Assembly (NCBI GenBank): GCA_029834535.1
Contig: JAQMWT010000340.1
Span: forward strand, 1 to 64,000
From: Chrysophaeum taylorii
Lineage: Eukaryota; Sar; Pelagophyceae; Pelagomonadales; Pelagomonadaceae
DNA length: 64,000 nucleotides
Direction of reading: 5' to 3'
The notes under the pieces were generated by a model. It ran no database searches, had not been told where the DNA came from, and saw only the letters and a program-made list of their open reading frames with translations. Below are positions 1-64,000 of the stretch, piece by piece. A program made the translations under genes and the position numbers. Within the stretch, counting starts at the first letter, position 1; every line of letters starts with the position of its first letter.

Positions 1-1140
1 TCAGTGTACTTCGTTCAGTTACGTATTGCTCAATGTGAAGGGTAGTCGTTGCCGGTGGTCGTAAACGTGAAGCGGGGACCAGGGCGTGTGTCGTTGGGGA
101 CGCCGGCTTCGTCTTTGATCCAGGTGGCGAGTTCGAGGAGGCGGTCGGTTACGACGCGGAGGAGAACGTAGCGCGTTCCGTTGGAGTGGAGGGGGTGGCG
201 TTTCGAAGGAGCATGACGGGCATGCCGACCTTGAGTGTGAGTTCGTGGGAGGCATGCCGCTGGGCGTGAGGAGTTCAAGAATTCGATGGGGTAGAGGACG
301 GGGTCGTCCTCGTATGCGACTTCGTTGGCCGAGTGGAAGGTGTGGACGGTGGAGCCGGGAAGGTCGCGGTCATCTCGGCGTTGTAATGGTCGACGTTCGA
401 GTTCTTGGGCGTGAGAACCGCGCGTTCGAAAAGCCACGCGGGGTCGTCGAAGCGGGCTTCGCCGTAGACGCGGGCGGTCAAGTCGGCGGGCTGTCGACGT
501 GGGGCACGTGGGTGCCGAGGTTGATCCAGTCGTCGCCGAGGGCGGGCTCGGTGGGCAGCGTGCCGTTTCCGACGCGGAGGAGGAAGTCGGCGAACTGTTG
601 AGGTCGACTTGGTCCTGGCCGCCAGACATTTTGACGCGCATGTTGACGGTGAGCTCGCGGACACGAACGTGGGCCCAGACGGGCGCGTTCTTGATGCAGG
701 CGCCGACGATTTCGTACCGGCGGCCGCGCTTGACGATCGGCGTCTGGCGGAAGTCGCCGAGGAAGACGATGACCTTGCCGCCGAAGGGCGCGTCGGTCAT
801 GAGGATGTCGCGCAGCGTGCGGTCCACGGTCATGAGCGTGTCCTTGTTCGTCATGGGCGCTTCGTCCCAAAATGAGCTTGGCCTTGGTGAGGACGTCGCG
901 GGTGCGGTCCTTCTTGTTTCTCGTGACGTTGCAGACGCTCGTGTCGGACGTTGAGCGGGATCTTGAAACGCGAGTGCGCGGTGCGGCCGCCCTGGAGGAG
1001 CGTGGCGGCGATGCCGGAGCTCGCGGTGGCGAGCGCAACGTGGTGGCGTTCGCGCACGGCTGCGAGGTCTGGCAGAGGAAAGTTTTGCCGGTTCCCGCGG
1101 CCGCCTGTATGAAGAAGACGGCGCCGGGCGCGAGGAGCAT
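1..1140 (-). pseudogene. Helitron Pif1-family helicase domain, partial and frameshifted
   Basis: Walker A is seen as AAAGTGKTFLC around 1090. In another frame AKLIL...DEAPM, the Walker B region, lies near 855-890, followed by FLGDFRQTPIV and the VRELTVNMR block. A third frame carries ARVYGEARFDDPAWLFERAVLTPKN, continuing to about position 400. The intact order of motifs with at least three frame switches shows a decayed coding region. The late helicase motifs (the SQGQT region) are not visible before position 1, so the gene runs off the window. Pif1-like helicases unwind the nicked strand in Helitron transposition. Confidence 0.85.
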
Positions 1141-1146
1141 GGGGGA

Positions 1147-1920
1147 CTACCGGTAGACGAAGATCATGATCTCGTTGAAGGTGTCGAGCTGCGGCTGGTT
1201 GTGCTGGCGCATGCTTTCGAGGTTGCGGCGCAGGATCTCGGCGAGGGCGGCGCGCTTCTCCCGGGTGTCGCCGAAGCGGAGTTCCTCGGCGACGAACCGC
1301 GACGTGAGCTGCTCGGCCTGCGTGGGCTCGGGCAAGCCGACTTGGCGCATTGTCATGCCGGCGCCTTCGAGGTGGGCCTGGATGTCGAGGAGGGCTTCGT
1401 TCTCCATGCTCTCGTTGAGGTCGAGGTCCTGGTTCCGGTGATGTGTCCGGTACCGGCGGAGGATGTCGGTGGTAAGGGTTTTCTTCGTGGCTTCCCAGAT
1501 GGCGAAGGGGTTAGTGAGCTCGCAGTGAGTGATGAGCATGGCGAAGAGCAACCGTTGCTCGTACGCGGTGTTGGAGACCGCGGCGGCCTCGAGGCACTTG
1601 GTCCATTCGGCGTCGTCGTGGAGGAGGTTCCGCGCCTTGCAGGCTTCCTTGAAGGTGTCGTACGGCTCGTCGTTGTTTTTCCCGGGCACGATGCGCAAGT
1701 CGGAGTAGCAGGTGGGCCCGCGGACGACTGTCAGGAGGACGCGCATGTGGAAGGCCTCCTGGTTCTTGGGAGAGACGGCGTACATGCGCGCCACGGTATC
1801 CGTCGAGAAGTCGTTCTCGTCGAGGCCGAGGCGCTCGCGGCGTTTGGTGTCTCCTCTGCTTCGTGGGACCCAAGTTTTTTTGTCTGAGAACGTGTAGTGT
1901 GTGGGGAGGTCGGTGTAGAG
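1147..1920 (-). pseudogene. Helitron Rep-to-helicase linker region
   Basis: Open frame that continues the Rep sequence after a frame change near 1.92 kb. It reads LPTHYTFSDKKTWVPR, then RMYAVSPKNQEAFHMRVLL and a VRGPTCYSDLR block. These are the conserved sequences that follow the Rep domain in Helitron proteins. Roughly residues 130-387 of the open frame are real; the earlier part is out-of-frame Rep. The frame stops just before the helicase Walker A motif, which starts in another frame. Confidence 0.85.
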
Positions 1921-1921
1921 G

Positions 1922-3211
1922 ATCGTGGGGGTCGACCTGGTAGGGCTCGATGTGCTGGATGCCGTTTGCCTTGTTGGTCTTGGCGGCGTCGTTGAGGTTG
2001 AACATGGCAGTGAGCGTGGTGTCGGGGGGGGTCTGGGCGGCGATCGAGGCGTAGTAGTCGCGGAGGGCGGGGTCGTCGGAATCCTGCCAGTAGACCCGCT
2101 GGCCGTTTTCGAGGTGGACGGCGAGGTGGAAGACGGCGGGGTGCCTCGCGTGGGTTTCGTTGCCGAAGATGCGGTTGAGGGCCTCCGTCGAGCAAATGTA
2201 GCGGCCGGTCTGGTACGTCGAAATCTCGTCCAGGAGGCGGGGGTCGCGGTGGCCGCGAGACGTGTCTTGCCGGATCGTGATCGTTGCGCTGTCCGGGCCC
2301 TTGAAGACATATTTGTACAGGTAGGCGCAGACGTGGATGGTGCAGCAGATCTCGACGTTGAGGTGCGTCTTGTATTTCTTGAGGAGCCAGGGGTTGTAGG
2401 GGACGATCCATCTGTTGTCGATGACGCAGGGGCGGCCGTTTATGACCTTGGTATAGGTGCGGCCGCCGTCTTGGGGCGAGCGGCGGCGGTATTGGACGTA
2501 GTTGTCCTCCGGGACGGTCGTGTGCCGTTGGAATTCTTTGGGAAAGCGCTTGGAGCATTCTCCGTCCTGCATGCAGGGGCACGACGGGTAGTCGCGGCCG
2601 CAGGGCCCGTGGAGCATGTGGTTGACGACGATTTGGTGGAGTTCCTTTTGTCTCGGGTCGTTCGGGTCGGGGAACTCTGCGCAGGCGACCTTGTCGACGT
2701 CGTCGGCGGCGATGTCGTCTCGGCTGTCGAGGATGAGGAGGATGTGGGCGTGGGGCAGGCCCCGCTTCTGGTACTCGATCGTGTACGTGTACGCGTGCAC
2801 GCGGCCGAGGACGGAGCGCTCGGTGAGGTCGCGGAGGAGCTCGGCGAGCTTAATGTGAAAGACGCGGATGATGAGGTCGGGTCGCATGTGGGGCTCCTCG
2901 TGCTCGTAGAGTTCGGCCATGATTTCGTCCCACTTCGGGTTGCACGTGAACGTAATGAAGAATGAGGGCCTGCCGCAAACTCTGACGATGGCCATGGCGT
3001 CCTGGTAGGCGGCGCGCATCTCTCGCTGCGACCCCTTGAACGTGGACGGGAGGATGCTGCGTTTGCCCGCGTTGCCCGCCTCGCCATCCGCGACGGCGTC
3101 TTGGAGACCGAAGTAGAGATCGGCGCGCAGCTTCTTTTGGTTCCGGCGGCACCACTCGATCCGCGACACCTCCATCTTGACGGCGCCGTCGAGGAAGTAC
3201 TCGTGGCTCAA
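1922..3211 (-). pseudogene. Helitron Rep (HUH endonuclease) domain
   Basis: About 430 residues in one open frame. The HUH motif is present as GLPHAHILLIL (His154 and His156 counted from 3211), and the tyrosine motif as AYLYKYVFKG (Tyr297 and Tyr301), the paired tyrosines expected of Helitron Rep. FITFTCNPKWDEI and KRFPKEF are further conserved Helitron blocks. Rep makes the single-strand nick and transfers the DNA end during rolling-circle transposition. The catalytic residues look intact, but the frame shifts upstream (about 3.2-3.4 kb) and downstream (about 1.92 kb), so the full protein is not made from this frame. Confidence 0.92.
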
Positions 3212-3434
3212 GCGGTTGAGGCGGTGGATGAGGGAAAAAACGTGGAGGGCGAGGGCCAGTACCGGCGAAGTGTTGTTGTTGCGTCTCTGTTGGTCTCGCT
3301 CTTGGTCTCTCTGTTGGTCTCGTCCTCGGGGCCGGCAGGTGGTTTGTCCGGGTTTTGGCGCGCGGAGGTGCGCGCGATAAACGTAATATTCCTTTGGCGT
3401 GATGGTGGTGAGGCGGGCGGTCCCGTCCTCGGGG

Positions 3435-5216
3435 TTAACCTTGTTGATTCCGATGTTGTAGCCGCTGGGCCGCCCCGTGGGACATGAGGGTGAAGTGAAG
3501 GGGATCGCGCTGCCCGTTGTAGATGCTGATGAGCTCGAGCTCGGGCCGCCCGTGCGCGCCCTCGCAGTGGACGACGATGTCGCGGTTCGGCACGGCGGTC
3601 TCTTCGTCGCCGAGGACGATCATGGCGACCTCGTCGACGACCTGCGCGTTTCCGCGTCGCGCGTGGTGGTCGGCGGGCCTTTGTTCCGCATGGATGACGA
3701 TTCGGGCGTTGGTTGCGTCGGCGTTCGCGCTGTTGATGTAGGCGTCGGCGTGTCGAAACGTTCGGACGAAGCGGTTGTTGGCGAGGATGACGTCCTGGAC
3801 CGTGCGGACCACGTGATCGTTCAGGAGCGACGACTGGAGGCGGTGCTGGAGTTGCGTGCCGGGATCGAGCAGGTACGTCTGCGCGAACATCGGAGCCTCG
3901 CCGGCCCGCGGCCGCAAGGAGCCGAGGCGGTGGTGTATTTGCCCCGAGATGCGCAGGGCGCTGAGGGGGCACCGATTGGTCGAGGTCGTGCTGCTTCTGG
4001 CGAACGGGCGCTCGTCGTGGACCTGCATGCTCGCGAACGTGAAAGCGTTGTTGAGCTTGCGGGTGTCGGCTCTGAAGGCGATGCCGGTGGCGTGGGGTGT
4101 CGTGATGAGATGGACGAACTCCGGAGGCGGGTTCGGAGGGTCGGGAAGCACGATCGTGCCCCCCGAGCAGCACCGGTTGTATGTGCCTCTGGTCGTCTCC
4201 TCGGACTGCCAGTAAAGCGCGTAGCAGTACGGACAGACTTTGTCCATCGCGCCGGCGTCGTGCGTGGGGACGGTTGTGTCGTCGAAGTCCTCGAGGGCGC
4301 AGCGGGCGACGAAGGTCGGGCGTCGCCGCACTTCGTTGACGACATTTTGGCGGGCGCGTCGCTGTTCTGTGGCGTGCGCGGCGAGGCGCGCGGCGCGCTG
4401 CCCGTGGTCGTCGGTTCGTTGGCGCGACTCGCGGTGGGCGTCGGCGTCGCGTGCGCGCTGGGCGTCGCGGTCCCCTCGTTCGTCGGCGCGGTGGCGCAAT
4501 TCGCGTTGCTCGGCGGCATGGGTCGCCAGGCGAGCGTCGCGGTCCCCCCGCGCGTCCGCGCGCCCTCGCGACTGCCGTTGGCTGTTCGCGTTCGCGTCTC
4601 TCTGAGCCGCGGCCTCCTCGGGCGAAGCCGCGTGGCGCGCGGCGAGGCGGCGGTGGCGGTCGCGGACGTATCTGTATCCGGCGTGCTTGAACGTAAAACG
4701 GTACCCCGTTCGATAGCAGGTGTCGCAGCCGCGTCCCGCGCACGACGCGCATGCGTCCTCGCGGTGTTGCCAGAAGTCGAGGATCTGGGCATCGGTGAAG
4801 CTCCGATACGTAGCCGCGGCGTCGTCGACGGCGGTTTCGCGGGTGGCGGCGGGCAAGGTCGCGTCGGGAGCGAGCGCGGCCGGGGCGACGCGAGGCTGCG
4901 GAGGACCGTTGACCGTCCGTACCTGTCCGACGGGCGTCGGAATCGCGTCGTTCGCGTCGGTCCGGAGGAGGCGCGCGGCGTTGATTCGACGTTGGCGGCC
5001 GTAGACATACGTGTAGCCGTCGTGCTTCGTCGAGAATCGGCGGCCGGTCCGGCAGCAGGCGTCGCATCCCTCGGCCGAACAGGGTTCGCATCGTTCGTTG
5101 CGATCGCGCCAGAGCGCGAGAATTTCGTCGTCGGCGAGGTCTCTGTAGGCGGCGGTGGCGGAGGAGGACGGCGCGTCGGTCGTTGCCATGATAATGAGGA
5201 GGAGGGCGTGGTGCAT
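3435..5216 (-). pseudogene. Helitron RepHel N-terminal part with duplicated Cys modules
   Basis: 593-residue open frame starting at an ATG at 5216 (second ATG at 5189). Residues about 24-72 and 137-184 are two copies of one module: an IL-x-x-W helix, CxxC, then GCD-x-C, R-T-G-x-R-F, K-H-x-G-Y-x-Y-V. This is probably a zinc-binding fold. Residues about 195-300 are Arg/Asp/Ala-rich repeats that look coiled. From about residue 340 the sequence is typical Helitron_like_N: a CPYCYALYW zinc-ribbon-like start, then RISGQIHHRLGSL and a FAQTYLLDPG motif. The frame is lost near 3.45 kb, just before the stretch leading into Rep, which continues in other frames. The duplicated Cys modules are not part of the Helitron core I know of and may be a lineage-specific addition. 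Confidence 0.8.
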
Positions 5217-5256
5217 AATCCACAGTGCTCGGGTCGGAACTTCGCTGTGACGCCAG

Positions 5257-5318
5257 GATTCTGATCGTTATATCTTATAGGATTCTGATCGTTATATCTT
5301 ATAGGATCGTTATATCTT
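5257..5318. repeat. Short tandem repeat, 23-bp unit
   Basis: GGATTCTGATCGTTATATCT plus TATA occurs twice in a row (5257 and 5280), followed by a shortened third copy. It lies just upstream of the Helitron reading frame and may be part of the element's leader. Confidence 0.8.
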
Positions 5319-5378
5319 CAAGGGCGGGGTTTGGGTCGAGGGGAGGCCAAAAAAAAAAGGCAAAAAAAATAGACAGGA

Positions 5379-5673
5379 TCCGAACTCGAGACGTACCACC
5401 CCAAATTCTCGCTCAAAGTTCTTCGGTCTCTCCCAGAACACAAGAGTCTCACAGATGGCAAGAAGAAAACATTTTATAAAGAGCTTTGCTTTTGGCGCAT
5501 ACATTACCAAAAGAACAGAAAGTAGGCCTCGAGTGAAGCGTTTTGAAATGAATCGGCTTTACAAAACGCAGATTTTGTGTGGCCGTTTCGAGCATACATA
5601 GGGCTTCGAACAGAAAGTAGAGTGCCGTTAGACTGTTGTCACACACAGACACACGTTTCCCAATTAATTATTG
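5379..5673. repeat. Dispersed ~295-bp repeat, copy 1
   Basis: This block is repeated in the same order at 7812-8115, diverged by substitutions and small indels. Shared landmarks are GATCCGAACTCGAGACGTAC, a CATTTTATAAA segment, GAACAGAAAGTAG (twice) and CACACGTTTCCCAATTAATT near the right end. On the minus strand the GTTCGGATCC stretch resembles a polymerase III B box, so a SINE-like origin is possible; I could not fold a tRNA. Confidence 0.75.
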
Positions 5674-5713
5674 TGGACTAGTAAGGCCAAGTCGGGTTTT
5701 TTTCGGCCTTTTT

Positions 5714-5795
5714 CTCGGGGGGCAAGCCCCCCGAACCCCCCGGGAATTGGGGGGCTCTGCCCCCCAAACCCCCCGCCGGGGGACACCCCCGGACC
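5714..5795. other. Three consecutive perfect GC-rich hairpins
   Basis: Three inverted repeats stand in a row: 8-bp stem at 5716-5733 with an AA loop, 9-bp stem at 5747-5767 with a TCT loop, and 7-bp stem at 5776-5792 with an ACA loop. All stems are runs of six or so G against C. No gene is adjacent. Function unknown; a structured repeat or replication-related structure is possible. Confidence 0.8.
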
Positions 5796-6529
5796 CCCCA
5801 CCGCCTCGACGGCCGCCGCGTCTCGGGAGCCGACCAAAAACGAAGTCGCGACGCCGTGGAAATTCTGTCTTTTCGGTTCTTGAAGATTTCTGCGCATTTT
5901 TTCGTTCTTGGGTTAGGGTGGGTACCCTTTTCCTTCCTTTCCGTTGCGCGACCCGTTCTTGGGGTTAGCGTTATGCCTGATTATTTTCGGCTTTGCGTTT
6001 TTTGCGGATGGACTATGAGATGGACTATGAGATGGCGGATGGCCGCTTTAATTAATGGAGTATTTCATTATAGACAATAGGCGCCGGGGTGGCGGCGGGC
6101 GTAGTGAGAAGGAGGGCGTCGCGCATAATCCATAGATAGCGGACGCGCCGTCGCGGTCGACGGTCCAGAGGTTGCTCGCGGCGAGGACGGCCGCAGCGGG
6201 AAGAGCGAGGCGTGGCCGCGGAAGCGGGCTTCGTCGTAGACGCGAGCGGGGAGGTCTTCGTGTCCGTGGGCGATGGCCGATGGCCACGGGCGGTCGTGGT
6301 GGACGCGCGCGGGCGCGCGGCCGGTCGTCGGCGCGGGCGCGCACGGCGCGCTCGTCGCCGCGTTGTTCCTGGTCTTGGATCCGTAGGCGTTCCAGCAGTA
6401 GGACGCGAGGCTTGCGATGGCCAGAGCGCGGCCAGTCCCAGGACGTGGCGCGACCACCGTCGACAAAAGCGAAATCGATGTCGCAGACGCGTCGAGGTCG
6501 ACGACGCGTCGACGAAGGCCGCGACTTTA

Positions 6530-7200
6530 CGGCGAGCCGTTGTCGCCGGCGGGGGAGAGTCCGAGGCCGCGGTCGCGACGGTGGTGGCCGCTCGCAGCGG
6601 CGACGAAGACGCCGGCACGCATCGTATCGAAGCGCTGGCAGACGCGTCGAGCGCCGGCGCGCCGCGCCGCGCCGCGGAGTTTTTATTCGGGTTGGTCGAC
6701 TGGACACCGCGGGCGAGTCCGAGTCCGCGGGCGAGTCCGAGTCCGAGTCCGCGACGGCGGTGGCCGCTCGGCGGTGGCCGCTCGGCGGTGGCCGCTCGCA
6801 GCGGCGACGAAGACGCCGGCACGCATCGTATCGAAGCGCTGGCGCACGCGTCGAGCTCGACGCGGAGCGCCGCCCGTCGAGCGAGCCGCCGAGTTTTTTT
6901 TCGGGTTGGTTGACTGGACATCAACCCGCGGGCGAGTCCGAGACCGCGGTCGCGACGTCGGTGGCCGCTCGCAGCGGCGACGAAGCCGGCGGCACGCATC
7001 GTATCGAAGGTGAAACGATGTTCGATCCACCGAGTCGACGGTCGAGTCTCGTTCGACGGCTCGTCGGAAGATCGAGTCGTAGCCGTGGAAGCGGGCTTTG
7101 ACCGCAGACGCGAGCGCGGCAAGCCCTTCTCGATTTCGGTGGCCGGTCGCAGCGGCGACGTAGACGCCGGCACGCAACGCGCGCGCGCGTACCGAAGTGT
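6530..7200. repeat. Tandem repeat, ~200-bp unit, about four diverged copies
   Basis: The segment beginning GTGGCCGCTCGCAGCGGCGA and running through GCACGCATCGTATCGAAG recurs at about 6583, 6788, 6960 and 7140. The partner segment TTCGGGTTGGT(C/T)GACTGGACA recurs at about 6684 and 6900, and GCGAGTCCGAGTC is itself repeated at 6712-6745. Long open frames here on both strands are a by-product of high GC and periodicity; none looks like a protein family. The left flank (6060-6150) resembles the leader of the Helitron at 5.2 kb. Confidence 0.75.
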
Positions 7201-7464
7201 TCGCGCGCAAAAAAGGCGAAATCGCGTCGCATTTTTGCGCGCGCCAGAACCCCGAAAGAACCCCGAACGATAAGAGGGAGCCAGCCGGCATGCCATGCCG
7301 GCGTCGAGGCTCGCGTAGCGTCCGTGGCTCGAGCGCGTCGTCCCGTTTGCCGGGCGAAGGCTCCATCGCCGTCGCACGCGTCAACCTTACTTCAAAAAAA
7401 GATCGGTCGAAAGGGTTTTCTTCTTCGAAATAATCTCGATTTTTACGACTACAACCTTACCCTG

Positions 7465-7620
7465 ATCGCGGACTGCGCGCGATGGAGGACGGTGCCTCAC
7501 GAATCCCGAGCCTTGCGAGGGCCATCCCATCCGCCCTCCCGGCGTAGGTTGGCACCTATTCGCCTCCCGGGCGTGCCGGTTGACAGCCGGAACGTTCGCT
7601 GTGGGACGGGGTATGGTCTT
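7465..7620 (+). repeat. Dispersed repeat shared with LINE-tail loci
   Basis: This ~155-bp piece, including CGATGGAGGACGGTGCC and a CGCCTCCCGGGC...GCCGGTT block, matches in reverse orientation 19035-19195, and its last ~60 bp match 26095-26160. At both of those places the match sits next to a LINE 3' end, so it is probably part of the same LINE family or of a composite repeat. Confidence 0.6.
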
Positions 7621-7811
7621 CTTAGCAAATAGTACGGGTTGTCTTCTTCGAAATACTCTCGATTTTTACGACCACCAGCGTCCAATTTACTACTACGGGA
7701 ATCGAACTCGATACCAGGGACCTATGCGCACTACGTATCCGAAAGTCGTCTTCACCCACGCTCGCCAGGCTACTACTCTCAGCATTACAAATCGACCACC
7801 AGGATCCGAAC

Positions 7812-8115
7812 TCGAGACGTACGTACAGCAACCACCCAGATTCTCGTTCAAACTTCTACGGTCTCTCCGATACTACAGGGCTCGCCGTAGGTAGCAAGAA
7901 CAAAACATTTTATAAATATTATTGCTTTTGGCTCATACATTTAGCAAAGAACAGAAAGTAGGCCGCGGGTTGAAGTTTTGACTTTACAATTGACTTTACA
8001 AAACGCAGATTTTGACTTACCGTTTCGAGCATACATGCTGGTTTGCACAGAAAGTAGAGTTCCGGTAGAGTGCTCTGACACACAGACACACGTTTCCCAA
8101 TTAATTATTGTGGAA
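7812..8115. repeat. Dispersed ~300-bp repeat, copy 2
   Basis: Diverged second copy of the block at 5379-5673, ending in CCAATTAATTATTGTGGA five bases before the first Helitron-derivative unit. Copies are in the same orientation about 2.4 kb apart. Confidence 0.75.
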
Positions 8116-8120
8116 GAAGA

Positions 8121-10124
8121 CAAGTGCAGGCCAGTAAGTTCACCCACTCCCAATCTCTAACCCCAGTAAGTTCACCTGGTCCCAGTAAGTTCACCTAGTC
8201 CCAATCTCTAACCCCAGTAAGTTCGGCGTAAGCCCACTCGTGCTCACATCCACTCACCCCACTCTCCTTCGAGCTCGTCGCTCTCGCCTCCGCCAACCTA
8301 AGCTGCTTTGGTCCGCACGCGCCGCCAACCTTTGAGTTTACTCTAAAAACCCTTTACTCTGAAAACCCCAGTATGTTCACCTGGTCCCAGTTTCACCTGG
8401 TCACTCAGTCCACCTAGTCCCAATCTCTAACCCCAGTAAGTTCACGTGGTCCCAGTAAGTTCACCTATAGTGCGCGTGTAGACGCCGGGAGGGGGCTTAT
8501 CGGCATTGCGCAGCACGTGTGGGGTAGGGCGGAGTCGTCGACCCAGAAGAGGATATCCTCGGGGTTGCCGATCGACAGAGAGCCACGTCGAGCTGGACGT
8601 GGCAGAAGACGGGCTTCGCCAAGAGGACGCCGACCTCGCGGGACGTCTGGCCCTGGCTCTTGTTGATCGTTTGGCGTGGGCGGGCCTTAAGCGATACAGG
8701 TTGGAGGAGCCTCGGTGACAACGACACGATCGATCATGTATCTGGTACCGTTGCAGTGGCCGTGCGACGGGTCGAGGTTGCGAAGACATTAAGCTCGCGA
8801 TCAAAGTCAGCATGCCGTTGGTTGTCAGGGAGTTCAAAACTCTACTGTAAAGAGCGAGGCGTCGTCTTCCGACCCAACCTAGTCGGCCGAAAAGAACTCC
8901 GACGCCTCGTCTCCGGGAAAAAAAGGCCGCGGTCATGCGCGCGTTGTCAGCATCGACAACATCGTTTCGACGGGGCGTGAGAATGGCGCGCTGAAAGCGC
9001 CGCCGCGGGTCGTGGAAATAGTCTGCGAGGTCGCCGTAGACGGCTTGGAGGATCACTGTCTGGCTCTCGCGCCTACCTGATCCTTACTCTCGCGCCTACC
9101 TGATCCTTACCCTAAATCGAGGGACAAGTGCAGGCCAGTAAGTTCACCTAGTCCCAATCTCTAACCCCAGCAAGTTCACCTGGTCCCACTAAGCTCACCT
9201 GGTCAGTAAGTTCACCTAGTCCAAATCTCTAACCCCAGTAAGTTCGATGTAAACCCAATCGTGTTCACACAAACTCCTTTGAGCTCGTCGCTCTCACCCC
9301 CGCCAATCCAAGCTGCTTTGATCCGCACGCGCCGCCAACCCTTGAGTTTACTCTAAAAACCCCAGTAAGCTCACCTGGTCCCAGTAAGTTCACCTGGTCA
9401 CTCAGCTCACCTAGTCCCAATCTCAAACCCCAGTAAGTTCACCTGGTCCCAGTAAGTTCACCTACAGTGCGCGTGTAGACGCCGGGAGGGGGCTTATCGG
9501 TATTGCGCAGCACGTGTGGGGTAGGGTGGAGTCGTCGACCCAGAAGAGGATATCCTCGGGGTTGCCGATCGACAGAGAGCCACGTAGAGCTGGACGTGGC
9601 AGAAGACGGGCTTCGCCAAGAGGACGCCGACCTCGCGGGGCGTCTGGCCCTGGCTCTTGGTGATCGTTTGGCGTCGGCGGGCCTTAAGGGATACAGGTTG
9701 AAGGAGCCTCGGTGACAACGACACGATCGATCATGTATCTGGTACCGTTGCAGTGGCCGTGCGACGGGTCGAGGTTGCGAAGACTTTAAGCTCGCGATCA
9801 AAGTCAGCATGCCGTTGGTTGTCAGGGAGTTCAAAACTCGACTGTAAAGAGCGAGGCGTCGTCTTCCGACCCAACCTAGTCGGCCGAAAAGAACTCCGAC
9901 GCCTCGTCTCCGGGAAAAAAAGGCCGCGGTCATGCGCGCGTTGTCAGCGTCGACAACATCGTTTCGACGGGGCGTGAGAATGGCGCGCTGAAAGAGCCGC
10001 CGCGGGTCGTGGAAACAGTCTGCGAGGTCGCCGTAGACGGCTTGGAGGATCACTGTCTGGCTCTCGCGCCGACCTAATCCTTACTCTCGCGCCTATCTGA
10101 TCCTTACCCTAAATCGAGGGACAA

Positions 10125-10159
<35 letters not shown>

Positions 10160-11160
10160 AACATCTGTCGATTAGTAGTTAGGACAACTGCAGGCCAGTA
10201 AGTTCACCTATCTCTAACCCCAGTAAGTTCACCTGGTCCCAGTAAGTTTCACATAAGTTCACCTGGTCAGTAAGTTCACCTAGCTCACACCAACTCCTTT
10301 GAGCTCGTCGCTCTCGCCTCCGCCAATCTAAGCTGCTTCGATCCGCACGCGCCGCCCACCTTTGAGTGAGTTTACTCTAAACACCCTTTGCTCTAAAACC
10401 CCAGTATGTTCACCTGGTCCCAGTTTCACCTGGTCACTCAGTTCACCTAGTCCCAATCTCAAACCCCAGTAAGTTCACGTGGTCCCAGTAAGTTCACCTA
10501 TAGTGCGCGTGTAGACGCCGGGAGGGGGCTTATCGGTATTGCGCAGCACGTGTGGGGTAGGGTGGAGTCGTCGACCCAGATGAGTATATCCTCGGGGATG
10601 CCGATCGACAGAGAGCCACGTAGAGCTGGACGTGGCAGAAGACGGGCTTGGGAAAGAGGACGCCGACCTCGCGGGGCGTCTGGCCCTGGCTCTTGTTGAT
10701 CGTTTGGCGTAGGCGGGCCTTAAGGGATACAGGTTGGAGGAGCCTCGGTGACAACGACACGATCGATCATGTATCTGGTACCGTTGCAGTGGCCGTGCGA
10801 CGGGTCGAGGTTGCGAAGACTTTAAGCTCGCGATCAAAGTCAGCATGCCGTTGGTTGTCAGTGAGTTCAGAACTCGACTCTTGAGAGCGAGGCGTCGTCT
10901 TCCGACCCAACCTAGTCGGCCGAAAAGAACTCCGACGCCTCGTCTCCGGGAAAAAAAGGCCGCGGTCATGCGCGCGTTGTCAGCGTCGACAACATCGTTT
11001 CGACGGGGCGTGAGAATGGCGCGCTGAAAGAGCCGCCGCGGGTCGTGGAAACAGTCTGCGAGGTCGCCGTAGACGGCTTGGAGGATCACTGTCTGGCTCT
11101 CGCGCCGACCTAATCCTTACTCTCGCGCCTATCTGATCCTTACCCTAAATCGAGGGACAA

Positions 11161-11195
<35 letters not shown>

Positions 11196-12603
11196 AACAT
11201 CTGTCGATTAGTAGTTAGGACAACTGCAGGCCAGTAAGTTCACCTATCTCTAACCCCAGTAAGTTCACCTGGTCCCAGTAAGTTTCACATAAGTTCACCT
11301 GGTCAGTAAGTTCACCTAGCTCACACCAACTCCTTTGAGCTCGTCGCTCTCGCCTCCGCCAATCTAAGCTGCTTCGATCCGCACGCGCCGCCCACCTTTG
11401 AGTGAGTTTACTCTAAACACCCTTTGCTCTAAAACCCCAGTATGTTCACCTGGTCCCAGTTTCACCTGGTCACTCAGTTCACCTAGTCCCAATCTCAAAC
11501 CCCAGTAAGTTCACGTGGTCCCACTAAGTTCACCTATAGTGCGCGTGTAGACGCCGGGAGGGGGCTTATCGGTATTGCGCAGCACGTGTGGGGTAGGGTT
11601 GAGTCGTCGACCCAGAAGAGGATATCCTCGGGGTTGCCGATCGACAGAGAGCCACGTAGAGCTGGACGTGGCAGAAGACGGGCTTCGCCTAGAGGACGCC
11701 GACCTCGCGGGGCGTCAGGCCCTGGCTCTTGGTGATCGTTTGGCGTCGGCGGGCCTCAAGGGATACAGGTTGAAGGAGCCTCGGTGACAACGACACGATC
11801 GATCATGTATCTGGTACCGTTGCAGTGGCCGTGCGACGGGTCGAGGTTGCGAAGACTTTAAGCTCGCGATCAAAGTCAGCATGCCGTTGGTTGTCAGGGA
11901 GTTGAAAACTCGACTGTAAAGAGCGAGGCGTCGGCTTCCGACCCAACCTAGTCGGCCGAAAAGAACTCCGACGCCTCGTCTCCGGGAAAAAAAGGCCGCG
12001 GTCATGCGCGCGTTGTCAGCATCGACAACATCGTTTCGACGGGGCGTGAGAATGGCGCGCTGAAAGAGCCGCCGCGGGTCGTGGAAATAGTCTGCGAGGT
12101 CGCCGTAGACGGCTTGGAGGATCACTGTCTGGCTCTCGCACCTACCTGATCCTTACTCTCGCGCCTACCTGATCCTTACCCTAAATCGAGGGACAGACAA
12201 ACAAACAAACAAACAAACAAACAAACAAACAGACAAACATCTGTCGATTAGTAGTTAGGAAGCGAGGCGTCGGCTTCCGACCCAACCTAGTCGGCCGAAA
12301 AGAACTCCGACGCCTCGTCTTCGGGAAAAAAAGGCCGCGGTCATGCGCGCGTTGTCAGCATCGACAACATCGTTTCGACGGGGCGTGAGAATGGCGCGCT
12401 GAAAGAGCCGCCGCGGGTCGTGGAAATAGTCTGCGAGGTCGCCGTAGACGGCTTGGAGGATCACTGTCTGGCACTCGCACCTACCTGATCCTTACTCTCG
12501 CGCCTACCTGATCCTTACCCTAAATCGAGGGACAGACAAACAAACAAACAAACAAACAAACAGACAAACAAACAGACAAACATCTGTCGATTAGTAGTTA
12601 GGA
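8121..12603 (-). mobile_element. Head-to-tail array of short Helitron derivatives, minus orientation
   Basis: Five units in tandem: 8121-9124 (lacks the extreme 5' end), 9125-10184, 10185-11220, 11221-12260 and a partial unit 12261-12603. Full units are 1.04-1.06 kb; units 2-4 are almost identical. Each unit on the minus strand starts TCCTAACTACTAATCGACAG, has a (TGTC/TGTT)n stretch, then a remnant of the C-terminal end of a Pif1 helicase (AILTPRRNDVVDADNARM in one frame, TINKSQGQT and PVFCHVQLYVALCR in another), then GTGAACTTACTGG minisatellites, and ends CCTGCACTTG. The helicase piece is split over two frames and cannot encode an enzyme. These are internally deleted, non-autonomous Helitrons. 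The flanking bases on the element strand are A before the 5' end and T after the 3' end. Confidence 0.85.
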
Positions 12604-12653
12604 TAACCCTTGTGGAAGATTCTCTCCACTCCAGATCGCGGCAAAAAAAAAAG

Positions 12654-13085
12654 ATGATGATGTCGCGCGCCAGCCGCTTCTTGACGGGCCGGCGCTTCGC
12701 GTCGTCCAAGGTGCTGTTCGTGGGGTTGATGCCCGAGCACGTGGACTACGCCAAATGGGCCAAGCTGCGTCCCGAGATGGAGCTGACCCCCGAGAAGTTG
12801 AAGGCTGGGTTGGACCTTTCGCTGCGCCAGATTGACGAGCTCGGGTACGAGGGAAAAGGCCTCTGGATCGACACCGGCGCTACCGCTGAGGATGTGGTGC
12901 GCGCCGAGCTCGCCACGACGACCTACGACGCCGTCGTTGTGGGCGCGGGCGTGCGGACCGATCCCGACCACGCGCTCCTCTTCGAGAAGCTCGTTAACAT
13001 CGTCCACGCCGGCGCCCCCGGCGCCAAGATTTGCTTCAACACCTCCCCGGACACCACAATAGACGCCGTCAAGCGCTGGCTTTAA
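12654..13085 (+). CDS. Small conserved protein of unknown function, possibly organellar
   Basis: 143 residues from the first ATG; further in-frame ATGs follow directly (12657, 12660). The N-terminus (SRASRFLTGRRFASS) is rich in Arg and Ser without acids, like a mitochondrial transit peptide. The remainder, from KVLFVGLMPEHVDY through VVVGAGVRTDPDHALLFEKL to ICFNTSP and a C-terminal AVKRWL, resembles a family of roughly 130-residue hypothetical proteins of bacteria and fungi that I recall, with no known reaction. The predicted fold is a small alpha/beta domain; this is inference. The reading frame begins only 50 bp from the end of the Helitron array, so its promoter must be very short or lie in Helitron DNA. 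Its last 17 bases overlap the end of the convergent gene on the minus strand. Confidence 0.75.
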   Translation: MMMSRASRFLTGRRFASSKVLFVGLMPEHVDYAKWAKLRPEMELTPEKLKAGLDLSLRQIDELGYEGKGLWIDTGATAEDVVRAELATTTYDAVVVGAGVRTDPDHALLFEKLVNIVHAGAPGAKICFNTSPDTTIDAVKRWL

Positions 13086-15540
13086 AATGGAACGACTCGG
13101 CGTCGCACCGCGACCGCGACGCCGACAACGAGTTGCGGTCGGCGACGCGCGTTTGGCGTTCGAGGAATATGCGCAAGTTGTGAACCGCCCACGCGGAGCA
13201 GTAGGGGGTTGTCGCGTTCGGATCTTTCTTTTTGCGTGCTGCGAACTCGGAGGCAAGGAGATATTTGTAGCCGAGGCGCTTTTCGTTGAGGTTCCGGCCG
13301 GCGTGTTCGGCGTTGAGGACCACGGGGATCGACCCGGCCATGATCGCCTCGAAAAACCGCTGGGACCACGGCATGTCGCCGGCGGGTGCGAGCGTGAAGC
13401 GCGATCGGGCGAGCGTCCGGTAGTATTCGGCGTCGCATGACGCCATCGAGCACCGGTGCTCGTTCTTTTTGAGAGAGAAGTACTTCATCGGCACGAAGTG
13501 GCTCGTGTTGGGGGCGAGCGCCGCGGCTCGCGATCTGGAGAGGTCCCAGGGCCCCAGCGGGGCGTATCCCCCCTTGGCCGTCGTGTCGACGTAGTGGGAC
13601 GCCGAAGTGAAGTGCGTTCTCGCGAAGTCGACGACCCAGCGCCGCGATCTGACGACGGCTTTGTTGATCGCGTTGACGCGCCCTACGAAGTTGAAGTCGA
13701 TGTCTCGGGTCGAGGTGCGGGCGAAAAACATCGCTGCTTCGACGTGCGACCTCGGAAACGTTAGGATTCGGGGGGACCCCCCCTTGCCGCTCGCTCTCAC
13801 CTTGTCCGTGCAGCACTGGCGCTCTTTCTGCGATCCCGAGTCGAGGGTCTCGTCCCCGAGCATCGCGTGCTGCTCGGTGACGCGCGCGAAGCAGATGAGC
13901 TGCATGCTGCGCGGCCCCAGCGCGATATTTCGGTCGGCCTTGGGTGCGAACTTGCGGGCGGCCGTCGCCGCGCACACTCCCGTCGTCGGCGACGACGACG
14001 AATCAGACGAATCAGACGAATCAGACGAATCAGACGAATCAGAAGAATCAGACTTCTCCTCGAGGAGGAGGCTGCTGCTGCTGATTGAGGCGATGGTCTT
14101 CTTTTTTGTGGTGAGGGTCAGGATCGTGGGTTTGGTGGGTTCCGCCGCCGCCGCCGCCGCCGTCCAGTTGTAGCCACCGTGGAGGCCCCAGTCCCGGAAC
14201 TCGTTTTCCACCCGAAGGTACGCCCCGAAGTAACGCCCGCCGTGGACGTCGTGGTAGACGTATCGCGGCTCGTCGGGGACGACGAGAGACTTGGTGCGGC
14301 CCGAGAAGAGGGCCTCGCACTTGAGACCGGCCGTGGGGCCGGGGTGGGAGGCGACCGCCCCCCGAGGGTAGTTCATGGTTCGTTGGTGCGCGAAGAGTCC
14401 CACGAGAGGAAAGTGGATTTCGACTGCTCGAGAAAGCCACGCGGCCCACCACCCGAAAGTCGACGGCTGGAGGACGATGCGCTTGGCGCGCTTCAGATAA
14501 CAGTAGTCCGCGCGGCCGTCGTTCTGCACCTTACCCAGGGACTTGAGCGAGAGCCGCTTTGCTCCAAACTCGCGCGCCAATCTGCCCACGAGCTGCTGCT
14601 GCTGCCGATCATCTTTTTTTTCGACGCAACTCGGCGGGGAGATGACGGTGAATTTTGGAGTCGGTTTTCCTTCTCGTCGCGCGCGATCCACCACGCTCGA
14701 CAAGACGACCTCGTAGAACTCCCACGGCATCTGGCCGTAGGGGCCGGGCCAGGCGTCGGGGACGCCGTCGTCGTAGGCGCAGGTGCGGACGTGAAGCACG
14801 ACCTCGTCGTCACCCGGCGGCGCGTGGTCGCCGCATTCCTCGCGCGTCGGTTCGAAGGCGCGCGCCAGAAATTCGCGGTGCCGCGTTCCCCCAAAAAAGG
14901 CCCGAAAATCCTGAAAAAAGCCGTCGACGTGGACGCATTTTGCCGCCAGGGCGCGCCGCAGCTGCGGGCACAGCGGCTCGCGCGCCATCGAGTCGCGGTC
15001 CGTCACCGTCGCCGGCGTACACGGCGACGATCCGCGACGAGGAGGAGGATGAGGAGGAGGAGGGCCCTCGTCGTCGTTTTCGTCGTCGGCCATGCGACGC
15101 CACCGCGGCGTGACCTCGCCGCGCTGCGCGTGACTTCGCACCGAGACGTTCCGCGTCCGCGACATCTCGAGCGCCAGCCTCGATGCGAACGCGAACTGGA
15201 ACATGTTATTGCCGAGCTGGCCGCCGTAGAAGACGGTTATGCTCGTCGCGGTAGGCCCTCGCGTCGCCGCGCCCCACGCGCTCGGGGTGCAGTCGTAGGC
15301 CGCCTCGAACCGACACGAGTGGAAGGTCGTGTGCTCGTACCCGCAGGCGCTGCTCCAGTGATTCTTTTTTGAGAGCGGCACCCCCCGGCGCGGGGGTCTT
15401 CGCCATCCCGCAATGCACCCCGGGGCGGGAACGCGCTTCTGCCGCGCCGCGGGCGACTCGCGGGCCTCGACTTTCGACGACGCGGATGATGATGACGACG
15501 GCGAGACAACGAGGACGAACAAAATCATCATCCGGACCAT
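13069..15540 (-). CDS. Two-domain glycosyltransferase: GT11 fucosyltransferase-like plus exostosin (GT47)-like
   Basis: 823 residues from the ATG at 15540; the longer open frame upstream runs through (TTGA)n and (GAA)n microsatellites and is probably 5' UTR. A hydrophobic N-terminus (MILFVLVVS) fits a signal anchor. Residues ~106-116 (GGQLGNNMFQFAF), ~247-254 (VVLHVRTC) and ~360-369 (STFGWWAAWL) are the signature blocks of GT11 alpha-1,2-fucosyltransferases. A Ser/Asp repeat linker (~residues 495-515) follows. Residues ~613-790 form an exostosin domain with SRFTLAPAGDMPWSQRFFEA and MAGSIPVVL. The likely site of action is the Golgi lumen, building fucose-containing glycans; the acceptor is unknown. 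The next gene on the same strand is another glycosyltransferase. The fusion is read from one uninterrupted frame. Confidence 0.85.
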   Translation of the reverse strand: MVRMMILFVLVVSPSSSSSASSKVEARESPAARQKRVPAPGCIAGWRRPPRRGVPLSKKNHWSSACGYEHTTFHSCRFEAAYDCTPSAWGAATRGPTATSITVFYGGQLGNNMFQFAFASRLALEMSRTRNVSVRSHAQRGEVTPRWRRMADDENDDEGPPPPHPPPRRGSSPCTPATVTDRDSMAREPLCPQLRRALAAKCVHVDGFFQDFRAFFGGTRHREFLARAFEPTREECGDHAPPGDDEVVLHVRTCAYDDGVPDAWPGPYGQMPWEFYEVVLSSVVDRARREGKPTPKFTVISPPSCVEKKDDRQQQQLVGRLAREFGAKRLSLKSLGKVQNDGRADYCYLKRAKRIVLQPSTFGWWAAWLSRAVEIHFPLVGLFAHQRTMNYPRGAVASHPGPTAGLKCEALFSGRTKSLVVPDEPRYVYHDVHGGRYFGAYLRVENEFRDWGLHGGYNWTAAAAAAEPTKPTILTLTTKKKTIASISSSSLLLEEKSDSSDSSDSSDSSDSSDSSSSPTTGVCAATAARKFAPKADRNIALGPRSMQLICFARVTEQHAMLGDETLDSGSQKERQCCTDKVRASGKGGSPRILTFPRSHVEAAMFFARTSTRDIDFNFVGRVNAINKAVVRSRRWVVDFARTHFTSASHYVDTTAKGGYAPLGPWDLSRSRAAALAPNTSHFVPMKYFSLKKNEHRCSMASCDAEYYRTLARSRFTLAPAGDMPWSQRFFEAIMAGSIPVVLNAEHAGRNLNEKRLGYKYLLASEFAARKKKDPNATTPYCSAWAVHNLRIFLERQTRVADRNSLSASRSRCDAESFHFKASA

Positions 15541-15541
15541 C

Positions 15542-15582
<41 letters not shown>

Positions 15583-15648
15583 GTCGTCGTCACCGCGCGC
15601 GGCGGCGTAACGCCCAACAAAGAAGAAGAAGAAGAAGAAGAAGAAGAT
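15542..15648. repeat. (TTGA)n and (AGA)n microsatellites in the 5' leader
   Basis: Ten copies of the TTGA-type unit end one base from the ATG of the GT11/exostosin gene, and an (AGA)n tract follows at about 15620-15648. Only 143 bp separate this gene's start from the end of the GT61 gene. Confidence 0.85.
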
Positions 15649-15683
15649 CCGAGGGTAAGGAATAGAGGACTCAAAGGATAGGG

Positions 15684-17255
15684 TTAATGACAGGGGAATT
15701 TTGTGGAGAGGGGATTGGGGTTCGGGGGACGGAGGTCGGCGGGGATGTGGGGGTCGAGGGCGAGGATGCGGGGGTCGCAGCGGAGGCCGCACTCGGCGAC
15801 GCCGTCGTCAAAGGAGCGGGCGAGGCGGACGGCGGCGTCGAGGGCGGCCTCAAAGTCGCGGGGATCGACGGGGATCGAATCCGAAGATCCCCGGCAGGTG
15901 ACGGGGCGCGTGGAGCGCATGGGGAGGTAAATTTTTCCAGCCATGCGGGCCGCGAGGCGAAAGTGGCGGTCGAGGCGGTAGGAGGGGTGGATCTCGAGGA
16001 GGACGGCCTCGTCGGCGAGGAAAATGACGTGCATCAAGCCGGCGCCGTGCGCGCCGACCAAGACGTTCGCGCCGCGGAGCTTCCTAATTTGGTCTCCAAA
16101 AGAGAGGGTAGCGAGGTCGAGGACCTCGAAGCGCATGGCGTTTCCCTTGCGCAAAACGTCGACGAGGGCTTGTTCGTCGGCGAAGACGCGACCAACATTT
16201 TTTGCACGCGTCCGTCGTCGCGCGGATACTACTATCGTCGGGACGGCCGGCGGATCCACTCTGAGGACCCCAAAACTGTCGAGGACGTGGTCGCGGAAGC
16301 CCGCCCAGAGCGCCGAGCCGCGACACCGCATGATGCCCTTGGGCCCGGCAACCTTGGGGAAGACGATGCCGGCGGGGGATTCGAGGTGGAACACGAGGCG
16401 CCGGAACCGGACCGGCCCGCGCGGGTAGTCGGCCGCCCGCTTTAGGCGGCCCCTCGAAAATGATGACCGGATCAGCTCCTCGAAGGGGCCGTCGGGATGC
16501 CGGTCCCACAGCACTGTCTGGGTCTCGCGCCAGTCGATCCCGAGGACGACGCCGACGAGGTACGCGTTAAGATGGTCGGCCGTAGAGTGGAACATATTCT
16601 CGCAGTCTTCGTCGCGCGCCATCAGGTACGTTGTCGTCGCTTCCTCGACTGTCTCGGCCGGCGGTGCGGCCTCCCGCAATCCCCGGAGCTGGAGCGCCGC
16701 GTGCGGCATCAGCAGCTCGGCCTTCCAGCGCCGGGTCTTCCTGCACTCGCCCGTCGTCGCGCCCTCGCCAAACGACAAATACCGCGACGCCTTGGATAAG
16801 GAGGAGGACCCGCCGACTTTCCGAAAGTCGATCACGAGATTCCGACCCTCGCAGAACATTCCGGTCTTCTTGTTGTGCTCGTACGCGTGCCGGAAACAAG
16901 TCAGACTTGCCTTCCCCTCGCACCACACCTCCTTGGACGCCGCGTACGACGCCGCCAGCCCCATCCCGAACTTGCGCTCGCACTCGCTCCATTCTTTGCT
17001 GCGCGAAAATGCGCCGGGGCACTGCTTGTTCCTGCACGCTCGGAGCTCCTCTTCTAACGCGACGAGCGTCCCGTTCTGCCGTTCGACCAACCGCACGACC
17101 GGGGGCGGAGGAGCCACAACAGACCTCGACGAGGACGACGACGACGACGACGACGATAGGAGTTTGTGGCTTCCCGCGCCTAGGAGCGCCGACACCGCGG
17201 CGATCACCACCACCACCGACGGCCGCTGCTCAGCCTTCTGACGCCCGCGGGGCAT
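15684..17255 (-). CDS. GT61-family glycosyltransferase (EOGT/xylosyltransferase-like), type II membrane protein
   Basis: 523 residues. The N-terminus (MPRGRQKAEQRPS, then a hydrophobic segment at about 13-27) is a short cytosolic tail plus signal anchor; a poly-Ser stem follows. The middle and C-terminal parts match the GT61/DUF563 family, with ANVLVGAHGAGLMHVIFL as the hallmark His-Gly-Ala-Gly block, EIHPS after it and an upstream block around FPKVAGPKGIMRCRG. Family members transfer pentoses or GlcNAc onto glycans or Ser/Thr in the ER or Golgi; the donor here cannot be told. Several Cys in residues 70-130 suggest disulfides in the lumenal stem. It lies in tandem upstream of the GT11/exostosin gene on the same strand, which suggests a shared role in surface glycans. 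Confidence 0.8.
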   Translation of the reverse strand: MPRGRQKAEQRPSVVVVIAAVSALLGAGSHKLLSSSSSSSSSSRSVVAPPPPVVRLVERQNGTLVALEEELRACRNKQCPGAFSRSKEWSECERKFGMGLAASYAASKEVWCEGKASLTCFRHAYEHNKKTGMFCEGRNLVIDFRKVGGSSSLSKASRYLSFGEGATTGECRKTRRWKAELLMPHAALQLRGLREAAPPAETVEEATTTYLMARDEDCENMFHSTADHLNAYLVGVVLGIDWRETQTVLWDRHPDGPFEELIRSSFSRGRLKRAADYPRGPVRFRRLVFHLESPAGIVFPKVAGPKGIMRCRGSALWAGFRDHVLDSFGVLRVDPPAVPTIVVSARRRTRAKNVGRVFADEQALVDVLRKGNAMRFEVLDLATLSFGDQIRKLRGANVLVGAHGAGLMHVIFLADEAVLLEIHPSYRLDRHFRLAARMAGKIYLPMRSTRPVTCRGSSDSIPVDPRDFEAALDAAVRLARSFDDGVAECGLRCDPRILALDPHIPADLRPPNPNPLSTKFPCH

Positions 17256-17960
17256 ATTTATCCGGCGGTTATTAATTAATTAATCCTTTGGTTGAAAAAC
17301 TAGCCCCCTCACTCACTCAGGGTTATTAATTCGTTCGCGAAACCGTCGTCGCCAGCTCAGTTCTTCCGTATGTTGGATACTAAACGGATCGCAAGAACGG
17401 GAAGTTCAATATGCGTCGTCCCCTACTACGCTTTTGTTCGTGGCGAGCAACGGCCGACCGCCACGCGGCTTGGGATGACGAGACAAAAAAAATGTCCGGC
17501 GGTTTGTCTCGGCGGGAGACCACCCGCCGCCCATCGCCGACTTCCGAACCCGAAGAAGACGGGAAACGAAATGCGGGACAACCCGGATGATGATCGTGAA
17601 GGGCGACCAGTTCGACATGGCGATGTGGTGAAGAGGGGTCGAAAGGACCATCGGCCGCAGAAGAAGCACCTGATTTCCAAGGTGCAGCAGCGTGACCCGG
17701 TGCTTCCAGCGTCCGCGCAGCGCCATCGCGCCTTCGCGCAGGCGAACCTTGAAGCGCTTCTGACTTGAACGCAGTGTTTTACAGTTTCTTATGCAAATTG
17801 TAAAGTGTTTCTACAACCACAAAGGCCCAAGGCCCTGCTGCTGCTGCGCCGGCCACTAATAATTCAGAGTAGTGTGGAATGGGAAACACCGGGCCGGGGG
17901 GGGGGTTAACGCGCAGCAGCGTCTGCTTCTTCTTTTCGCCTTGGTCGCGTCGTTACCACT
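17256..17960. other. Intergenic region, no convincing gene
   Basis: Contains TTAATTAATTAAT near 17275 and a G10 run near 17898-17907. Opposing open frames of 132 codons (plus, 17370) and 106 codons (minus, 17726) overlap here, but neither has a recognisable domain. The region holds the 5' side of the GT61 gene and the 3' side of the WrbA gene. Confidence 0.5.
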
Positions 17961-18709
17961 CTAGGCGGCGCCAGCGGCGAGCTTCTTGACGACGCCGGCG
18001 AAGTAGGTGCCCTGGTGCTTCGCCACATCCTTTTCGAGGTCCGACGGCATGCGGGAGCCGTCCGGACCGGCGAGGCACCCAGCCCCGTACGGCGAGCCCC
18101 CGTGGATCTCCCCCATATCCATCAGCTTTGGATTGGAGTAACCGATGGGCACGAAGATGAGACCGTGGTGGGCAAACTGGGTAACAAAGGTCAAGGCCGT
18201 CGTCTCCTGGCCGCCGCCCTGACTGCCCGTCGAGAAGAAGATCCCCGCAGGCTTGCCCACGAGAGCACCCTTCATCCAGAGCCCACCCGTCGCATCCATG
18301 AAGCTCTTCATCTGCGCGGAGGCCATGCCGAAGCGCGTCGGCGTTCCGAACAAAAAACCGTCAAATTCGGGCAGAGTATGCGGGTCGGCGACGGCGACGT
18401 CGGGCTTAGGCGGTGCCCCCATCTTCTCCAGCACCTCGGCCGGCAACGTCTCGGGAACCTGGAGCAGTGTCGCCTCGCACCCGGCCTCCTCGACCCCCGC
18501 CTTCACCATGTCCGCCATCGTCTTGACGTGGCCGTAGGTCGAGTAGTAGACGATAGCTATGGAGAAAAGCAACTGAAATTCACCACGACGTCAATACACA
18601 GCTACGTACCAATCTTCGGCATGCTTGGTGGTGGCTCGGTTGTCGGCTCGGCGGGGGCTCCTGCAGTCTTCACGGACGAACTACCACACCCGCCACACAG
18701 CAAGACCAT
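17961..18709 (-). CDS. wrbA: WrbA-type NAD(P)H:quinone oxidoreductase (flavodoxin fold), two exons
   Basis: Exons 18610-18709 and 17961-18556 with a 53-nt GT-AG intron (18557-18609); joining them gives 231 residues and restores the family's MPKIAIVYYSTYGHV start, where the second Ala codon is completed across the splice. An in-frame ATG at 18709 adds a 29-residue Gly/Cys/Pro-rich N-terminal extension; starting at MPKI (18622) is the alternative. FMN-binding and family motifs are clear: YSTYGHV, GTPTRFGMASAQMKSFMDATG, TGSQGGGQETT and the SPYGAG block. WrbA proteins form tetramers and reduce quinones by two electrons, protecting from redox stress, in the cytosol. Length is as usual for the family apart from the extension. 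Confidence 0.92.
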
Positions 18710-18792
18710 GCGCGGAGCTCAGAACATCCAACGGACTCGGGAAACTTGCAAGGAACGTTCTTGGTCCTCTTCTTCGGGCAGAATTCGGTAGA

Positions 18793-19165
18793 ACTAACTA
18801 ACTAACTTCAGACCTCTCCCGAGCATGCATGGGAGCCAGGCCGGACCGGCAGGAGCCGATCCGGAATCACAGAGGAAAATCACGCAGTTGGGGCTGAGGC
18901 GAGGGACGAGGACTCGTTGATGACGGACCGCCACTGCGCGCGGTCTTGTGCGAAGTCGTGCAAAAGCGTCGCAGGCCGCAAACGTGTTGGTCCACGAACA
19001 ATCGACCTGTCCGTCGCGTTCTGCCCAACCGAGCGAACCCCATCCCAGCGCGGACTTTCCGGGTGCTAACCGGCCAGCCCGGGAGGCGAGCAGGCACCGT
19101 CTCACTCCGGGACGGCCGGGGCCGCCGCAGGGAGCAAGCGCGTTAGGCGCCGTCCTCCATCGCAA
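18793..19165 (-). mobile_element. LINE 3' end, fragment with (TTAG)n tail
   Basis: On the minus strand one frame reads DFAQDRAQWRSVINESSSLAS, the far C-terminus of a LINE-type reverse transcriptase polyprotein, then ~110 bp of 3' UTR and a (GTTA)n tail at 18793-18808. It matches the fragments at 23830 and 25913. The part beyond ~19035 matches the repeat at 7465-7620, so this copy is rearranged or internally deleted. Short simple-repeat tails are typical of several LINE clades. Confidence 0.75.
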
Positions 19166-19190
19166 CCAACGGTTAGCGATCGCAGGGTTA

Positions 19191-19330
19191 GGTGACCGTG
19201 AATATCTGCAACATGTTACCCCAGGTCACTGCATTCCTATGCTGATACACTTGAGTGACTATACTGACACACTCCGAGTGACCGTGAATATCTACAACAT
19301 GTTACCACAGGTCACTGCATTCCCATACTG
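19191..19330. repeat. Tandem repeat, ~86-bp period
   Basis: GTGACCGTGAATATCT(G/A)C AACATGTTACC(C/A)CAGGTCACTGCATTC occurs at 19192 and 19277 with a related spacer. GGTCAC and GTGACC at the ends make each copy partly palindromic. Confidence 0.8.
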
Positions 19331-19800
19331 ACTCGTACTCGTGTCGATTACATCTTCGTACACTTATCCATGCCTGACATTCGGCGTTTCACACGTCATT
19401 GGACTAAAATGACTGGTTTATTCGTCAGCTATGGTTTATTCGTCCACTCATCCATGCTGACATCCGGCGTTTCACACACGCTTACTTTACATTAAGCAAC
19501 CAGCAAGCTTTTCTTATTTGTTCTTGCGTGAACGTACTTAACTTATTATGATCGTCACGATATTTTTGTCGCCCAGTCCAGGTTATCGCAGAAAGCTGGC
19601 GACAACCTCCTATGAAGGACAGCTAGATTTTTGTTCGTGACAGCTTATTTTATGATGTCGACACGTTTGGTCTATTATACTGTGATATCGACACGTCTGA
19701 CCAGGTAATACCGCTGTTTCGATGAGCGTTTTGAGACTCATTATTCTATGATGTCGACACGTCTGGTCTATTATACTATGATGTCGACACATCTGACCTG
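19331..19800. repeat. AT-rich region with short imperfect repeats
   Basis: A CATCC...GACAT(T/C)CGGCGTTTCACAC block occurs at about 19368 and 19446. From 19650 to 19795 a ~30-bp unit (ATGATGTCGACACGTCTGGT plus CTATTATACT) is repeated about four times. No gene is seen. Confidence 0.7.
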
Positions 19801-19880
19801 AGAAATGAAGATATATATTTTTTTGTCATACGCCCACTGTGGATCTTGACGTCAGTACCGACTGCTATTACAGCTTGATT

Positions 19881-19968
19881 TTTACTTTCGGACGTTGTTC
19901 AGATTTTCTTTCCGGCCGGTGCGTCATCTGAAGTCGACTGACGCACGGCACGCTACGCGCGTTGCCAA
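19881..19968. repeat. Left copy of a direct repeat flanking the Helitron array
   Basis: CTTTCGGACGTTG...GATTTTCTTTCCGGCCGG, GACTGACGCACGGCACGCTA and GTTGCCAA are repeated with small differences at 23187-23258, on the other side of the array. The left copy ends exactly at the array's 5' terminus. Confidence 0.8.
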
Positions 19969-22125
19969 TCCTAACTACTAATCGACAGATGTTTATCTGT
20001 TTGTTTGTTTGTTTGTTTGTCTGTCTGTCTGTCTGTCTGTTTGTCCCTCGATTTAGGGTAAGGATCAGGTAGGCGCAAGAGTAAGGATCATGTAGGCCCG
20101 CGAGTCAGCCATTGATCCTCGAAGGCGTCTACGGCGACCTCGCAGACTATTTCCACGACCCGCGGCGGCTCTTTTAGCCAGCGCGCCATTCTCACGCCCC
20201 GTTGAAACGATGTTGTCGATGCTGACAACGCGCGCATGACTGCGGCCTTTTATTCCCGGAGACGAGGCGTCGGAGTTCTTTTCGGCTGACTAGGCTGGGT
20301 CGGAAGACGACGCCTCGCTCTTTACAGTAGAGTTTTCAACTCCCTGACAACCAACGGCATGCTGACTTTGATCGCGAGCTTAAAGTCTTCGCAACCTCGA
20401 CCCGTCGCACGGCCACTGCAACGGTACCAGATACATGATCGATAGTGTCGTTGTCACCGAGGCTCCTCCAACCTGTATCCCTTAAGCCCCGCCGACGCCA
20501 AACGATCAACAAGAGCCAGGGCCAGACGCCCCGCGAGGTCGGCGTCCTCTTGCCCAAGCCCGTCTTCTGCCACGTCCAGCTCTACGTGGCTCTCTGTCGA
20601 TCGGCAACCCCGAGGATATCGTCTTCTGAGTCGACGACTCCACCCTACCCCACACGTGCTGCGCAATACCGATAAGCCCCCTCACGGCGTCTACACGCGC
20701 ACTGTAGGTGAACTTACTGGGACCAGGTGAACTTACTGGGGTTGGAGATTGGGACTAGGTGAGCTGAGTGACCAGGTGAACTTACTGAGACCAAGTGAAC
20801 TTACAGGGGTTTTTAGAGTGAACGCAAAGGCGAGCGGCGTGTACGGATCAAAGCAGCTTAGATTGGCGGAGGTGAGAGCGACGAGCTCGAAGGAGAGTGG
20901 GGTGAGTGGATGTGAGCACGAGTGGGCTTACACCGAACTTACTGGGGTTAGAGATTGGGACTAGGTGAACTTACTGGGGCCAGGTGAACTTACTGGGGTT
21001 AGAGATTGGGACTCGGTGAACTTACTGGCGAACTTACTGGCCTGCACTTGTCCTAACTACTAATCGACTGATGTTTGTCTGTCTGTTTGTTTGTTTGTCT
21101 GTCTGTTTGTCCCTCCATTTAGGGTAAGGATCAGGTTGGCGCGAGAGTAAGGATCAGGTAGGCGCGAGAGCCAGACAGTGATCCTCCAAGCCGTCTACGG
21201 CGACCTCGCAGACTATTTCCACGACCCGCGGCGGCTCTTTCAGCGCGCCATTCTCACGCCCCGTCGAAACGATGTTGTCGATGCGGACAACGCGCGCATG
21301 ACCGCGGCCTTTTTTTCCCGGAGACGAGGCGTCGGAGTTCTTTTCGGCTGACTAGGCTGGGTCGGAAGACGACGCCTCGCTCTTTACAGTAGAGTTTTCA
21401 ACTCCCTGACAACCAACGGCATGCTGACTTTGATCGCGAGCTTAAAGTCTTCGCAACCTCGACCCGTCGCACGGCCACTGCAACGGTACCAGATACATGA
21501 TCGATCGTGTCGTTGTCACCGAGGCTCCTCCAACCTGTATCCCGTAAGGCCCGCCGACGCCAAACGATCACCAAGAGCCAGGGCCAGACGCCCCGCGAGG
21601 TCGGCGTCCTCTTTCCCAAGCCCGTCTTCTGCCACGTCCAGCTCTACGTGGCTCTCTGTCGATCGGCAACCCCGAGGATATCCTCTTCTGGGTCGACGAC
21701 TCCACCCTACCCCACACGTGCTGCGCAATACCGATAAGCCCCCTCCCGGCGTCTACACGCGCACTGTAGGTGAACTTACTGGGACCAGGTGAACTTACTG
21801 GGGTTGGAGATTGGGACTAGGTGAACTGAGTGACCAGGTGAACTTACTGGGACCAAGTGAACTTACTGGGGTTTTTAGAGTGAACGCAAAGGCTAGCGGC
21901 GTGTACGGATCAAAGCAGCTTAGATTGGCGGAGGTGAGAGCGACGAGCTCGAAGGAGAGTGGGGTGAGTGGATGTGAGCACGAGTGGGCTTACGCCGAAC
22001 TTACTGGGGTTAGAGATTGGGACTAGGTGAACTTACTGGGACCAGGTGAACTTACTGGGGTTAGAGATTGGGAGTAGGTGAACTTACTGGCCTGCACTTG
22101 TCCTAACTACTAATCGACAGATGTT

Positions 22126-22156
<31 letters not shown>

Positions 22157-23165
22157 TTGTCCCTCGATTTAGGGTAAGGATCAGGTAGGCGCGAGAGTAA
22201 GGATCAGGTAGGCGCGAGAGCCAGACAGTGATCCTCCAAGCCGTCTACGGCGACCTCGCAGACTATTTCCACGACCCGCGGCGGCTCTTTCAGCGCGCCA
22301 TTCTCACGCCCCGTCGAAACGATGTTGTCGATGCTGACAACGCGCGCATGACCGCGGCCTTTTTTTTCCCGGAGACGAGGCGTCGGAGTTCTTTTCGGCT
22401 GACTAGGCTGGGTCGGAAGACGACGCCTCGCTCTTTACAGTAGAGTTTTCAACTCCCTGACAACCAACGGCATGCTGACTTTGATCGCGAGCTTAAAGTC
22501 TTCGCAACCTCGACCCGTCGCACGGCCACTGCAACGGTACCAGATACATGATCGATCGTGTCGTTGTCACCGAGGCTCCTCCAACCTGTATCCCGTAAGG
22601 CCCGCCGACGCCAAACGATCACCAAGAGCCAGGGCCAGACGCCCCGCGAGGTCGGCGTCCTCTTTCCCAAGCCCGTCTTCTGCCACGTCCAGCTCTACGT
22701 GGCTCTCTGTCGATCGGCAACCCCGAGGAGATATACTCATCTGGGTCGACGACTCCACCCTACCCCACACGTGCTGCGCAATACCGATAAGCCCCCTCCC
22801 GGCGTCTACACGCGCACGGTAGGTGAACTTACTGGGACCACGTGAACTTACTGAGGTTTGAGATTGGGACTAGGTGAACTAAGTGACCAGGTGAACTTAC
22901 TGGGACCAAGTGAACTTACTGGGGTTTTTAGAGTGAACGCAAGGGCTAGCGGCGTGTACGGATCAAAGCAGCTTAGATTGGCGGAGGTGAGAGCGACGAG
23001 CTCGAAGGAGAGTGGGGTGAGTGGATGTGAGCACGAGTGGGCTTACGCCGAACTTATTGGGGTTAGAGATTGGGACTAGGTGAACTTACTGGGACCAGGT
23101 GAACTTACTGGGGTTAGAGATTGGGACCAGGTGAACTTACTGGCGAACTTACTGGCCTGCACTTG
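19969..23165 (+). mobile_element. Head-to-tail array of short Helitron derivatives, plus orientation
   Basis: Three full units: 19969-21050, 21051-22100 and 22101-23165. Each starts TCCTAACTACTAATCGAC(A/T)G, carries a (TGTC/TGTT)n tract, the frame-split Pif1 helicase remnant (from VYGDLADYFHDPRRLFQR on) and GTGAACTTACTGG repeats, and ends GGCCTGCACTTG. Junctions between units are exact (CACTTG|TCCTAAC), as expected from rolling-circle copying past the end. The base before the first unit is A and after the last is T. Units are the same family as at 8.1-12.6 kb and 61.5 kb. Confidence 0.85.
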
Positions 23166-23186
23166 TCTGATTCTAATGGCAATTGA

Positions 23187-23258
23187 CTTTCGGACGTAGA
23201 TTTTCTTTCCGTCCGGCGCGTCAACTGACGCACGACACGCTATGTGCATTGCCAAACA
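23187..23258. repeat. Right copy of the direct repeat flanking the Helitron array
   Basis: Diverged copy of 19881-19968, ending GCATTGCCAAACAG. Unlike the left copy, it continues past GCCAA into unique sequence. Confidence 0.8.
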
Positions 23259-23829
23259 GCTTTGCCTACGAAGGCAACTGACTCAGATCAACGACGTTAT
23301 GCAGACTTTTTTGTCTACTCGCCCACTATCACGGTTGTGTCTCGCTCTCCTCCTGCAGACGACGACCTAACGGGCATTGATTTGACGGTTTCCAACGCTT
23401 CGGATACCGATGTTCAATCTTCGCAGGTTCCAGCTTCAAATGCTGCGATGGCTATTGATTCAGAAACTTCCGAAACCGTCCATTCTGCCGTGGCTTCTCG
23501 CGATTCTGCAGCCTCAGAAACGGACGTTAAGTCCACGCGAGTCGATCTTCTGTCTTTCCCTTCCCTCAATCCCTCAGCCACGTCACCTATGTTTTCCCAT
23601 TTATGCCGCAAATGGCGTTACAAACGGATCTGGGATCTAGGGGGACGCCTCCAGAATCCATGAGCCAGCCTCTTCTTTACGGCGCCACTGACTCCCGCAC
23701 ATGGACGTTGAATTTCCACATGATAATGAATTTCCGCCAGAGTGTCACAAGATGCTGACACAAGGCGCACGCGTCGTGCAGCCACACGTGCGGATAAACG
23801 TCAACTGCTTATTATGAGCCCCGTTCTAT
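23259..23829. other. Unique region with one Ser/Asp-rich open frame of unknown status
   Basis: A plus-strand frame open from 23244 to 23663 (no ATG near its start; first ATG in the later part) gives a Ser/Thr/Asp-rich sequence such as SSQVPASNAAMAIDSETSET. Composition is protein-like but no family is recognised; it could be a decayed gene or part of a repeat. Nothing else is seen. Confidence 0.35.
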
Positions 23830-24167
23830 ACTAACTAACTAACTTCGGATCTCTCATGGGAGCCAGGCTGGGCCGGCAGGAGCCGGTCCAGGATCACAGA
23901 GCAAAATCACACAGTTGGGGTAGAGGCGAGGGATGAAAAGGCGTTGATGGCGGACCGCCACTGCGCGCGGTCTTGTGCGAGGTCGTGCCACGAGTTGAAC
24001 GGGATGTCGCATTTCCGGAGTGCCTTGGCGAGCGTCCTCCCGTACGTCATCTGCGGAGCCCCCGGTGGGCGCTTGGAGCGGGCCCAAGACGAGAGCATCT
24101 TGCGAGGGAGTCGGGAGAAGGGCATGCGGGCGACGTGACCGTTCTGTACAGCTGTACCAAAATGCAA
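23830..24167 (-). mobile_element. LINE reverse-transcriptase C-terminus and 3' end with (TTAG)n tail
   Basis: The minus strand reads VQNGHVARMPFSRLPRKML, then SKRPPGAPQMTYGRTL and WHDLAQDRAQWRSAI, the well-known conserved C-terminal end of LINE reverse-transcriptase proteins, followed by a short 3' UTR and a GTTAGTTAGTTAG tail. Only the last ~86 codons remain, so it is a 5'-truncated copy, the usual outcome of target-primed reverse transcription. The frame is open through this part. Confidence 0.85.
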
Positions 24168-24179
24168 AGTGGGCTAATA

Positions 24180-25912
24180 ATCTGCACCTGAAATATACCC
24201 CAGCATTCTGTACAGCACGCTCATCAAAAAAGGACAGAAAACGAGGAGTCGTGACGGGCTTCGACGACTATAACCTGTGAAGATATGTTAGAGGATTGAT
24301 AAACAGTAGCAACACATATGAAAGGAGGGTTCGCATGTGCGCGTGTAATATGTACAATACGCTATAAATAAAGCGTGGACTTATAGTACAAGACCAAACA
24401 GGTCACCATGCCATTTAAACATAGTGATCTGAGACTGAAAAGGAAATACCTATAAATTGTCAGACAGTCTTGGGTTGGGAATGAAGGGGAAAACCCGCGC
24501 TTGTTTTCCGCAGACAAGCGATGGAAAAGCATAGTTTTGTTGAGTCATGTGAGTGCACGTGCCCAGTGATCGACCCAACTCGGTCACTTGCCAAATAACT
24601 GGTGGGCACGCACCGTCGCATGAGAAATATGTACAGTAGACCATCGCCAACCACTGTCGTTTCGTACTCGTAATCAGGCCTGAACTGATCACCTCATTAA
24701 GCGCACAAAACAATTGGACTAACACACCTACGCGTCTGGGCCCATAACCTGGAGAGATTTGACCCTCTCCGGGTGTATGGTAGAGGCCGCGTGCGGTCTT
24801 ATGTTTGACTAGACCATCCCGCATGTCACGTGGTACTACACAAGGTAGAGATATAGCACCTTACTTCCCAGGGATAATAGATCCCGGAGAAGCTTTCAAA
24901 CTGACAACGAGGAACAGAGCTAATTCAAGCAACAGACTCTGGACCTTACGGCATGCAAGTTCGGATTACCCCTAGTGTGATGAAGACACTAGACGGATTC
25001 CATTTGTCAAGATGATTGAAACCGGTAGGGAAGGAAGGGCAAGGATGAGGGAAAGCCGTATTAACTCGGAGAGAAAACCCTCATAAGAGAAAGAGGTAAG
25101 GTGTGTGGTGCGATGAGCCTGAGAGTCCGTACACTATATGAGCCAGCTCTCTGGAGAAACTCTTCAGACCTACACGAATTTGGAGTTTGAAGATGAAGAC
25201 GTTCACCACAATGTTTCTCAAACGTCTAAGACTCGTAGGGTCGGATAAGAAAACGAGACTAGCCCGCGCCGCAACGACGTGTCCTACAACGCGTGGGCGT
25301 TTTCCTTTTTTTGCGTGAGGGGGCGAAAGGATGCCGACTTCACTATGGGGACTAGTTCCATCGCGACGATCTCGCGGCGTGGCGGCACATACTGCTTGAG
25401 TACAAATGAACATAGCTCAGCGATCCGTTGAGTATGTCTTAGTACAAACTGAAACATAGTTAACGGCTCGTACGAACTTTCTTATCCGACCCTGCTAAGA
25501 GAGAAGAGGATGAAGAAGAAGTTAAATCCTCTTCGCCATCTAAGTTGGTGCATGAAACTTCTATACGCAACTTAACAACACGCATATCTCTTCAGATACC
25601 AGCAACGCCTAAAGCTGCTACTTCGCATTAATTTCTGCTTTGTATGTCACTGTTCTGTTTGTTTTGTTTAAACTTGACATTCTTTTTGTCTCGTGTACGA
25701 TCTGTGCACTCTCAAGAACGTCCGGGAACGCCTATAGTGTGTCCTACACGTTGAGGGGGTCCAGAGAGTTGGCTCATATCGCGTACCACCTGAAAACCTA
25801 ATGCGGGAGCCACTCTAACGCGGGAATTTTACTAGCAGTATGTATTAGTGCTCAAAAAGTGCGCACTTCATGCTTTTTCGCCAGTATGTTTTACTGATGT
25901 GACATCACGATG
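24180..25912. other. AT-richer non-coding stretch of unknown origin
   Basis: Base composition is clearly less GC-rich than the host genes. Landmarks are a TATAAATAAAG sequence near 24364, GAGGATTTAAC-like tracts and no long open frame with protein-like composition. It may be remnants of repeats, or sequence belonging to the retroelement further right; I found no paired copy within the window. Confidence 0.4.
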
Positions 25913-26165
25913 CTAACTAACTAACTAACTTCAGACCTCTCCCGAGCATGGGAGCCAGGCCGGACCGACAGGAGCCAGTCCGGAATCCCGGGCCTGTAGA
26001 CGAGGAGTGCCGAAAGGTCGGTCGGCGGAGAGTGACCATCAAGCTTGTCGCCATGCGACGAGGAGACCGCGATGTGACTGACAACCAACTCGTCGATAAC
26101 CTTCCGTCTTCGCCCCCCGGCCATACCCCGTCCCACTGCGAACGTTCCGGCTGCCAACCGGCCGT
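25913..26165 (-). mobile_element. LINE 3' end fragment with (TTAG)n tail
   Basis: CTAACTAACTAACTAACTTC followed by AGACCTCTCCCGAGCATGGG (plus strand) repeats the tail of the fragments at 18793 and 23830. The inner part then switches to the block shared with 7578-7620. It contains no recognisable protein domain itself. Confidence 0.65.
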
Positions 26166-26552
26166 ATACAAAAATGTACCGTACTTGTGGCGGTTCTAAA
26201 AAAAATGTTCCCGACCCTCGGACACTGGGGGGTACTCACCGACACGCCGGAGAGCTCTACACTCGAGGTAGGCTCGGGCTTGGGGGTCGGCTTCGCGTCG
26301 CCACACAACTTGTTCACGCTCGCCAAGCCTCTCAACCCGAGGCTGGCTAGTTGCTTTATGATAACAAGATACTCTTGACAGAGAAAACAGTGTGACGTAG
26401 TGTCACAGAAACAGAATGACATCACTCGACATCACAAGGAAAATGGGAAAAGGCGACGCGTTGAGAGGGGGCTAAGCCTCGAGAAGAGGGGTAAACCCTA
26501 GGGAGCAGGAGTTGCCGCCACAGGACTCCCCTAGTGAGAATATGAGCTGCCC

Positions 26553-28441
26553 TCAGCGAGTGGCCCGGCGAGAATCACGGGCCTTGGCTGATTGAGCATC
26601 TCTCGAATGGATTTTCTTGTAGACACGCGTGATGACGCGTTCAGGAACGCGTCCGCTGCGCAAAGTAAACTTGGGAATCAACACATCGATCTCGTGCGGA
26701 GCGAAGTCGGTGACACAGGGAGTGGTACTGTTGGTGACCTTGGACTTGTCGGTGAAACTGCGACCGTCCACGTCCTTGTACTCCGGCTTGAGCTTGCGAG
26801 TAGAGAGATGTGAGATTGGCTTGTAGTAAGAAACCTTGTCATACGGACCGAGATCAGAGTAGAAATGCAAAGCTACTCGATCGTTCGTGTAATCATAAGG
26901 TTCATAAACTTCAGCAACGTAAATCTTCTTGCGCCAATCGGACCGTTTGCGATCGGGGATTCGGAAGACAACAAACGTACCGTGCTTAAAATCGTCCCGG
27001 AAAGTCTCCTTGGGCTTAGGCACGGCTCGATCGACCACTGGAGGAACCATCACAGGGGTGATCTGACTAACATGAACACAACGTCGCTCGGGCGGAGAGT
27101 CGAGAGATTCAATCCTGTAGGTGACTGGAGACAGGCGTTCCACGATAATAAACTGGCCGCGTCATTCTGGTCGAAGCTCGTTCTGTAGAAAAAGAATGTA
27201 GAGCAAAACATGCGATCCTTCCTCGTACTCAACATCGACATGGTCAGCATTGTAAGCAAGTCTTTGCTTCTTGAGAGCTTCCTCACGAGGCTCATTCACA
27301 GTTCCGGTGCAGAAGTTCAATTTTTCGCGAGTTTACGCCACAACATCGGAACGAGTTTTCGGCAGGCGTCTGGCGTCGAGATCCATGATCGTATAATCAG
27401 TCGGCAACAGAGGCTGACGATTGAGACGAAGCATAAACGGAGAGATCTCTGTACCCGGAGCGAACTTGCGATTGTAGCAAAATGCGATGTACTCTGCAAA
27501 ATCGGGCCAGTCCGTGATGTTCCTATCGTGAAGACACGCACGGAGAAAGGCCTTGATAAAGCGGTTGACCCGTTCAGCCGGATTTGACTGGGCATGATAC
27601 GGAATCGTAGTCTGATACCGAAGGTTGAAGAGGCGACAAAACTCTTCAATCAATTATAGTTGACGAACTCTTTTTACAAATTGTCGGTACGTATCATCAG
27701 AGGCAAATACCCCTCGAGCAATATATTCGCGACGAAAGACTCGAGGATTGCCTCCGCCGTCTTGTTGTACAGCACGTCGAGAATCAGGAAAAGAGAAAAT
27801 GGATCGAAAAACACAATGAGGTGCGTCTCTGGACCAGCACTGGGCAAAGGCCCAAACAAGTCCATGCATAGAACAGCACAATCGCCATCGTACACAGGCT
27901 GTTGAAGGAGACCAGCTCTCTTGGGTTCTGGCGTGCGAGCTTTCTTACACACCAAACAAGCAGCAATGTAGGCGCCCACTTCGTAAGACATGTGGGACCA
28001 CCAAAAACGTTCAAGTATCGATTGCACCGTACTGTGACGACCCATATGACCACCGTTGAGAGGGGTGTCATGGTAAAGTCGGATGATGCGCGGCCGTAAG
28101 GTCTGGGGAGCGACTATCATCGGGTGCAAATCGGGGGCGGCACGGTAGAGGACTCCCTTCACCACTTGAAGGCGAGTGTTAGCACCGTACCGACGAAGAG
28201 AATGGCCCTGAGCCATGCGATAACGAATGTCTTCGCTCGTAGCATCAGTGGTCTGTTCTTTGGCTATATCTTCCAATGTCAAATTATCCGGGATCTTGTC
28301 GATGTACTCTTGGTAATCATCGGCGTCTCGGAAGATACTCGGCTGGGATCGTAGACGATTTTTCTGGCGTTTTCTCGTAGCATGAGACGTAGCTAACTGC
28401 ATCGGATCGTCGCGAAAGTCTTCTTCTTCTTCTTCAGGCAA
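26553..28441 (-). pseudogene. Retroelement integrase and C-terminal extension
   Basis: The integrase has an HHCC zinc finger (GGHMGRHSTVQSILERFWW, CLVCKKA), the catalytic core (MDLFGPLPSAG, then IPYHAQSNPAERVNRFIKAF) and the usual RLSPVTYRIESL and VHVSQITPV block after it. About 120 further residues (VVFRIPDRKRSDW, YVAEVYEPYDYTND, VALHFYSDLGPYD) resemble a small chromo/Tudor-like beta-barrel, which in related elements may read chromatin. Broken copy. Confidence 0.85.
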
Positions 28442-28459
28442 CTCAGTCGTGATATACGA

Positions 28460-29609
28460 CTAAATGACATGACATCCAGCTAGTGGTACTCGTTCGTCAA
28501 CAATGGGCCGAGGCACTCCTTGGCACACCAAGTAAGCATGGTTCAAGGGCTCACCAAACTCGTCCGTCTCGATGACGTGATCGATAGGATTGCGAGAGAG
28601 GCAGTCAGGGATACTCATTCCCGGTGACTTCCCTGGTTTGTAGCCCAGTTCAGGATCAAAGTTGGCAAGTCGCAACGACCATCGAGCCAGTTGCCCAGAT
28701 GAGTGCGTCGCCTTCCGCAGAAACGTCAAGTTGCGGTGATCCGTCTCGAGGACCGTTTTATGCCCTTCAATACAAGAGCGAAAATGTTCGAGAGAGAGAA
28801 TAACTGCAGTAGCTCCAGCCGACGGGGCTCATAGCTCCGCATCTCCTTCGGCACCGCCCGGCTCCAATACTCAATCACTCGCTCTTCTCGTGTTACCTTT
28901 CCGGTGTCGTCTTTGACTTCCACGAGTTGGAAAAGATACGCGCCCAGGCCATCTTTGGAAGCATCCGAGCGGATCTGAAAAGGAAGATCGTAGTCAGGGT
29001 GGTAGACTCCGCGAGAGTCCACTAAAGCTTCGATGATCGTGTCCCACGCCTTTCGGGCGTCCACTTGAACGTGACACCCTCGAGACACAGCCGTCTCAAC
29101 GGTTCCACAATCTTCGAATAATTCTTCACACATCGGCGGCAATAGTTGCTCATGCCAATGAAAGATCGAATCTGGGTCTTCGGAGACGTATTCGGCAGAG
29201 TTCCGGGGATCGGCATCTGCTGCAACGCTTCCAACGTCTTAGGATTCGGCTTTAAGCCTTCCGGAGTCGAAATGTGTCCCAGAAACTCGATATCTTCTTT
29301 GAGGAGGTGAAATTTTGCTGTTCGTCCACTATATCCTCTTTGTGCTAGGTGGCACAGTACTTCAATCAAGACTTACAAGTGACGATGGAGGTCATCCGAT
29401 CCCATCACAATGTCGTCGACAAACGCGACCAAGTCCGCGTACATCCATTTCGATAAATCGCTGGCCATCTGCTTGCAGAAGAGAGCTCCTGCTGTCTTCA
29501 CTCCCAGAGGCAAGCGCAAGAAACTGTGTGCTCCGAGTGGGCTAACCATCGTGACAGCGTCCTGAGCGGCGGTGTCCAAACGAAGGTTGTGGTATCCAAA
29601 AAGGCCCAA
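28460..29609 (-). pseudogene. Retroelement reverse transcriptase and RNase H parts
   Basis: The RT palm carries LRLPLGVKTAGALFCKQM and FVDDIVMGSDD, followed by the thumb (FHLLKEDIEFLGH, IRSFIGMSNYCRR) and the RNase H start (FQIRSDASKDGLGAYL, EYWSRAVPKEMRSYEPRR). These are typical Ty3/gypsy blocks. The region is broken into several open pieces. Confidence 0.9.
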
Positions 29610-30411
29610 GCGTATTGCACGCAGTGGGTCAACATCAACTTCGCATCTTCATCTAAATGCGGATTGTCGGGTATTCCTAGTTCTTGAACGACTCTCTCGA
29701 CTTCTTCTTCTTTCGTCGGGATTTTGACTTTCATCGCTTCGTTCTGTTTGACGTGCTCAGGAGTCTGCGGCAGCCGTACTCCATTCGTATCGCGCGGCGC
29801 ATGTTTCCACGGCACATCGAACTTTTCTTCGTATTTGAATCTCACTTCAGCATGGCTCTTATTGATCTTTGCTCCTTTGTCAGGCTTTGATGCGCACACT
29901 CGGTTCGCTCCTCACTTTCGGCTCCCGATCTGGCTCAGGATCCGGCGGAACGTCCAGTTTTGGTTGTGGGGGGGGGGGGGGCAGCAGAAGAAGTATGAGC
30001 CGTCCCCGGCGCATCTGTTGGAAGCGGAAGCAAAGATACTTCTGGGGGTTTCCATTTGGTGCTATCCTGGAGATCTGTTGTTGACACCCACTTAGCGACA
30101 CGGTTGCGCGTATTCAATAGCGGAAGCTGTACGCGACCACGGGCGGTGTCGGTAATTCGCAGATACTGCTCAGAGCGTCGATCTGTAGGGCTCAACGCGG
30201 TCGGCAAGACTTCGCCAATTTGACGGGCGTCTCTGGTCACGGAGTTGTGCAGATCGAGCGCTAGAATTGCAAGCGTGTCTAGGGGCACGATGGACGCCAA
30301 GTGTTTGAACGAGGCTGTCTTGGACAAGCCGGCCCAATCATAATCAAGAGGCATCGTGAGCAACTCTGCTGTCATTTTGAGAATCAAAGGCCGAGCGTCC
30401 AAACGGTGGGG

Positions 30412-31077
30412 TTATATGCGGAGAGGAACCCGCGTAACGGTGTAAGCCGTATCCGTAGCTTCTCGGGACGAGCCTAAATTGTTCAGCTGGAGCAGGCTTC
30501 GTTCATCTTCGTGACCCAAAGCTGCAGCGAATTTTTGGTGCATGTTCGCACAAGTCTTGTGAGCTTCACGCAGGAGCAGCGGGTGACTGGAGACCAACAA
30601 CCGCACGCGACAGCTCATCAAGTTGGGCGTAAAGTCGTGAAAAAAATTTACAACGCACACGTAAGGGTGTAAACGCGCAATGTAGGTAATAATCGAAGCC
30701 TCTTGCTCAATCAACCACATCATGAAGCCAGCCATTCTGCACAGCTTCATAGTCCAGTGGATGGCCGAGACTCCCTCGCCGACATCACTGGACGTCAAAT
30801 TACAGAGTGCTGAATGAACGCAGGGCGGGGACGCGATACACATCGACGATGACCATTCCGCTTCCGGCAAATAAGCCTCTATCAATCGAAGGGCCGTTGA
30901 ATAGAGTCCACAGAGCGTGCGCTGAACCACCAGCACCATCGGAAAATTCTTATGATGGATCTTGTTGGCAGCTTCTGAAGAGTCAAGAGCGAGGACGACT
31001 CGGAATGACGCCCCGCACATCTCGTTCGCTCGTCGCAGCCCTAAAGTACAGCCTCCGGCGCCGCTGAATAGCATCAC
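30412..31077 (-). pseudogene. Cytosine-C5 DNA methyltransferase domain inside the retroelement
   Basis: A 221-residue frame with the motif order of C5 methyltransferases: motif I (LFSGAGGCTLGL, AdoMet binding) at the start, an acidic/aromatic motif II region (VVLALDSSEAAN...NFP), motif IV with the catalytic Pro-Cys pair (ASPPCVHSA), a motif VI-like W-x-IE, and a motif VIII-like stretch ending CRVRLLV. The SPPC-x-x-S form of motif IV recalls virus- and retroelement-borne methyltransferases more than host DNMT1 or DNMT3; this is inference. The family methylates carbon 5 of cytosine in DNA. The target-recognition part is very short. It sits between protease-linked and reverse-transcriptase sequences on the same strand, so it appears to belong to the element. 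Confidence 0.75.
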
Positions 31078-32186
31078 AACCTTGCGATACGTGATCGGCA
31101 GCCATTGAGCTTTTTCATATCTTCGGCGAATCTCGCCTTCTGTGGCCTCTCGGCACGTTTTTCATATCTTCGGCGAATCTCGCCTTCTGTGGCCTCTCGG
31201 CACTTCTTTTCTTCTTCGTCGGATCGTCGGTCGAAATCATCGTTGCCAGGCGATCTTTGACGGGAGGTCACGTCCTTTTCGGCGGAGTGGGCCGTCTTTT
31301 GTACCGAGCTCAAGAGCATCGGTGAGGGGACTGCGTCGCATTGCGTCATATGGCTTGCGACCGAAACAGTGAACGACAGGTTCGCCTTATCGCAGGTTGC
31401 TTCACAGCCCTTCGTTAACTCTTCGACCGTAGAGACGTTCAACTCGTCCTGGTAACGAACAATGTCGCCGAGTGCGAGTACTTCACCTTGAGTAACCACG
31501 GTTGGCACGTCTTGGGTGGATGAAATCGCCACGCGCGGGCGGCTGACTTGTCGTGATCCTCGCAAGAAGATCACATTCCATCGACTACCCCTAACTGCTC
31601 GTATCCAGAGGACGTAGCAACAAAAAACTTGCCCGTCTTCCAAGGGCTCTGAAAGTGTGACTGCTGGTGCGCTGTAAGTGCGTCCAGGCTCGACCTTCAT
31701 CGTGCGCGCAGCGTAGGCAACCACTTCATGGGCAGTGCTGCTCGAAACTCAAGAAGGAATAACGGTCGAGACTCCCCAGGTCGTCGAAGCTACCGCTCGT
31801 TCTGGCGGTGGACGATGGAGGTCTCTAATCGTGCACAAGCGAGCGTAATCGCGATCCTCGACCGTGCTCAGGCTCTGCCTCATCGCGGGGTGCTGGGTGC
31901 CGCAAATCGGAATATACCACGGGGTTGCGCGCTCATAAGTCGACCTGAACGTTAGGACAGGGGAATCGACTCGTTGATCCCGCACCTTTAACCATTTGCG
32001 TCCATATGCGATTTGCGTGCGGTGCAACGCAATGCGATTGTGTGGGTACTCCACCACGGCTCCCAACACTCGAATGTCGCGCGCTCCTAATAAAAACAAA
32101 TGATTCGTATCAGCCACGATGGCAAATACCGGAATTGCAACCGCAAGAGCAAAACTCGCAACGCGACCCATTAATGGATAGTCGTA

Positions 32187-32821
32187 GGACCTCGAGATGG
32201 CCGCCAGCAGCTGCTTTCTCGCAAGTGTCTTTGTCCCACGGACACTCTTCTTGGCGGGCCCACTTGAGGACCTCGAGATTACCGGCCTCGGCGGCAACCT
32301 CCCATACGCGACGCCGGAGATGCGAGTAGCGGCGCAAAAACCAGTCGATCCACTCGATGACGCCGAGCGCGACAAATTCCTTTAGCTCCGCACCGATTCC
32401 CATCGCACGTGGCCCTACGCCGCTCGGCAACTGGACGTTGTCGTCGATCTTGGGGTCGTAGTAGTTCTCGCGCACCATCATCTCCGGGAGCTCGCGCGCG
32501 CGTCGCTCCTGGTCGACGCCGACGTTTCGAGGCTTCAACGAGGTGGGTCTGCGTCGTGATGCGTCTCTGCGCAAGCGCGTCGAGAGAAGCCTCAGAGATG
32601 ATAAGACCGTCGTCTTCTAGAAAACTGTAGACCCAATCCTCGCCGGCGGCGACCAATTTGTACAGCAAATCGCGCTTCGTCGTCTCCGAGTCGTCGTCGA
32701 TGCCGTTGAGAAGCACGATAGCGTCCATGTCGATGAGCATCCGCAACACCACGCGCCGCTTTTTGAAGAAGGGGTCATTCTTCGTCGCCTTGGCTCGTTT
32801 CAGAGGGCGCATGTCGTTCAT
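32187..32821 (-). pseudogene. Ankyrin-repeat gene fragment, truncated at the retroelement
   Basis: Starts at an ATG at 32821; the first ~95 codons are open, then a frame change near 32.53 kb leads into the second frame. The end reads RRVWEVAAEAGNLEVLKWAR, EECPWDKDTCEKAAAGGHLEVL, the divergent ankyrin repeats common in large gene families of stramenopiles and giant viruses. The coding sequence stops in mid-repeat at about 32187, exactly where the retroelement sequence begins, and no continuation is found on the element's far side. So the gene has lost its 3' part and is probably dead. The frame change could also be a small intron. Confidence 0.7.
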
Positions 32822-34742
32822 CTCCTAAAATTGTATGACATCCTTGGGTGTACAACCAGGGGGATATTATTACGTTTGGTAAAATTCGTGCAACAAAGTA
32901 GCCAAAAGGCAACTTAAGCACTTGCAGAAGCGGAAAGGGGTGGTGGTGCAGAAGTGAGGACAGAAAAGAAGGAAACAGGAAGAGAAAAAGAGAGCAAAAT
33001 AGATGGGCTGGAGAAGGGGTGACTCGTCGAGAAGAGGCCAAACGAGCACGAAGGAGACAAAGACAGCGGAAAGCGACGCAATGAAGACGGGGACGAGAAC
33101 TTGACGACGACGCTAGGAGACGGTCGCAGCGGCACTTCGGGCGAGGCGGCCAGATGACAGTCGCGAGACCACATGGTAACCTCGTATCATCAGCATCATC
33201 GGCTTATTGCCAACAAGGATGGCAATAAGCTCCGCCGACAGACGGCCGCGCACGACGTTAGTTCTAAGCTGCGTCTACCGATGCCGTCGTCAAGGCGCAG
33301 ACGAAGGTCGCGTCCGTGAATCAAGAGCAGAAGGGGGAGTCTGGAGAGCAGAGAGACGGGAACTCAACCAGTGGACCGCGGCAAAGTCGTGCACGCGCGT
33401 ACAAAAGATGGTGAAAAGCAGCAGAGCTGCCACAAAACTCTGTTGCGACGTCGTCAAAGTGGAATGCGGGCATGTAGTCGAAATATGGTGAAGCGACTCG
33501 GGCGGCGACAACAGCGCGCAGGGGTGATCAGGGACGAACATTAACAACACCCCCAGGCAGTAGAACGGGTTGCTAGCTGCGCCGCGACGGACTTTATAAC
33601 CTACATGGCGCGTGTCATGAAGGACTTGCACGTACCGACAATAGATCCCCGAACGAAAAATGATAGAGGCATCCGCAGGCTCATACGCACGAAGACGCGC
33701 AACTCCAAACTGCGTGAGCAAATGGGATCAAACCGCGGAAATACAGACGACGCCACCGCTGGAAGAAAGTGACAACGAACCAGTGCCGAGTCTCAGGACA
33801 GACATGCATGCAAGAAGGGTCATCCCCCCCCCCGCGTGCCGCATAAGCAAGACACTGGAGAGACGCGACAAAGGTGGTCAGAGGAATTGCGGCGTTCGTG
33901 GCGCACGCGACAGCCATGCGCTGCGAGAGGCCAGAATGTGCGAGAGCACAGCGCCATTATGGTCAAGAATACAGCTTTCACGGGTAACCGAGTGAGCACT
34001 TTACGATAGGACGAAAATGCAGTTCGAGCGGCACAGATGCCCATGGCCTCAGCGCGATACGCAGAGAGTGTCCCAAAAAAGTTGATGACAGTTTAGAGGC
34101 GTTACAGGGGTGGTGACAGGATCGAAAATATCCACAGCAGCACCGCCCTTATTTCTGGACACGGCTCTGTCGCTGGCCAAAATGGGATGATCGAGACGTG
34201 TCCGATCATCACAGTCATCACTCCAGCAGAACAACGCGCAGACGGCCCCCTGCAGAAAACCGGCCGGCCGACGACGGTTGCTAGGTAGGCGCCCGAAGGT
34301 TCCGAGGTCTGGGAGATAGTGGGGGCGTTGGATGTGCAGGGACGGAGGTTTTGCGGTGGGCATGGAAAAGAGCAATTTCGTCACGCATCGCAGCAGGGCT
34401 TAGCGGCCGTGAGGACCTAATGAAAGTCGCCCGAGGGGCGGTGGCGTTTCACGGGGAGGCGACGCACGCCGACCGAGACTGGGAGAGTCCAACCGGAATG
34501 GCCGTGACAGCCAAACCGGGCCGCCGCAAATGCGACCCTTCTATACCAAACCTCTTCGATGCTACCCGTTCAGCGGCAGCACTTCAACGCGGCGATAAAT
34601 CCAATTTATAGACAGACGCGTTCTTGTCTTCCACCTCCACTACGCGGAGGTGGGTGGGCATCAAGAAGCAGCGTCACCACCTATGCGATCAACCCGAAAC
34701 CCGGCGCAAGACCGGCAACATATGGAGTAATTTTTTGTTCTA
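32822..34742. other. Non-coding region with a perfect hairpin; no supported gene
   Basis: GCTTATTGCCA and TGGCAATAAGC at 33202-33212 and 33220-33230 make a perfect 11-bp stem with a 7-base loop. A minus frame (33290-33721) has partly protein-like composition but no known domain. A polypyrimidine tract on the minus strand (about 32940-33060) gives a spurious Phe/Ser/Leu-rich frame. A C9 run is near 33826-33834. Confidence 0.5.
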
Positions 34743-35291
34743 TTATGAGAGGACGCGGGCGTCGCGGTCCCATCTTGCCCGGTAAGCGGGCTCGTTATCC
34801 GAAAAGAACATCTGGCCGACGCCGTGGCGCTCGTCGTCCTTCCACTCCCCGACGTACTTGACGCCGTTGGGCCAGACGTACTCGCCCTGGCCCTCCATTT
34901 TGCCGGCGCGGTACTCCCCCGTGTACTTGGATCCGTCGGGGTAGGACATGACCCCCTGGCCCTCCTTGCGGTTATTCTTGAAGCCGCCCTCGTACCTCGT
35001 CTCGTCGCGGTAGACGAAGACTCCGTACCCATCCTTGGCGCCCTCCTTGTATTCGCCCTTGTACATAGACCCGTCGGCAAAGTAGTACTCCCCGTAGCCG
35101 TGGCGCTGCGACCGGACAAAGGAGCCTTCATACCGTGACCCGTCGGGGTGCCAGTACGTCCCTTTGCCCTCCATTTCTCCGTGGCGCACCTCGCCCTCGT
35201 ACTTATCGGGACGCAGAAACCACGTCAACGTCATCCATTTCGCCTCCCCCGTATCCTTCTTCGGCGCTGAGCATTGTGTCGATTCGACCAT
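34743..35291 (-). CDS. MORN-repeat protein
   Basis: 182 residues from the ATG at 35291. About six MORN repeats follow one another from residue ~30: [80 protein letters not shown] and [20 protein letters not shown] repeats form extended beta-hairpin rods, often in ciliary (radial-spoke) or membrane-associated proteins; no other domain is present, so a specific role cannot be given. It is soluble, without signal peptide. It is divergent from the GMP reductase gene, with 78 bp between start codons. Confidence 0.9.
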
Positions 35292-35369
35292 CGTTGTTGT
35301 CTCTCTCTCCTCCTGCTCGAGGGTAATTGTTATGTCAACCACCACCACACTCCCAACAACGGTCGTCGC
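35292..35369. promoter_or_regulatory. Very short bidirectional promoter region
   Basis: Only 78 bp lie between the ATG of the MORN gene (minus) and the first in-frame ATG of the GMP reductase gene (plus). Both genes must share this interval, or their promoters overlap coding sequence. No TATA box is evident. Confidence 0.5.
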
Positions 35370-36572
35370 ATGTTCAACGCGCGATGCGCGCGGGTCGTGG
35401 GTCTCGGGGGCGCCGCCTCAGCCTGGATGATAATGTCGCGGCGGCCCGCTTTCTCCCTGCGGGTCGAAGACGACGTGAAGCTTGACTTCAAGGACGTGCT
35501 GATCAGGCCGAAGCGGTCGACTCTGAGATCGAGGTCGGAGGTGTCGCTGGAGCGGGCGTTGGTGACTCGGAACTCGCAGCGCGAGGTCCGGTGCGTGCCG
35601 ATCGTGGTGTCGAACATGGATACCGTCGGGACCTTCGAGATGGCATGCGCCCTCGCGCCGTCGGGGGCTCTGGTGGCGATCCACAAGCACTATAACCTGG
35701 ACGAGTGGCGAGAGTTCTCGCGTCTCCACCCCGACGTGAGGAACGTGATGGTCTCGGCCGGGACCGGTGCCGGCGACCTCGCCAAGCTCGACTCGATTCT
35801 AGCGGCGTGCCCAACGGTCACCACGATCTGCTTGGACGTTGCGAACGGCTATTCCGAATTTTTTGTCGAGGTCGTCTCGGCCGTCAGGGAAAAGTGGCCC
35901 CGCCACGTCATCGTCGCGGGTAACGTCGTCACCAACGAGATGACCGAGGAACTGATTCTCAAGGGCGCCGACATCGTCAAAGTCGGGATTGGCCCTGGCT
36001 CCGTCTGCACGACCCGGAAGCAGACCGGCGTGGGGTATCCGCAAGTCTCCGCGGTCGTCGAGTGCGCCGACGCTGCCCACGGCCTGGGCGGCCACGTCAT
36101 CGCCGACGGCGGCATCACCTGCCCCGGAGACGCCGCGAAGGCCTTCGGGGCCGGCGCCGACTTGGTCATGTGCGGCGGCATGTTCTCTGGAACCGACGAA
36201 AGCGCCGGCGAAGAGCGCGCGAGACCCGACGGTTCGCGCGTCAAGCTCTTCTACGGCATGTCCAGCTCGACGGCCATGAAAAAGCACGTCGGCGGTGTCG
36301 CCGAGTACCGCTCCAGCGAGGGAAAGACCGTCGAGGTCCCCTGCAAGGGCCCCGCCGCCGACGTCGTCCAAGATCTCCTCGGCGGCCTGCGCTCCGCCTG
36401 CACCTACGTCGGGGCCCGCTCCATCAAGGAGATGCCCAAGCGCACCACCTTTGTTCGCGTCTCCCAGCAGCTTAATACCTTCTTCGGCACCCACGACCTT
36501 TCCAAGCAGCACCAGGCCGGTGGTGGTGGTGCTGCTGCTGGTCCCGCCCCCGCGAAGGGGCCCGCGTCGTGA
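35370..36572 (+). CDS. guaC: GMP reductase
   Basis: 400 residues from the ATG at 35370; later starts at 35427/35433 give the usual family length of about 345-380. The extra N-terminus ([19 protein letters not shown]) lacks acids and might be a targeting peptide. Family blocks: [53 protein letters not shown] with the catalytic Cys, [19 protein letters not shown] and [12 protein letters not shown]. The enzyme deaminates GMP reductively to IMP with NADPH, linking guanine and adenine nucleotide pools. The ending is a Gly/Ala/Pro-rich tail. IMP dehydrogenase was considered, but there is no CBS module and the GMPR-type active-site loop and FYGMSS block fit GMP reductase. Confidence 0.95.
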
Positions 36573-36631
36573 TCATCCTATCTTCGGTGACTGGCTGACC
36601 ACAGGGGCTGCTCGCGGTCCCAAGATTGCGC

Positions 36632-36664
<33 letters not shown>

Positions 36665-37469
36665 TGTCTCTCGAGAGTCGGACGCTGGGGCGATAAATGG
36701 ATGGTCCTCGGGGCGCGTCGAAGCGACTTAACATATAGTCAAAGCCGCCGGAGCAGCAGCATCGCGGGAGTGTTATTAATCTCATATCACTTCATCAGGC
36801 AGCGTTGATACGATACACACTGGGATCGTCGCAACAACAGAGCGGTGTCGGCGCATAAACTATATTCTCGTCGCGCCGCAGTTGTCATCCTCAAACTGAC
36901 CACATCACACTCGCGGGGAAAACTTCGGGAGCATCGTCATCCTAGGGTTCGGTCGTGGCAGGTGCCTCCCTAGAAGTCGCGTCGTTGCGCGTCGTCGTCG
37001 CGACCGCAACCTCGTCGCCCTCCGTCCGCAAGAGCATCTTGCCTTCGGTCGCGATGGCTGAGGAGGAAACATCGCGGCGACCGCCCCCCCCGGGTCGTCG
37101 AAGATGCCGCCGACATGTCCGCAACTTTCCGGCCAACGGCTGGGGACGAGGACGACAGCCAAGGAAGAAAGAGAGGTATGCCGCGCTTCAAGTCAGAGGC
37201 GGCACTTCGAGGCGAAGATCGCCGCCGGAAGGTGAAAGCGAAGAGGTCGTTGTTGCGAGGCCTGACCGCATTATGCTGCGACTCGAACCGCGCGACGCAA
37301 CGTCGTGAGCCGAGAAGAAGATCTTTGGTCTCGGGCCGAACCGTCGTCGCCTATGATTCCTTAAAGAAATTATGAACGTAGATTTTGCCACAAAAAAAGA
37401 TCCTAAACGGACTTATTACTATTATCGAGGTGATCCACCACCACAACGCGCGAGGAGAACGCGAAGAAG
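36573..37469. other. Intergenic region with (GCTT)n microsatellite
   Basis: A (CTTG)n tract lies at 36632-36663, downstream of GMP reductase. Opposing GC-rich open frames at 36955-37308 have no recognisable protein domain; a non-coding reading is preferred. Confidence 0.5.
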
Positions 37470-37820
37470 ATGCGCACGCAACCAAGAAGGTGGTCTGCCA
37501 GGAGATCGCGGGGGCTATCTATGCGTGGCATGATGGAGGCGCAGGGCACGGAAACGCCGCCGCGCGGGAGCTGGGATAAGATTCTCTTGGCGTTGGAGGA
37601 CTTTGAGCCCCGCAAGTTATATTAGTGATCGAAGCTGGCGCGCAGCTTGGCGTTTGGAGTTTTTTTTTTTTCGAGCGGAGGTGGGAGTGGCCTTCTAAGA
37701 GATGACATTTTCTTTTCACTTCCGCGCAGCAAGGGCCGCTCCTCCACAAACACCAAGCTGATGCCGGAGATCGCGCTCGAGGTCATCAACGACGAGTCTC
37801 ACGGTGGCATGCTGTTTTAA
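37470..37820 (+). CDS. Possible small two-exon gene, 78 residues, unknown function
   Basis: Proposed exons 37470-37615 and 37730-37820 with a 114-nt GT-AG intron; the acceptor is preceded by a pyrimidine-rich stretch (TTTTCTTTTCACTTCCGCGC). The splice keeps the frame and joins SWDKILLALEDFEPR to NKGRSSTNTKLMPEIALEV and the ending INDESHGGMLF. The first ~20 residues are Arg-rich and could be a transit peptide; a later ATG (37530 or 37533) is possible. Both exon parts have protein-like composition, unlike the surroundings, but I recognise no family. Further exons upstream cannot be excluded. Confidence 0.35.
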
Positions 37821-38092
37821 ATTTAAAAAGCTCGCCTAGCCAGAGGCTTCAGCAGCAGCCCCGTGTACTGTACCTACCTGTAAAAAAGAGTGGTGGTCCA
37901 AGCTCCTCGGCGTCCCTGGAGCACCTCAGCAAGAAGCGCCGCCGCCCACAAAGAAGGCACCTTGGTGCATACATATAAGAATGGGGAGGAGACCAGATAA
38001 AAAGAAAACCACCATCACCACCACCTCGAGTAGGCGGGGTTGCTTTTGTTGTTGTCCCGACGAGAGAAAGGCGGCGGCAGCACACATCATCA
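37821..38092. other. Intergenic, nothing recognised
   Basis: Begins with the TTTAAATTTAAA sequence after the small gene and leads to the 3' end of the glucuronokinase-like gene. No gene or repeat seen. Confidence 0.5.
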
Positions 38093-40111
38093 CTACTCGG
38101 TGGGGGAGGGATCAGAGAAGGCGACGCCCCCAGCCCCACCCCCAAGAAGGCTCGTCGAGGAGGAGGCGGGGGCGGGGTTTACCACCTGGTGGTGCGCGGG
38201 GACGAAGGAGTTCGACCTGGAAATTGGCTGGACGGCGGAGGGCGCGTCGTCAGGGCCCGGGGGCGCGTCGAAGAGATGGTGGTCGTCGGCCCCGAAGTAG
38301 GGTTCGATGAGGACAAAGACAAAGGCCTCGTCTTCGTAGGCGGCGCGGATGTCGTCGAGTTGGTCGGGTTCGCAGGTGCCGACGACGGCACCTCCCGAGC
38401 CCGGGAGTTTCGCGACGCCGCCGAGGGACTCGGCGATCTCGACGAGACGCAAATTTGCTTGGCCGAGGACGTCGTCGCCGAACAATTTTCGACGGAGCGA
38501 AAAGTTGAGCGCCAAGAGGCGCTTGCACTCGTCCTTGTCGCCGCTCTCGATCGCGGTCTTGGCCGTCTCGGCGACCCGAGCGAGGTCTCGCATGGCCCGG
38601 TGGACGGTCTCGTCCCCCGCTTGAAAGCGCGACTTGACGTCGGAGTGGATCCGGCCCGAGTCGCTGGGCTCGCCGCAGTAGGCCAACCAGAGAATCGGGA
38701 GCGCCGCTTGGAGGTTCGAGGGGTCGAGCCTTTCGTAGCGGCCGTAGCCTTTGTCTTGGAAGTGTTTCGCGTCGAAATCCATGTAGACGAGGCCCTCGTA
38801 GGCCTGGACGACGCGGTCCTGGAGGCCCGCGACGATCCCGAGCTCGGCTTCGACCGAGAGCACGAGCGACGGCAGCCAGGGTTCTTTGATGTGCGAGTCG
38901 TCGAGGTTGTAGAAGCGCATCAGCGCGCGAATCGCGGCCGTGACGATCGCCGAGGAGCCCGCGAGGCCGACTTGCCGCGGGACGTTTGTTTCGTAGGAGA
39001 GGGTGAAGTTCCGCTTGGGGAGCGCGACCCCCCGTTCCATACAAAATTCGTGGAAGCGCTTGCACGCCGCTTGCAACAGGCGCATCCCGCCCTGATAGCC
39101 CTCGCGGAGCGAAATGAAGTGGAGGTCGCTCAAGCTCCCGAAGTCGCAGGGGTCGAAGAGCGGGTGCGGGATCAGGGCGAGCCGTTCCGAGGGAGCGATC
39201 GTCGCCGAAGCCCAAAAGTTCGCAATAGTCAGAGCGATCGTCTTGCCGTTGTAGCCGTCCGAGGGGTTGCCGAAGAGGCCGACGCGGGCCCTCGCCGTCG
39301 TCGTCAGAGCCCAGGGACCATCGACCCTCTCGAACCGCTCGACGAGGTCCAGGTACTCGCGGAGCCCGGCGTTCCCGATGAGCCGGAACACCCCGGGCAT
39401 GCGCATCGAGTAAACCGGGAGTCGTTTCGCGTTCACGACCCACTCCATGAAATTACCCAAGCTGCCCGTCTTGAATTCGGGCAGGCACTTGACGACGACG
39501 GGTTGCAAAATATAAAACAAGGGACACGCCTGACCGGCGACGTAGTTGTTGGGTTTTTCCACAAACCGCGTCACCATGCGCGTCTCGGGGTCGACCTCGA
39601 TGATCCCTCGGCTCGCCGCGTCTTCGTCCGGACCGAGGTTATACGAGACGACGAGCGAGTCCCCGCGCAAGACGTGCGACTCGGTCACGATCGCCTGGAG
39701 ATCGAACTCCCGGTGGAACAACGAATCCCCCGCTATCACCATAACTTCGCGGTTTTGGTCCTTGAACCACGACGCGCGCGACAATCCCAGCAGCAAGTCG
39801 CGGCAAGCTCCGATCGCTGTCGTTCGCATTGTCGACCCATCGTTCACCACGTGACTCACCGGGATTCCGCGCGCCGTCGCCCACCTTTCAAAGTGCTTGA
39901 AGTGCTTCGCATTCGTCACCAGGTAGACGTCCGTGATCTTGCGCAGCTTCTCGATCGCGCCCCACCAGTAATCGATCACGCGCCGACCCCCCGTGATCGG
40001 CAACAACGCCTTCGGCAGACCGTGGAGGTGCCGGTACTCGGGACCCGCCTCCAAGATCTCCGCCTCCAGCTGCGTGTCCACGCTCGCGACCAAGATCATC
40101 GCGATCGTCAT
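38093..40111 (-). CDS. Fused NTP-transferase and glucuronokinase-like GHMP kinase
   Basis: 672 residues in one frame. Residues 1-~270: a sugar-nucleotidyltransferase domain with HGLPKALLPITGGRRVIDYWW, an AGDSLF metal-binding site and TRFVEKPNN. Residues ~280-620: a GHMP kinase with RARVGLFGNPSDGYNGKTIAL, PRQVGLAGSSAIVTAAI (the ATP-binding GLAGSSA loop) and KLPGSGGAVVGT. The start of the kinase is that of plant glucuronokinases, which phosphorylate glucuronate at C1; the attached transferase would then make UDP-glucuronate. Substrates are inferred from similarity. The last ~45 residues are a Pro/Ser/Gly-rich tail. Probably cytosolic. It feeds the glycosyltransferases found elsewhere in the window. 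Divergent from the carrier gene, 137 bp away. Confidence 0.88.
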   Translation of the reverse strand: MTIAMILVASVDTQLEAEILEAGPEYRHLHGLPKALLPITGGRRVIDYWWGAIEKLRKITDVYLVTNAKHFKHFERWATARGIPVSHVVNDGSTMRTTAIGACRDLLLGLSRASWFKDQNREVMVIAGDSLFHREFDLQAIVTESHVLRGDSLVVSYNLGPDEDAASRGIIEVDPETRMVTRFVEKPNNYVAGQACPLFYILQPVVVKCLPEFKTGSLGNFMEWVVNAKRLPVYSMRMPGVFRLIGNAGLREYLDLVERFERVDGPWALTTTARARVGLFGNPSDGYNGKTIALTIANFWASATIAPSERLALIPHPLFDPCDFGSLSDLHFISLREGYQGGMRLLQAACKRFHEFCMERGVALPKRNFTLSYETNVPRQVGLAGSSAIVTAAIRALMRFYNLDDSHIKEPWLPSLVLSVEAELGIVAGLQDRVVQAYEGLVYMDFDAKHFQDKGYGRYERLDPSNLQAALPILWLAYCGEPSDSGRIHSDVKSRFQAGDETVHRAMRDLARVAETAKTAIESGDKDECKRLLALNFSLRRKLFGDDVLGQANLRLVEIAESLGGVAKLPGSGGAVVGTCEPDQLDDIRAAYEDEAFVFVLIEPYFGADDHHLFDAPPGPDDAPSAVQPISRSNSFVPAHHQVVNPAPASSSTSLLGGGAGGVAFSDPSPTE

Positions 40112-40248
40112 ATTTTTATTTTAATTATAAACTTCTTCACTTCACATTTTTTGTGGAGGTGAAGAAGTCTCTTTCTTTCGAAAAAAAAACAAACAAAAAC
40201 AACAACAACGGATCGAAGATCGATGATGTGGTAGTCGCGCATTTTCTC
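40112..40248. promoter_or_regulatory. Short bidirectional promoter region
   Basis: 137 bp between the divergent ATGs of the glucuronokinase-like and carrier genes. AT-rich near the left start (ATTTTTATTTTAATTATAAA, on the minus strand a possible TATA-like TTTATAATT) and A-rich near the right start. Confidence 0.45.
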
Positions 40249-41067
40249 ATGGAGAGGAGGTACCTCGTGCTGCAGAAGCTGACCGAAGGCCAGACCTTGT
40301 TTGTGGGCAGCGTCGCCGGCGCGATCGAGGCGGCGGCAACGCAACCCCTGACCTACCTGAAGAACACGGTGCAACAGCGACTGCGGGTGTCGGCGGACCC
40401 AAGAATCGTATACAGAGGCACGCTCGCCTCGTGCTGCGCCGACGCGAGTCTGATTGGGTCGCAGTTTGTGCTCTGCGGCAGCCTCCAAAAACTTATGGTC
40501 AATCACCAGACGCGAACGCTGTCATTCTTCGAAGAAATAATTTGTGCTTTAGGCGCCGGAGCCGCGTCGGGCCTTCCGTGCTGTGCCTTGGAGCTCACGA
40601 TGATCCAGCAACAGCGGTATGGCGGCTCGACGATGGACACCCTCCGGAGCCTCCTCGCCGCCCGGGGTGGTGGTCTCTTTCGCGGCCTCGGACCTTCGGC
40701 CGCCCGAGAAGCCGTCTTCGCCGCGGGCTACCTCGGCCTCTCGCCGCAAATGGACCGTCTCCTCCCACCCACCTGGGCCACCGCGCTCTCCTCGCTTTTC
40801 AGCGGCCTTATCTGCGCCGGCATCACCCACCCCATCGACACTATCAAATCCTGCATGCAGGGCGACGTCCACCGCACAAAGTACGGTGGCTTTATCCACA
40901 CCTACCGCACTATCTATGCCGACGGCGGCCCCGCGGCCTTCTACCGCGGCTACGGCGCGCGCGCGGCCATGATCTGCATCTGCTTCTACATCTTCGCAGA
41001 GACCAAGCTCCAGCTCGCCTCGCTCGCCTTCCCCCGCCAACTCATCTGCGACGACCCCGACCCCTGA
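40249..41067 (+). CDS. Mitochondrial carrier family (SLC25) protein
   Basis: 272 residues from the ATG at 40249. Three carrier repeats: the first has QPLTYLKNTVQQ in place of the standard PxDxxK motif, the second a strongly altered CALELTMIQQQRYGG, and the third a standard HPIDTIKSCMQGD followed by FYRGYGARAAM. Six membrane helices are expected, in the inner mitochondrial membrane or another organelle membrane. The altered first and second signatures suggest an atypical carrier; the substrate cannot be inferred. ISCU, another mitochondrial protein, follows 92 bp downstream on the same strand. Confidence 0.85.
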   Translation: MERRYLVLQKLTEGQTLFVGSVAGAIEAAATQPLTYLKNTVQQRLRVSADPRIVYRGTLASCCADASLIGSQFVLCGSLQKLMVNHQTRTLSFFEEIICALGAGAASGLPCCALELTMIQQQRYGGSTMDTLRSLLAARGGGLFRGLGPSAAREAVFAAGYLGLSPQMDRLLPPTWATALSSLFSGLICAGITHPIDTIKSCMQGDVHRTKYGGFIHTYRTIYADGGPAAFYRGYGARAAMICICFYIFAETKLQLASLAFPRQLICDDPDP

Positions 41068-41159
41068 CTGATGACGTCAGCAGAAGCAACATAACGGCAT
41101 TCATTCTATCCGTTCATCAGTCGATTATCGAAGAAAGGTGTCAAGGCAGACGTCAGCAT

Positions 41160-41663
41160 ATGGCACACATGATGAGGAAGATGATGATGACGACCCGGCA
41201 GAGCGCGATGAGGGCCGCTCTCCGCAGGCCGTACCACCAAAAGGTCGTGGACCACTTCGAGAAGCCGAGCAACGTCGGCTCCCTCGATAAGAACGATCCC
41301 AACGTCGGAACAGGCCTCGTCGGGGCTCCCGCCTGCGGGGACGTCATGAAGCTCCAGATCCGGGTGGACGCCGACGGCAACATCGTCGAGTCTAAGTTCA
41401 AGACCTTTGGGTGCGGCTCGGCGATCGCGTCGTCCTCGGTCGCGACCGAATGGGTCAAGGGCCGGAACGTCGACGACGCCACCAAGATCACCAACAAGGA
41501 CATCGCGGCCCACCTCAACCTTCCCCCGGTCAAACTCCACTGCTCGATGCTCGCGGAAGATGCGATCAACGCGGCCATCGCTGACTACAAGAACAAGAAG
41601 AAAGGGGCTGTCGAAAGCGCGGACGACCACCGTCTCGAGGCGGCCGCCGTCGCCGCCGCGTGA
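41160..41663 (+). CDS. ISCU: Iron-sulfur cluster assembly scaffold ISCU
   Basis: 167 residues from the ATG at 41160. An N-terminal Met/Arg-rich part (RKMMMTTRQSAMRAALRRPY) is a mitochondrial transit peptide. The core has all landmarks: KVVDHFEKPSNVGSLD, GAPACGDVMKLQI (first cluster-ligating Cys), FKTFGCGSAIASSS (second Cys), the LPPVK chaperone-binding motif and LHCSMLAEDA (third Cys). The C-terminus has a short Lys-rich and Ala-rich extension. The protein assembles [2Fe-2S] clusters with the cysteine desulfurase NFS1 and passes them on with HSC70/HSC20 in the mitochondrial matrix. Probably its own promoter in the 92 bp after the carrier gene. Confidence 0.97.
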   Translation: MAHMMRKMMMTTRQSAMRAALRRPYHQKVVDHFEKPSNVGSLDKNDPNVGTGLVGAPACGDVMKLQIRVDADGNIVESKFKTFGCGSAIASSSVATEWVKGRNVDDATKITNKDIAAHLNLPPVKLHCSMLAEDAINAAIADYKNKKKGAVESADDHRLEAAAVAAA

Positions 41664-41686
41664 CGATCCACGAGTGGTCCGCTTTT

Positions 41687-41891
41687 TGTGTGTGTGTGTG
41701 TGTGATTCCCGGTTCGTGGCAGACTGAGCATTTTTTTTAGTCGCGCGGAGTGCCCCCTTCGAAAGTCCACTTCCTCTGCTGCATTATGTACTGTATACTG
41801 TGTTGCGTACTTTATGCGACTTTTCTTCTACAAGCGCCGACTATGAATGAATGAATGAATGAATGAATAAATCAATCAATCAATCAATCAA
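41687..41891. repeat. Microsatellites after ISCU: (TG)n, (TGAA)n, (ATCA)n
   Basis: (TG)n at 41687-41703, (ATGA)n at about 41843-41870 passing into (ATCA)n up to 41891. Confidence 0.9.
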
Positions 41892-42734
41892 CGCGGGGTG
41901 CCAGCCTTGCCATCAGATTGGAACGGTGTGTGTGGGGGCACGAGGAATAAAAAGGTGGTTAATCCGTGTGTGATGGAAATTCAGTTAAAATGCGATCGGC
42001 GTTATCGGAGAGTGCGCTGGTGATCTCGAGCCGCAGGTGTTAAAACAAAACCACCACCACCACCACGCATTGTCTCCCTTCTTCTTCTTCTCCTCGCGCT
42101 CATTCCTTGCTGTACACGCTCATATCTTTTTGCTCCAATAACACCTGCGTCCGCTTGTTTGTCTACGTCTTCGCCGTCGTCGACCTCCCTGCCGCCCATG
42201 TCTAGACTCTAGGAGCCCTTCTCTCTCTCTCTCGCTATGTTCATGCTTACACTTACCTTCCCCTCCGACAACAGGAAGCATGCCGAGATCAGGTGGATAC
42301 CGGCAAGCAAAAAAAGAGCTAGGGGCAGCGGCCGCCGTCGCCGCGGTCCCGAGGGCTGTGCGAAGACCGCTTCCAGGTGGGGGAGGACACACACACGAAG
42401 CCCCCCCCCCCACAAGGACGACATTTTGGCGCAGGGGGGTCGGCGACCCCCGCCCTGGAGCTTGTCAGTATCGCAGGGGGGCCTCGGACAGCCCCTGCGG
42501 GAGACAGTCTAGCATTGACAACTCTCGGAGTTAGCTCTCTACGCGCCAGGAGCGCATTCGGGGAGAAGACCAACATCGTTCCAGAAACAAGGTTCTCGTC
42601 GACAAACAGGCGTTCGTGGGGGGCTGAACACGCCAAGTTAGTGATAGTTTTCGGCGCAATCACCGACTGGTTGGTTCGTGTGGCTGGGCGCCGACTAATT
42701 TTGTGTCAAGAAGATAGGGGGGTAAATAAGAGTG
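41892..42734. other. Intergenic region, no supported gene
   Basis: Holds a (ACC)n stretch near 42047-42065, a (CT)n stretch near 42214-42233 and a C-rich run near 42400-42412. Plus and minus frames overlap without known domains. It contains the upstream region of the ALG6-like gene. Confidence 0.5.
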
Positions 42735-44327
42735 ATGTCTAAGGCCCACAAGGCGCTGGCGTCGCGGGCCCTCCTCAAGCAGCAGGGAAAACGTTTGCAT
42801 CGTTTCGACTCGGATTTCCAAAGAGGAGGAGGGGTCGGCGAGCACGGTACGGCGGCGTCGCGGACTTTGGTGCGGCGCGCGCTGGAGGGGCCCCCGCTTC
42901 CCGCGGCGATGCAGCGATTCGACAGCGCGGACTACTTTAGTTGTCGCGAATCAGCTGCAGAATCCGACGAGAATTGGGTGTGGTGGGTCGTGGTCGGCTT
43001 GGTGGTGCGGCACGGCGTCTCGTTGCACGGGTATTCGGGCGAAGCGACGCCTCCGCGCTTCGGGGACTACGAGGCGCACCGGCACTGGATGGAGGTGACC
43101 ATAAATAAGGAAATAAAGGAGTGGTACACGTACGACACCGAATACTGGGGGCTCGACTACCCGCCCGTGATGGCGTACGTCGAGTACGCGTTGGGCCTGG
43201 CTTCGCGCGTCTTTGATCCGGCGTCGGTCGAACTCGACGCGTCGCGAGGATACGAAACTCTAGCCCACCGTCGCTTCATGCGCTTCACCGTGCTCCTCGC
43301 CGACACCCTTTTTGTTGGGGCCCTCGGATCCCCGGCGGCCCTGCTCTCGCCGGCACCGATTTTGGTCGACCACGGCCATTTTCAGTACAATTGCCTTCCG
43401 CTAGGATTGAGTCTCTGGGCGGCCAAGTTATTCTCGACCGACCGACCCTTAGCCGCCGCGGCCTGCTTCTGCCTCGCCCTCAACTCCAAGCAGACCGCCT
43501 TGTACTACGCCCCCGCGGTCTTCTTCGAGGTCCTGGCGCGCGCGCGCTCGGCGAAGGCCGTCGCGAAGGTCGCCGTCGTCGCGCTTCTCTCGTTTGCCGC
43601 GATTTGGGCGCCCCTCGGCGACGGCGTCCTCGCTGCGCTCCGCCGTTGCTTCCCCGTCGAGCGCGGGGTATTCGAGGACAAGGTGGCCAACCTCTGGTAC
43701 GCAGCCCAGGTTGTGTTCCGGGCCCGCGACGATCTCGACGCGACTCTTATTCTCAAACTCGCGACGATCGCGACGGGACTAGCGGCCTTTCCCGTACCCG
43801 TGCTCCGGGCGATCAAGCGTCGGAACGACTTCCACGGCTTCCTCCTCTCCCTCCATTTGTCGGCCCTCGCTTTTTTTCTCTTCTCCTACCACGTCCACGA
43901 GAAAGCCATCCTCGTCCCGCTCGCCCCTCTCCTCCTCCTCGACGACGCCTCCGTTTATGCCTGGTATCGAGATCTTTTCTCGCTCGCGGCCGCCGTCTCC
44001 ATCTCACCCCTCTTATTCTACGAAAACCTCGCTCTCCCCTACGCCGCTACTATCGCCTTCTTCTCCCTCGTGATTTCTCCTCGAAACAAAATCGTCCGTT
44101 CGCTCCTCGTCGCGCTCGCCCCGCTCCACGCACTCCCTCTCCTCTTCCCCCCCCCCGCCCGCTACCCCGACCTCTACCCCGCCCTCACCAGCCTCTTCTT
44201 CGCCCTCCTCTTCTCCTTTGCCTTCGCGATCCTCTTTTTCCACGAGCTCCACCACCTCTTTTACTTTGCCACCCCTCGCCGAGACACCTCGAGACACCTC
44301 CTCAACTCGAAAAAAAAGCTCCTTTGA
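42735..44327 (+). CDS. ALG6/ALG8-type dolichyl-phosphate-glucose glucosyltransferase (GT57)
   Basis: 530 residues from the ATG at 42735. ALG6/ALG8 blocks: LHGYSGEATPPRFGDYEAHRHWMEVT, YWGLDYPPVMAYVEY, VDHGHFQYNCLPLGL and FSYHVHEKAILVPLAPLL, with about ten hydrophobic helices between and after them. These ER membrane enzymes add glucose from dolichyl-phosphate-glucose to the lipid-linked oligosaccharide for N-glycosylation; WGLDYPP with the DYEAHRHWME block favours ALG6. The first ~60 residues are not part of the family and carry two related motifs, HRFDSDF and MQRFDSADYF; the latter resembles the phosphosite motif of endosulfine/ARPP-19 proteins. Whether that is a real fused domain or chance is open. 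Confidence 0.9.
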   Translation: MSKAHKALASRALLKQQGKRLHRFDSDFQRGGGVGEHGTAASRTLVRRALEGPPLPAAMQRFDSADYFSCRESAAESDENWVWWVVVGLVVRHGVSLHGYSGEATPPRFGDYEAHRHWMEVTINKEIKEWYTYDTEYWGLDYPPVMAYVEYALGLASRVFDPASVELDASRGYETLAHRRFMRFTVLLADTLFVGALGSPAALLSPAPILVDHGHFQYNCLPLGLSLWAAKLFSTDRPLAAAACFCLALNSKQTALYYAPAVFFEVLARARSAKAVAKVAVVALLSFAAIWAPLGDGVLAALRRCFPVERGVFEDKVANLWYAAQVVFRARDDLDATLILKLATIATGLAAFPVPVLRAIKRRNDFHGFLLSLHLSALAFFLFSYHVHEKAILVPLAPLLLLDDASVYAWYRDLFSLAAAVSISPLLFYENLALPYAATIAFFSLVISPRNKIVRSLLVALAPLHALPLLFPPPARYPDLYPALTSLFFALLFSFAFAILFFHELHHLFYFATPRRDTSRHLLNSKKKLL

Positions 44328-44800
44328 CGACGATATTATATTTCATCATCATCATCATCATCATCATCGTACAAGAAGAAGACGAGTGGCCTTTTATTTT
44401 GCAAGAAGACGACGACGACGACGACGACGACAAAAAAACCGCCGCGGACGCTGACGCTGAGCTTGGTTTTTGTTTTGCGGGTGTGGACGACCGTCGTTCT
44501 AGCACAGGAGGTGTGAACTAATAATGCCCACGGTGTGTGCAGCGCGGATCGCCAGTTTGCTGTGTCTCTCTCCTCCGGCGCTTGAAGACGACAAAAGCAA
44601 ACCGTGGTTCTTGTCTTGTCTTGTCTTGTTTTGTCTGCGAGCGAGGAGGAAGAAGCATTCGGGCGAGGGCGTCGACCATCGAGGGAGGTCGGAGCCACCA
44701 GTCGACAGTCGGTCCTATGCCACGTGGCAGCATCCCAAGCAGGATATGTATCGACATCATTTAAGATCCTCGCTGGGATTTCGACGATGACGAAAGCAGA
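44328..44800. other. Intergenic region with trinucleotide repeats
   Basis: (ATC)n at 44343-44368 and (GAC)n at 44407-44431, then (TCTTG)n at 44611-44630. The rest has no recognised gene and includes the upstream region of the CDC14 gene. Confidence 0.6.
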
Positions 44801-46276
44801 ATGATCCCCGGACTGCCAGGCGAGGTCGCCGAGGCGGCAGAAGTGCGACTGCTCATTCCTGACCGGTTGGCGTGGTGCTGCGTGCCCGAGTCCATCCTCG
44901 AGAAGCACAAGGCGTGGTTCGAGGAACAGCCGGCGTACTTATCTGTGGACACGACCCTAGTCTACGAGCAATTCTTTGCCGATTTTGGACCGCTCAGCTT
45001 GGGGTGCACTGTCACGTATTGTCGGCTCGTCGAGAGGCTCCTCGAAGAGGCAAAGACAAGGGGCGGCGGACTCGTCGTGCACTACTGCAGCAGCCACAGG
45101 CACCGTCGGACGAACGCCGCCGCTTTAGCTTGTCTTTATGCCGTGATGGTTCTCGGCAAGCCCGCGCACGACGCCTACGAGCCGTTTGTTGGGATCGAGC
45201 CGCCCTTCCAGCCGTACCGCGACGCGGCGTTCGGCGTATGCACGTTCCCGTTGCTCGTCGTCGACGTGCTTCGCGCCGCCGAGCGCGCGATCGCCAACGG
45301 ACATTTCGATTATCGGACCTTCGACCTCGAGCAGTGCGAGACCCTCGAAAAGATCCACAACGGCGACGTCTCGTGGATCGTGCCGGGCAAGTTCGTCGCG
45401 TTCTCGGGTCCGCTCTCGCGCCGTCGCGACGTCGGCAACGGAAAGCACGCGCTCGCCGCGAGCGACTACGTGAAGCTCTTCCGTCGCCTCGGCGTCTCGT
45501 GCGTCATTCGCTTCAACAAGCCCGTCTATTCCTCCCTTCTCTTCACCAACGCCGGCATCCGCCACGTCGACCTCTACTACGAGGACGGCACCAACCCGCC
45601 GCCCCAAATCCTCCACCGCTTCCTCCAAATTTGCGAAGACCACCCGCACGGCGCCATCGCCGTCCACTGCAAGGCTGGCCTCGGCAGGACCGGCACCAAC
45701 ATTGCAGCCTACCTCATCAAACACTTCAACTACACGGCCTACGAGGCGATCGCGTGGCTCCGCCTCTGCCGCCCCGGCTGCGTCATCGGCCCTCAGCAGC
45801 ACTTCGTCAAGGACATCGAGCCCGCCCTCGTGCGCGACGGCAGGCTCTTCCGCGAACAGCAGCACCACCACCAGCCGCAGGTATCAGGACGACATCACGA
45901 ACAGCAAATCCAGCTCCCGAGGCGGGTCGAGTGGACCGCGGCGCCAGTGGACGACCACCAATGGAGGCGGACATCGCCCTTGCTCGCGGTTGCAAGCGCC
46001 GAGGCACGAGAGCGGCACGCGACGCCGCTCTCCTCGCGTCAGTTTCCCGCCGCGCCTACTCCCGGCAGTCGAGGTCCGCGAATGCCGGACGCGGGCACGC
46101 GCGCCGCGTACTCCAAGAGGCCTTTCTCCTCGTCCCCGAGACTGGCGCCACCGCGCTGCGGCGGCGACTTCGTCTTGCGAGGTGGTCCCCAACCGGTTGG
46201 CGGTGTTAAGAAGAATGCCTTGCTTCGGAGACAGCGGCTCCCGCCGCCGCCGAGCACCGCTGTCCCTAGCGGCTGA
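44801..46276 (+). CDS. CDC14: CDC14-family dual-specificity protein phosphatase
   Basis: 491 residues from the ATG at 44801. The N-terminal half is the inactive DSP-A domain with ADFGPLSLGCTVTYCRL. The catalytic half has VPGKFVAFSGPL, a VIRFNKPVY block, the signature loop AVHCKAGLGRTGTNIAAYLIKH with its CX5R, and EAIAWLRLCRPGCVIGPQQHF, specific for CDC14. From about residue 365 the tail is low-complexity, rich in Ser, Pro, Arg and His, and may hold regulatory or localisation signals. CDC14 removes phosphates from Ser-Pro sites made by cyclin-dependent kinases, acting in mitotic exit, cytokinesis or ciliary functions. Confidence 0.95.
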   Translation: MIPGLPGEVAEAAEVRLLIPDRLAWCCVPESILEKHKAWFEEQPAYLSVDTTLVYEQFFADFGPLSLGCTVTYCRLVERLLEEAKTRGGGLVVHYCSSHRHRRTNAAALACLYAVMVLGKPAHDAYEPFVGIEPPFQPYRDAAFGVCTFPLLVVDVLRAAERAIANGHFDYRTFDLEQCETLEKIHNGDVSWIVPGKFVAFSGPLSRRRDVGNGKHALAASDYVKLFRRLGVSCVIRFNKPVYSSLLFTNAGIRHVDLYYEDGTNPPPQILHRFLQICEDHPHGAIAVHCKAGLGRTGTNIAAYLIKHFNYTAYEAIAWLRLCRPGCVIGPQQHFVKDIEPALVRDGRLFREQQHHHQPQVSGRHHEQQIQLPRRVEWTAAPVDDHQWRRTSPLLAVASAEARERHATPLSSRQFPAAPTPGSRGPRMPDAGTRAAYSKRPFSSSPRLAPPRCGGDFVLRGGPQPVGGVKKNALLRRQRLPPPPSTAVPSG

Positions 46277-46524
46277 CGTCCATCTCCTTGTTAAAAAAGG
46301 TTCAAGAAGCACCACGATCAATTTTGTTCTCGAGAAGTCCATTATAATATACTTCAAGGCTCGCGCCCTTTTATTACATAAAATCGCCACGGTCGTCGAC
46401 GCGGAGTGGGTTGTCGAGAACACACCTTTACGTGCGAAACAAAGGCATCGCGTGATGAATTGAGGTCTCGGCTCCAAAAAAAAAAGGAGGGTCGACGAGG
46501 AGCGACGGAATGTGGTGCACATTT

Positions 46525-46875
46525 TCAGCCCCCGAGATTTGGGGCTCGCAGTCGATAGCTGCAATCGAGGACGTCCTCGTGGGCGAGCGGCTCTTGGGGC
46601 TCGATGACGATATCCTCGAGCTGTTGAGGGACGTCGAGGTACCACGCTTGCTGTTGCAGTTCTCCCTCGTCGCCTATATCCTGCGCCTGAATTCGTTGGT
46701 TGATCTCGTGGATCTCCTCATAAGTCAGTGGCGCTTCTGGTACCGGCCAAGACCCGAGGTCCTCCTCCTCGTCGTCGAGGTGAATGCTAATCGGAACAGG
46801 CTCCGTTGGTACGTTGTGCTGCTCCCACACGCGTTGGACATCAACGTCGATTCGTTTCTCCCACAAATCGGTCAT
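46525..46875 (-). CDS. Possible small acidic protein, unknown
   Basis: 116 residues from the ATG at 46875; the frame is open to 46917 upstream. The sequence is acidic with IHLDDEEEDLG and LTYEEIHEINQRIQAQDIGD, and looks like a natural protein, whereas the antisense frame of similar length does not. A distant likeness to RPA-interacting protein (a basic N-terminal helix, acidic middle) came to mind but is too weak to name. It might be a single exon of a larger gene. It lies convergent to CDC14. Confidence 0.4.
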   Translation of the reverse strand: MTDLWEKRIDVDVQRVWEQHNVPTEPVPISIHLDDEEEDLGSWPVPEAPLTYEEIHEINQRIQAQDIGDEGELQQQAWYLDVPQQLEDIVIEPQEPLAHEDVLDCSYRLRAPNLGG

Positions 46876-46920
46876 AATGCTCTCAAAGAGTGCGCAGCGC
46901 AGGCGAATTTTAGGCAATAA

Positions 46921-47856
46921 TTTAACTTTCCTACATCTTGAACTTATTATGGACAGAAGAGTGGTTTAGGATTCGCCACGAGAAGTTGAAGTTTCGTTGC
47001 TTTTTGCAGTCGGCCGACGATCTATCTATCTATCCGACACTTTGTAGGAGGGTAAGGGAGTTGTTAACCGACTTGGGCGTTGTGGTCGCAGCCAGATATA
47101 GATGACTGGCGCAGGACTCGCTGGACAACCGCGCGGGGACCGCATTCGATACTTGCTTGTGAAAGAAAGTCACGGATTTTGGTTCGAGTTTGTGGTCTGA
47201 AATAAAATTAGTCGCCTGTGATGATGTGCGCACGAGACCTATGACCGGTGCAAAGATGAACACCACCCCCATGTCGAACGAGTTTTCTCTTCGCGGCGCA
47301 CATCACGTTTTAGAGAAAGGAGAGTTTCTGTTGTCGCGAGGACGGCTGAGGCACGCACCGTCCTCGTGATGAACAAAAATGAACGCAGGACGCTCCGGGA
47401 TAATCTCGTGATACCACTCGCGTCGTCTTCGTCCTCGTGGGGTGGTCTTCCCACCGTGCTTGTCCACGTTGTCCAACAGGCAGGCAGCCTGGGCAGCGAG
47501 CACCACGCCTCGAGCGCCCGTTGTCAGAGGCTGCTGCGTTTATAGAAGAGCTTCTGTCGCATCGGAGCGCGGCGAACAACAGCGTCTGGGGCCGACGTCT
47601 TTGACGACGACTTTGACGACAACTCCCTCCGCGTGCAATGGCGGCGGGAATAGGGCCAGCGGCGCGGAAGTGACGTAGGGCGCCCTGTAGAAACCAAATC
47701 CCGCCGGTGTCGGATACGAAGAAGCCGACTCTCGTTGGAGAAACCAAAATAACGGACGGCACTTCCTCGTAAAGCAAAGCACGCGCGCGGTGGTTAAAAA
47801 TTTGAATAAAAGACGAGCCTACCGCGTTACGCCAGGGCGTGGGGTGGATGTGTGGT
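46921..47856. other. Intergenic region, no supported gene
   Basis: Contains a short (ATCT)n at about 47020-47033. Minus-strand frames at 47030-47272 and 47310-47915 are not protein-like. The right end is the 3' side of the glyoxalase gene. Confidence 0.5.
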
Positions 47857-48638
47857 TTACTTTGAGTTGTCCTTGTACCCTGCTCCTCCTTCGAGGGGGG
47901 TGTCGAGGCAGTCAATGGGCTTGGTGATCATCCGGCCTTGGGGGAGGATCTCGATGAGGTAGCCGTCGGGGTCCTTGATGAAGGCGAGGCCTGGAAGAAA
48001 GAATGATAAGGTCCGAGAAAAAAAGACGCACCTTTCATGCCACCGCCGTTTGGTGACTTTGAGAAGGGGACGCCCATTTTGTGGAAGCGGTCGCAGGCCT
48101 CGTAGACGTCGGGAACCGTTATTCCGAGGTGACCAAAGCCGCCCTTAACCTTTTCGCCGTTGCTTGTGCCCGTCGCGTCGGCGTTTCCCGTGTTGTACAT
48201 GTTGCCCTCGGTACCCTCGGAGCCGTGGTTCCACGTGAGCTCGACGCAGCCGGGGGTGGTCATGCAGAGCTTCCAGCGTTCGTCATGGTCCTCGGGTACG
48301 ACGTCGACGCCGTGCGCCACAAAGTAGACCGAAAAGCCCCACTGGGGGAAGTCGCGGTGCATCAGGAGCTTGAAACCGAGAATTTCGGTGTAGAACTTGA
48401 GCGAGGCTTCGGGATCTTTGACTCGAATCATCGTCTGTTGCATCATGAACGGTTTTGTCTCCGCGGGCTGTTGCTTGGAGAAGAAGGGGGTTGGATCGAA
48501 GGTCACGAGCGTCGACATGTGCAACGAGGGGCGCCGGAATGGGGTCAAGACCGAGAGGCGCCGGCTCGGGATGAGAGAACTGAATGCGAGGGCCCGCGAC
48601 GACGCAAGAATCAGGCCAGAGGGAACCAGAAGACGCAT
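47857..48638 (-). CDS. GLO1: Glyoxalase I (lactoylglutathione lyase), two exons
   Basis: Exons 48032-48638 and 47857-47990 with a 41-nt GT-AG intron (47991-48031). Joining them gives 246 residues and restores the family C-terminus: NGGGMKG runs into LAFIKDPDGYLIEIL, whose Glu is a metal ligand. Reading through the intron loses this. The start (MRLLVPSGLILASSRALAFS, then SRRLSVL) looks like an organelle targeting peptide. The core has MMQQTMIRVKDPEASLKFYTEILG, WGFSVYFVA, VELTWNHGSEGTEG and GFGHLGITVPDVYEACDRF. The enzyme turns the methylglyoxal-glutathione adduct into S-lactoylglutathione. Single-copy domain length is as in plant and fungal enzymes. Confidence 0.95.
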
Positions 48639-48756
48639 CGAGGTCCGTTGAGTACGTTCCCCGCCTTGAACTCAACATCATCTCTAAGCACGCCGCGTAA
48701 ACAACAAACGACAACAACGCGTCTTATGTCCAACAGTAGTGGTTGAGGTTGAACTC

Positions 48757-48862
48757 TCAATCGTCCTCCTCGTCGTCCTCCTCGTCCTCGTCGTCGTCAT
48801 CGAAGCCCGCGTGGTGGTGGTGGTCGTCGTCGTCGTCGTCGTCGTCGTTGAAGTAGTCTTGA

Positions 48863-48901
<39 letters not shown>

Positions 48902-49749
48902 ATGTGGTCGAAACGAGAGTAGTCGGTGGAGAAGCGGCGAAGGCTGCGGCAGAACGGGATGGGTGAGTCCGAAGAGGCGGGATTTGGTGCCGAGTCCGAG
49001 GATGGAAGGGGGGCGGGCCGGTCGGGGGGGCTCGCTGCAGGGTCGTCGAACCAGTCGAACTTGCAGAGGTGGAGGATGTAGAGGACGCAGTCGCCGGGGA
49101 GGCCTTGCCAGCCCATGGCGAGGGAAGAAAAGGCGGCCGAAGCGCCGCGCTGGAAGTGAGTTGAGAAGGAAGCGTGGATCCGGGGTCGCCAGAGGGTATA
49201 GCGTGCGCCGTAGGAGAGCTGGCCGACGAAGGAACGGCGGCGGCGCCAAGGGGAGCCCCACCAGGGACCGACGTTGGAGAAGGGTTCCGAGGCGAGGTGG
49301 GCGACGCCGCTGAGGACTTGGATGAGGTCGTCATCGTGGGTGACCGCGGCTCTCTGGTTGTCGTAGACGACGCCCTCGTCGCCGTCGTCGGCGGAGTGGA
49401 CGTAGACGCCGTAGGTTCGTCCGGGCGCGAGGACGAGGGGTTTGTCTAGGGCAAGTTTTGCGAAGTCGCGCCACGAGCTCGCGACTTTGTGGCGGTAGGC
49501 CATTTGCCAGTCCTCGGGGGCGAGCTCGCGGCCGTTGTAGCCGCCCTCGCAGCACCAGACGCTCATCTTGCCGAGGCCGCCGCGGACCGAAATGGCGTCG
49601 ACCACCACTGCGCTCACGGGTCGTTCCTCCTTGACCCTCAGGTTGAACATGATCCCGCAGAAGGTGTGGTCCTCGTGGTCTTCGGTTTCGACGGTGAACG
49701 AGTCGTGGACGAGGCGGTCGGCCTCTTGCTGGAGGACGAGGCAGGCCAT
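48757..49749 (-). CDS. PHR-like beta-sandwich protein with F-box-like motif and acidic tail
   Basis: 330 residues. Residues ~25-200 read as a beta-sandwich domain of the PHR type: CGIMFNLRVKEERPVSAVVV, then RTYGVYVHSADDGDEGVVYDN and FVGQLSYGARYTLWRP. Similar proteins of unknown function occur in many copies in diatoms and oomycetes, as I recall. Residues ~218-236 (WQGLPGDCVLYILHLCKFDWF) resemble an F-box, which would link it to SCF ubiquitin ligases; this is inference. The last ~60 residues are Asp, Glu and His, encoded by GTC/GAT trinucleotide repeats (48770-48900) likely to vary in length. Divergent from the VPS13-like gene by 136 bp. Confidence 0.75.
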
Positions 49750-49885
49750 TTCTTCTTTCTTTCTTTCTTTCTTTCCCCTGGGTGGAGTGCAGTTTTTAGT
49801 TTTTGTTTTAAGGAGCGGCGGGTAAGGTTTGGGAGGAGGAGTTGGTTCTTCACGCCTTCTCAGGCGTGTTAGTTAGTTGGTTGTT
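49750..49885. promoter_or_regulatory. Short bidirectional promoter region with (TTTC)n
   Basis: 136 bp between divergent ATGs of the PHR-like and VPS13-like genes. A (TTTC)n tract at 49752-49776 adjoins the PHR-like start. No further signals identified. Confidence 0.45.
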
Positions 49886-52800
49886 ATGGCCTCCTCCTCG
49901 TCGTCGTCGTCGTCGTCGTCCGGTGGTGGTGAGTCGCTGGGGAGCCGGCTCCGGAAGGCGCGGGAGGAGACGGCCGAGAAGCTGCGGGTCGCGTCGGCCA
50001 AGGCGCGGGTGAACGCGGCGGCGTCGCTGAGCGCGGCGAAGAAGACGGGGGCCGAGTTCGCGAAGAAGCTCGAAGAGCCGACGACGGGGGCCGCGCGGCG
50101 GCTGCTCGAGTCGGTGCTCGCCGACTGGGTGGAGGGAGGCGCCGAGGAGGAGGAGGACGACAAGGTTAGGGTGTCTTTGCGCAAGGGTGAGTTGTTGATG
50201 CGCGACGTTCGGCTGAAGAGTCGGTCGTTTTCGTCGCTCGGGCTCGCGGGCGGAACGATCGGCGAGGTGCGGGTCGTGGTGCCGTGGACGCGGCTCGGGA
50301 CGGCCCCGGTGAAGGTGTGGGTGCGCGACGCGAAGGTGTCGTTGTCGGACGCGACGGGGGACGCGGGACCGGCGTCGACGCGACAACTCCTCGACCTCGT
50401 AGACGAGCTCCGAGCGAACGAAAAAAAATCTGGCGGTTCGAAGAAAAGGAGCGGTCGGTTCGCGCGGCGGCTCGCTTTCCGCGCGTTATCTCGCGTCGAG
50501 ATCGAGGCCGAGGCCCTCGCCGTCGATTACTGCGGGGTGACGGTCCGCGTCGAGCGGTTGACGGGCGCGTGGGACGAGCGAGGCGTCGACGGCTTGGAGT
50601 CGAGAGGCCTAGACGTGGCCGGCGTCTTCCACGCGCCGCGCATCGTCGCCGACGCGACCGAGGTGATTGTCGAGGATGCGGTGGTGAACGGCGACCATCT
50701 CCTCGAGGCCCTCGAGACCGTGTGGACGACCTTTGGGGCCGCGCGCCGCCGCTCGGAGCTCAACGGAGACGAACGCCCGTCGCGTCCCGTCGACGAAACG
50801 AACGCGCGCCTCTGGTGGCGGCGCGCCGTCGCGGCGGTGCACCGCGACCGCCACCGTACCCTCCTCAAGTGGCGCGAGGCCGTGGCGCTCGCGCGGCTCC
50901 GTGCCGAGTACGTTGGGCTCGCCGCTGCTGCTGGTGGTCGCGGACCGCGGGTCGCCGAAATCGAAGCGTCGACGCCTCTGCGGGCGTTGCTCGCGTTCCG
51001 GGACGACGAGGAGGGGGAGGACGATCCCCCGAACAAACAACACCCCCCCATTCTTCGTTTCAAGGGCCTCGAGGTGCGGTGGGGTCGCCTGCGGACTGTT
51101 GGGTTCGACGCGGTCGTTTTCGACGGCTCGGCGTTGGTCTTGGCTAACGAAGATAAAAAAATTCGCTTGGAATTCAAACAACCTCTGAGGCTCGAGATAC
51201 TCCGCGAGCTCCATGTCTGTTTGGACGATGCGGAGGTCGCAGCACTCAAGGAGGCCGCGGCCCGCCTCGCGCGCTTCCCGCCCTACACGACGCGGCCGCG
51301 CCCATTCTCGATAATCGTCGATTCTCGCGGGCCTATTACGGCGACGCTCGGCTCGATCGCCACCCTCCGAGCTGCCCGAATCGAGGCGAACACCGTCGCA
51401 GACCTGTGCGTGAGGAGGGGTGATGATGAAATCCGCGTCCCCGAGGCCACCTTGGACTCCCGTCGTCACGTCGTGGCTCCCGAGGTCATCGTCGTCGCGG
51501 CCCGAGGCGCGCGCGCGGTCCTCTCGGACGTCGAGACGGCCGACGGTCTCGTCGTCGTCGCTTCTCGCGGCTGCCTCTCTCTCGACGACGACGACGACGA
51601 CCAAGCAGGAGTCCAAAATCCGGCAGCAGCAGGAGGAAAGTGTCGCGTCGTCGCGACCCGTCTCGAGGCCTCTTGTTTCTTGGATTACGTCAAAGTCGCG
51701 ACCGTCCGCGTGCTGCGGGAGGACGCGGTCGTCCTTTCGGGCACTTCCTTGGAGCTGAGTTATTCTTCTGGCGAAGATGACGCGTCGACAATAATAGAGG
51801 TGGCTCCGACGACCCTCCGAGGTCGCGCCGCCGAGGTCACGAGGTTGTTTTTTGCGGGAGGCGACAACAAATCAAAGGGGACCCGCCGCCGCGGCCGCGA
51901 GAAAGTCGTCGTCGACTGCGCGGCGCTCGACCTCGTCCTCGAAGACGAGACCCCGCTCTCGGACGTCGACCTCGACGCGTCGCCCGAGACGCCGCCTCTT
52001 GCTCTGACGGTGTCGGCCCTTTCGGTCGTCGTCGTCGACCGGGGCGCCGTCGAAGTTTCTGTCGGTTCCCTGCGCGCCGGCGGGACGACGGTTTCTGCGA
52101 GGCTGTTGATCGAGGACCGAGAGACGAATATCCGCGTCGACGAGGCTTCGGCTTACGTCGACGATCCTACTTTGAAACTCGCCGCCGCGGTCGCGAGGGT
52201 CGTCGAGGCTATTTCTGCGGCGATTTCTTCATCTTCGGGCGTCCTCCGCGTCGCGGCACCGCTGATTAAGGTGGCGCGCGGCGACCTTCGCGCCGAGGTG
52301 ACGGGCCTATCCTCGACGCGGCGGCCCGGCAACGAAATCCTAATGGAGGCGCGCGTCGCCCTAAGCCGCAAAGCCCTTCTCCTCGCGCCAACCCGAATTC
52401 GCCTCGAGCGAGGCAACATCCTCCGCGTCGAAGGGCCCGTCAACGCCTACGCGTCGAGGTCGGATTTCGAGGCCCTCGAGGCGACGGCAGCAGCCTTCCG
52501 CGTCCTCGGGTCGGGCAAGGGCTTTGGTGGCTATTCGGCGCAGGTTCGCGGAGCGGTCAGGTTTGTGCTCTGCGAGGGCGGCGACCCCGTAGCGATGCCG
52601 TGCGTCGCCGTCGCGGTCGACGACCCCATTCTCGACGGCCGACCCCAGAAAACGACCCTAACGCTCGGAGTCGCCGACGTCGGCGTCTACGACGCGATGA
52701 CCGAGACCTGGCACTCCGTCCTGGCGAGACCCGTCACGCTCAACGCGCAGCTCGTCGACTTTTCCGATCTCCGGGTGTGCTTGGGCAAGCTCGACCTCGC

Positions 52801-55762
52801 GCTCGACGCGCGCCTCGCCGCGGCCGTCTCGCGTCTACGGCGGCGTCGAAACGAAGACGAAGACAAAGACGTCGAGTCGGCGCCGGCTCGGGTTTTGGTC
52901 CGGAACGCGTGCGGCGCGACACTCGAGGTAGGAGGGGTGTGTTGCCTCGAGCCCGGTGCCGCCGCCGTCCCGAGAGACGTCGAGGTCGGCCCCGAGCGCG
53001 ACGGCGCGCCGTTAGCACCGCTTCGCGTCAACAATAACCTCGCCGTGCCGGTGCCGCGGCGCGTTTTTTCTTCTTCCACAAACCACCGCCGCGACTCCTC
53101 GGTCGAGGTGGGCGGCGGCCTCGCGGCCGAGTACGACGTTTCTCGCGGCGGCGGCGGCGGCGTCGCAATCACGCTGAGGTCGGCGCGCCGCGTGTCGACG
53201 CGGTGCCGCGAGCCCCTCGAGTGCCGGATCGACGGCCGAGAGTCGCGCGAATTCCGAGCGCCGTTCGACGTCCCGCCGACGGTCTCTCCGACCGCGCGAC
53301 TCTCGGTCGCCCGCGGCGACGGCCCTTTCGTCGACTGTTGCGCCGTCGGCGACATCGGAAAGGGACGCGCGGGTCGCGGGGCCGGGCTCTGCTGGTTCCA
53401 CGCGACCGAGGGAGCCTCCGGCGCGTGCGTCGTTTGTCCCGAGCAGCGCCTCGCGAACCGCCTCTGCCGGCGGATCCGGGTCGCGACCGCGAACCGATGG
53501 CCCCGATCGCGCGACGACTATGCTGCGGTCTACGACCTCGCGCCCTCCGAGACCTGCGACCTCTCGTCGTCTTCGAGGTTCTGGTGCCTCCGCGTCGACG
53601 GCTACGACCGCCAATCGGACTGGGTCGACGTCGTCTCGGTGCTCCTCCCCGACGCCCGGCCCGGAGCTGCCCAAGACGAAGCTTCGGCGCCGCGATTTTC
53701 GGTATCGGACACCCTCGTCGCCGAGCTCGCGCGCGCGGCGGAGTCGTCGTCGTCTCCCGACGAGCGCCGCGCCGGCGTCGTCGACCTCGAGCTGCGGTGC
53801 GCCCTCGTCTGCGTCGACCGCGACACGAGCCTCGGCCTCGACTTTCTCGGCAGAACCGAGGCCCTAAACGCCGCCGCTGTGTCCTCCCGTCCCGACGATC
53901 TTCCCCGCGCCAAGATGCTCGACCTCGCGCCCTACGCGTCGCTCGTCGTCGAGGCCACGCGCCTCCGCGAGCGCCGCGAACCCCGGCCGCCGCGGTCGAC
54001 CCCCTTCGTCCCGCTCTCGGACGGCGGCCGCGTCGCCCTCGTCCCCAAGATGGGCTCTCTGGTGGAAATAGGCTACTACGAAAAATTCGTCGGACGCCAG
54101 CGCCACCTCGTCTTCGTGCCGCGCATCGCCATCTCCCATCGCGCGGCTTCGGCGGCGCAATTCGACCTCGTCGCCCGCCAGGCCGGCGACCACGAGCAGC
54201 AGCACCAGCAGATTCTCGCGCGCGCGCGCCACGCCGGCCCGATCGCGCCCTTCTATTGGGCCCGCGCGCGAGCCCCCTTCGCCATCCAGCTCGCGTTCCT
54301 CGCGGGTCGCGACGAGAAATTGTTGAACTGGACGGACCCCATCCCGGCCCGCGCCCTCGAAACAACCTCGACGACGACGACGCTTTTTCTCGAGGGTGCG
54401 TCTTTTTTTTTGGGAAAAGGCGCCAAAATCCGCGTCGACCGGAACTCGGACAGAGCTACGATAGAAGTGGTCGCGTGCGACGCGCCGCCCCGCAAACCCA
54501 AACCTAATTCCTTCCGCCTCTCGCTCCGCGCCCAAGTCGAGAGCCTCCGCGCGAAGTTCGCCGGCCTCGACCTCGACGTGCCGCGCGGCGCGACGCTCGA
54601 CCTCGCGACCTCGCCCGAATCGTCCAAATGCTCCCTCGACCTCAAGGCCCTCCGCCTCGCGGACGCCGTGCGTCGCGCGGTCGCTTTTGCCACGTCCCGT
54701 GGCGACTCCTCTTCCCTCCGCGCGACCTTCCGCGTCAAGACGCCCGACGACGCGCACCGCGGCACCCTTTCCGGCGCCGTCGACCTCGGGAACGCGGCCC
54801 TATCCCTCAGCGAAGCTGCCGTCTGGCGCCTCGTCGACGCCGCGAGAAACGTGAGGGACGCCTGCGACTGGGAGGGGGAGACCGACGACCCCAAGACCTA
54901 CGACGTCGACGTCGTCAGCCTCTCGGCCTTTTCCCTCAGCCCCGCGACGCTCCTCCCCGACGCGGCCGCGCGCCGCCAACTCTCGAAATCCCTCGACCCA
55001 GACGCGACGCTCTCGAAGATCGCCATCGGCTGCCTCGCTGCTTTTCCCAAGCTCTCGATCGAGAACGCCGTCCTCGACTTCGACCGCTGCGAGCTCAGAC
55101 GGGTCTCCGCCCTCGCCATCCCCGAACTCGCCGCGCGCGTCGCCGACGCCTACGCCGCCCAACTCAAGCACCGCTGGTGGTCCCTCGCTTCGAGCCTCAG
55201 CCTCGCCTCGGTTCCTTCTCCTCCTTCTTCTTCTTCTTCCGACTCGGACGCCTACGCCGTTTTCGTCAGAGCCCGAGGACCCCTCGGCCTCGTTATCGCG
55301 TGGCGCGAGGTCGACGGCGCGCCCGCCGTCGCCGACCGCAAGCCCCCCGCATCGCGCGACCTCGACCTCGCCCTCCGCGACGTTTCCGTCGGCGACACCC
55401 TCCTCTCCATCAACGGCGTCCCTGCCGCCGCCCACGCCGCCGAGGACCTCGTCAAAGCGATGCTTAATCGACCTCTCAATCTTCGCTTCTCAAAACGCAA
55501 ACCTCGCCTCGTCGAACTCCTCGTCCCGAAAACCGAACCCTCCCTCGGCTTCACCGTCGAACGCGCCCGCGGACACCTCGTCGTCACCGACGTCCGGACA
55601 CCCTCCGTACTTTCCCGAGCCAACGTCAACCCCGGCGCCCGCCTCCTCGCCCTCAACGGCATCGACCTCCAACACACCCAACTCGACGACCTGACGCACC
55701 TTTGCCGGCGCCTCTCCAACACCGATCGACATCTCCTCCTCGACCTCTCTTCGATTGATTGA
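49886..55762 (+). CDS. VPS13-like bridge lipid-transfer protein with two C-terminal PDZ-like domains
   Basis: 1958 residues, intronless. After a Ser-rich and Ala/Lys-rich start, residues ~70-150 are a chorein-type N-terminus (LLESVLADWVEGG, LMRDVRLKSRSF, GTIGEVRVVVPWTRLGTAPV). A long stretch of alternating beta-strands follows, as in the lipid-carrying groove. Residues ~980-1440 look like the VPS13 adaptor/SHR-binding region (LAPLRVNNNLAVPVPRRVF). The C-terminus has two PDZ-like domains: ~1785-1870 (GPLGLVIAW, VGDTLLSINGVPA) and ~1880-1955 (EPSLGFTVERA, PGARLLALNGIDL). VPS13 proteins move phospholipids between membranes at contact sites. This one is much shorter than the usual 3000 or more residues, and PDZ in place of the ATG2-C/PH end is unusual. 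The family call rests on pattern, not on a search. Confidence 0.75.
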   Translation: MASSSSSSSSSSGGGESLGSRLRKAREETAEKLRVASAKARVNAAASLSAAKKTGAEFAKKLEEPTTGAARRLLESVLADWVEGGAEEEEDDKVRVSLRKGELLMRDVRLKSRSFSSLGLAGGTIGEVRVVVPWTRLGTAPVKVWVRDAKVSLSDATGDAGPASTRQLLDLVDELRANEKKSGGSKKRSGRFARRLAFRALSRVEIEAEALAVDYCGVTVRVERLTGAWDERGVDGLESRGLDVAGVFHAPRIVADATEVIVEDAVVNGDHLLEALETVWTTFGAARRRSELNGDERPSRPVDETNARLWWRRAVAAVHRDRHRTLLKWREAVALARLRAEYVGLAAAAGGRGPRVAEIEASTPLRALLAFRDDEEGEDDPPNKQHPPILRFKGLEVRWGRLRTVGFDAVVFDGSALVLANEDKKIRLEFKQPLRLEILRELHVCLDDAEVAALKEAAARLARFPPYTTRPRPFSIIVDSRGPITATLGSIATLRAARIEANTVADLCVRRGDDEIRVPEATLDSRRHVVAPEVIVVAARGARAVLSDVETADGLVVVASRGCLSLDDDDDDQAGVQNPAAAGGKCRVVATRLEASCFLDYVKVATVRVLREDAVVLSGTSLELSYSSGEDDASTIIEVAPTTLRGRAAEVTRLFFAGGDNKSKGTRRRGREKVVVDCAALDLVLEDETPLSDVDLDASPETPPLALTVSALSVVVVDRGAVEVSVGSLRAGGTTVSARLLIEDRETNIRVDEASAYVDDPTLKLAAAVARVVEAISAAISSSSGVLRVAAPLIKVARGDLRAEVTGLSSTRRPGNEILMEARVALSRKALLLAPTRIRLERGNILRVEGPVNAYASRSDFEALEATAAAFRVLGSGKGFGGYSAQVRGAVRFVLCEGGDPVAMPCVAVAVDDPILDGRPQKTTLTLGVADVGVYDAMTETWHSVLARPVTLNAQLVDFSDLRVCLGKLDLALDARLAAAVSRLRRRRNEDEDKDVESAPARVLVRNACGATLEVGGVCCLEPGAAAVPRDVEVGPERDGAPLAPLRVNNNLAVPVPRRVFSSSTNHRRDSSVEVGGGLAAEYDVSRGGGGGVAITLRSARRVSTRCREPLECRIDGRESREFRAPFDVPPTVSPTARLSVARGDGPFVDCCAVGDIGKGRAGRGAGLCWFHATEGASGACVVCPEQRLANRLCRRIRVATANRWPRSRDDYAAVYDLAPSETCDLSSSSRFWCLRVDGYDRQSDWVDVVSVLLPDARPGAAQDEASAPRFSVSDTLVAELARAAESSSSPDERRAGVVDLELRCALVCVDRDTSLGLDFLGRTEALNAAAVSSRPDDLPRAKMLDLAPYASLVVEATRLRERREPRPPRSTPFVPLSDGGRVALVPKMGSLVEIGYYEKFVGRQRHLVFVPRIAISHRAASAAQFDLVARQAGDHEQQHQQILARARHAGPIAPFYWARARAPFAIQLAFLAGRDEKLLNWTDPIPARALETTSTTTTLFLEGASFFLGKGAKIRVDRNSDRATIEVVACDAPPRKPKPNSFRLSLRAQVESLRAKFAGLDLDVPRGATLDLATSPESSKCSLDLKALRLADAVRRAVAFATSRGDSSSLRATFRVKTPDDAHRGTLSGAVDLGNAALSLSEAAVWRLVDAARNVRDACDWEGETDDPKTYDVDVVSLSAFSLSPATLLPDAAARRQLSKSLDPDATLSKIAIGCLAAFPKLSIENAVLDFDRCELRRVSALAIPELAARVADAYAAQLKHRWWSLASSLSLASVPSPPSSSSSDSDAYAVFVRARGPLGLVIAWREVDGAPAVADRKPPASRDLDLALRDVSVGDTLLSINGVPAAAHAAEDLVKAMLNRPLNLRFSKRKPRLVELLVPKTEPSLGFTVERARGHLVVTDVRTPSVLSRANVNPGARLLALNGIDLQHTQLDDLTHLCRRLSNTDRHLLLDLSSID

Positions 55763-55971
55763 TTCATTGATTCACATCTCTCTCTCAACTAAAAGAAAGT
55801 AGTGGTAATTAATTCATTCATCATTAGAGAACCAAGCCCCCCCCTGTCTTTCTTTCTTTCTTTCTTTCGTCGTTTTGAATTCCAACGGTCACCCGACGGT
55901 CTTCTTTCTTCTTCTTCTCCTCCTTCTTCTTCGGCGAAGAAGGAAGTAGTACGAAAAAAACAACAACAACA
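55763..55971. repeat. Short spacer with (TTTC)n and (CTT)n
   Basis: (TTTC)n at 55847-55868 and CTTCTT tracts to 55935, then an A/C-rich leader AACAACAACAACA before the next ATG. Confidence 0.8.
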
Positions 55972-57651
55972 ATGAGCTTCGATCTCGACAACGCCGGGGA
56001 CGATGGTGGCGTGATGGAGGAGGAGTCGGAGGCAGTGAAGGTGGCGGCGGAGATGGAGGCGATCAAGGAGGCCGGGACCGCGTTGGTGAAGAAGGGCGAG
56101 TGGGAGGCGGCGCTGGCGCAGTACGGCAAGGCCGTCGATTTGGCCAAGAGCAAGGCGGAATTGGTGCTGGGCGACTTTGACGCCGAGCGCCGAGCCGAGC
56201 GGTGCGTGCTGGCGTGCTTGTCGAACATGGCGCTCTGCGCCTTGAAAATTTCCGACTTCGCCAAGGCCAAGGCGTTGTGCGCGGAAGCGCTCGCGCGACA
56301 CTCGAAGACGCGAACGGCCGACCGGTCGGGCCGGGCCAAGGTCCTTTTTCGTCGCGGGCAGGCCTTTTTGGGTCTCGGCGAGTTTCGGGCCGCCGTCGAC
56401 TCGATGTCCGAGGCCATCGACGTCGAGGAGCAGGTCCTCGGTACGACGAACCGCGAGGCCGCGTTGAAGTCGAGCGCCGACGACAAGCAGCGGATCGCGA
56501 CGATTCAGGCGATGAAGCGGGAGCTCCAGAAAGCGCGGCGCGCCGCGAGGGAGGCCGACAAGGCCGCCGTCAAGAAGGGGCACAAGGGGTTCCTCAACGT
56601 CAAGCGGCTCGAGGATCCGAAGATAGACAGACGTCAGGCGGTCGATCGGATTTTGGATAGCATCCTCGAAGGCCTCTGGGGCTCGCACGACGATCGGAAG
56701 GCCTCGTTCGGCGCGATCGTGGACAGGGCGATGGCCAAAGCTCGGACGCTCCGCGAGGAAGCCGAGCTCGACAAGGACGTGGAGAGTCAAGGGTTGGGCG
56801 CGTTCGTCGAGGGCTTCGCCGCCTTTGTTGGCGCCGAAATGAAGGTTGGAAATTCAAAGGCCGAGGACATGTACGAATGGAGCGTGCGGGCCCTGGCGAT
56901 TTACTGGAAACTCCGGGCGTGTGGCGCCGATCTCGATCCCCCTCTCAACCTCGGCCTGGCGGTGGCTCACGAGGCGACGGGTCACGCTCTGATGCGCCAT
57001 ACCATGTGGGCCGACGCCAAGGTCCACCTCCTCAAGTATCTCGAGCTCCAGAGCGAGGCCGGCGAAATACCGGCCTACCACAACCTTCCCGACTCCTTCC
57101 TCCTCCAGCGTGGGATGAGCAAGATGGACGAGACTCACCGCCGCGCGTACCGCTGGAAGCACCGCACTCACACGCGTCGCAGCGCTTTCGACGCCCACGC
57201 GGCCATCGCGGCGATCGGCCGCGAGGAAGACGAGCGCATCGAGTCTCTCAAGTGGGCGCGCAAGTGTTTGGAGATGGCCGCCGACAAGGAAGAGCGCCGC
57301 ACGGCTCACAAAAATCTCCAGTACCTCCTGGGGGTATCGTGGGACGATGGAAACCGCAAGCCCTCGGTCGAAGAAATGGCCGAGTCACAGGCTCACGGCA
57401 AGAAGGCCGCCGACCTCGAGCGCGAGATCGACGACGAGAAGGCTGCCAAGGACAAAGAAAACAAGGAAAATACCAAACCTGCTGACGTACCCGAGAAGGA
57501 CGACCATCAACTCCACCACGTCGGGGACCTTGCCGCCGCCGAAAACGACGACGACCACGACGTTGATGAGCAAGAGGACGAGAACTCTGCGCCCGAGATC
57601 GAGGAGGTGAAGGACGACGACCCCATCCACGGCGACGTCGATTCGGCCTAA
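55972..57651 (+). CDS. TPR-domain protein
   Basis: 559 residues. An acidic N-terminus is followed by three TPR units in residues ~25-155 (EAGTALVKKGEWEAALAQYGKAV, LACLSNMALCALKISDFAKAKALC, AKVLFRRGQAFLGLGEFRAAV), laid out as in TPR co-chaperones of the FKBP52/TTC4/UNC45 kind. A basic helix follows (~175-200), then an all-helical domain (~225-470) I do not recognise, with the QGLGAFVEGFAAFVGAEMK block. The last ~90 residues are Glu/Asp/Lys-rich and disordered. Peptide-binding to HSP70/HSP90 tails is possible but not shown. It is cytosolic or nuclear by lack of targeting signals. Confidence 0.75.
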   Translation: MSFDLDNAGDDGGVMEEESEAVKVAAEMEAIKEAGTALVKKGEWEAALAQYGKAVDLAKSKAELVLGDFDAERRAERCVLACLSNMALCALKISDFAKAKALCAEALARHSKTRTADRSGRAKVLFRRGQAFLGLGEFRAAVDSMSEAIDVEEQVLGTTNREAALKSSADDKQRIATIQAMKRELQKARRAAREADKAAVKKGHKGFLNVKRLEDPKIDRRQAVDRILDSILEGLWGSHDDRKASFGAIVDRAMAKARTLREEAELDKDVESQGLGAFVEGFAAFVGAEMKVGNSKAEDMYEWSVRALAIYWKLRACGADLDPPLNLGLAVAHEATGHALMRHTMWADAKVHLLKYLELQSEAGEIPAYHNLPDSFLLQRGMSKMDETHRRAYRWKHRTHTRRSAFDAHAAIAAIGREEDERIESLKWARKCLEMAADKEERRTAHKNLQYLLGVSWDDGNRKPSVEEMAESQAHGKKAADLEREIDDEKAAKDKENKENTKPADVPEKDDHQLHHVGDLAAAENDDDHDVDEQEDENSAPEIEEVKDDDPIHGDVDSA

Positions 57652-57830
57652 AGTAAATAAGAAATTTTTTCTCTTTTCTACAACACAACTTTATTATTAT
57701 TATTTTTTTTTTTATTTACCCCCCATAACATAACATAACATAACATCATCTTATTTCATTGTGGTTTCCGTTGGCGGTGGTGGAGAGAGCTGGCGAGGTG
57801 GGGGTCTAACCAGCCAGAGAGCCAACCAGA
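57652..57830. other. Spacer with (TAACA)n
   Basis: T-rich 3' region (TTATTATTATT and T10) after the TPR gene, then (ATAAC)n at 57725-57746, then the leader of the RRM gene. Confidence 0.7.
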
Positions 57831-57910
57831 ATGTGTGCGGCGTTGACGACGGAGGAGAAGCTCGAGATGGATCTCGACGAGATCGCCAACGCGCGCAAGG
57901 CGGCGGCGGC

Positions 57911-57989
<79 letters not shown>

Positions 57990-59065
57990 GCAACAACAAC
58001 AAGTCGAAGCGCGGGCGGAGCGACGAGGACGGCGGGGTCGTACGGGTGAGCCGCCGCGTCTACGTCTCAAACTTGCCCTGGTCGACCTCGTGGCAAGACC
58101 TCAAGGACTTTTTTCGCCAAGTGGGCTCGGTGGTCTATGCCAACGTCATGACCGACGACGACACGGGCCGCTCTAAGGGCTGCGGAATCGTCGAGTTCGA
58201 GACCTCGGAGGAGGCCGTCAAAGCTATCGAAACCCTCCACGACGCCGAGCTCGACGGCAGACGCGTCTCCGTGCGCGAAGACCGCGAAGACCGCGACCTC
58301 AAGCAGCAGCAGCAGCAGCAGCAGCAGGTGCAACAGAGCCGCCCCCCCGTTCCGCGCGGCGGCGCCTCGAAGCGCGTTCGCGCGACCGACGGCGTTCCGA
58401 ACGACGCGCCCTCGACGGACGCCCAGCGAAACAGCGGCAAGCGCGTCTTCGTCGGCAACCTTTCCTGGTCCACCTCCTGGCAGGACCTCAAGGACTTTGG
58501 CCGCGGTGCGGGTAACGTCGTCTACGCCTCGGTCATGACCGACGACGACTCGGGTCGCTCCAAGGGCTACGGAATCGTCGAGTACGAGACTTCGGAGGAG
58601 GCCGCCAACGCCATCGAGACCCTCCACGACGCCGAACTCGACGGCCGCAAGGTCACGGTCCGCGAGGACCTCAAAAGCACGAAGCGAGCCGTCGCGAACC
58701 AACCGCAATCGTTCTCGTCTTCCTCCCAGGACGTCGTCCGCGTCGGCCGCCGCGTCTTCGTCGGCAACCTTGCCTGGTCCACCTCCTGGCAGGACCTCAA
58801 GGACTTTGGCCGCAAGGCGGGTAACGTCGTCTACGCCAACGTCATGACCGACGACGACACCGGCCGCTCGAAAGGCTGCGGCATCGTCGAGTTCGAGACC
58901 TCGGAGGAGGCCGTCAACGCCATCGAGACCCTCCACGACGCCGAGCTCGACGGCCGCAAGGTCACGGTCCGCGAAGACCGCGAGGACCGCGACCTCAAGG
59001 CCGCCTCGGCGTCCTCGTCCCGAGGCCAGCGGGCCAAGCGCGTCCGCGCCCAGCGACCCTCGTAG
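57831..59065 (+). CDS. Three-RRM RNA-binding protein; N-terminal frame conflict
   Basis: Three RRM domains at ~58055-58285, 58440-58670 and 58748-58980, each with RNP2 (VYVSNLPW or VFVGNL(S/A)W) and RNP1 (GRSKG(C/Y)GIVEFET). They are nearly identical to one another at the DNA level too, so they arose by recent internal duplication. A (CAG)n codes poly-Gln between RRM1 and RRM2. The frame of the RRMs has no ATG at its 5' end. The only good start, ATG at 57831, reads MCAALTTEEKLEMDLDEIAN (like the short N-terminal motif of ALY/REF-type proteins), runs through a GGCGTC hexanucleotide repeat (57911-57990), and would need one extra base to enter the RRM frame. The G5 run at 57986-57990 is the likely place of a sequencing or real indel; a small intron is the alternative. 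Probably nuclear RNA binding. Confidence 0.8.
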
Positions 59066-61517
59066 AAAGGAAAGAAAAGGAAGGAAAGAAACCTTCTGCT
59101 ATCTTTTTTACCGCACCCCGCTCTCTTCGAGGCGAAGGCCTCCTCCTTTTCATATTCATAACGCGCGCCTTGTTGTCACTTCCTTTCATCTTCTTCTTCT
59201 TCGTGACGACGTGTGAACTCCCCTCCGTGTTTTGCTTACTGTCCGCGACGAAGATCCGAGCGGCTCGAGTCCACGCGAGTCGACCTTCTCCTGCCCGCCA
59301 CTTCGAGAGATGCTATGCCCACTACCACGCTTATTCGACTCACTTCTCGCTGTGCCGCTACTTTCTCGCCAACCTCCCTCGGGATCGATATCGATATCGA
59401 TATCGATCGTCCCCCGTTTTCTACGCTTCTTCTTTGCGCTCTGTCTTTTTGAGCAAGAAGTCTCCACCGTGCGCGAGGCGTAGGGTGTGGGGAACGTGAT
59501 GCTCTTTTAACGTCAGCCTCGGCGCAGATTTGGTACCCGCGGGTTCGAAGCGTGGCATCCTGCTCCTGCACCGCCCGCGGGTGAGCCCGGCAGTAGTCGT
59601 CGTGGCGTCGGTGATCACTCCTGGGCTCCTACCGACTCCTTATTCCCGATAGTCGCTCCGAGGACTGCGGCCGCCACTCATACTTCTTTTTACCTTAATT
59701 AATAAGAAGACCCGCGATGGCTTCTGTCATGGTCCGTTTATCTATCTGTTGTGCAAGATGGAAGGCACGGCTAGGGCGTTCGTTGGGTGTGCCCCTTGCC
59801 TTTAAATGTCGACTGCTAAGAGGGGGGGGTGTGTGTCGAGAGCATGAAGGACTGAGGGTGGGTTTGTGGGGTATGAGGGATGTGCCTGCCTGACGCGCCC
59901 CTTGTCTTTAAATGTCGACTGCTAAGAGGGGGGGGGGTGTGCCCCTTGTCTTAGTTTGGATAAATAAATAAATATCCAGGTTTCTCCTCCTTGGAGGATA
60001 TATGTCCGGCGGACAAATAGATACCATCCTCCTCCTCGACGCACATCACGATCATCACCACCGTGTCGGCCTAGCTTTGTTTGCCACCTACGGCTCCCTC
60101 TCCTGTGTGCGGCAACCGACCGCTGTCGTGGTGGCCCTTGTTTTTCTTCTCCCTCTTCGCTGCTTTAAAAGCCATCACACCATATTCTTCGAGTTTTTTG
60201 TTTTTTTTCTCTGCGATCATCCAATAATATTCTAGCTCGTTGAGCCTCGGAGTTGCTTAAAATGACATTGTCGCATATTCCGAGTCTAATACTAACATAC
60301 CCTTTTTGTCGCGGCGGTTTGGGCTAAGAGCTTGTTGTTCTCAGCATCGCAGTCTTCACCTGGCCCCGCCGTGCGCGCCGCCTTTTTTTTTGTAGTTTGC
60401 TATTCATATTCAAACCCCTCGCGCGGCCTGCTGCTTCGGGCGAGGCACCTATAGCCTTCTGGAGCGTAAAAATGCGGCGAGCCGAGGGACTGCACGGGCG
60501 GCCCCATTACATTGTTCGGGAGGAGAGAGGTTCACCGCGCGTCTTTCTTGGAGAAACAGATATACGTCATGTCCGCTGACGCTGATTCTCGCACATCCCG
60601 TCTCTAGCCTGTCGGCGCTTGTTTTGCATGCTTATTTGGCGTAAAGCCATGCGTCGGTTACGTCCAGCCCCGAGGCGACGTCTAGAATTTTCAGCTCCTT
60701 CGCTCGCCTCCGCGGTGCACGCGGCGGCGTCGTTCCGTTCCCTTCTCGCGGCCATGCTTTGCCCCTCCGACGGCGCGCGGCAGCGCGGAGGCGGGCGTCG
60801 CGAAGCTTCGTCGCGGGCGAAACCCTTCGGTAGGTTGCTGCACCTCCGGCTACGCGACGGCCGCCCCTTCTTCCGTCAGCAACTGGCGCCTGGCGGACTC
60901 TGCCCGTGTTTGCCATCACGATCTCGTCCTACGCGCGCGGCGATCGCCATTGCTGAGTGCCTGCCACCCTTTTCGCAGCCATACCAGCAGGTGGCCAGTA
61001 CTGGTGGTCGCCGGGGTCGAAGTCAGAGGCTGACGTCGGGTACACCAGGACACCATCGGACTCTTCATATGTACCATCTTAGGCGCTCCCGTTCCTTTTT
61101 TTCCTCGGCCTCGTCGTCGTCGGCGTGTGGTCCGACGTTGAGTTCAGCAACGCCGATGGCCGCGTCAAGCGCGGTTGGTGTAATAACCAGTTCGGGCGGT
61201 CATAGCGCGTGCGAAATTCATCGAGCCAATTGCGCGACCACTAAGAGTGCATGCGGGCGTCCAAGTGGACGTCAATGACGGAAGCGCCCGCGAAGTTCGT
61301 CCTCGACGCCTGCCAGCAGCACGTCGGCGGGCGCCTGGTTCAAAATCTGAAAGAGGAGAAGATACCTCGTTGACGTTGAAGTCTTGCCCATGTTGAGCTC
61401 CCTCCTCCACGTTGGGGCCCTCAGCTGGCCCAAAATCCGCTTCAAGGTGCATCATATTGCTCCACGCAGCTCTCCAAGCGGCTCGCTCGAACAAGCGAAC
61501 GAACTTGGGACTTATTA
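59066..61517. other. Long intergenic region with repeats; no supported gene
   Basis: (ATCGAT)n palindromic repeat at 59384-59408. A 46-bp block (GCCCCTTG(C/T)CTTTAAATGTCG plus ACTGCTAAGAGGGGGGG) occurs at about 59788 and 59895, with a third partial copy at 59940. AT-rich unique DNA follows to 60400. Plus (60619-61278) and minus frames overlap at 60.6-61.3 kb without known domains. On the minus strand near 61.2-61.3 kb short protein-like stretches suggest a decayed gene, but I cannot name it. Confidence 0.5.
59788..59952 (+). repeat. Direct repeat, ~107-bp period
   Basis: Two near-identical 46-bp copies ending in G8 to G10 and a partial third. They stand in otherwise unique sequence. Confidence 0.8.
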
Positions 61518-61542
61518 TCCTAACTACTAATCGACAGATGTT

Positions 61543-61577
<35 letters not shown>

Positions 61578-62562
61578 TTGTCCCTCGATTTAGGGTAAGG
61601 ATCATGTGGGCCCGCGAGCCACACATTGATCCTCCAAGTCGTCCACGGCGACCTCGCAGACTATTTCCACGACCCGCGGCGGCTCTTTCAGCGCGCCATT
61701 CTCACGCCCCGTCGAAACGATGTTGTCGATGCTGACAACGCGCGCATGACCGCGGCCTTTTTTTCCCGGAGACGAGGCGTCGGAGTTCTTTTCGACCGAC
61801 TAGGTTGGGTCGGAAGACGACGCCTCGCTCTCAAGAGTCGAGTTTTGAACTCCCTGACAACCAACGGCATGCTGACTTTGATCGCGAGCTTAAAGTCTTC
61901 GCAACCTCGACCCGTCGCACGGCCACTGCAACGGTACCAGATACATGATCGATCGTGTCGTTGTCACCGAGGCTCCTCCAACCTGTATCCCGTAAGGCCC
62001 GCCGACGCCAAACGATCACCAAGAGCCAGGGCCAGACGCCCCGCGAGGTCGGCGTCCTCTTGGCGAAGCCCGTCTTCTGCCACGTCCAGCTCTACGTGGC
62101 TCTCTGTCGATCGGCAACCCCGAGGATATCCTCTTCTGAGTCGACGACTCCACCCTACCCCACACGTGCTGCGCAATACCGATAAGCCCCCTCCCGGCGT
62201 CTACACGCGCACGGTAGGTGAACTTACTGGGACCACGTGAACTTACTGGGGTTTGAGATTGGGACTAGGTGAACTGAGTGACCAGGTGAGCTTACTGAGA
62301 CCAGGTGAACTTACTGGGTTTTTTAGAGTAAACTTAAGGATTGGCGGCGCGTGCGGATCACAGCAGCTTGGATTGGCGGGGGTGAGAGCGACGAGCTCAA
62401 AGGAGTGGGTGTGAGCACGAGTGGGTTTACGCCGAACTTACTGGGGTTAGAGATTTGGACTAGGTGAACTTACTGACCAGGTGAACTTACTGGGACCAGG
62501 TGACCAGGTGAACTTACTGGGGTTAGAGATTGGGAGTAGGTGAACTTACTGGCCTGCACTTG
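61518..62562 (+). mobile_element. Single short Helitron derivative, complete ends
   Basis: 1045 bp. Starts TCCTAACTACTAATCGACAG, has (TGTC)n, then a 204-codon open frame (61626-62240) whose first part is helicase-like (RAILTPRRNDVVDADNARM) while the later motif TITKSQGQTPREVGVLLAKP lies in another frame, then GTGAACTTACTGG repeats, and ends GGCCTGCACTTG. The flanks are TTATTA on both sides, A before the TC end and T after the last G. It is the same family as the two arrays, here without tandem copies, and so defines the unit ends. Confidence 0.85.
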
Positions 62563-62709
62563 TTATTATTAAGACCATCGACCGACGCAGCTAAAACGTG
62601 GCTAGAGGCGAATGGCGCCAAAGAATCCGTGCCCAAAGCCAAAATCGGAGCGGGAGAAGCGCCGGGGAGGCAAGACGAAGCCTGCGCACAAGTTTAAGCG
62701 AAATCGGCG
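62563..62709. other. Spacer, start of a possible short frame
   Basis: An ATG at 62612 opens a Lys/Arg-rich frame (MAPKNPCPKPKSEREKRRGG) of 79 codons that runs into the gene below in another frame. No domain recognised; less likely than the spliced reading starting at 62710. Confidence 0.4.
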
Positions 62710-62973
62710 ATGGCGGACGCTGAGAAGAAGCGGCTGCAGCCGCGAGGAGCAGAACTTGGTCGGGGCTTACTACCTTGAGTTGCTTGACGACGCACGCACG
62801 CACGCACGCACGCACGCGCAGGCACGCACCTGGAGTCGCAGTGCATCATAACGGTAATGCAGCAGCTCGAGGTCCGGCTCGAGGGGCCAGCGGCCTTATG
62901 CAGGGCGCCGAGCTGCGCCGTATTCTCTGCGCTGCTCACGGAGATCGAAGAAGAGAATGCGCTCGTGGACTGA
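62710..62973 (+). CDS. Possible small two-exon gene, 66 residues, unknown function
   Basis: Proposed exons 62710-62758 and 62822-62973 with a 63-nt GT-AG intron that holds a (CGCA)n tract. Splicing joins MADAEKKRLQPRGAELG to THLESQCIITVMQQLEVRL and ends TEIEEENALVD in frame. The product is amphipathic and helical in look, perhaps a coiled coil, with a plausible start and stop. No family is recognised. The acceptor lacks a pyrimidine tract, which lowers confidence. Confidence 0.35.
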
Positions 62974-63460
62974 CTGGTCAGACGAACCACCAGGTATGCG
63001 GTAGGCGACAAAAATATCGGCGGCACCAAAAGGTGCAGCAGCAGATTTTGCTGACGCGGTAGCTCAAGAATCGTAAGAGCGGTCGCAAGCACGTGAACTG
63101 AGTTCTCTGGGTGCCTCCGTACACGTCCTGCAGGACCGGGTTTTTCCCTCCTGCAACGCGCGGCACTCGAATGATGAGCTCAGTAGTTAGTTAGTTAGTT
63201 AGTTAGAGAAGGCCCAGCAGTATATAGATGGAGGCCAAGAAGCTCGTCGCGGTGGTGGTGAGGAGCACGTCGATGGTATTCATCATGGAGTGCTTGAGCG
63301 GAACCTACCATCGGCCCGCCGCATCCCGAAGCCGGCGCCGAGCAACAACGCCGATAGGAGGCCCAAGTTCAGCTCGCCTCGTGGAGAGAGTCGGTCATCA
63401 GTCATTGAGAATGAAAAATATAAACAACCAATCACTTAGGTGGTGATGATGATGATGTTG
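62974..63460. other. Intergenic with (TTAG)n tract
   Basis: (GTTA)n at 63184-63206 on the plus strand resembles the tails of the LINE fragments, but no LINE coding sequence precedes it. Otherwise nothing recognised; a (GATGAT)n stretch lies just before the peptidase gene's end. Confidence 0.5.
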
Positions 63461-64000
63461 CTAGACGTCGCCGGGGTTGGCGAGATGGAAGCGGCTGCTC
63501 CTGGGGGATTGGTGGTTGTTCGCGCGTGCTTGGCGAGACCGGAAGGCGGCCTGCATGCGGACCGCCATGACGTGCTCGAGGAGAAGCGAGGTCAATTCAA
63601 TGTCGTCATTCTGCTTGAAGGTCGCGTGGCAAAGGTTGACGGTCGTCCCGGCGCCGCCGGCGCCGCAGACGGCGGCGCCAATGTTCGCGAGGCGGTTGGT
63701 CCACGCCGGGAGCGCGCCGACGCCGAGCTCTATCGCGAACTCGTTGGAGAAGGAGCAGCAGTTTTTTCTGAGGATGTCGTAGGTGTTCCCCATCCAGTTG
63801 GGGACCATGTCGGCGAGGATGGCCTTGACAGCTTGTCTCGACAAGCTCGAGTTGCCAAGAAAAACAGTTTCGCGATAGGTGTGAAGCGGACACTTGGCGG
63901 GGTTGCAGGCGAAGACGCCCGAGGTGGCCTTGTCGCAGCCGCCGAAGGAGTACTCCTTTCCATAAATCTGGACCGCCGCGTGGAAGATTCCGGCCCCGGC
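63461..64000 (-). CDS. PPPDE/DeSI-family thiol peptidase, 5' end outside window
   Basis: The frame is open from position 64000 down to the stop at 63461 (179 codons seen). It has the catalytic His block GAGIFHAAVQIYGKEYSFGG, the segment VFLGNSSLSRQAVKAIL and the catalytic Cys block YDILRKNCCSFSNEFAIELG with ALPAWTNRLANIG after it: all marks of the PPPDE (DeSI) family, whose members cut SUMO or ubiquitin from proteins. Insertion of ACNPAKCPLHTY before the second block is seen in protist members. After the peptidase, VRMQAAFRSRQAR resembles an IQ motif. The start codon lies beyond the right edge. Confidence 0.92.
   Translation of the reverse strand, partial: AGAGIFHAAVQIYGKEYSFGGCDKATSGVFACNPAKCPLHTYRETVFLGNSSLSRQAVKAILADMVPNWMGNTYDILRKNCCSFSNEFAIELGVGALPAWTNRLANIGAAVCGAGGAGTTVNLCHATFKQNDDIELTSLLLEHVMAVRMQAAFRSRQARANNHQSPRSSRFHLANPGDV

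Follow-up and report, generated by a model that had tools for sequence, protein, structure and literature searches.

A C5 cytosine methyltransferase domain within Ty3/gypsy retrotransposons of Chrysophaeum taylorii

Introduction

As a rule, cytosine methylation is a means of silencing transposons; elements that keep a cytosine methyltransferase (MTase) of their own reverse this relation. Retrotransposon-borne MTases are rare and so far known from few organisms. The window analysed here, a 64,000-nucleotide stretch of a Chrysophaeum taylorii contig, contains what a preliminary description took to be a C5 DNA methyltransferase inside a decayed Ty3/gypsy element. This locus raises the question of whether the enzyme belongs to a retroelement lineage or strayed into one old copy, and what it might do for an element that carries it. 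In this study, we followed the domain through the window, the genome and the protein databases. We are nearly certain that the element carries a maintained MTase domain, and we regard it as evenly balanced whether element DNA is the substrate. The explanation as a whole, a captured MTase maintained in Pol by selection and acting on element cDNA, is in our judgement moderately probable.

Results

The methyltransferase domain in the window

A C5 cytosine MTase domain with motifs I-X is encoded at 31161-30241 on the minus strand of the window, as seen by PF00145, TIGR00675 and our alignment A1. The motif names and definitions (I, FxGxG; IV, Cys nucleophile; VI, ENV; VIII, QxRxR; X, GN) are those of the standard C5-MTase set. 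The minus-strand ORF 30415-31161 is open and ends at a TAA at 30412-30414, beyond which the same frame continues to about 30241, adding motifs IX and X. The preliminary description, which placed the enzyme at 30412-31077, was right about its identity and wrong about its extent: the real domain runs from 31161 in frame to about 30241, and therefore the earlier interval cut off motifs IX and X. Relative to open copies elsewhere in the genome, the window MTase has this single in-frame TAA and one codon more, and its domain is 78% identical to that of an open copy over 307 columns.

Taken alone, the window copy is a borderline MTase match. The ORF 30415-31161 reaches PF00145 at E 0.0013 and 18.7 bits, below the curated cut-off of 22, and NCBIfam dcm (TIGR00675) at E 0.001 and 18.8 bits, far below its cut-off. 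The ORF also matches the PDB weakly: to DNMT2 chains, to 3g7u, to a further cytosine MTase, and to two chains of an unrelated transporter. Its relatives in the same genome score higher against PF00145: the domain of the open copy L031 gives 25.8 bits, and that of L076, from a second gypsy lineage, 38.2 bits with motifs IX-X matched too, both above the cut-off of 22. Through these two domains, the profile search upholds a C5 DNA methyltransferase at this site.

The retroelement relic and its surroundings

The MTase sits inside a 5'-truncated Ty3/gypsy relic at about 32165-26328 on the minus strand. The neighbours are arranged as had been claimed, all on the minus strand, with the protease side upstream and RT, RNaseH, H2C2 finger and integrase C-terminus downstream. 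The C-terminal protease region and the spacer to the MTase occupy 31158-32165 (tblastn 58% over 342 columns, L031 residues 878-1209). Following the MTase, a broken stretch at 29594-30240 holds the MTase-RT linker and the start of the RT region (tblastn to L031), and 28771-29600 holds a frameshifted RT, with its VDD box, and RNaseH (PF00078 below cut-off, PF17919, PF17917; tblastn 82-93%). The integrase and C-terminal Pol lie in two frames at 26568-28807, with an H2C2 zinc finger and an integrase p58 C-terminal domain (PF17921, PF22938; tblastn about 80%), and a 3' LTR remnant ends the relic at 26328-26522 (blastn to the LTR of an element on contig C5, 69.6% over 207 columns). In the window, the Pfam match to RT is under its cut-off at 18.1 bits and those to RNaseH, the H2C2 finger and the integrase C-terminus are above theirs; the rve core has a Pfam match in the open copy L031 only. 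Frame changes fall in RT, RNaseH and integrase, there is a gap within RT, and about 120 RT residues found no match by tblastn. The DNA match to the open copy stops at 32123-32125, and upstream of about 32165 neither a gag nor a 5' LTR was matched by tblastn or blastn against that copy.

The surroundings of the relic include an IMPDH/GMP reductase gene at 35274-36569 on the plus strand and a six-repeat MORN protein at 34746-35417 on the minus strand. A repeat of about 1.05 kb, with copies roughly 87-96% alike, forms arrays and inverted copies at 8119-12260, 19969-23168 and 61515-62563. Pieces of it also occur within the stretches L031 and L033, and its ORF resembles a piece of a PIF1-type helicase by eye, with no Pfam match.

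Family-1 copies across the genome

The genome searched spans 697 contigs and 70.8 Mb. With the window ORF as query, 150 of 915 candidates were scored, and all 150 match at 77% identity or more. The 306-residue L031 domain gave 129 scored candidates out of 1026, again all matches, and the matched stretch is stop-free in 104 of the 129 by a hand count in which some stretches are partial. These copy counts may include alleles, because some contigs look near-duplicate: on C10/C297 and on C6/C268, matches lie at nearly equal positions, suggesting duplicated or allelic contigs.

Contig C5 has two copies whose frames stay open for 3063 and 3067 codons. The domain order was read in one of them (L031), which begins with an N-terminal region and a protease-like stretch and continues with the MTase, RVT_1, RT_RNaseH, H2C2, rve and p58_C in that order. 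The ordered domains from RVT_1 to p58_C confirm a Ty3/gypsy host element, and the order protease-MTase-RT, which the preliminary description had proposed to look for elsewhere in this genome, is present in L031 with the protease read by eye from the IGVDGMADVSYI stretch; a Pfam search of L031 returned no protease and no gag hit. Its LTRs (TGTGGCG...CGCCACA) are 341 bp long, 98.2% identical and bound 10.3 kb. A purine-rich stretch precedes the 3' LTR in one C5 copy, and no evident target-site duplication flanks the one C5 copy inspected. The frame before the protease holds a gag-like stretch in L033 and a different sequence in the C5 copy. Judging from their sequence, the C5 copies may be non-autonomous.

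The association with reverse transcriptase was also followed from the RT side. An RT/RNaseH search scored 77 of 1481 candidates. For 46 of the 77, a scored MTase match lies on the same strand no more than 1.5 kb upstream, and in 37 of these cases the distance is 506-515 bp. This pairing used the 129 MTase matches minus 24 (mostly lower, B-type), none of which lies near an unpaired RT. Among the 31 unpaired RT matches, upstream DNA was fetched for five, and all five contain MTase sequence that is frameshifted, truncated or partly inverted. The pairing of MTase and RT thus recurs and is not peculiar to the window.

A second gypsy lineage and a derivative lacking the methyltransferase

A second gypsy lineage carries an MTase domain 41% identical to that of family 1. 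In a search with the RT_RNaseH_2 family, 150 of 628 candidates were scored, and the upstream DNA of three was read: L075 is a B-type copy whose MTase survives only in its C-terminal part, the MTase of L074 is split over two frames and about 42% identical to family 1, and L073 is an L074-type element without the MTase. The N-terminal 200 residues of the L074 domain have at least 151 matches in the genome (150 of 753 candidates scored), and among the matches listed the lowest are family-1 copies. The start and end of the 3' LTR were found in four copies of the second lineage.

Eight further domains of this lineage were taken, of which L081 (frame-broken) and L082 (with a stop) were excluded from alignment A3. 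Its 16 rows are six second-lineage domains and ten family-1 domains chosen from 31. Across A3, motif I keeps its glycines, motif II its Asp, motif IV its Cys, motif VI its Glu and motif VIII its R-x-R, all without variation. Motif I reads F-x-G-A-G-G in A1 and A3, and motif IV reads SPPC, with SPSC in one of the 16 rows. Motif VI has EQ rather than ENV, motif VIII lacks the leading Gln, and motif X has AS or GS rather than GN; because of these departures from the canonical motifs, MTase activity is not assured. All 16 rows match PF00145, with a best E of 6.6e-10, and no other Pfam family at E <= 0.1.

L073 and L074 are 98.7-99.2% identical on either side of a 1107 bp gap, which removes the MTase from L073 except its first residues, plus some 180 bp after it. 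The exact deletion junction (L073 1143-1300) occurs at four places in the genome, on contigs C209, C248, C335 and C394. All four copies share the 3' sequence to the LTR end, ...ACA, and then diverge into different DNA; C209 and C394 share 196 bp further out at unequal distances, as a dispersed repeat. Splicing was considered as the cause of the junction and rejected, there being no GT-AG at its edges. Four copies with distinct flanks fit one deletion that was later copied, and the MTase-less form appears to have inserted four times, alone or helped in trans. Since this derivative occupies four separate sites, the MTase is dispensable in cis.

Selection and methylation footprint

Selection was estimated as Nei-Gojobori dN/dS on 28 of the 31 family-1 domains, placed in groups A, B and C (L012, L018 and L030 omitted), with 22 and 11 usable copies for the two flanks. 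For the MTase, dN/dS between A and B is 0.048 (156 pairs; dS about 2, saturated), and it is 0.084 for A-C, 0.145 for B-C, 0.14 within A and 0.09 within B, low values being favoured here because the copies were picked by MTase protein similarity. Among the C copies, which are the three oldest, window included, it is 0.31. The protease side gives 0.17 for A-B, 0.41 for A-A and 0.61 for C-C, and the linker with the RT start gives 0.12 for A-B and 0.45 for A-A. So, between subfamilies, the MTase is conserved at least as strictly as the neighbouring regions compared. In the second lineage, dN/dS between its two branches is 0.073-0.102 (8/8 pairs); within branches it is 0.20-0.85 on few changes (7 pairs), L076 vs L078 giving the 0.85.

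Any methylation footprint in the sequence is weak and mixed. With base composition unmatched, three family-1 copies show no CpG depletion, their observed/expected ratio being 1.29-1.35 vs 1.25-1.43 in four window stretches outside the element. On the same unmatched basis, the window relic has a ratio of 1.16 and a copia copy one of 1.00; six second-lineage domains range over 0.98-1.12, and L073 and L074 give 0.98-0.99. In groups A and B, transitions occur at CpG about twice as often as at other C/G; in group C they are lower, with no excess.

Class and source of the enzyme

The A3 profile, run against 5.8 billion proteins, found five hits (P0001-P0005; E 1.3e-3 to 9.9e-3, each marginal alone), which are PF00145 proteins of about 300 residues. 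Three align with the domain at 23-25% identity over about 90% of the query and two at 30-34% over about 30%. In a profile-profile comparison, A3 and these five match with Prob 97.6 and E 3e-12 over 263 columns, from motif I to X. They share the full motif order I-X with the element domain, but are free proteins with canonical ENV, QxRxR and GN, and they read like bacterial or phage sequences. Neither a protein search with the first alignment, in which 8000 candidates were scored, nor one with a longer piece (2785 scored) gave a hit. Against the PDB, the A3 profile matched no DNMT3 or DNMT1 chain at E <= 10; its only hits, 3g7u, 8yf3 and two DNMT2 chains, are all weak, at E 0.3-1. No Dnmt3 affinity was detected for the gypsy MTase, which apparently belongs to another class. 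A structure prediction of the domain (one model) has a mean pLDDT of 36.7 and is uninformative.

The genome has two host-like MTase genes, L035 and L036, which we read as DNMT2-like and DNMT5-like (the latter with a RING at E 0.23 only). As donors they were rejected, L035 matching weakly (Prob 28) and L036 not at all, both compared as single sequences. A viral origin was likewise set aside, as two scans of IMG/VR contigs, each with two short peptide patterns, gave no confirmed relative. A chlorophyll a/b-binding protein adjoins L035; presumably it has a plastid leader with an F motif, which points to a photosynthetic eukaryote, perhaps one whose plastid is of the red-type complex kind.

A copia family with its own methyltransferase

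A genome search with the PF00145 family scored 123 of 474 candidates and gave 57 matches, mostly of another family. Thirty of the 57 loci were cut, L035 and L036 being the host-like genes and the other 28 aligning to one copia MTase. This MTase has L-P-C in 28/28 copies and ENV in 27/28 (ENA in L041), motif I is degenerate, and six copies contain stops. In L051 and L067, a protease-like DGGAS is followed by the MTase, an insert, a motif IX-X-like end, rve (weak, 18.2 bits, below cut-off) and RVT_2 (E 4e-39). By its sequence, this domain order is that of Ty1/copia. A profile comparison of the gypsy and copia MTases detected no match, and with alignments this shallow a common origin may still hold.

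The copia MTase lies at 1405-3108 of L051 and is also found in L067 (contig C96). Between motifs VIII and IX, L051 has an insert of about 300 residues, at residues ~483-790 of the frame 487-3423, in which a YHLxG stretch and a His further on are conserved. It resembles a 2OG-Fe(II) oxygenase by eye, with no such Pfam hit.

Discussion

Our data suggest the following history. A Ty3/gypsy lineage would have taken a C5-MTase into Pol between protease and RT, probably in one old capture, before the present subfamilies split. The MTase has since been retained under purifying selection, and the window copy is decayed and 5'-truncated. During replication, the protease may free the MTase inside the virus-like particle, where it could methylate cytosines of the new cDNA, or it may act on the copy after integration. 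The methyl mark would then shield the cDNA or settle the new copy in a tolerated chromatin state. The MTase probably helps the element, because less damaged copies keep the enzyme well preserved. Three points make methylation of new cDNA our best reading: the enzyme's place within Pol, the retention of its catalytic residues, and the activity of SymbioDIRS enzymes in yeast (PMC5890265).

Alternatively, the domain could be a DNMT2-like RNA methyltransferase whose target is, for example, the primer tRNA or the element RNA in the particle, modified before reverse transcription or as it begins. DNMT2 chains lead the weak single-sequence PDB hits, a place in Pol would put the enzyme in the particle with the RNA and its primer, and de Mendoza et al. 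raise an RNA substrate for a LINE-borne enzyme (PMC5890265). We think this unlikely, as the clear profile match is to stand-alone C5-MTases and the DNMT2-like protein of the genome, compared as a single sequence, matches weakly (Prob 28). The departures in motifs VI, VIII and X, together with a derivative that does without the MTase at four sites, would also agree with a domain that no longer methylates and persists because its fold serves nucleic-acid binding, particle architecture or RT function. That the catalytic Cys, the Glu and R-x-R persist in lineages sharing only 41% identity makes such a loss improbable.

The enzyme might instead work in trans on the host, methylating chromatin or defence genes and thereby opening or closing sites for the element. 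5mC may be in use in this host, because DNMT5-like and DNMT2-like genes are present (the class names being our own reading), but nothing observed points to host targets, and we hold this to be very unlikely. The last alternative is an accident in which a piece of a host MTase landed in a single old copy of the element; the window copy, broken as it is, would by itself fit. Chance insertion is ruled out by the 129 scored genomic matches, 104 of them stop-free; many copies, and a second lineage too, have the same domain at this position, which leaves this alternative next to no probability.

A wider and more tentative idea is possible, though in our judgement less likely than not. In it, the unrelated Ty3/gypsy and Ty1/copia elements would each have captured a non-Dnmt3 C5-MTase after the protease, in a host that attacks or ignores unmethylated cDNA; the enzyme would stamp the cDNA as self, and MTase-less derivatives would exploit it in trans. 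If true, this would parallel, in a eukaryote, the DNA modification by which phages evade restriction. In one genome, two LTR superfamilies carry an MTase at the same place, with well over a hundred scored copies. In addition, the near-identical LTR pair (seen in one copy) and the natural MTase-less derivative allow a direct comparison for the role of the MTase.

Comparison with known systems

The literature we searched, with most subscription papers and preprints outside its coverage, holds one primary report of retrotransposon cytosine DNMTs, de Mendoza 2018, and names two groups of hosts for MTase-bearing retrotransposons. The charophyte and dinoflagellate precedents mentioned in the preliminary description are those of this report (PMC5890265): they are KnitGypsy-Dnmt3, a Gypsy element carrying Dnmt3 in Klebsormidium nitens, and DIRS and LINE elements of Symbiodinium. 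Like the element described here, KnitGypsy-Dnmt3 has a C5-MTase in a Gypsy-type Pol ORF, several copies and purifying selection (Ka/Ks < 0.2 in that text). Its MTase is of the Dnmt3 class, whereas the domain here aligns with stand-alone C5-MTases and with no DNMT3 chain of the PDB at E <= 10. Its repeats are DIRS-like, whereas the element here has a plain LTR pair in the one copy examined at both ends. A 2025 paper assigns the streptophyte element to Copia, unlike the 2018 text.

SymbioDIRS-Dnmt3 and SymbioLINE-Dnmt resemble our elements in having a conserved MTase, in Pol or ORF1, in hundreds of copies, and differ in their DIRS and LINE backbones, their dinoflagellate host and a Dnmt3 or orphan class (PMC5890265). 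The same text reports de novo CG methylation in yeast by SymbioDIRS MTases and no activity there of the KnitGypsy and SymbioLINE enzymes, a result its authors call inconclusive. In orchids, too, Ty3/Gypsy elements have captured a nucleic-acid modification enzyme; theirs is an m6A demethylase domain with an RNA substrate, in a plant host (PMC9289625). Accessory domains of retrotransposons are the subject of a further paper (PMC6338049).

Because KnitGypsy-Dnmt3 is already known from Klebsormidium, the pairing of a gypsy element with a DNMT is not new in kind. What is new is, apparently, another MTase class, which points to captured enzymes other than Dnmt3 and makes the gypsy MTase look like a capture independent of the charophyte element. 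Two further features are also new: a Ty1/copia family of this genome carries an MTase of its own downstream of the protease, and four insertion sites hold a gypsy derivative that lacks the MTase.
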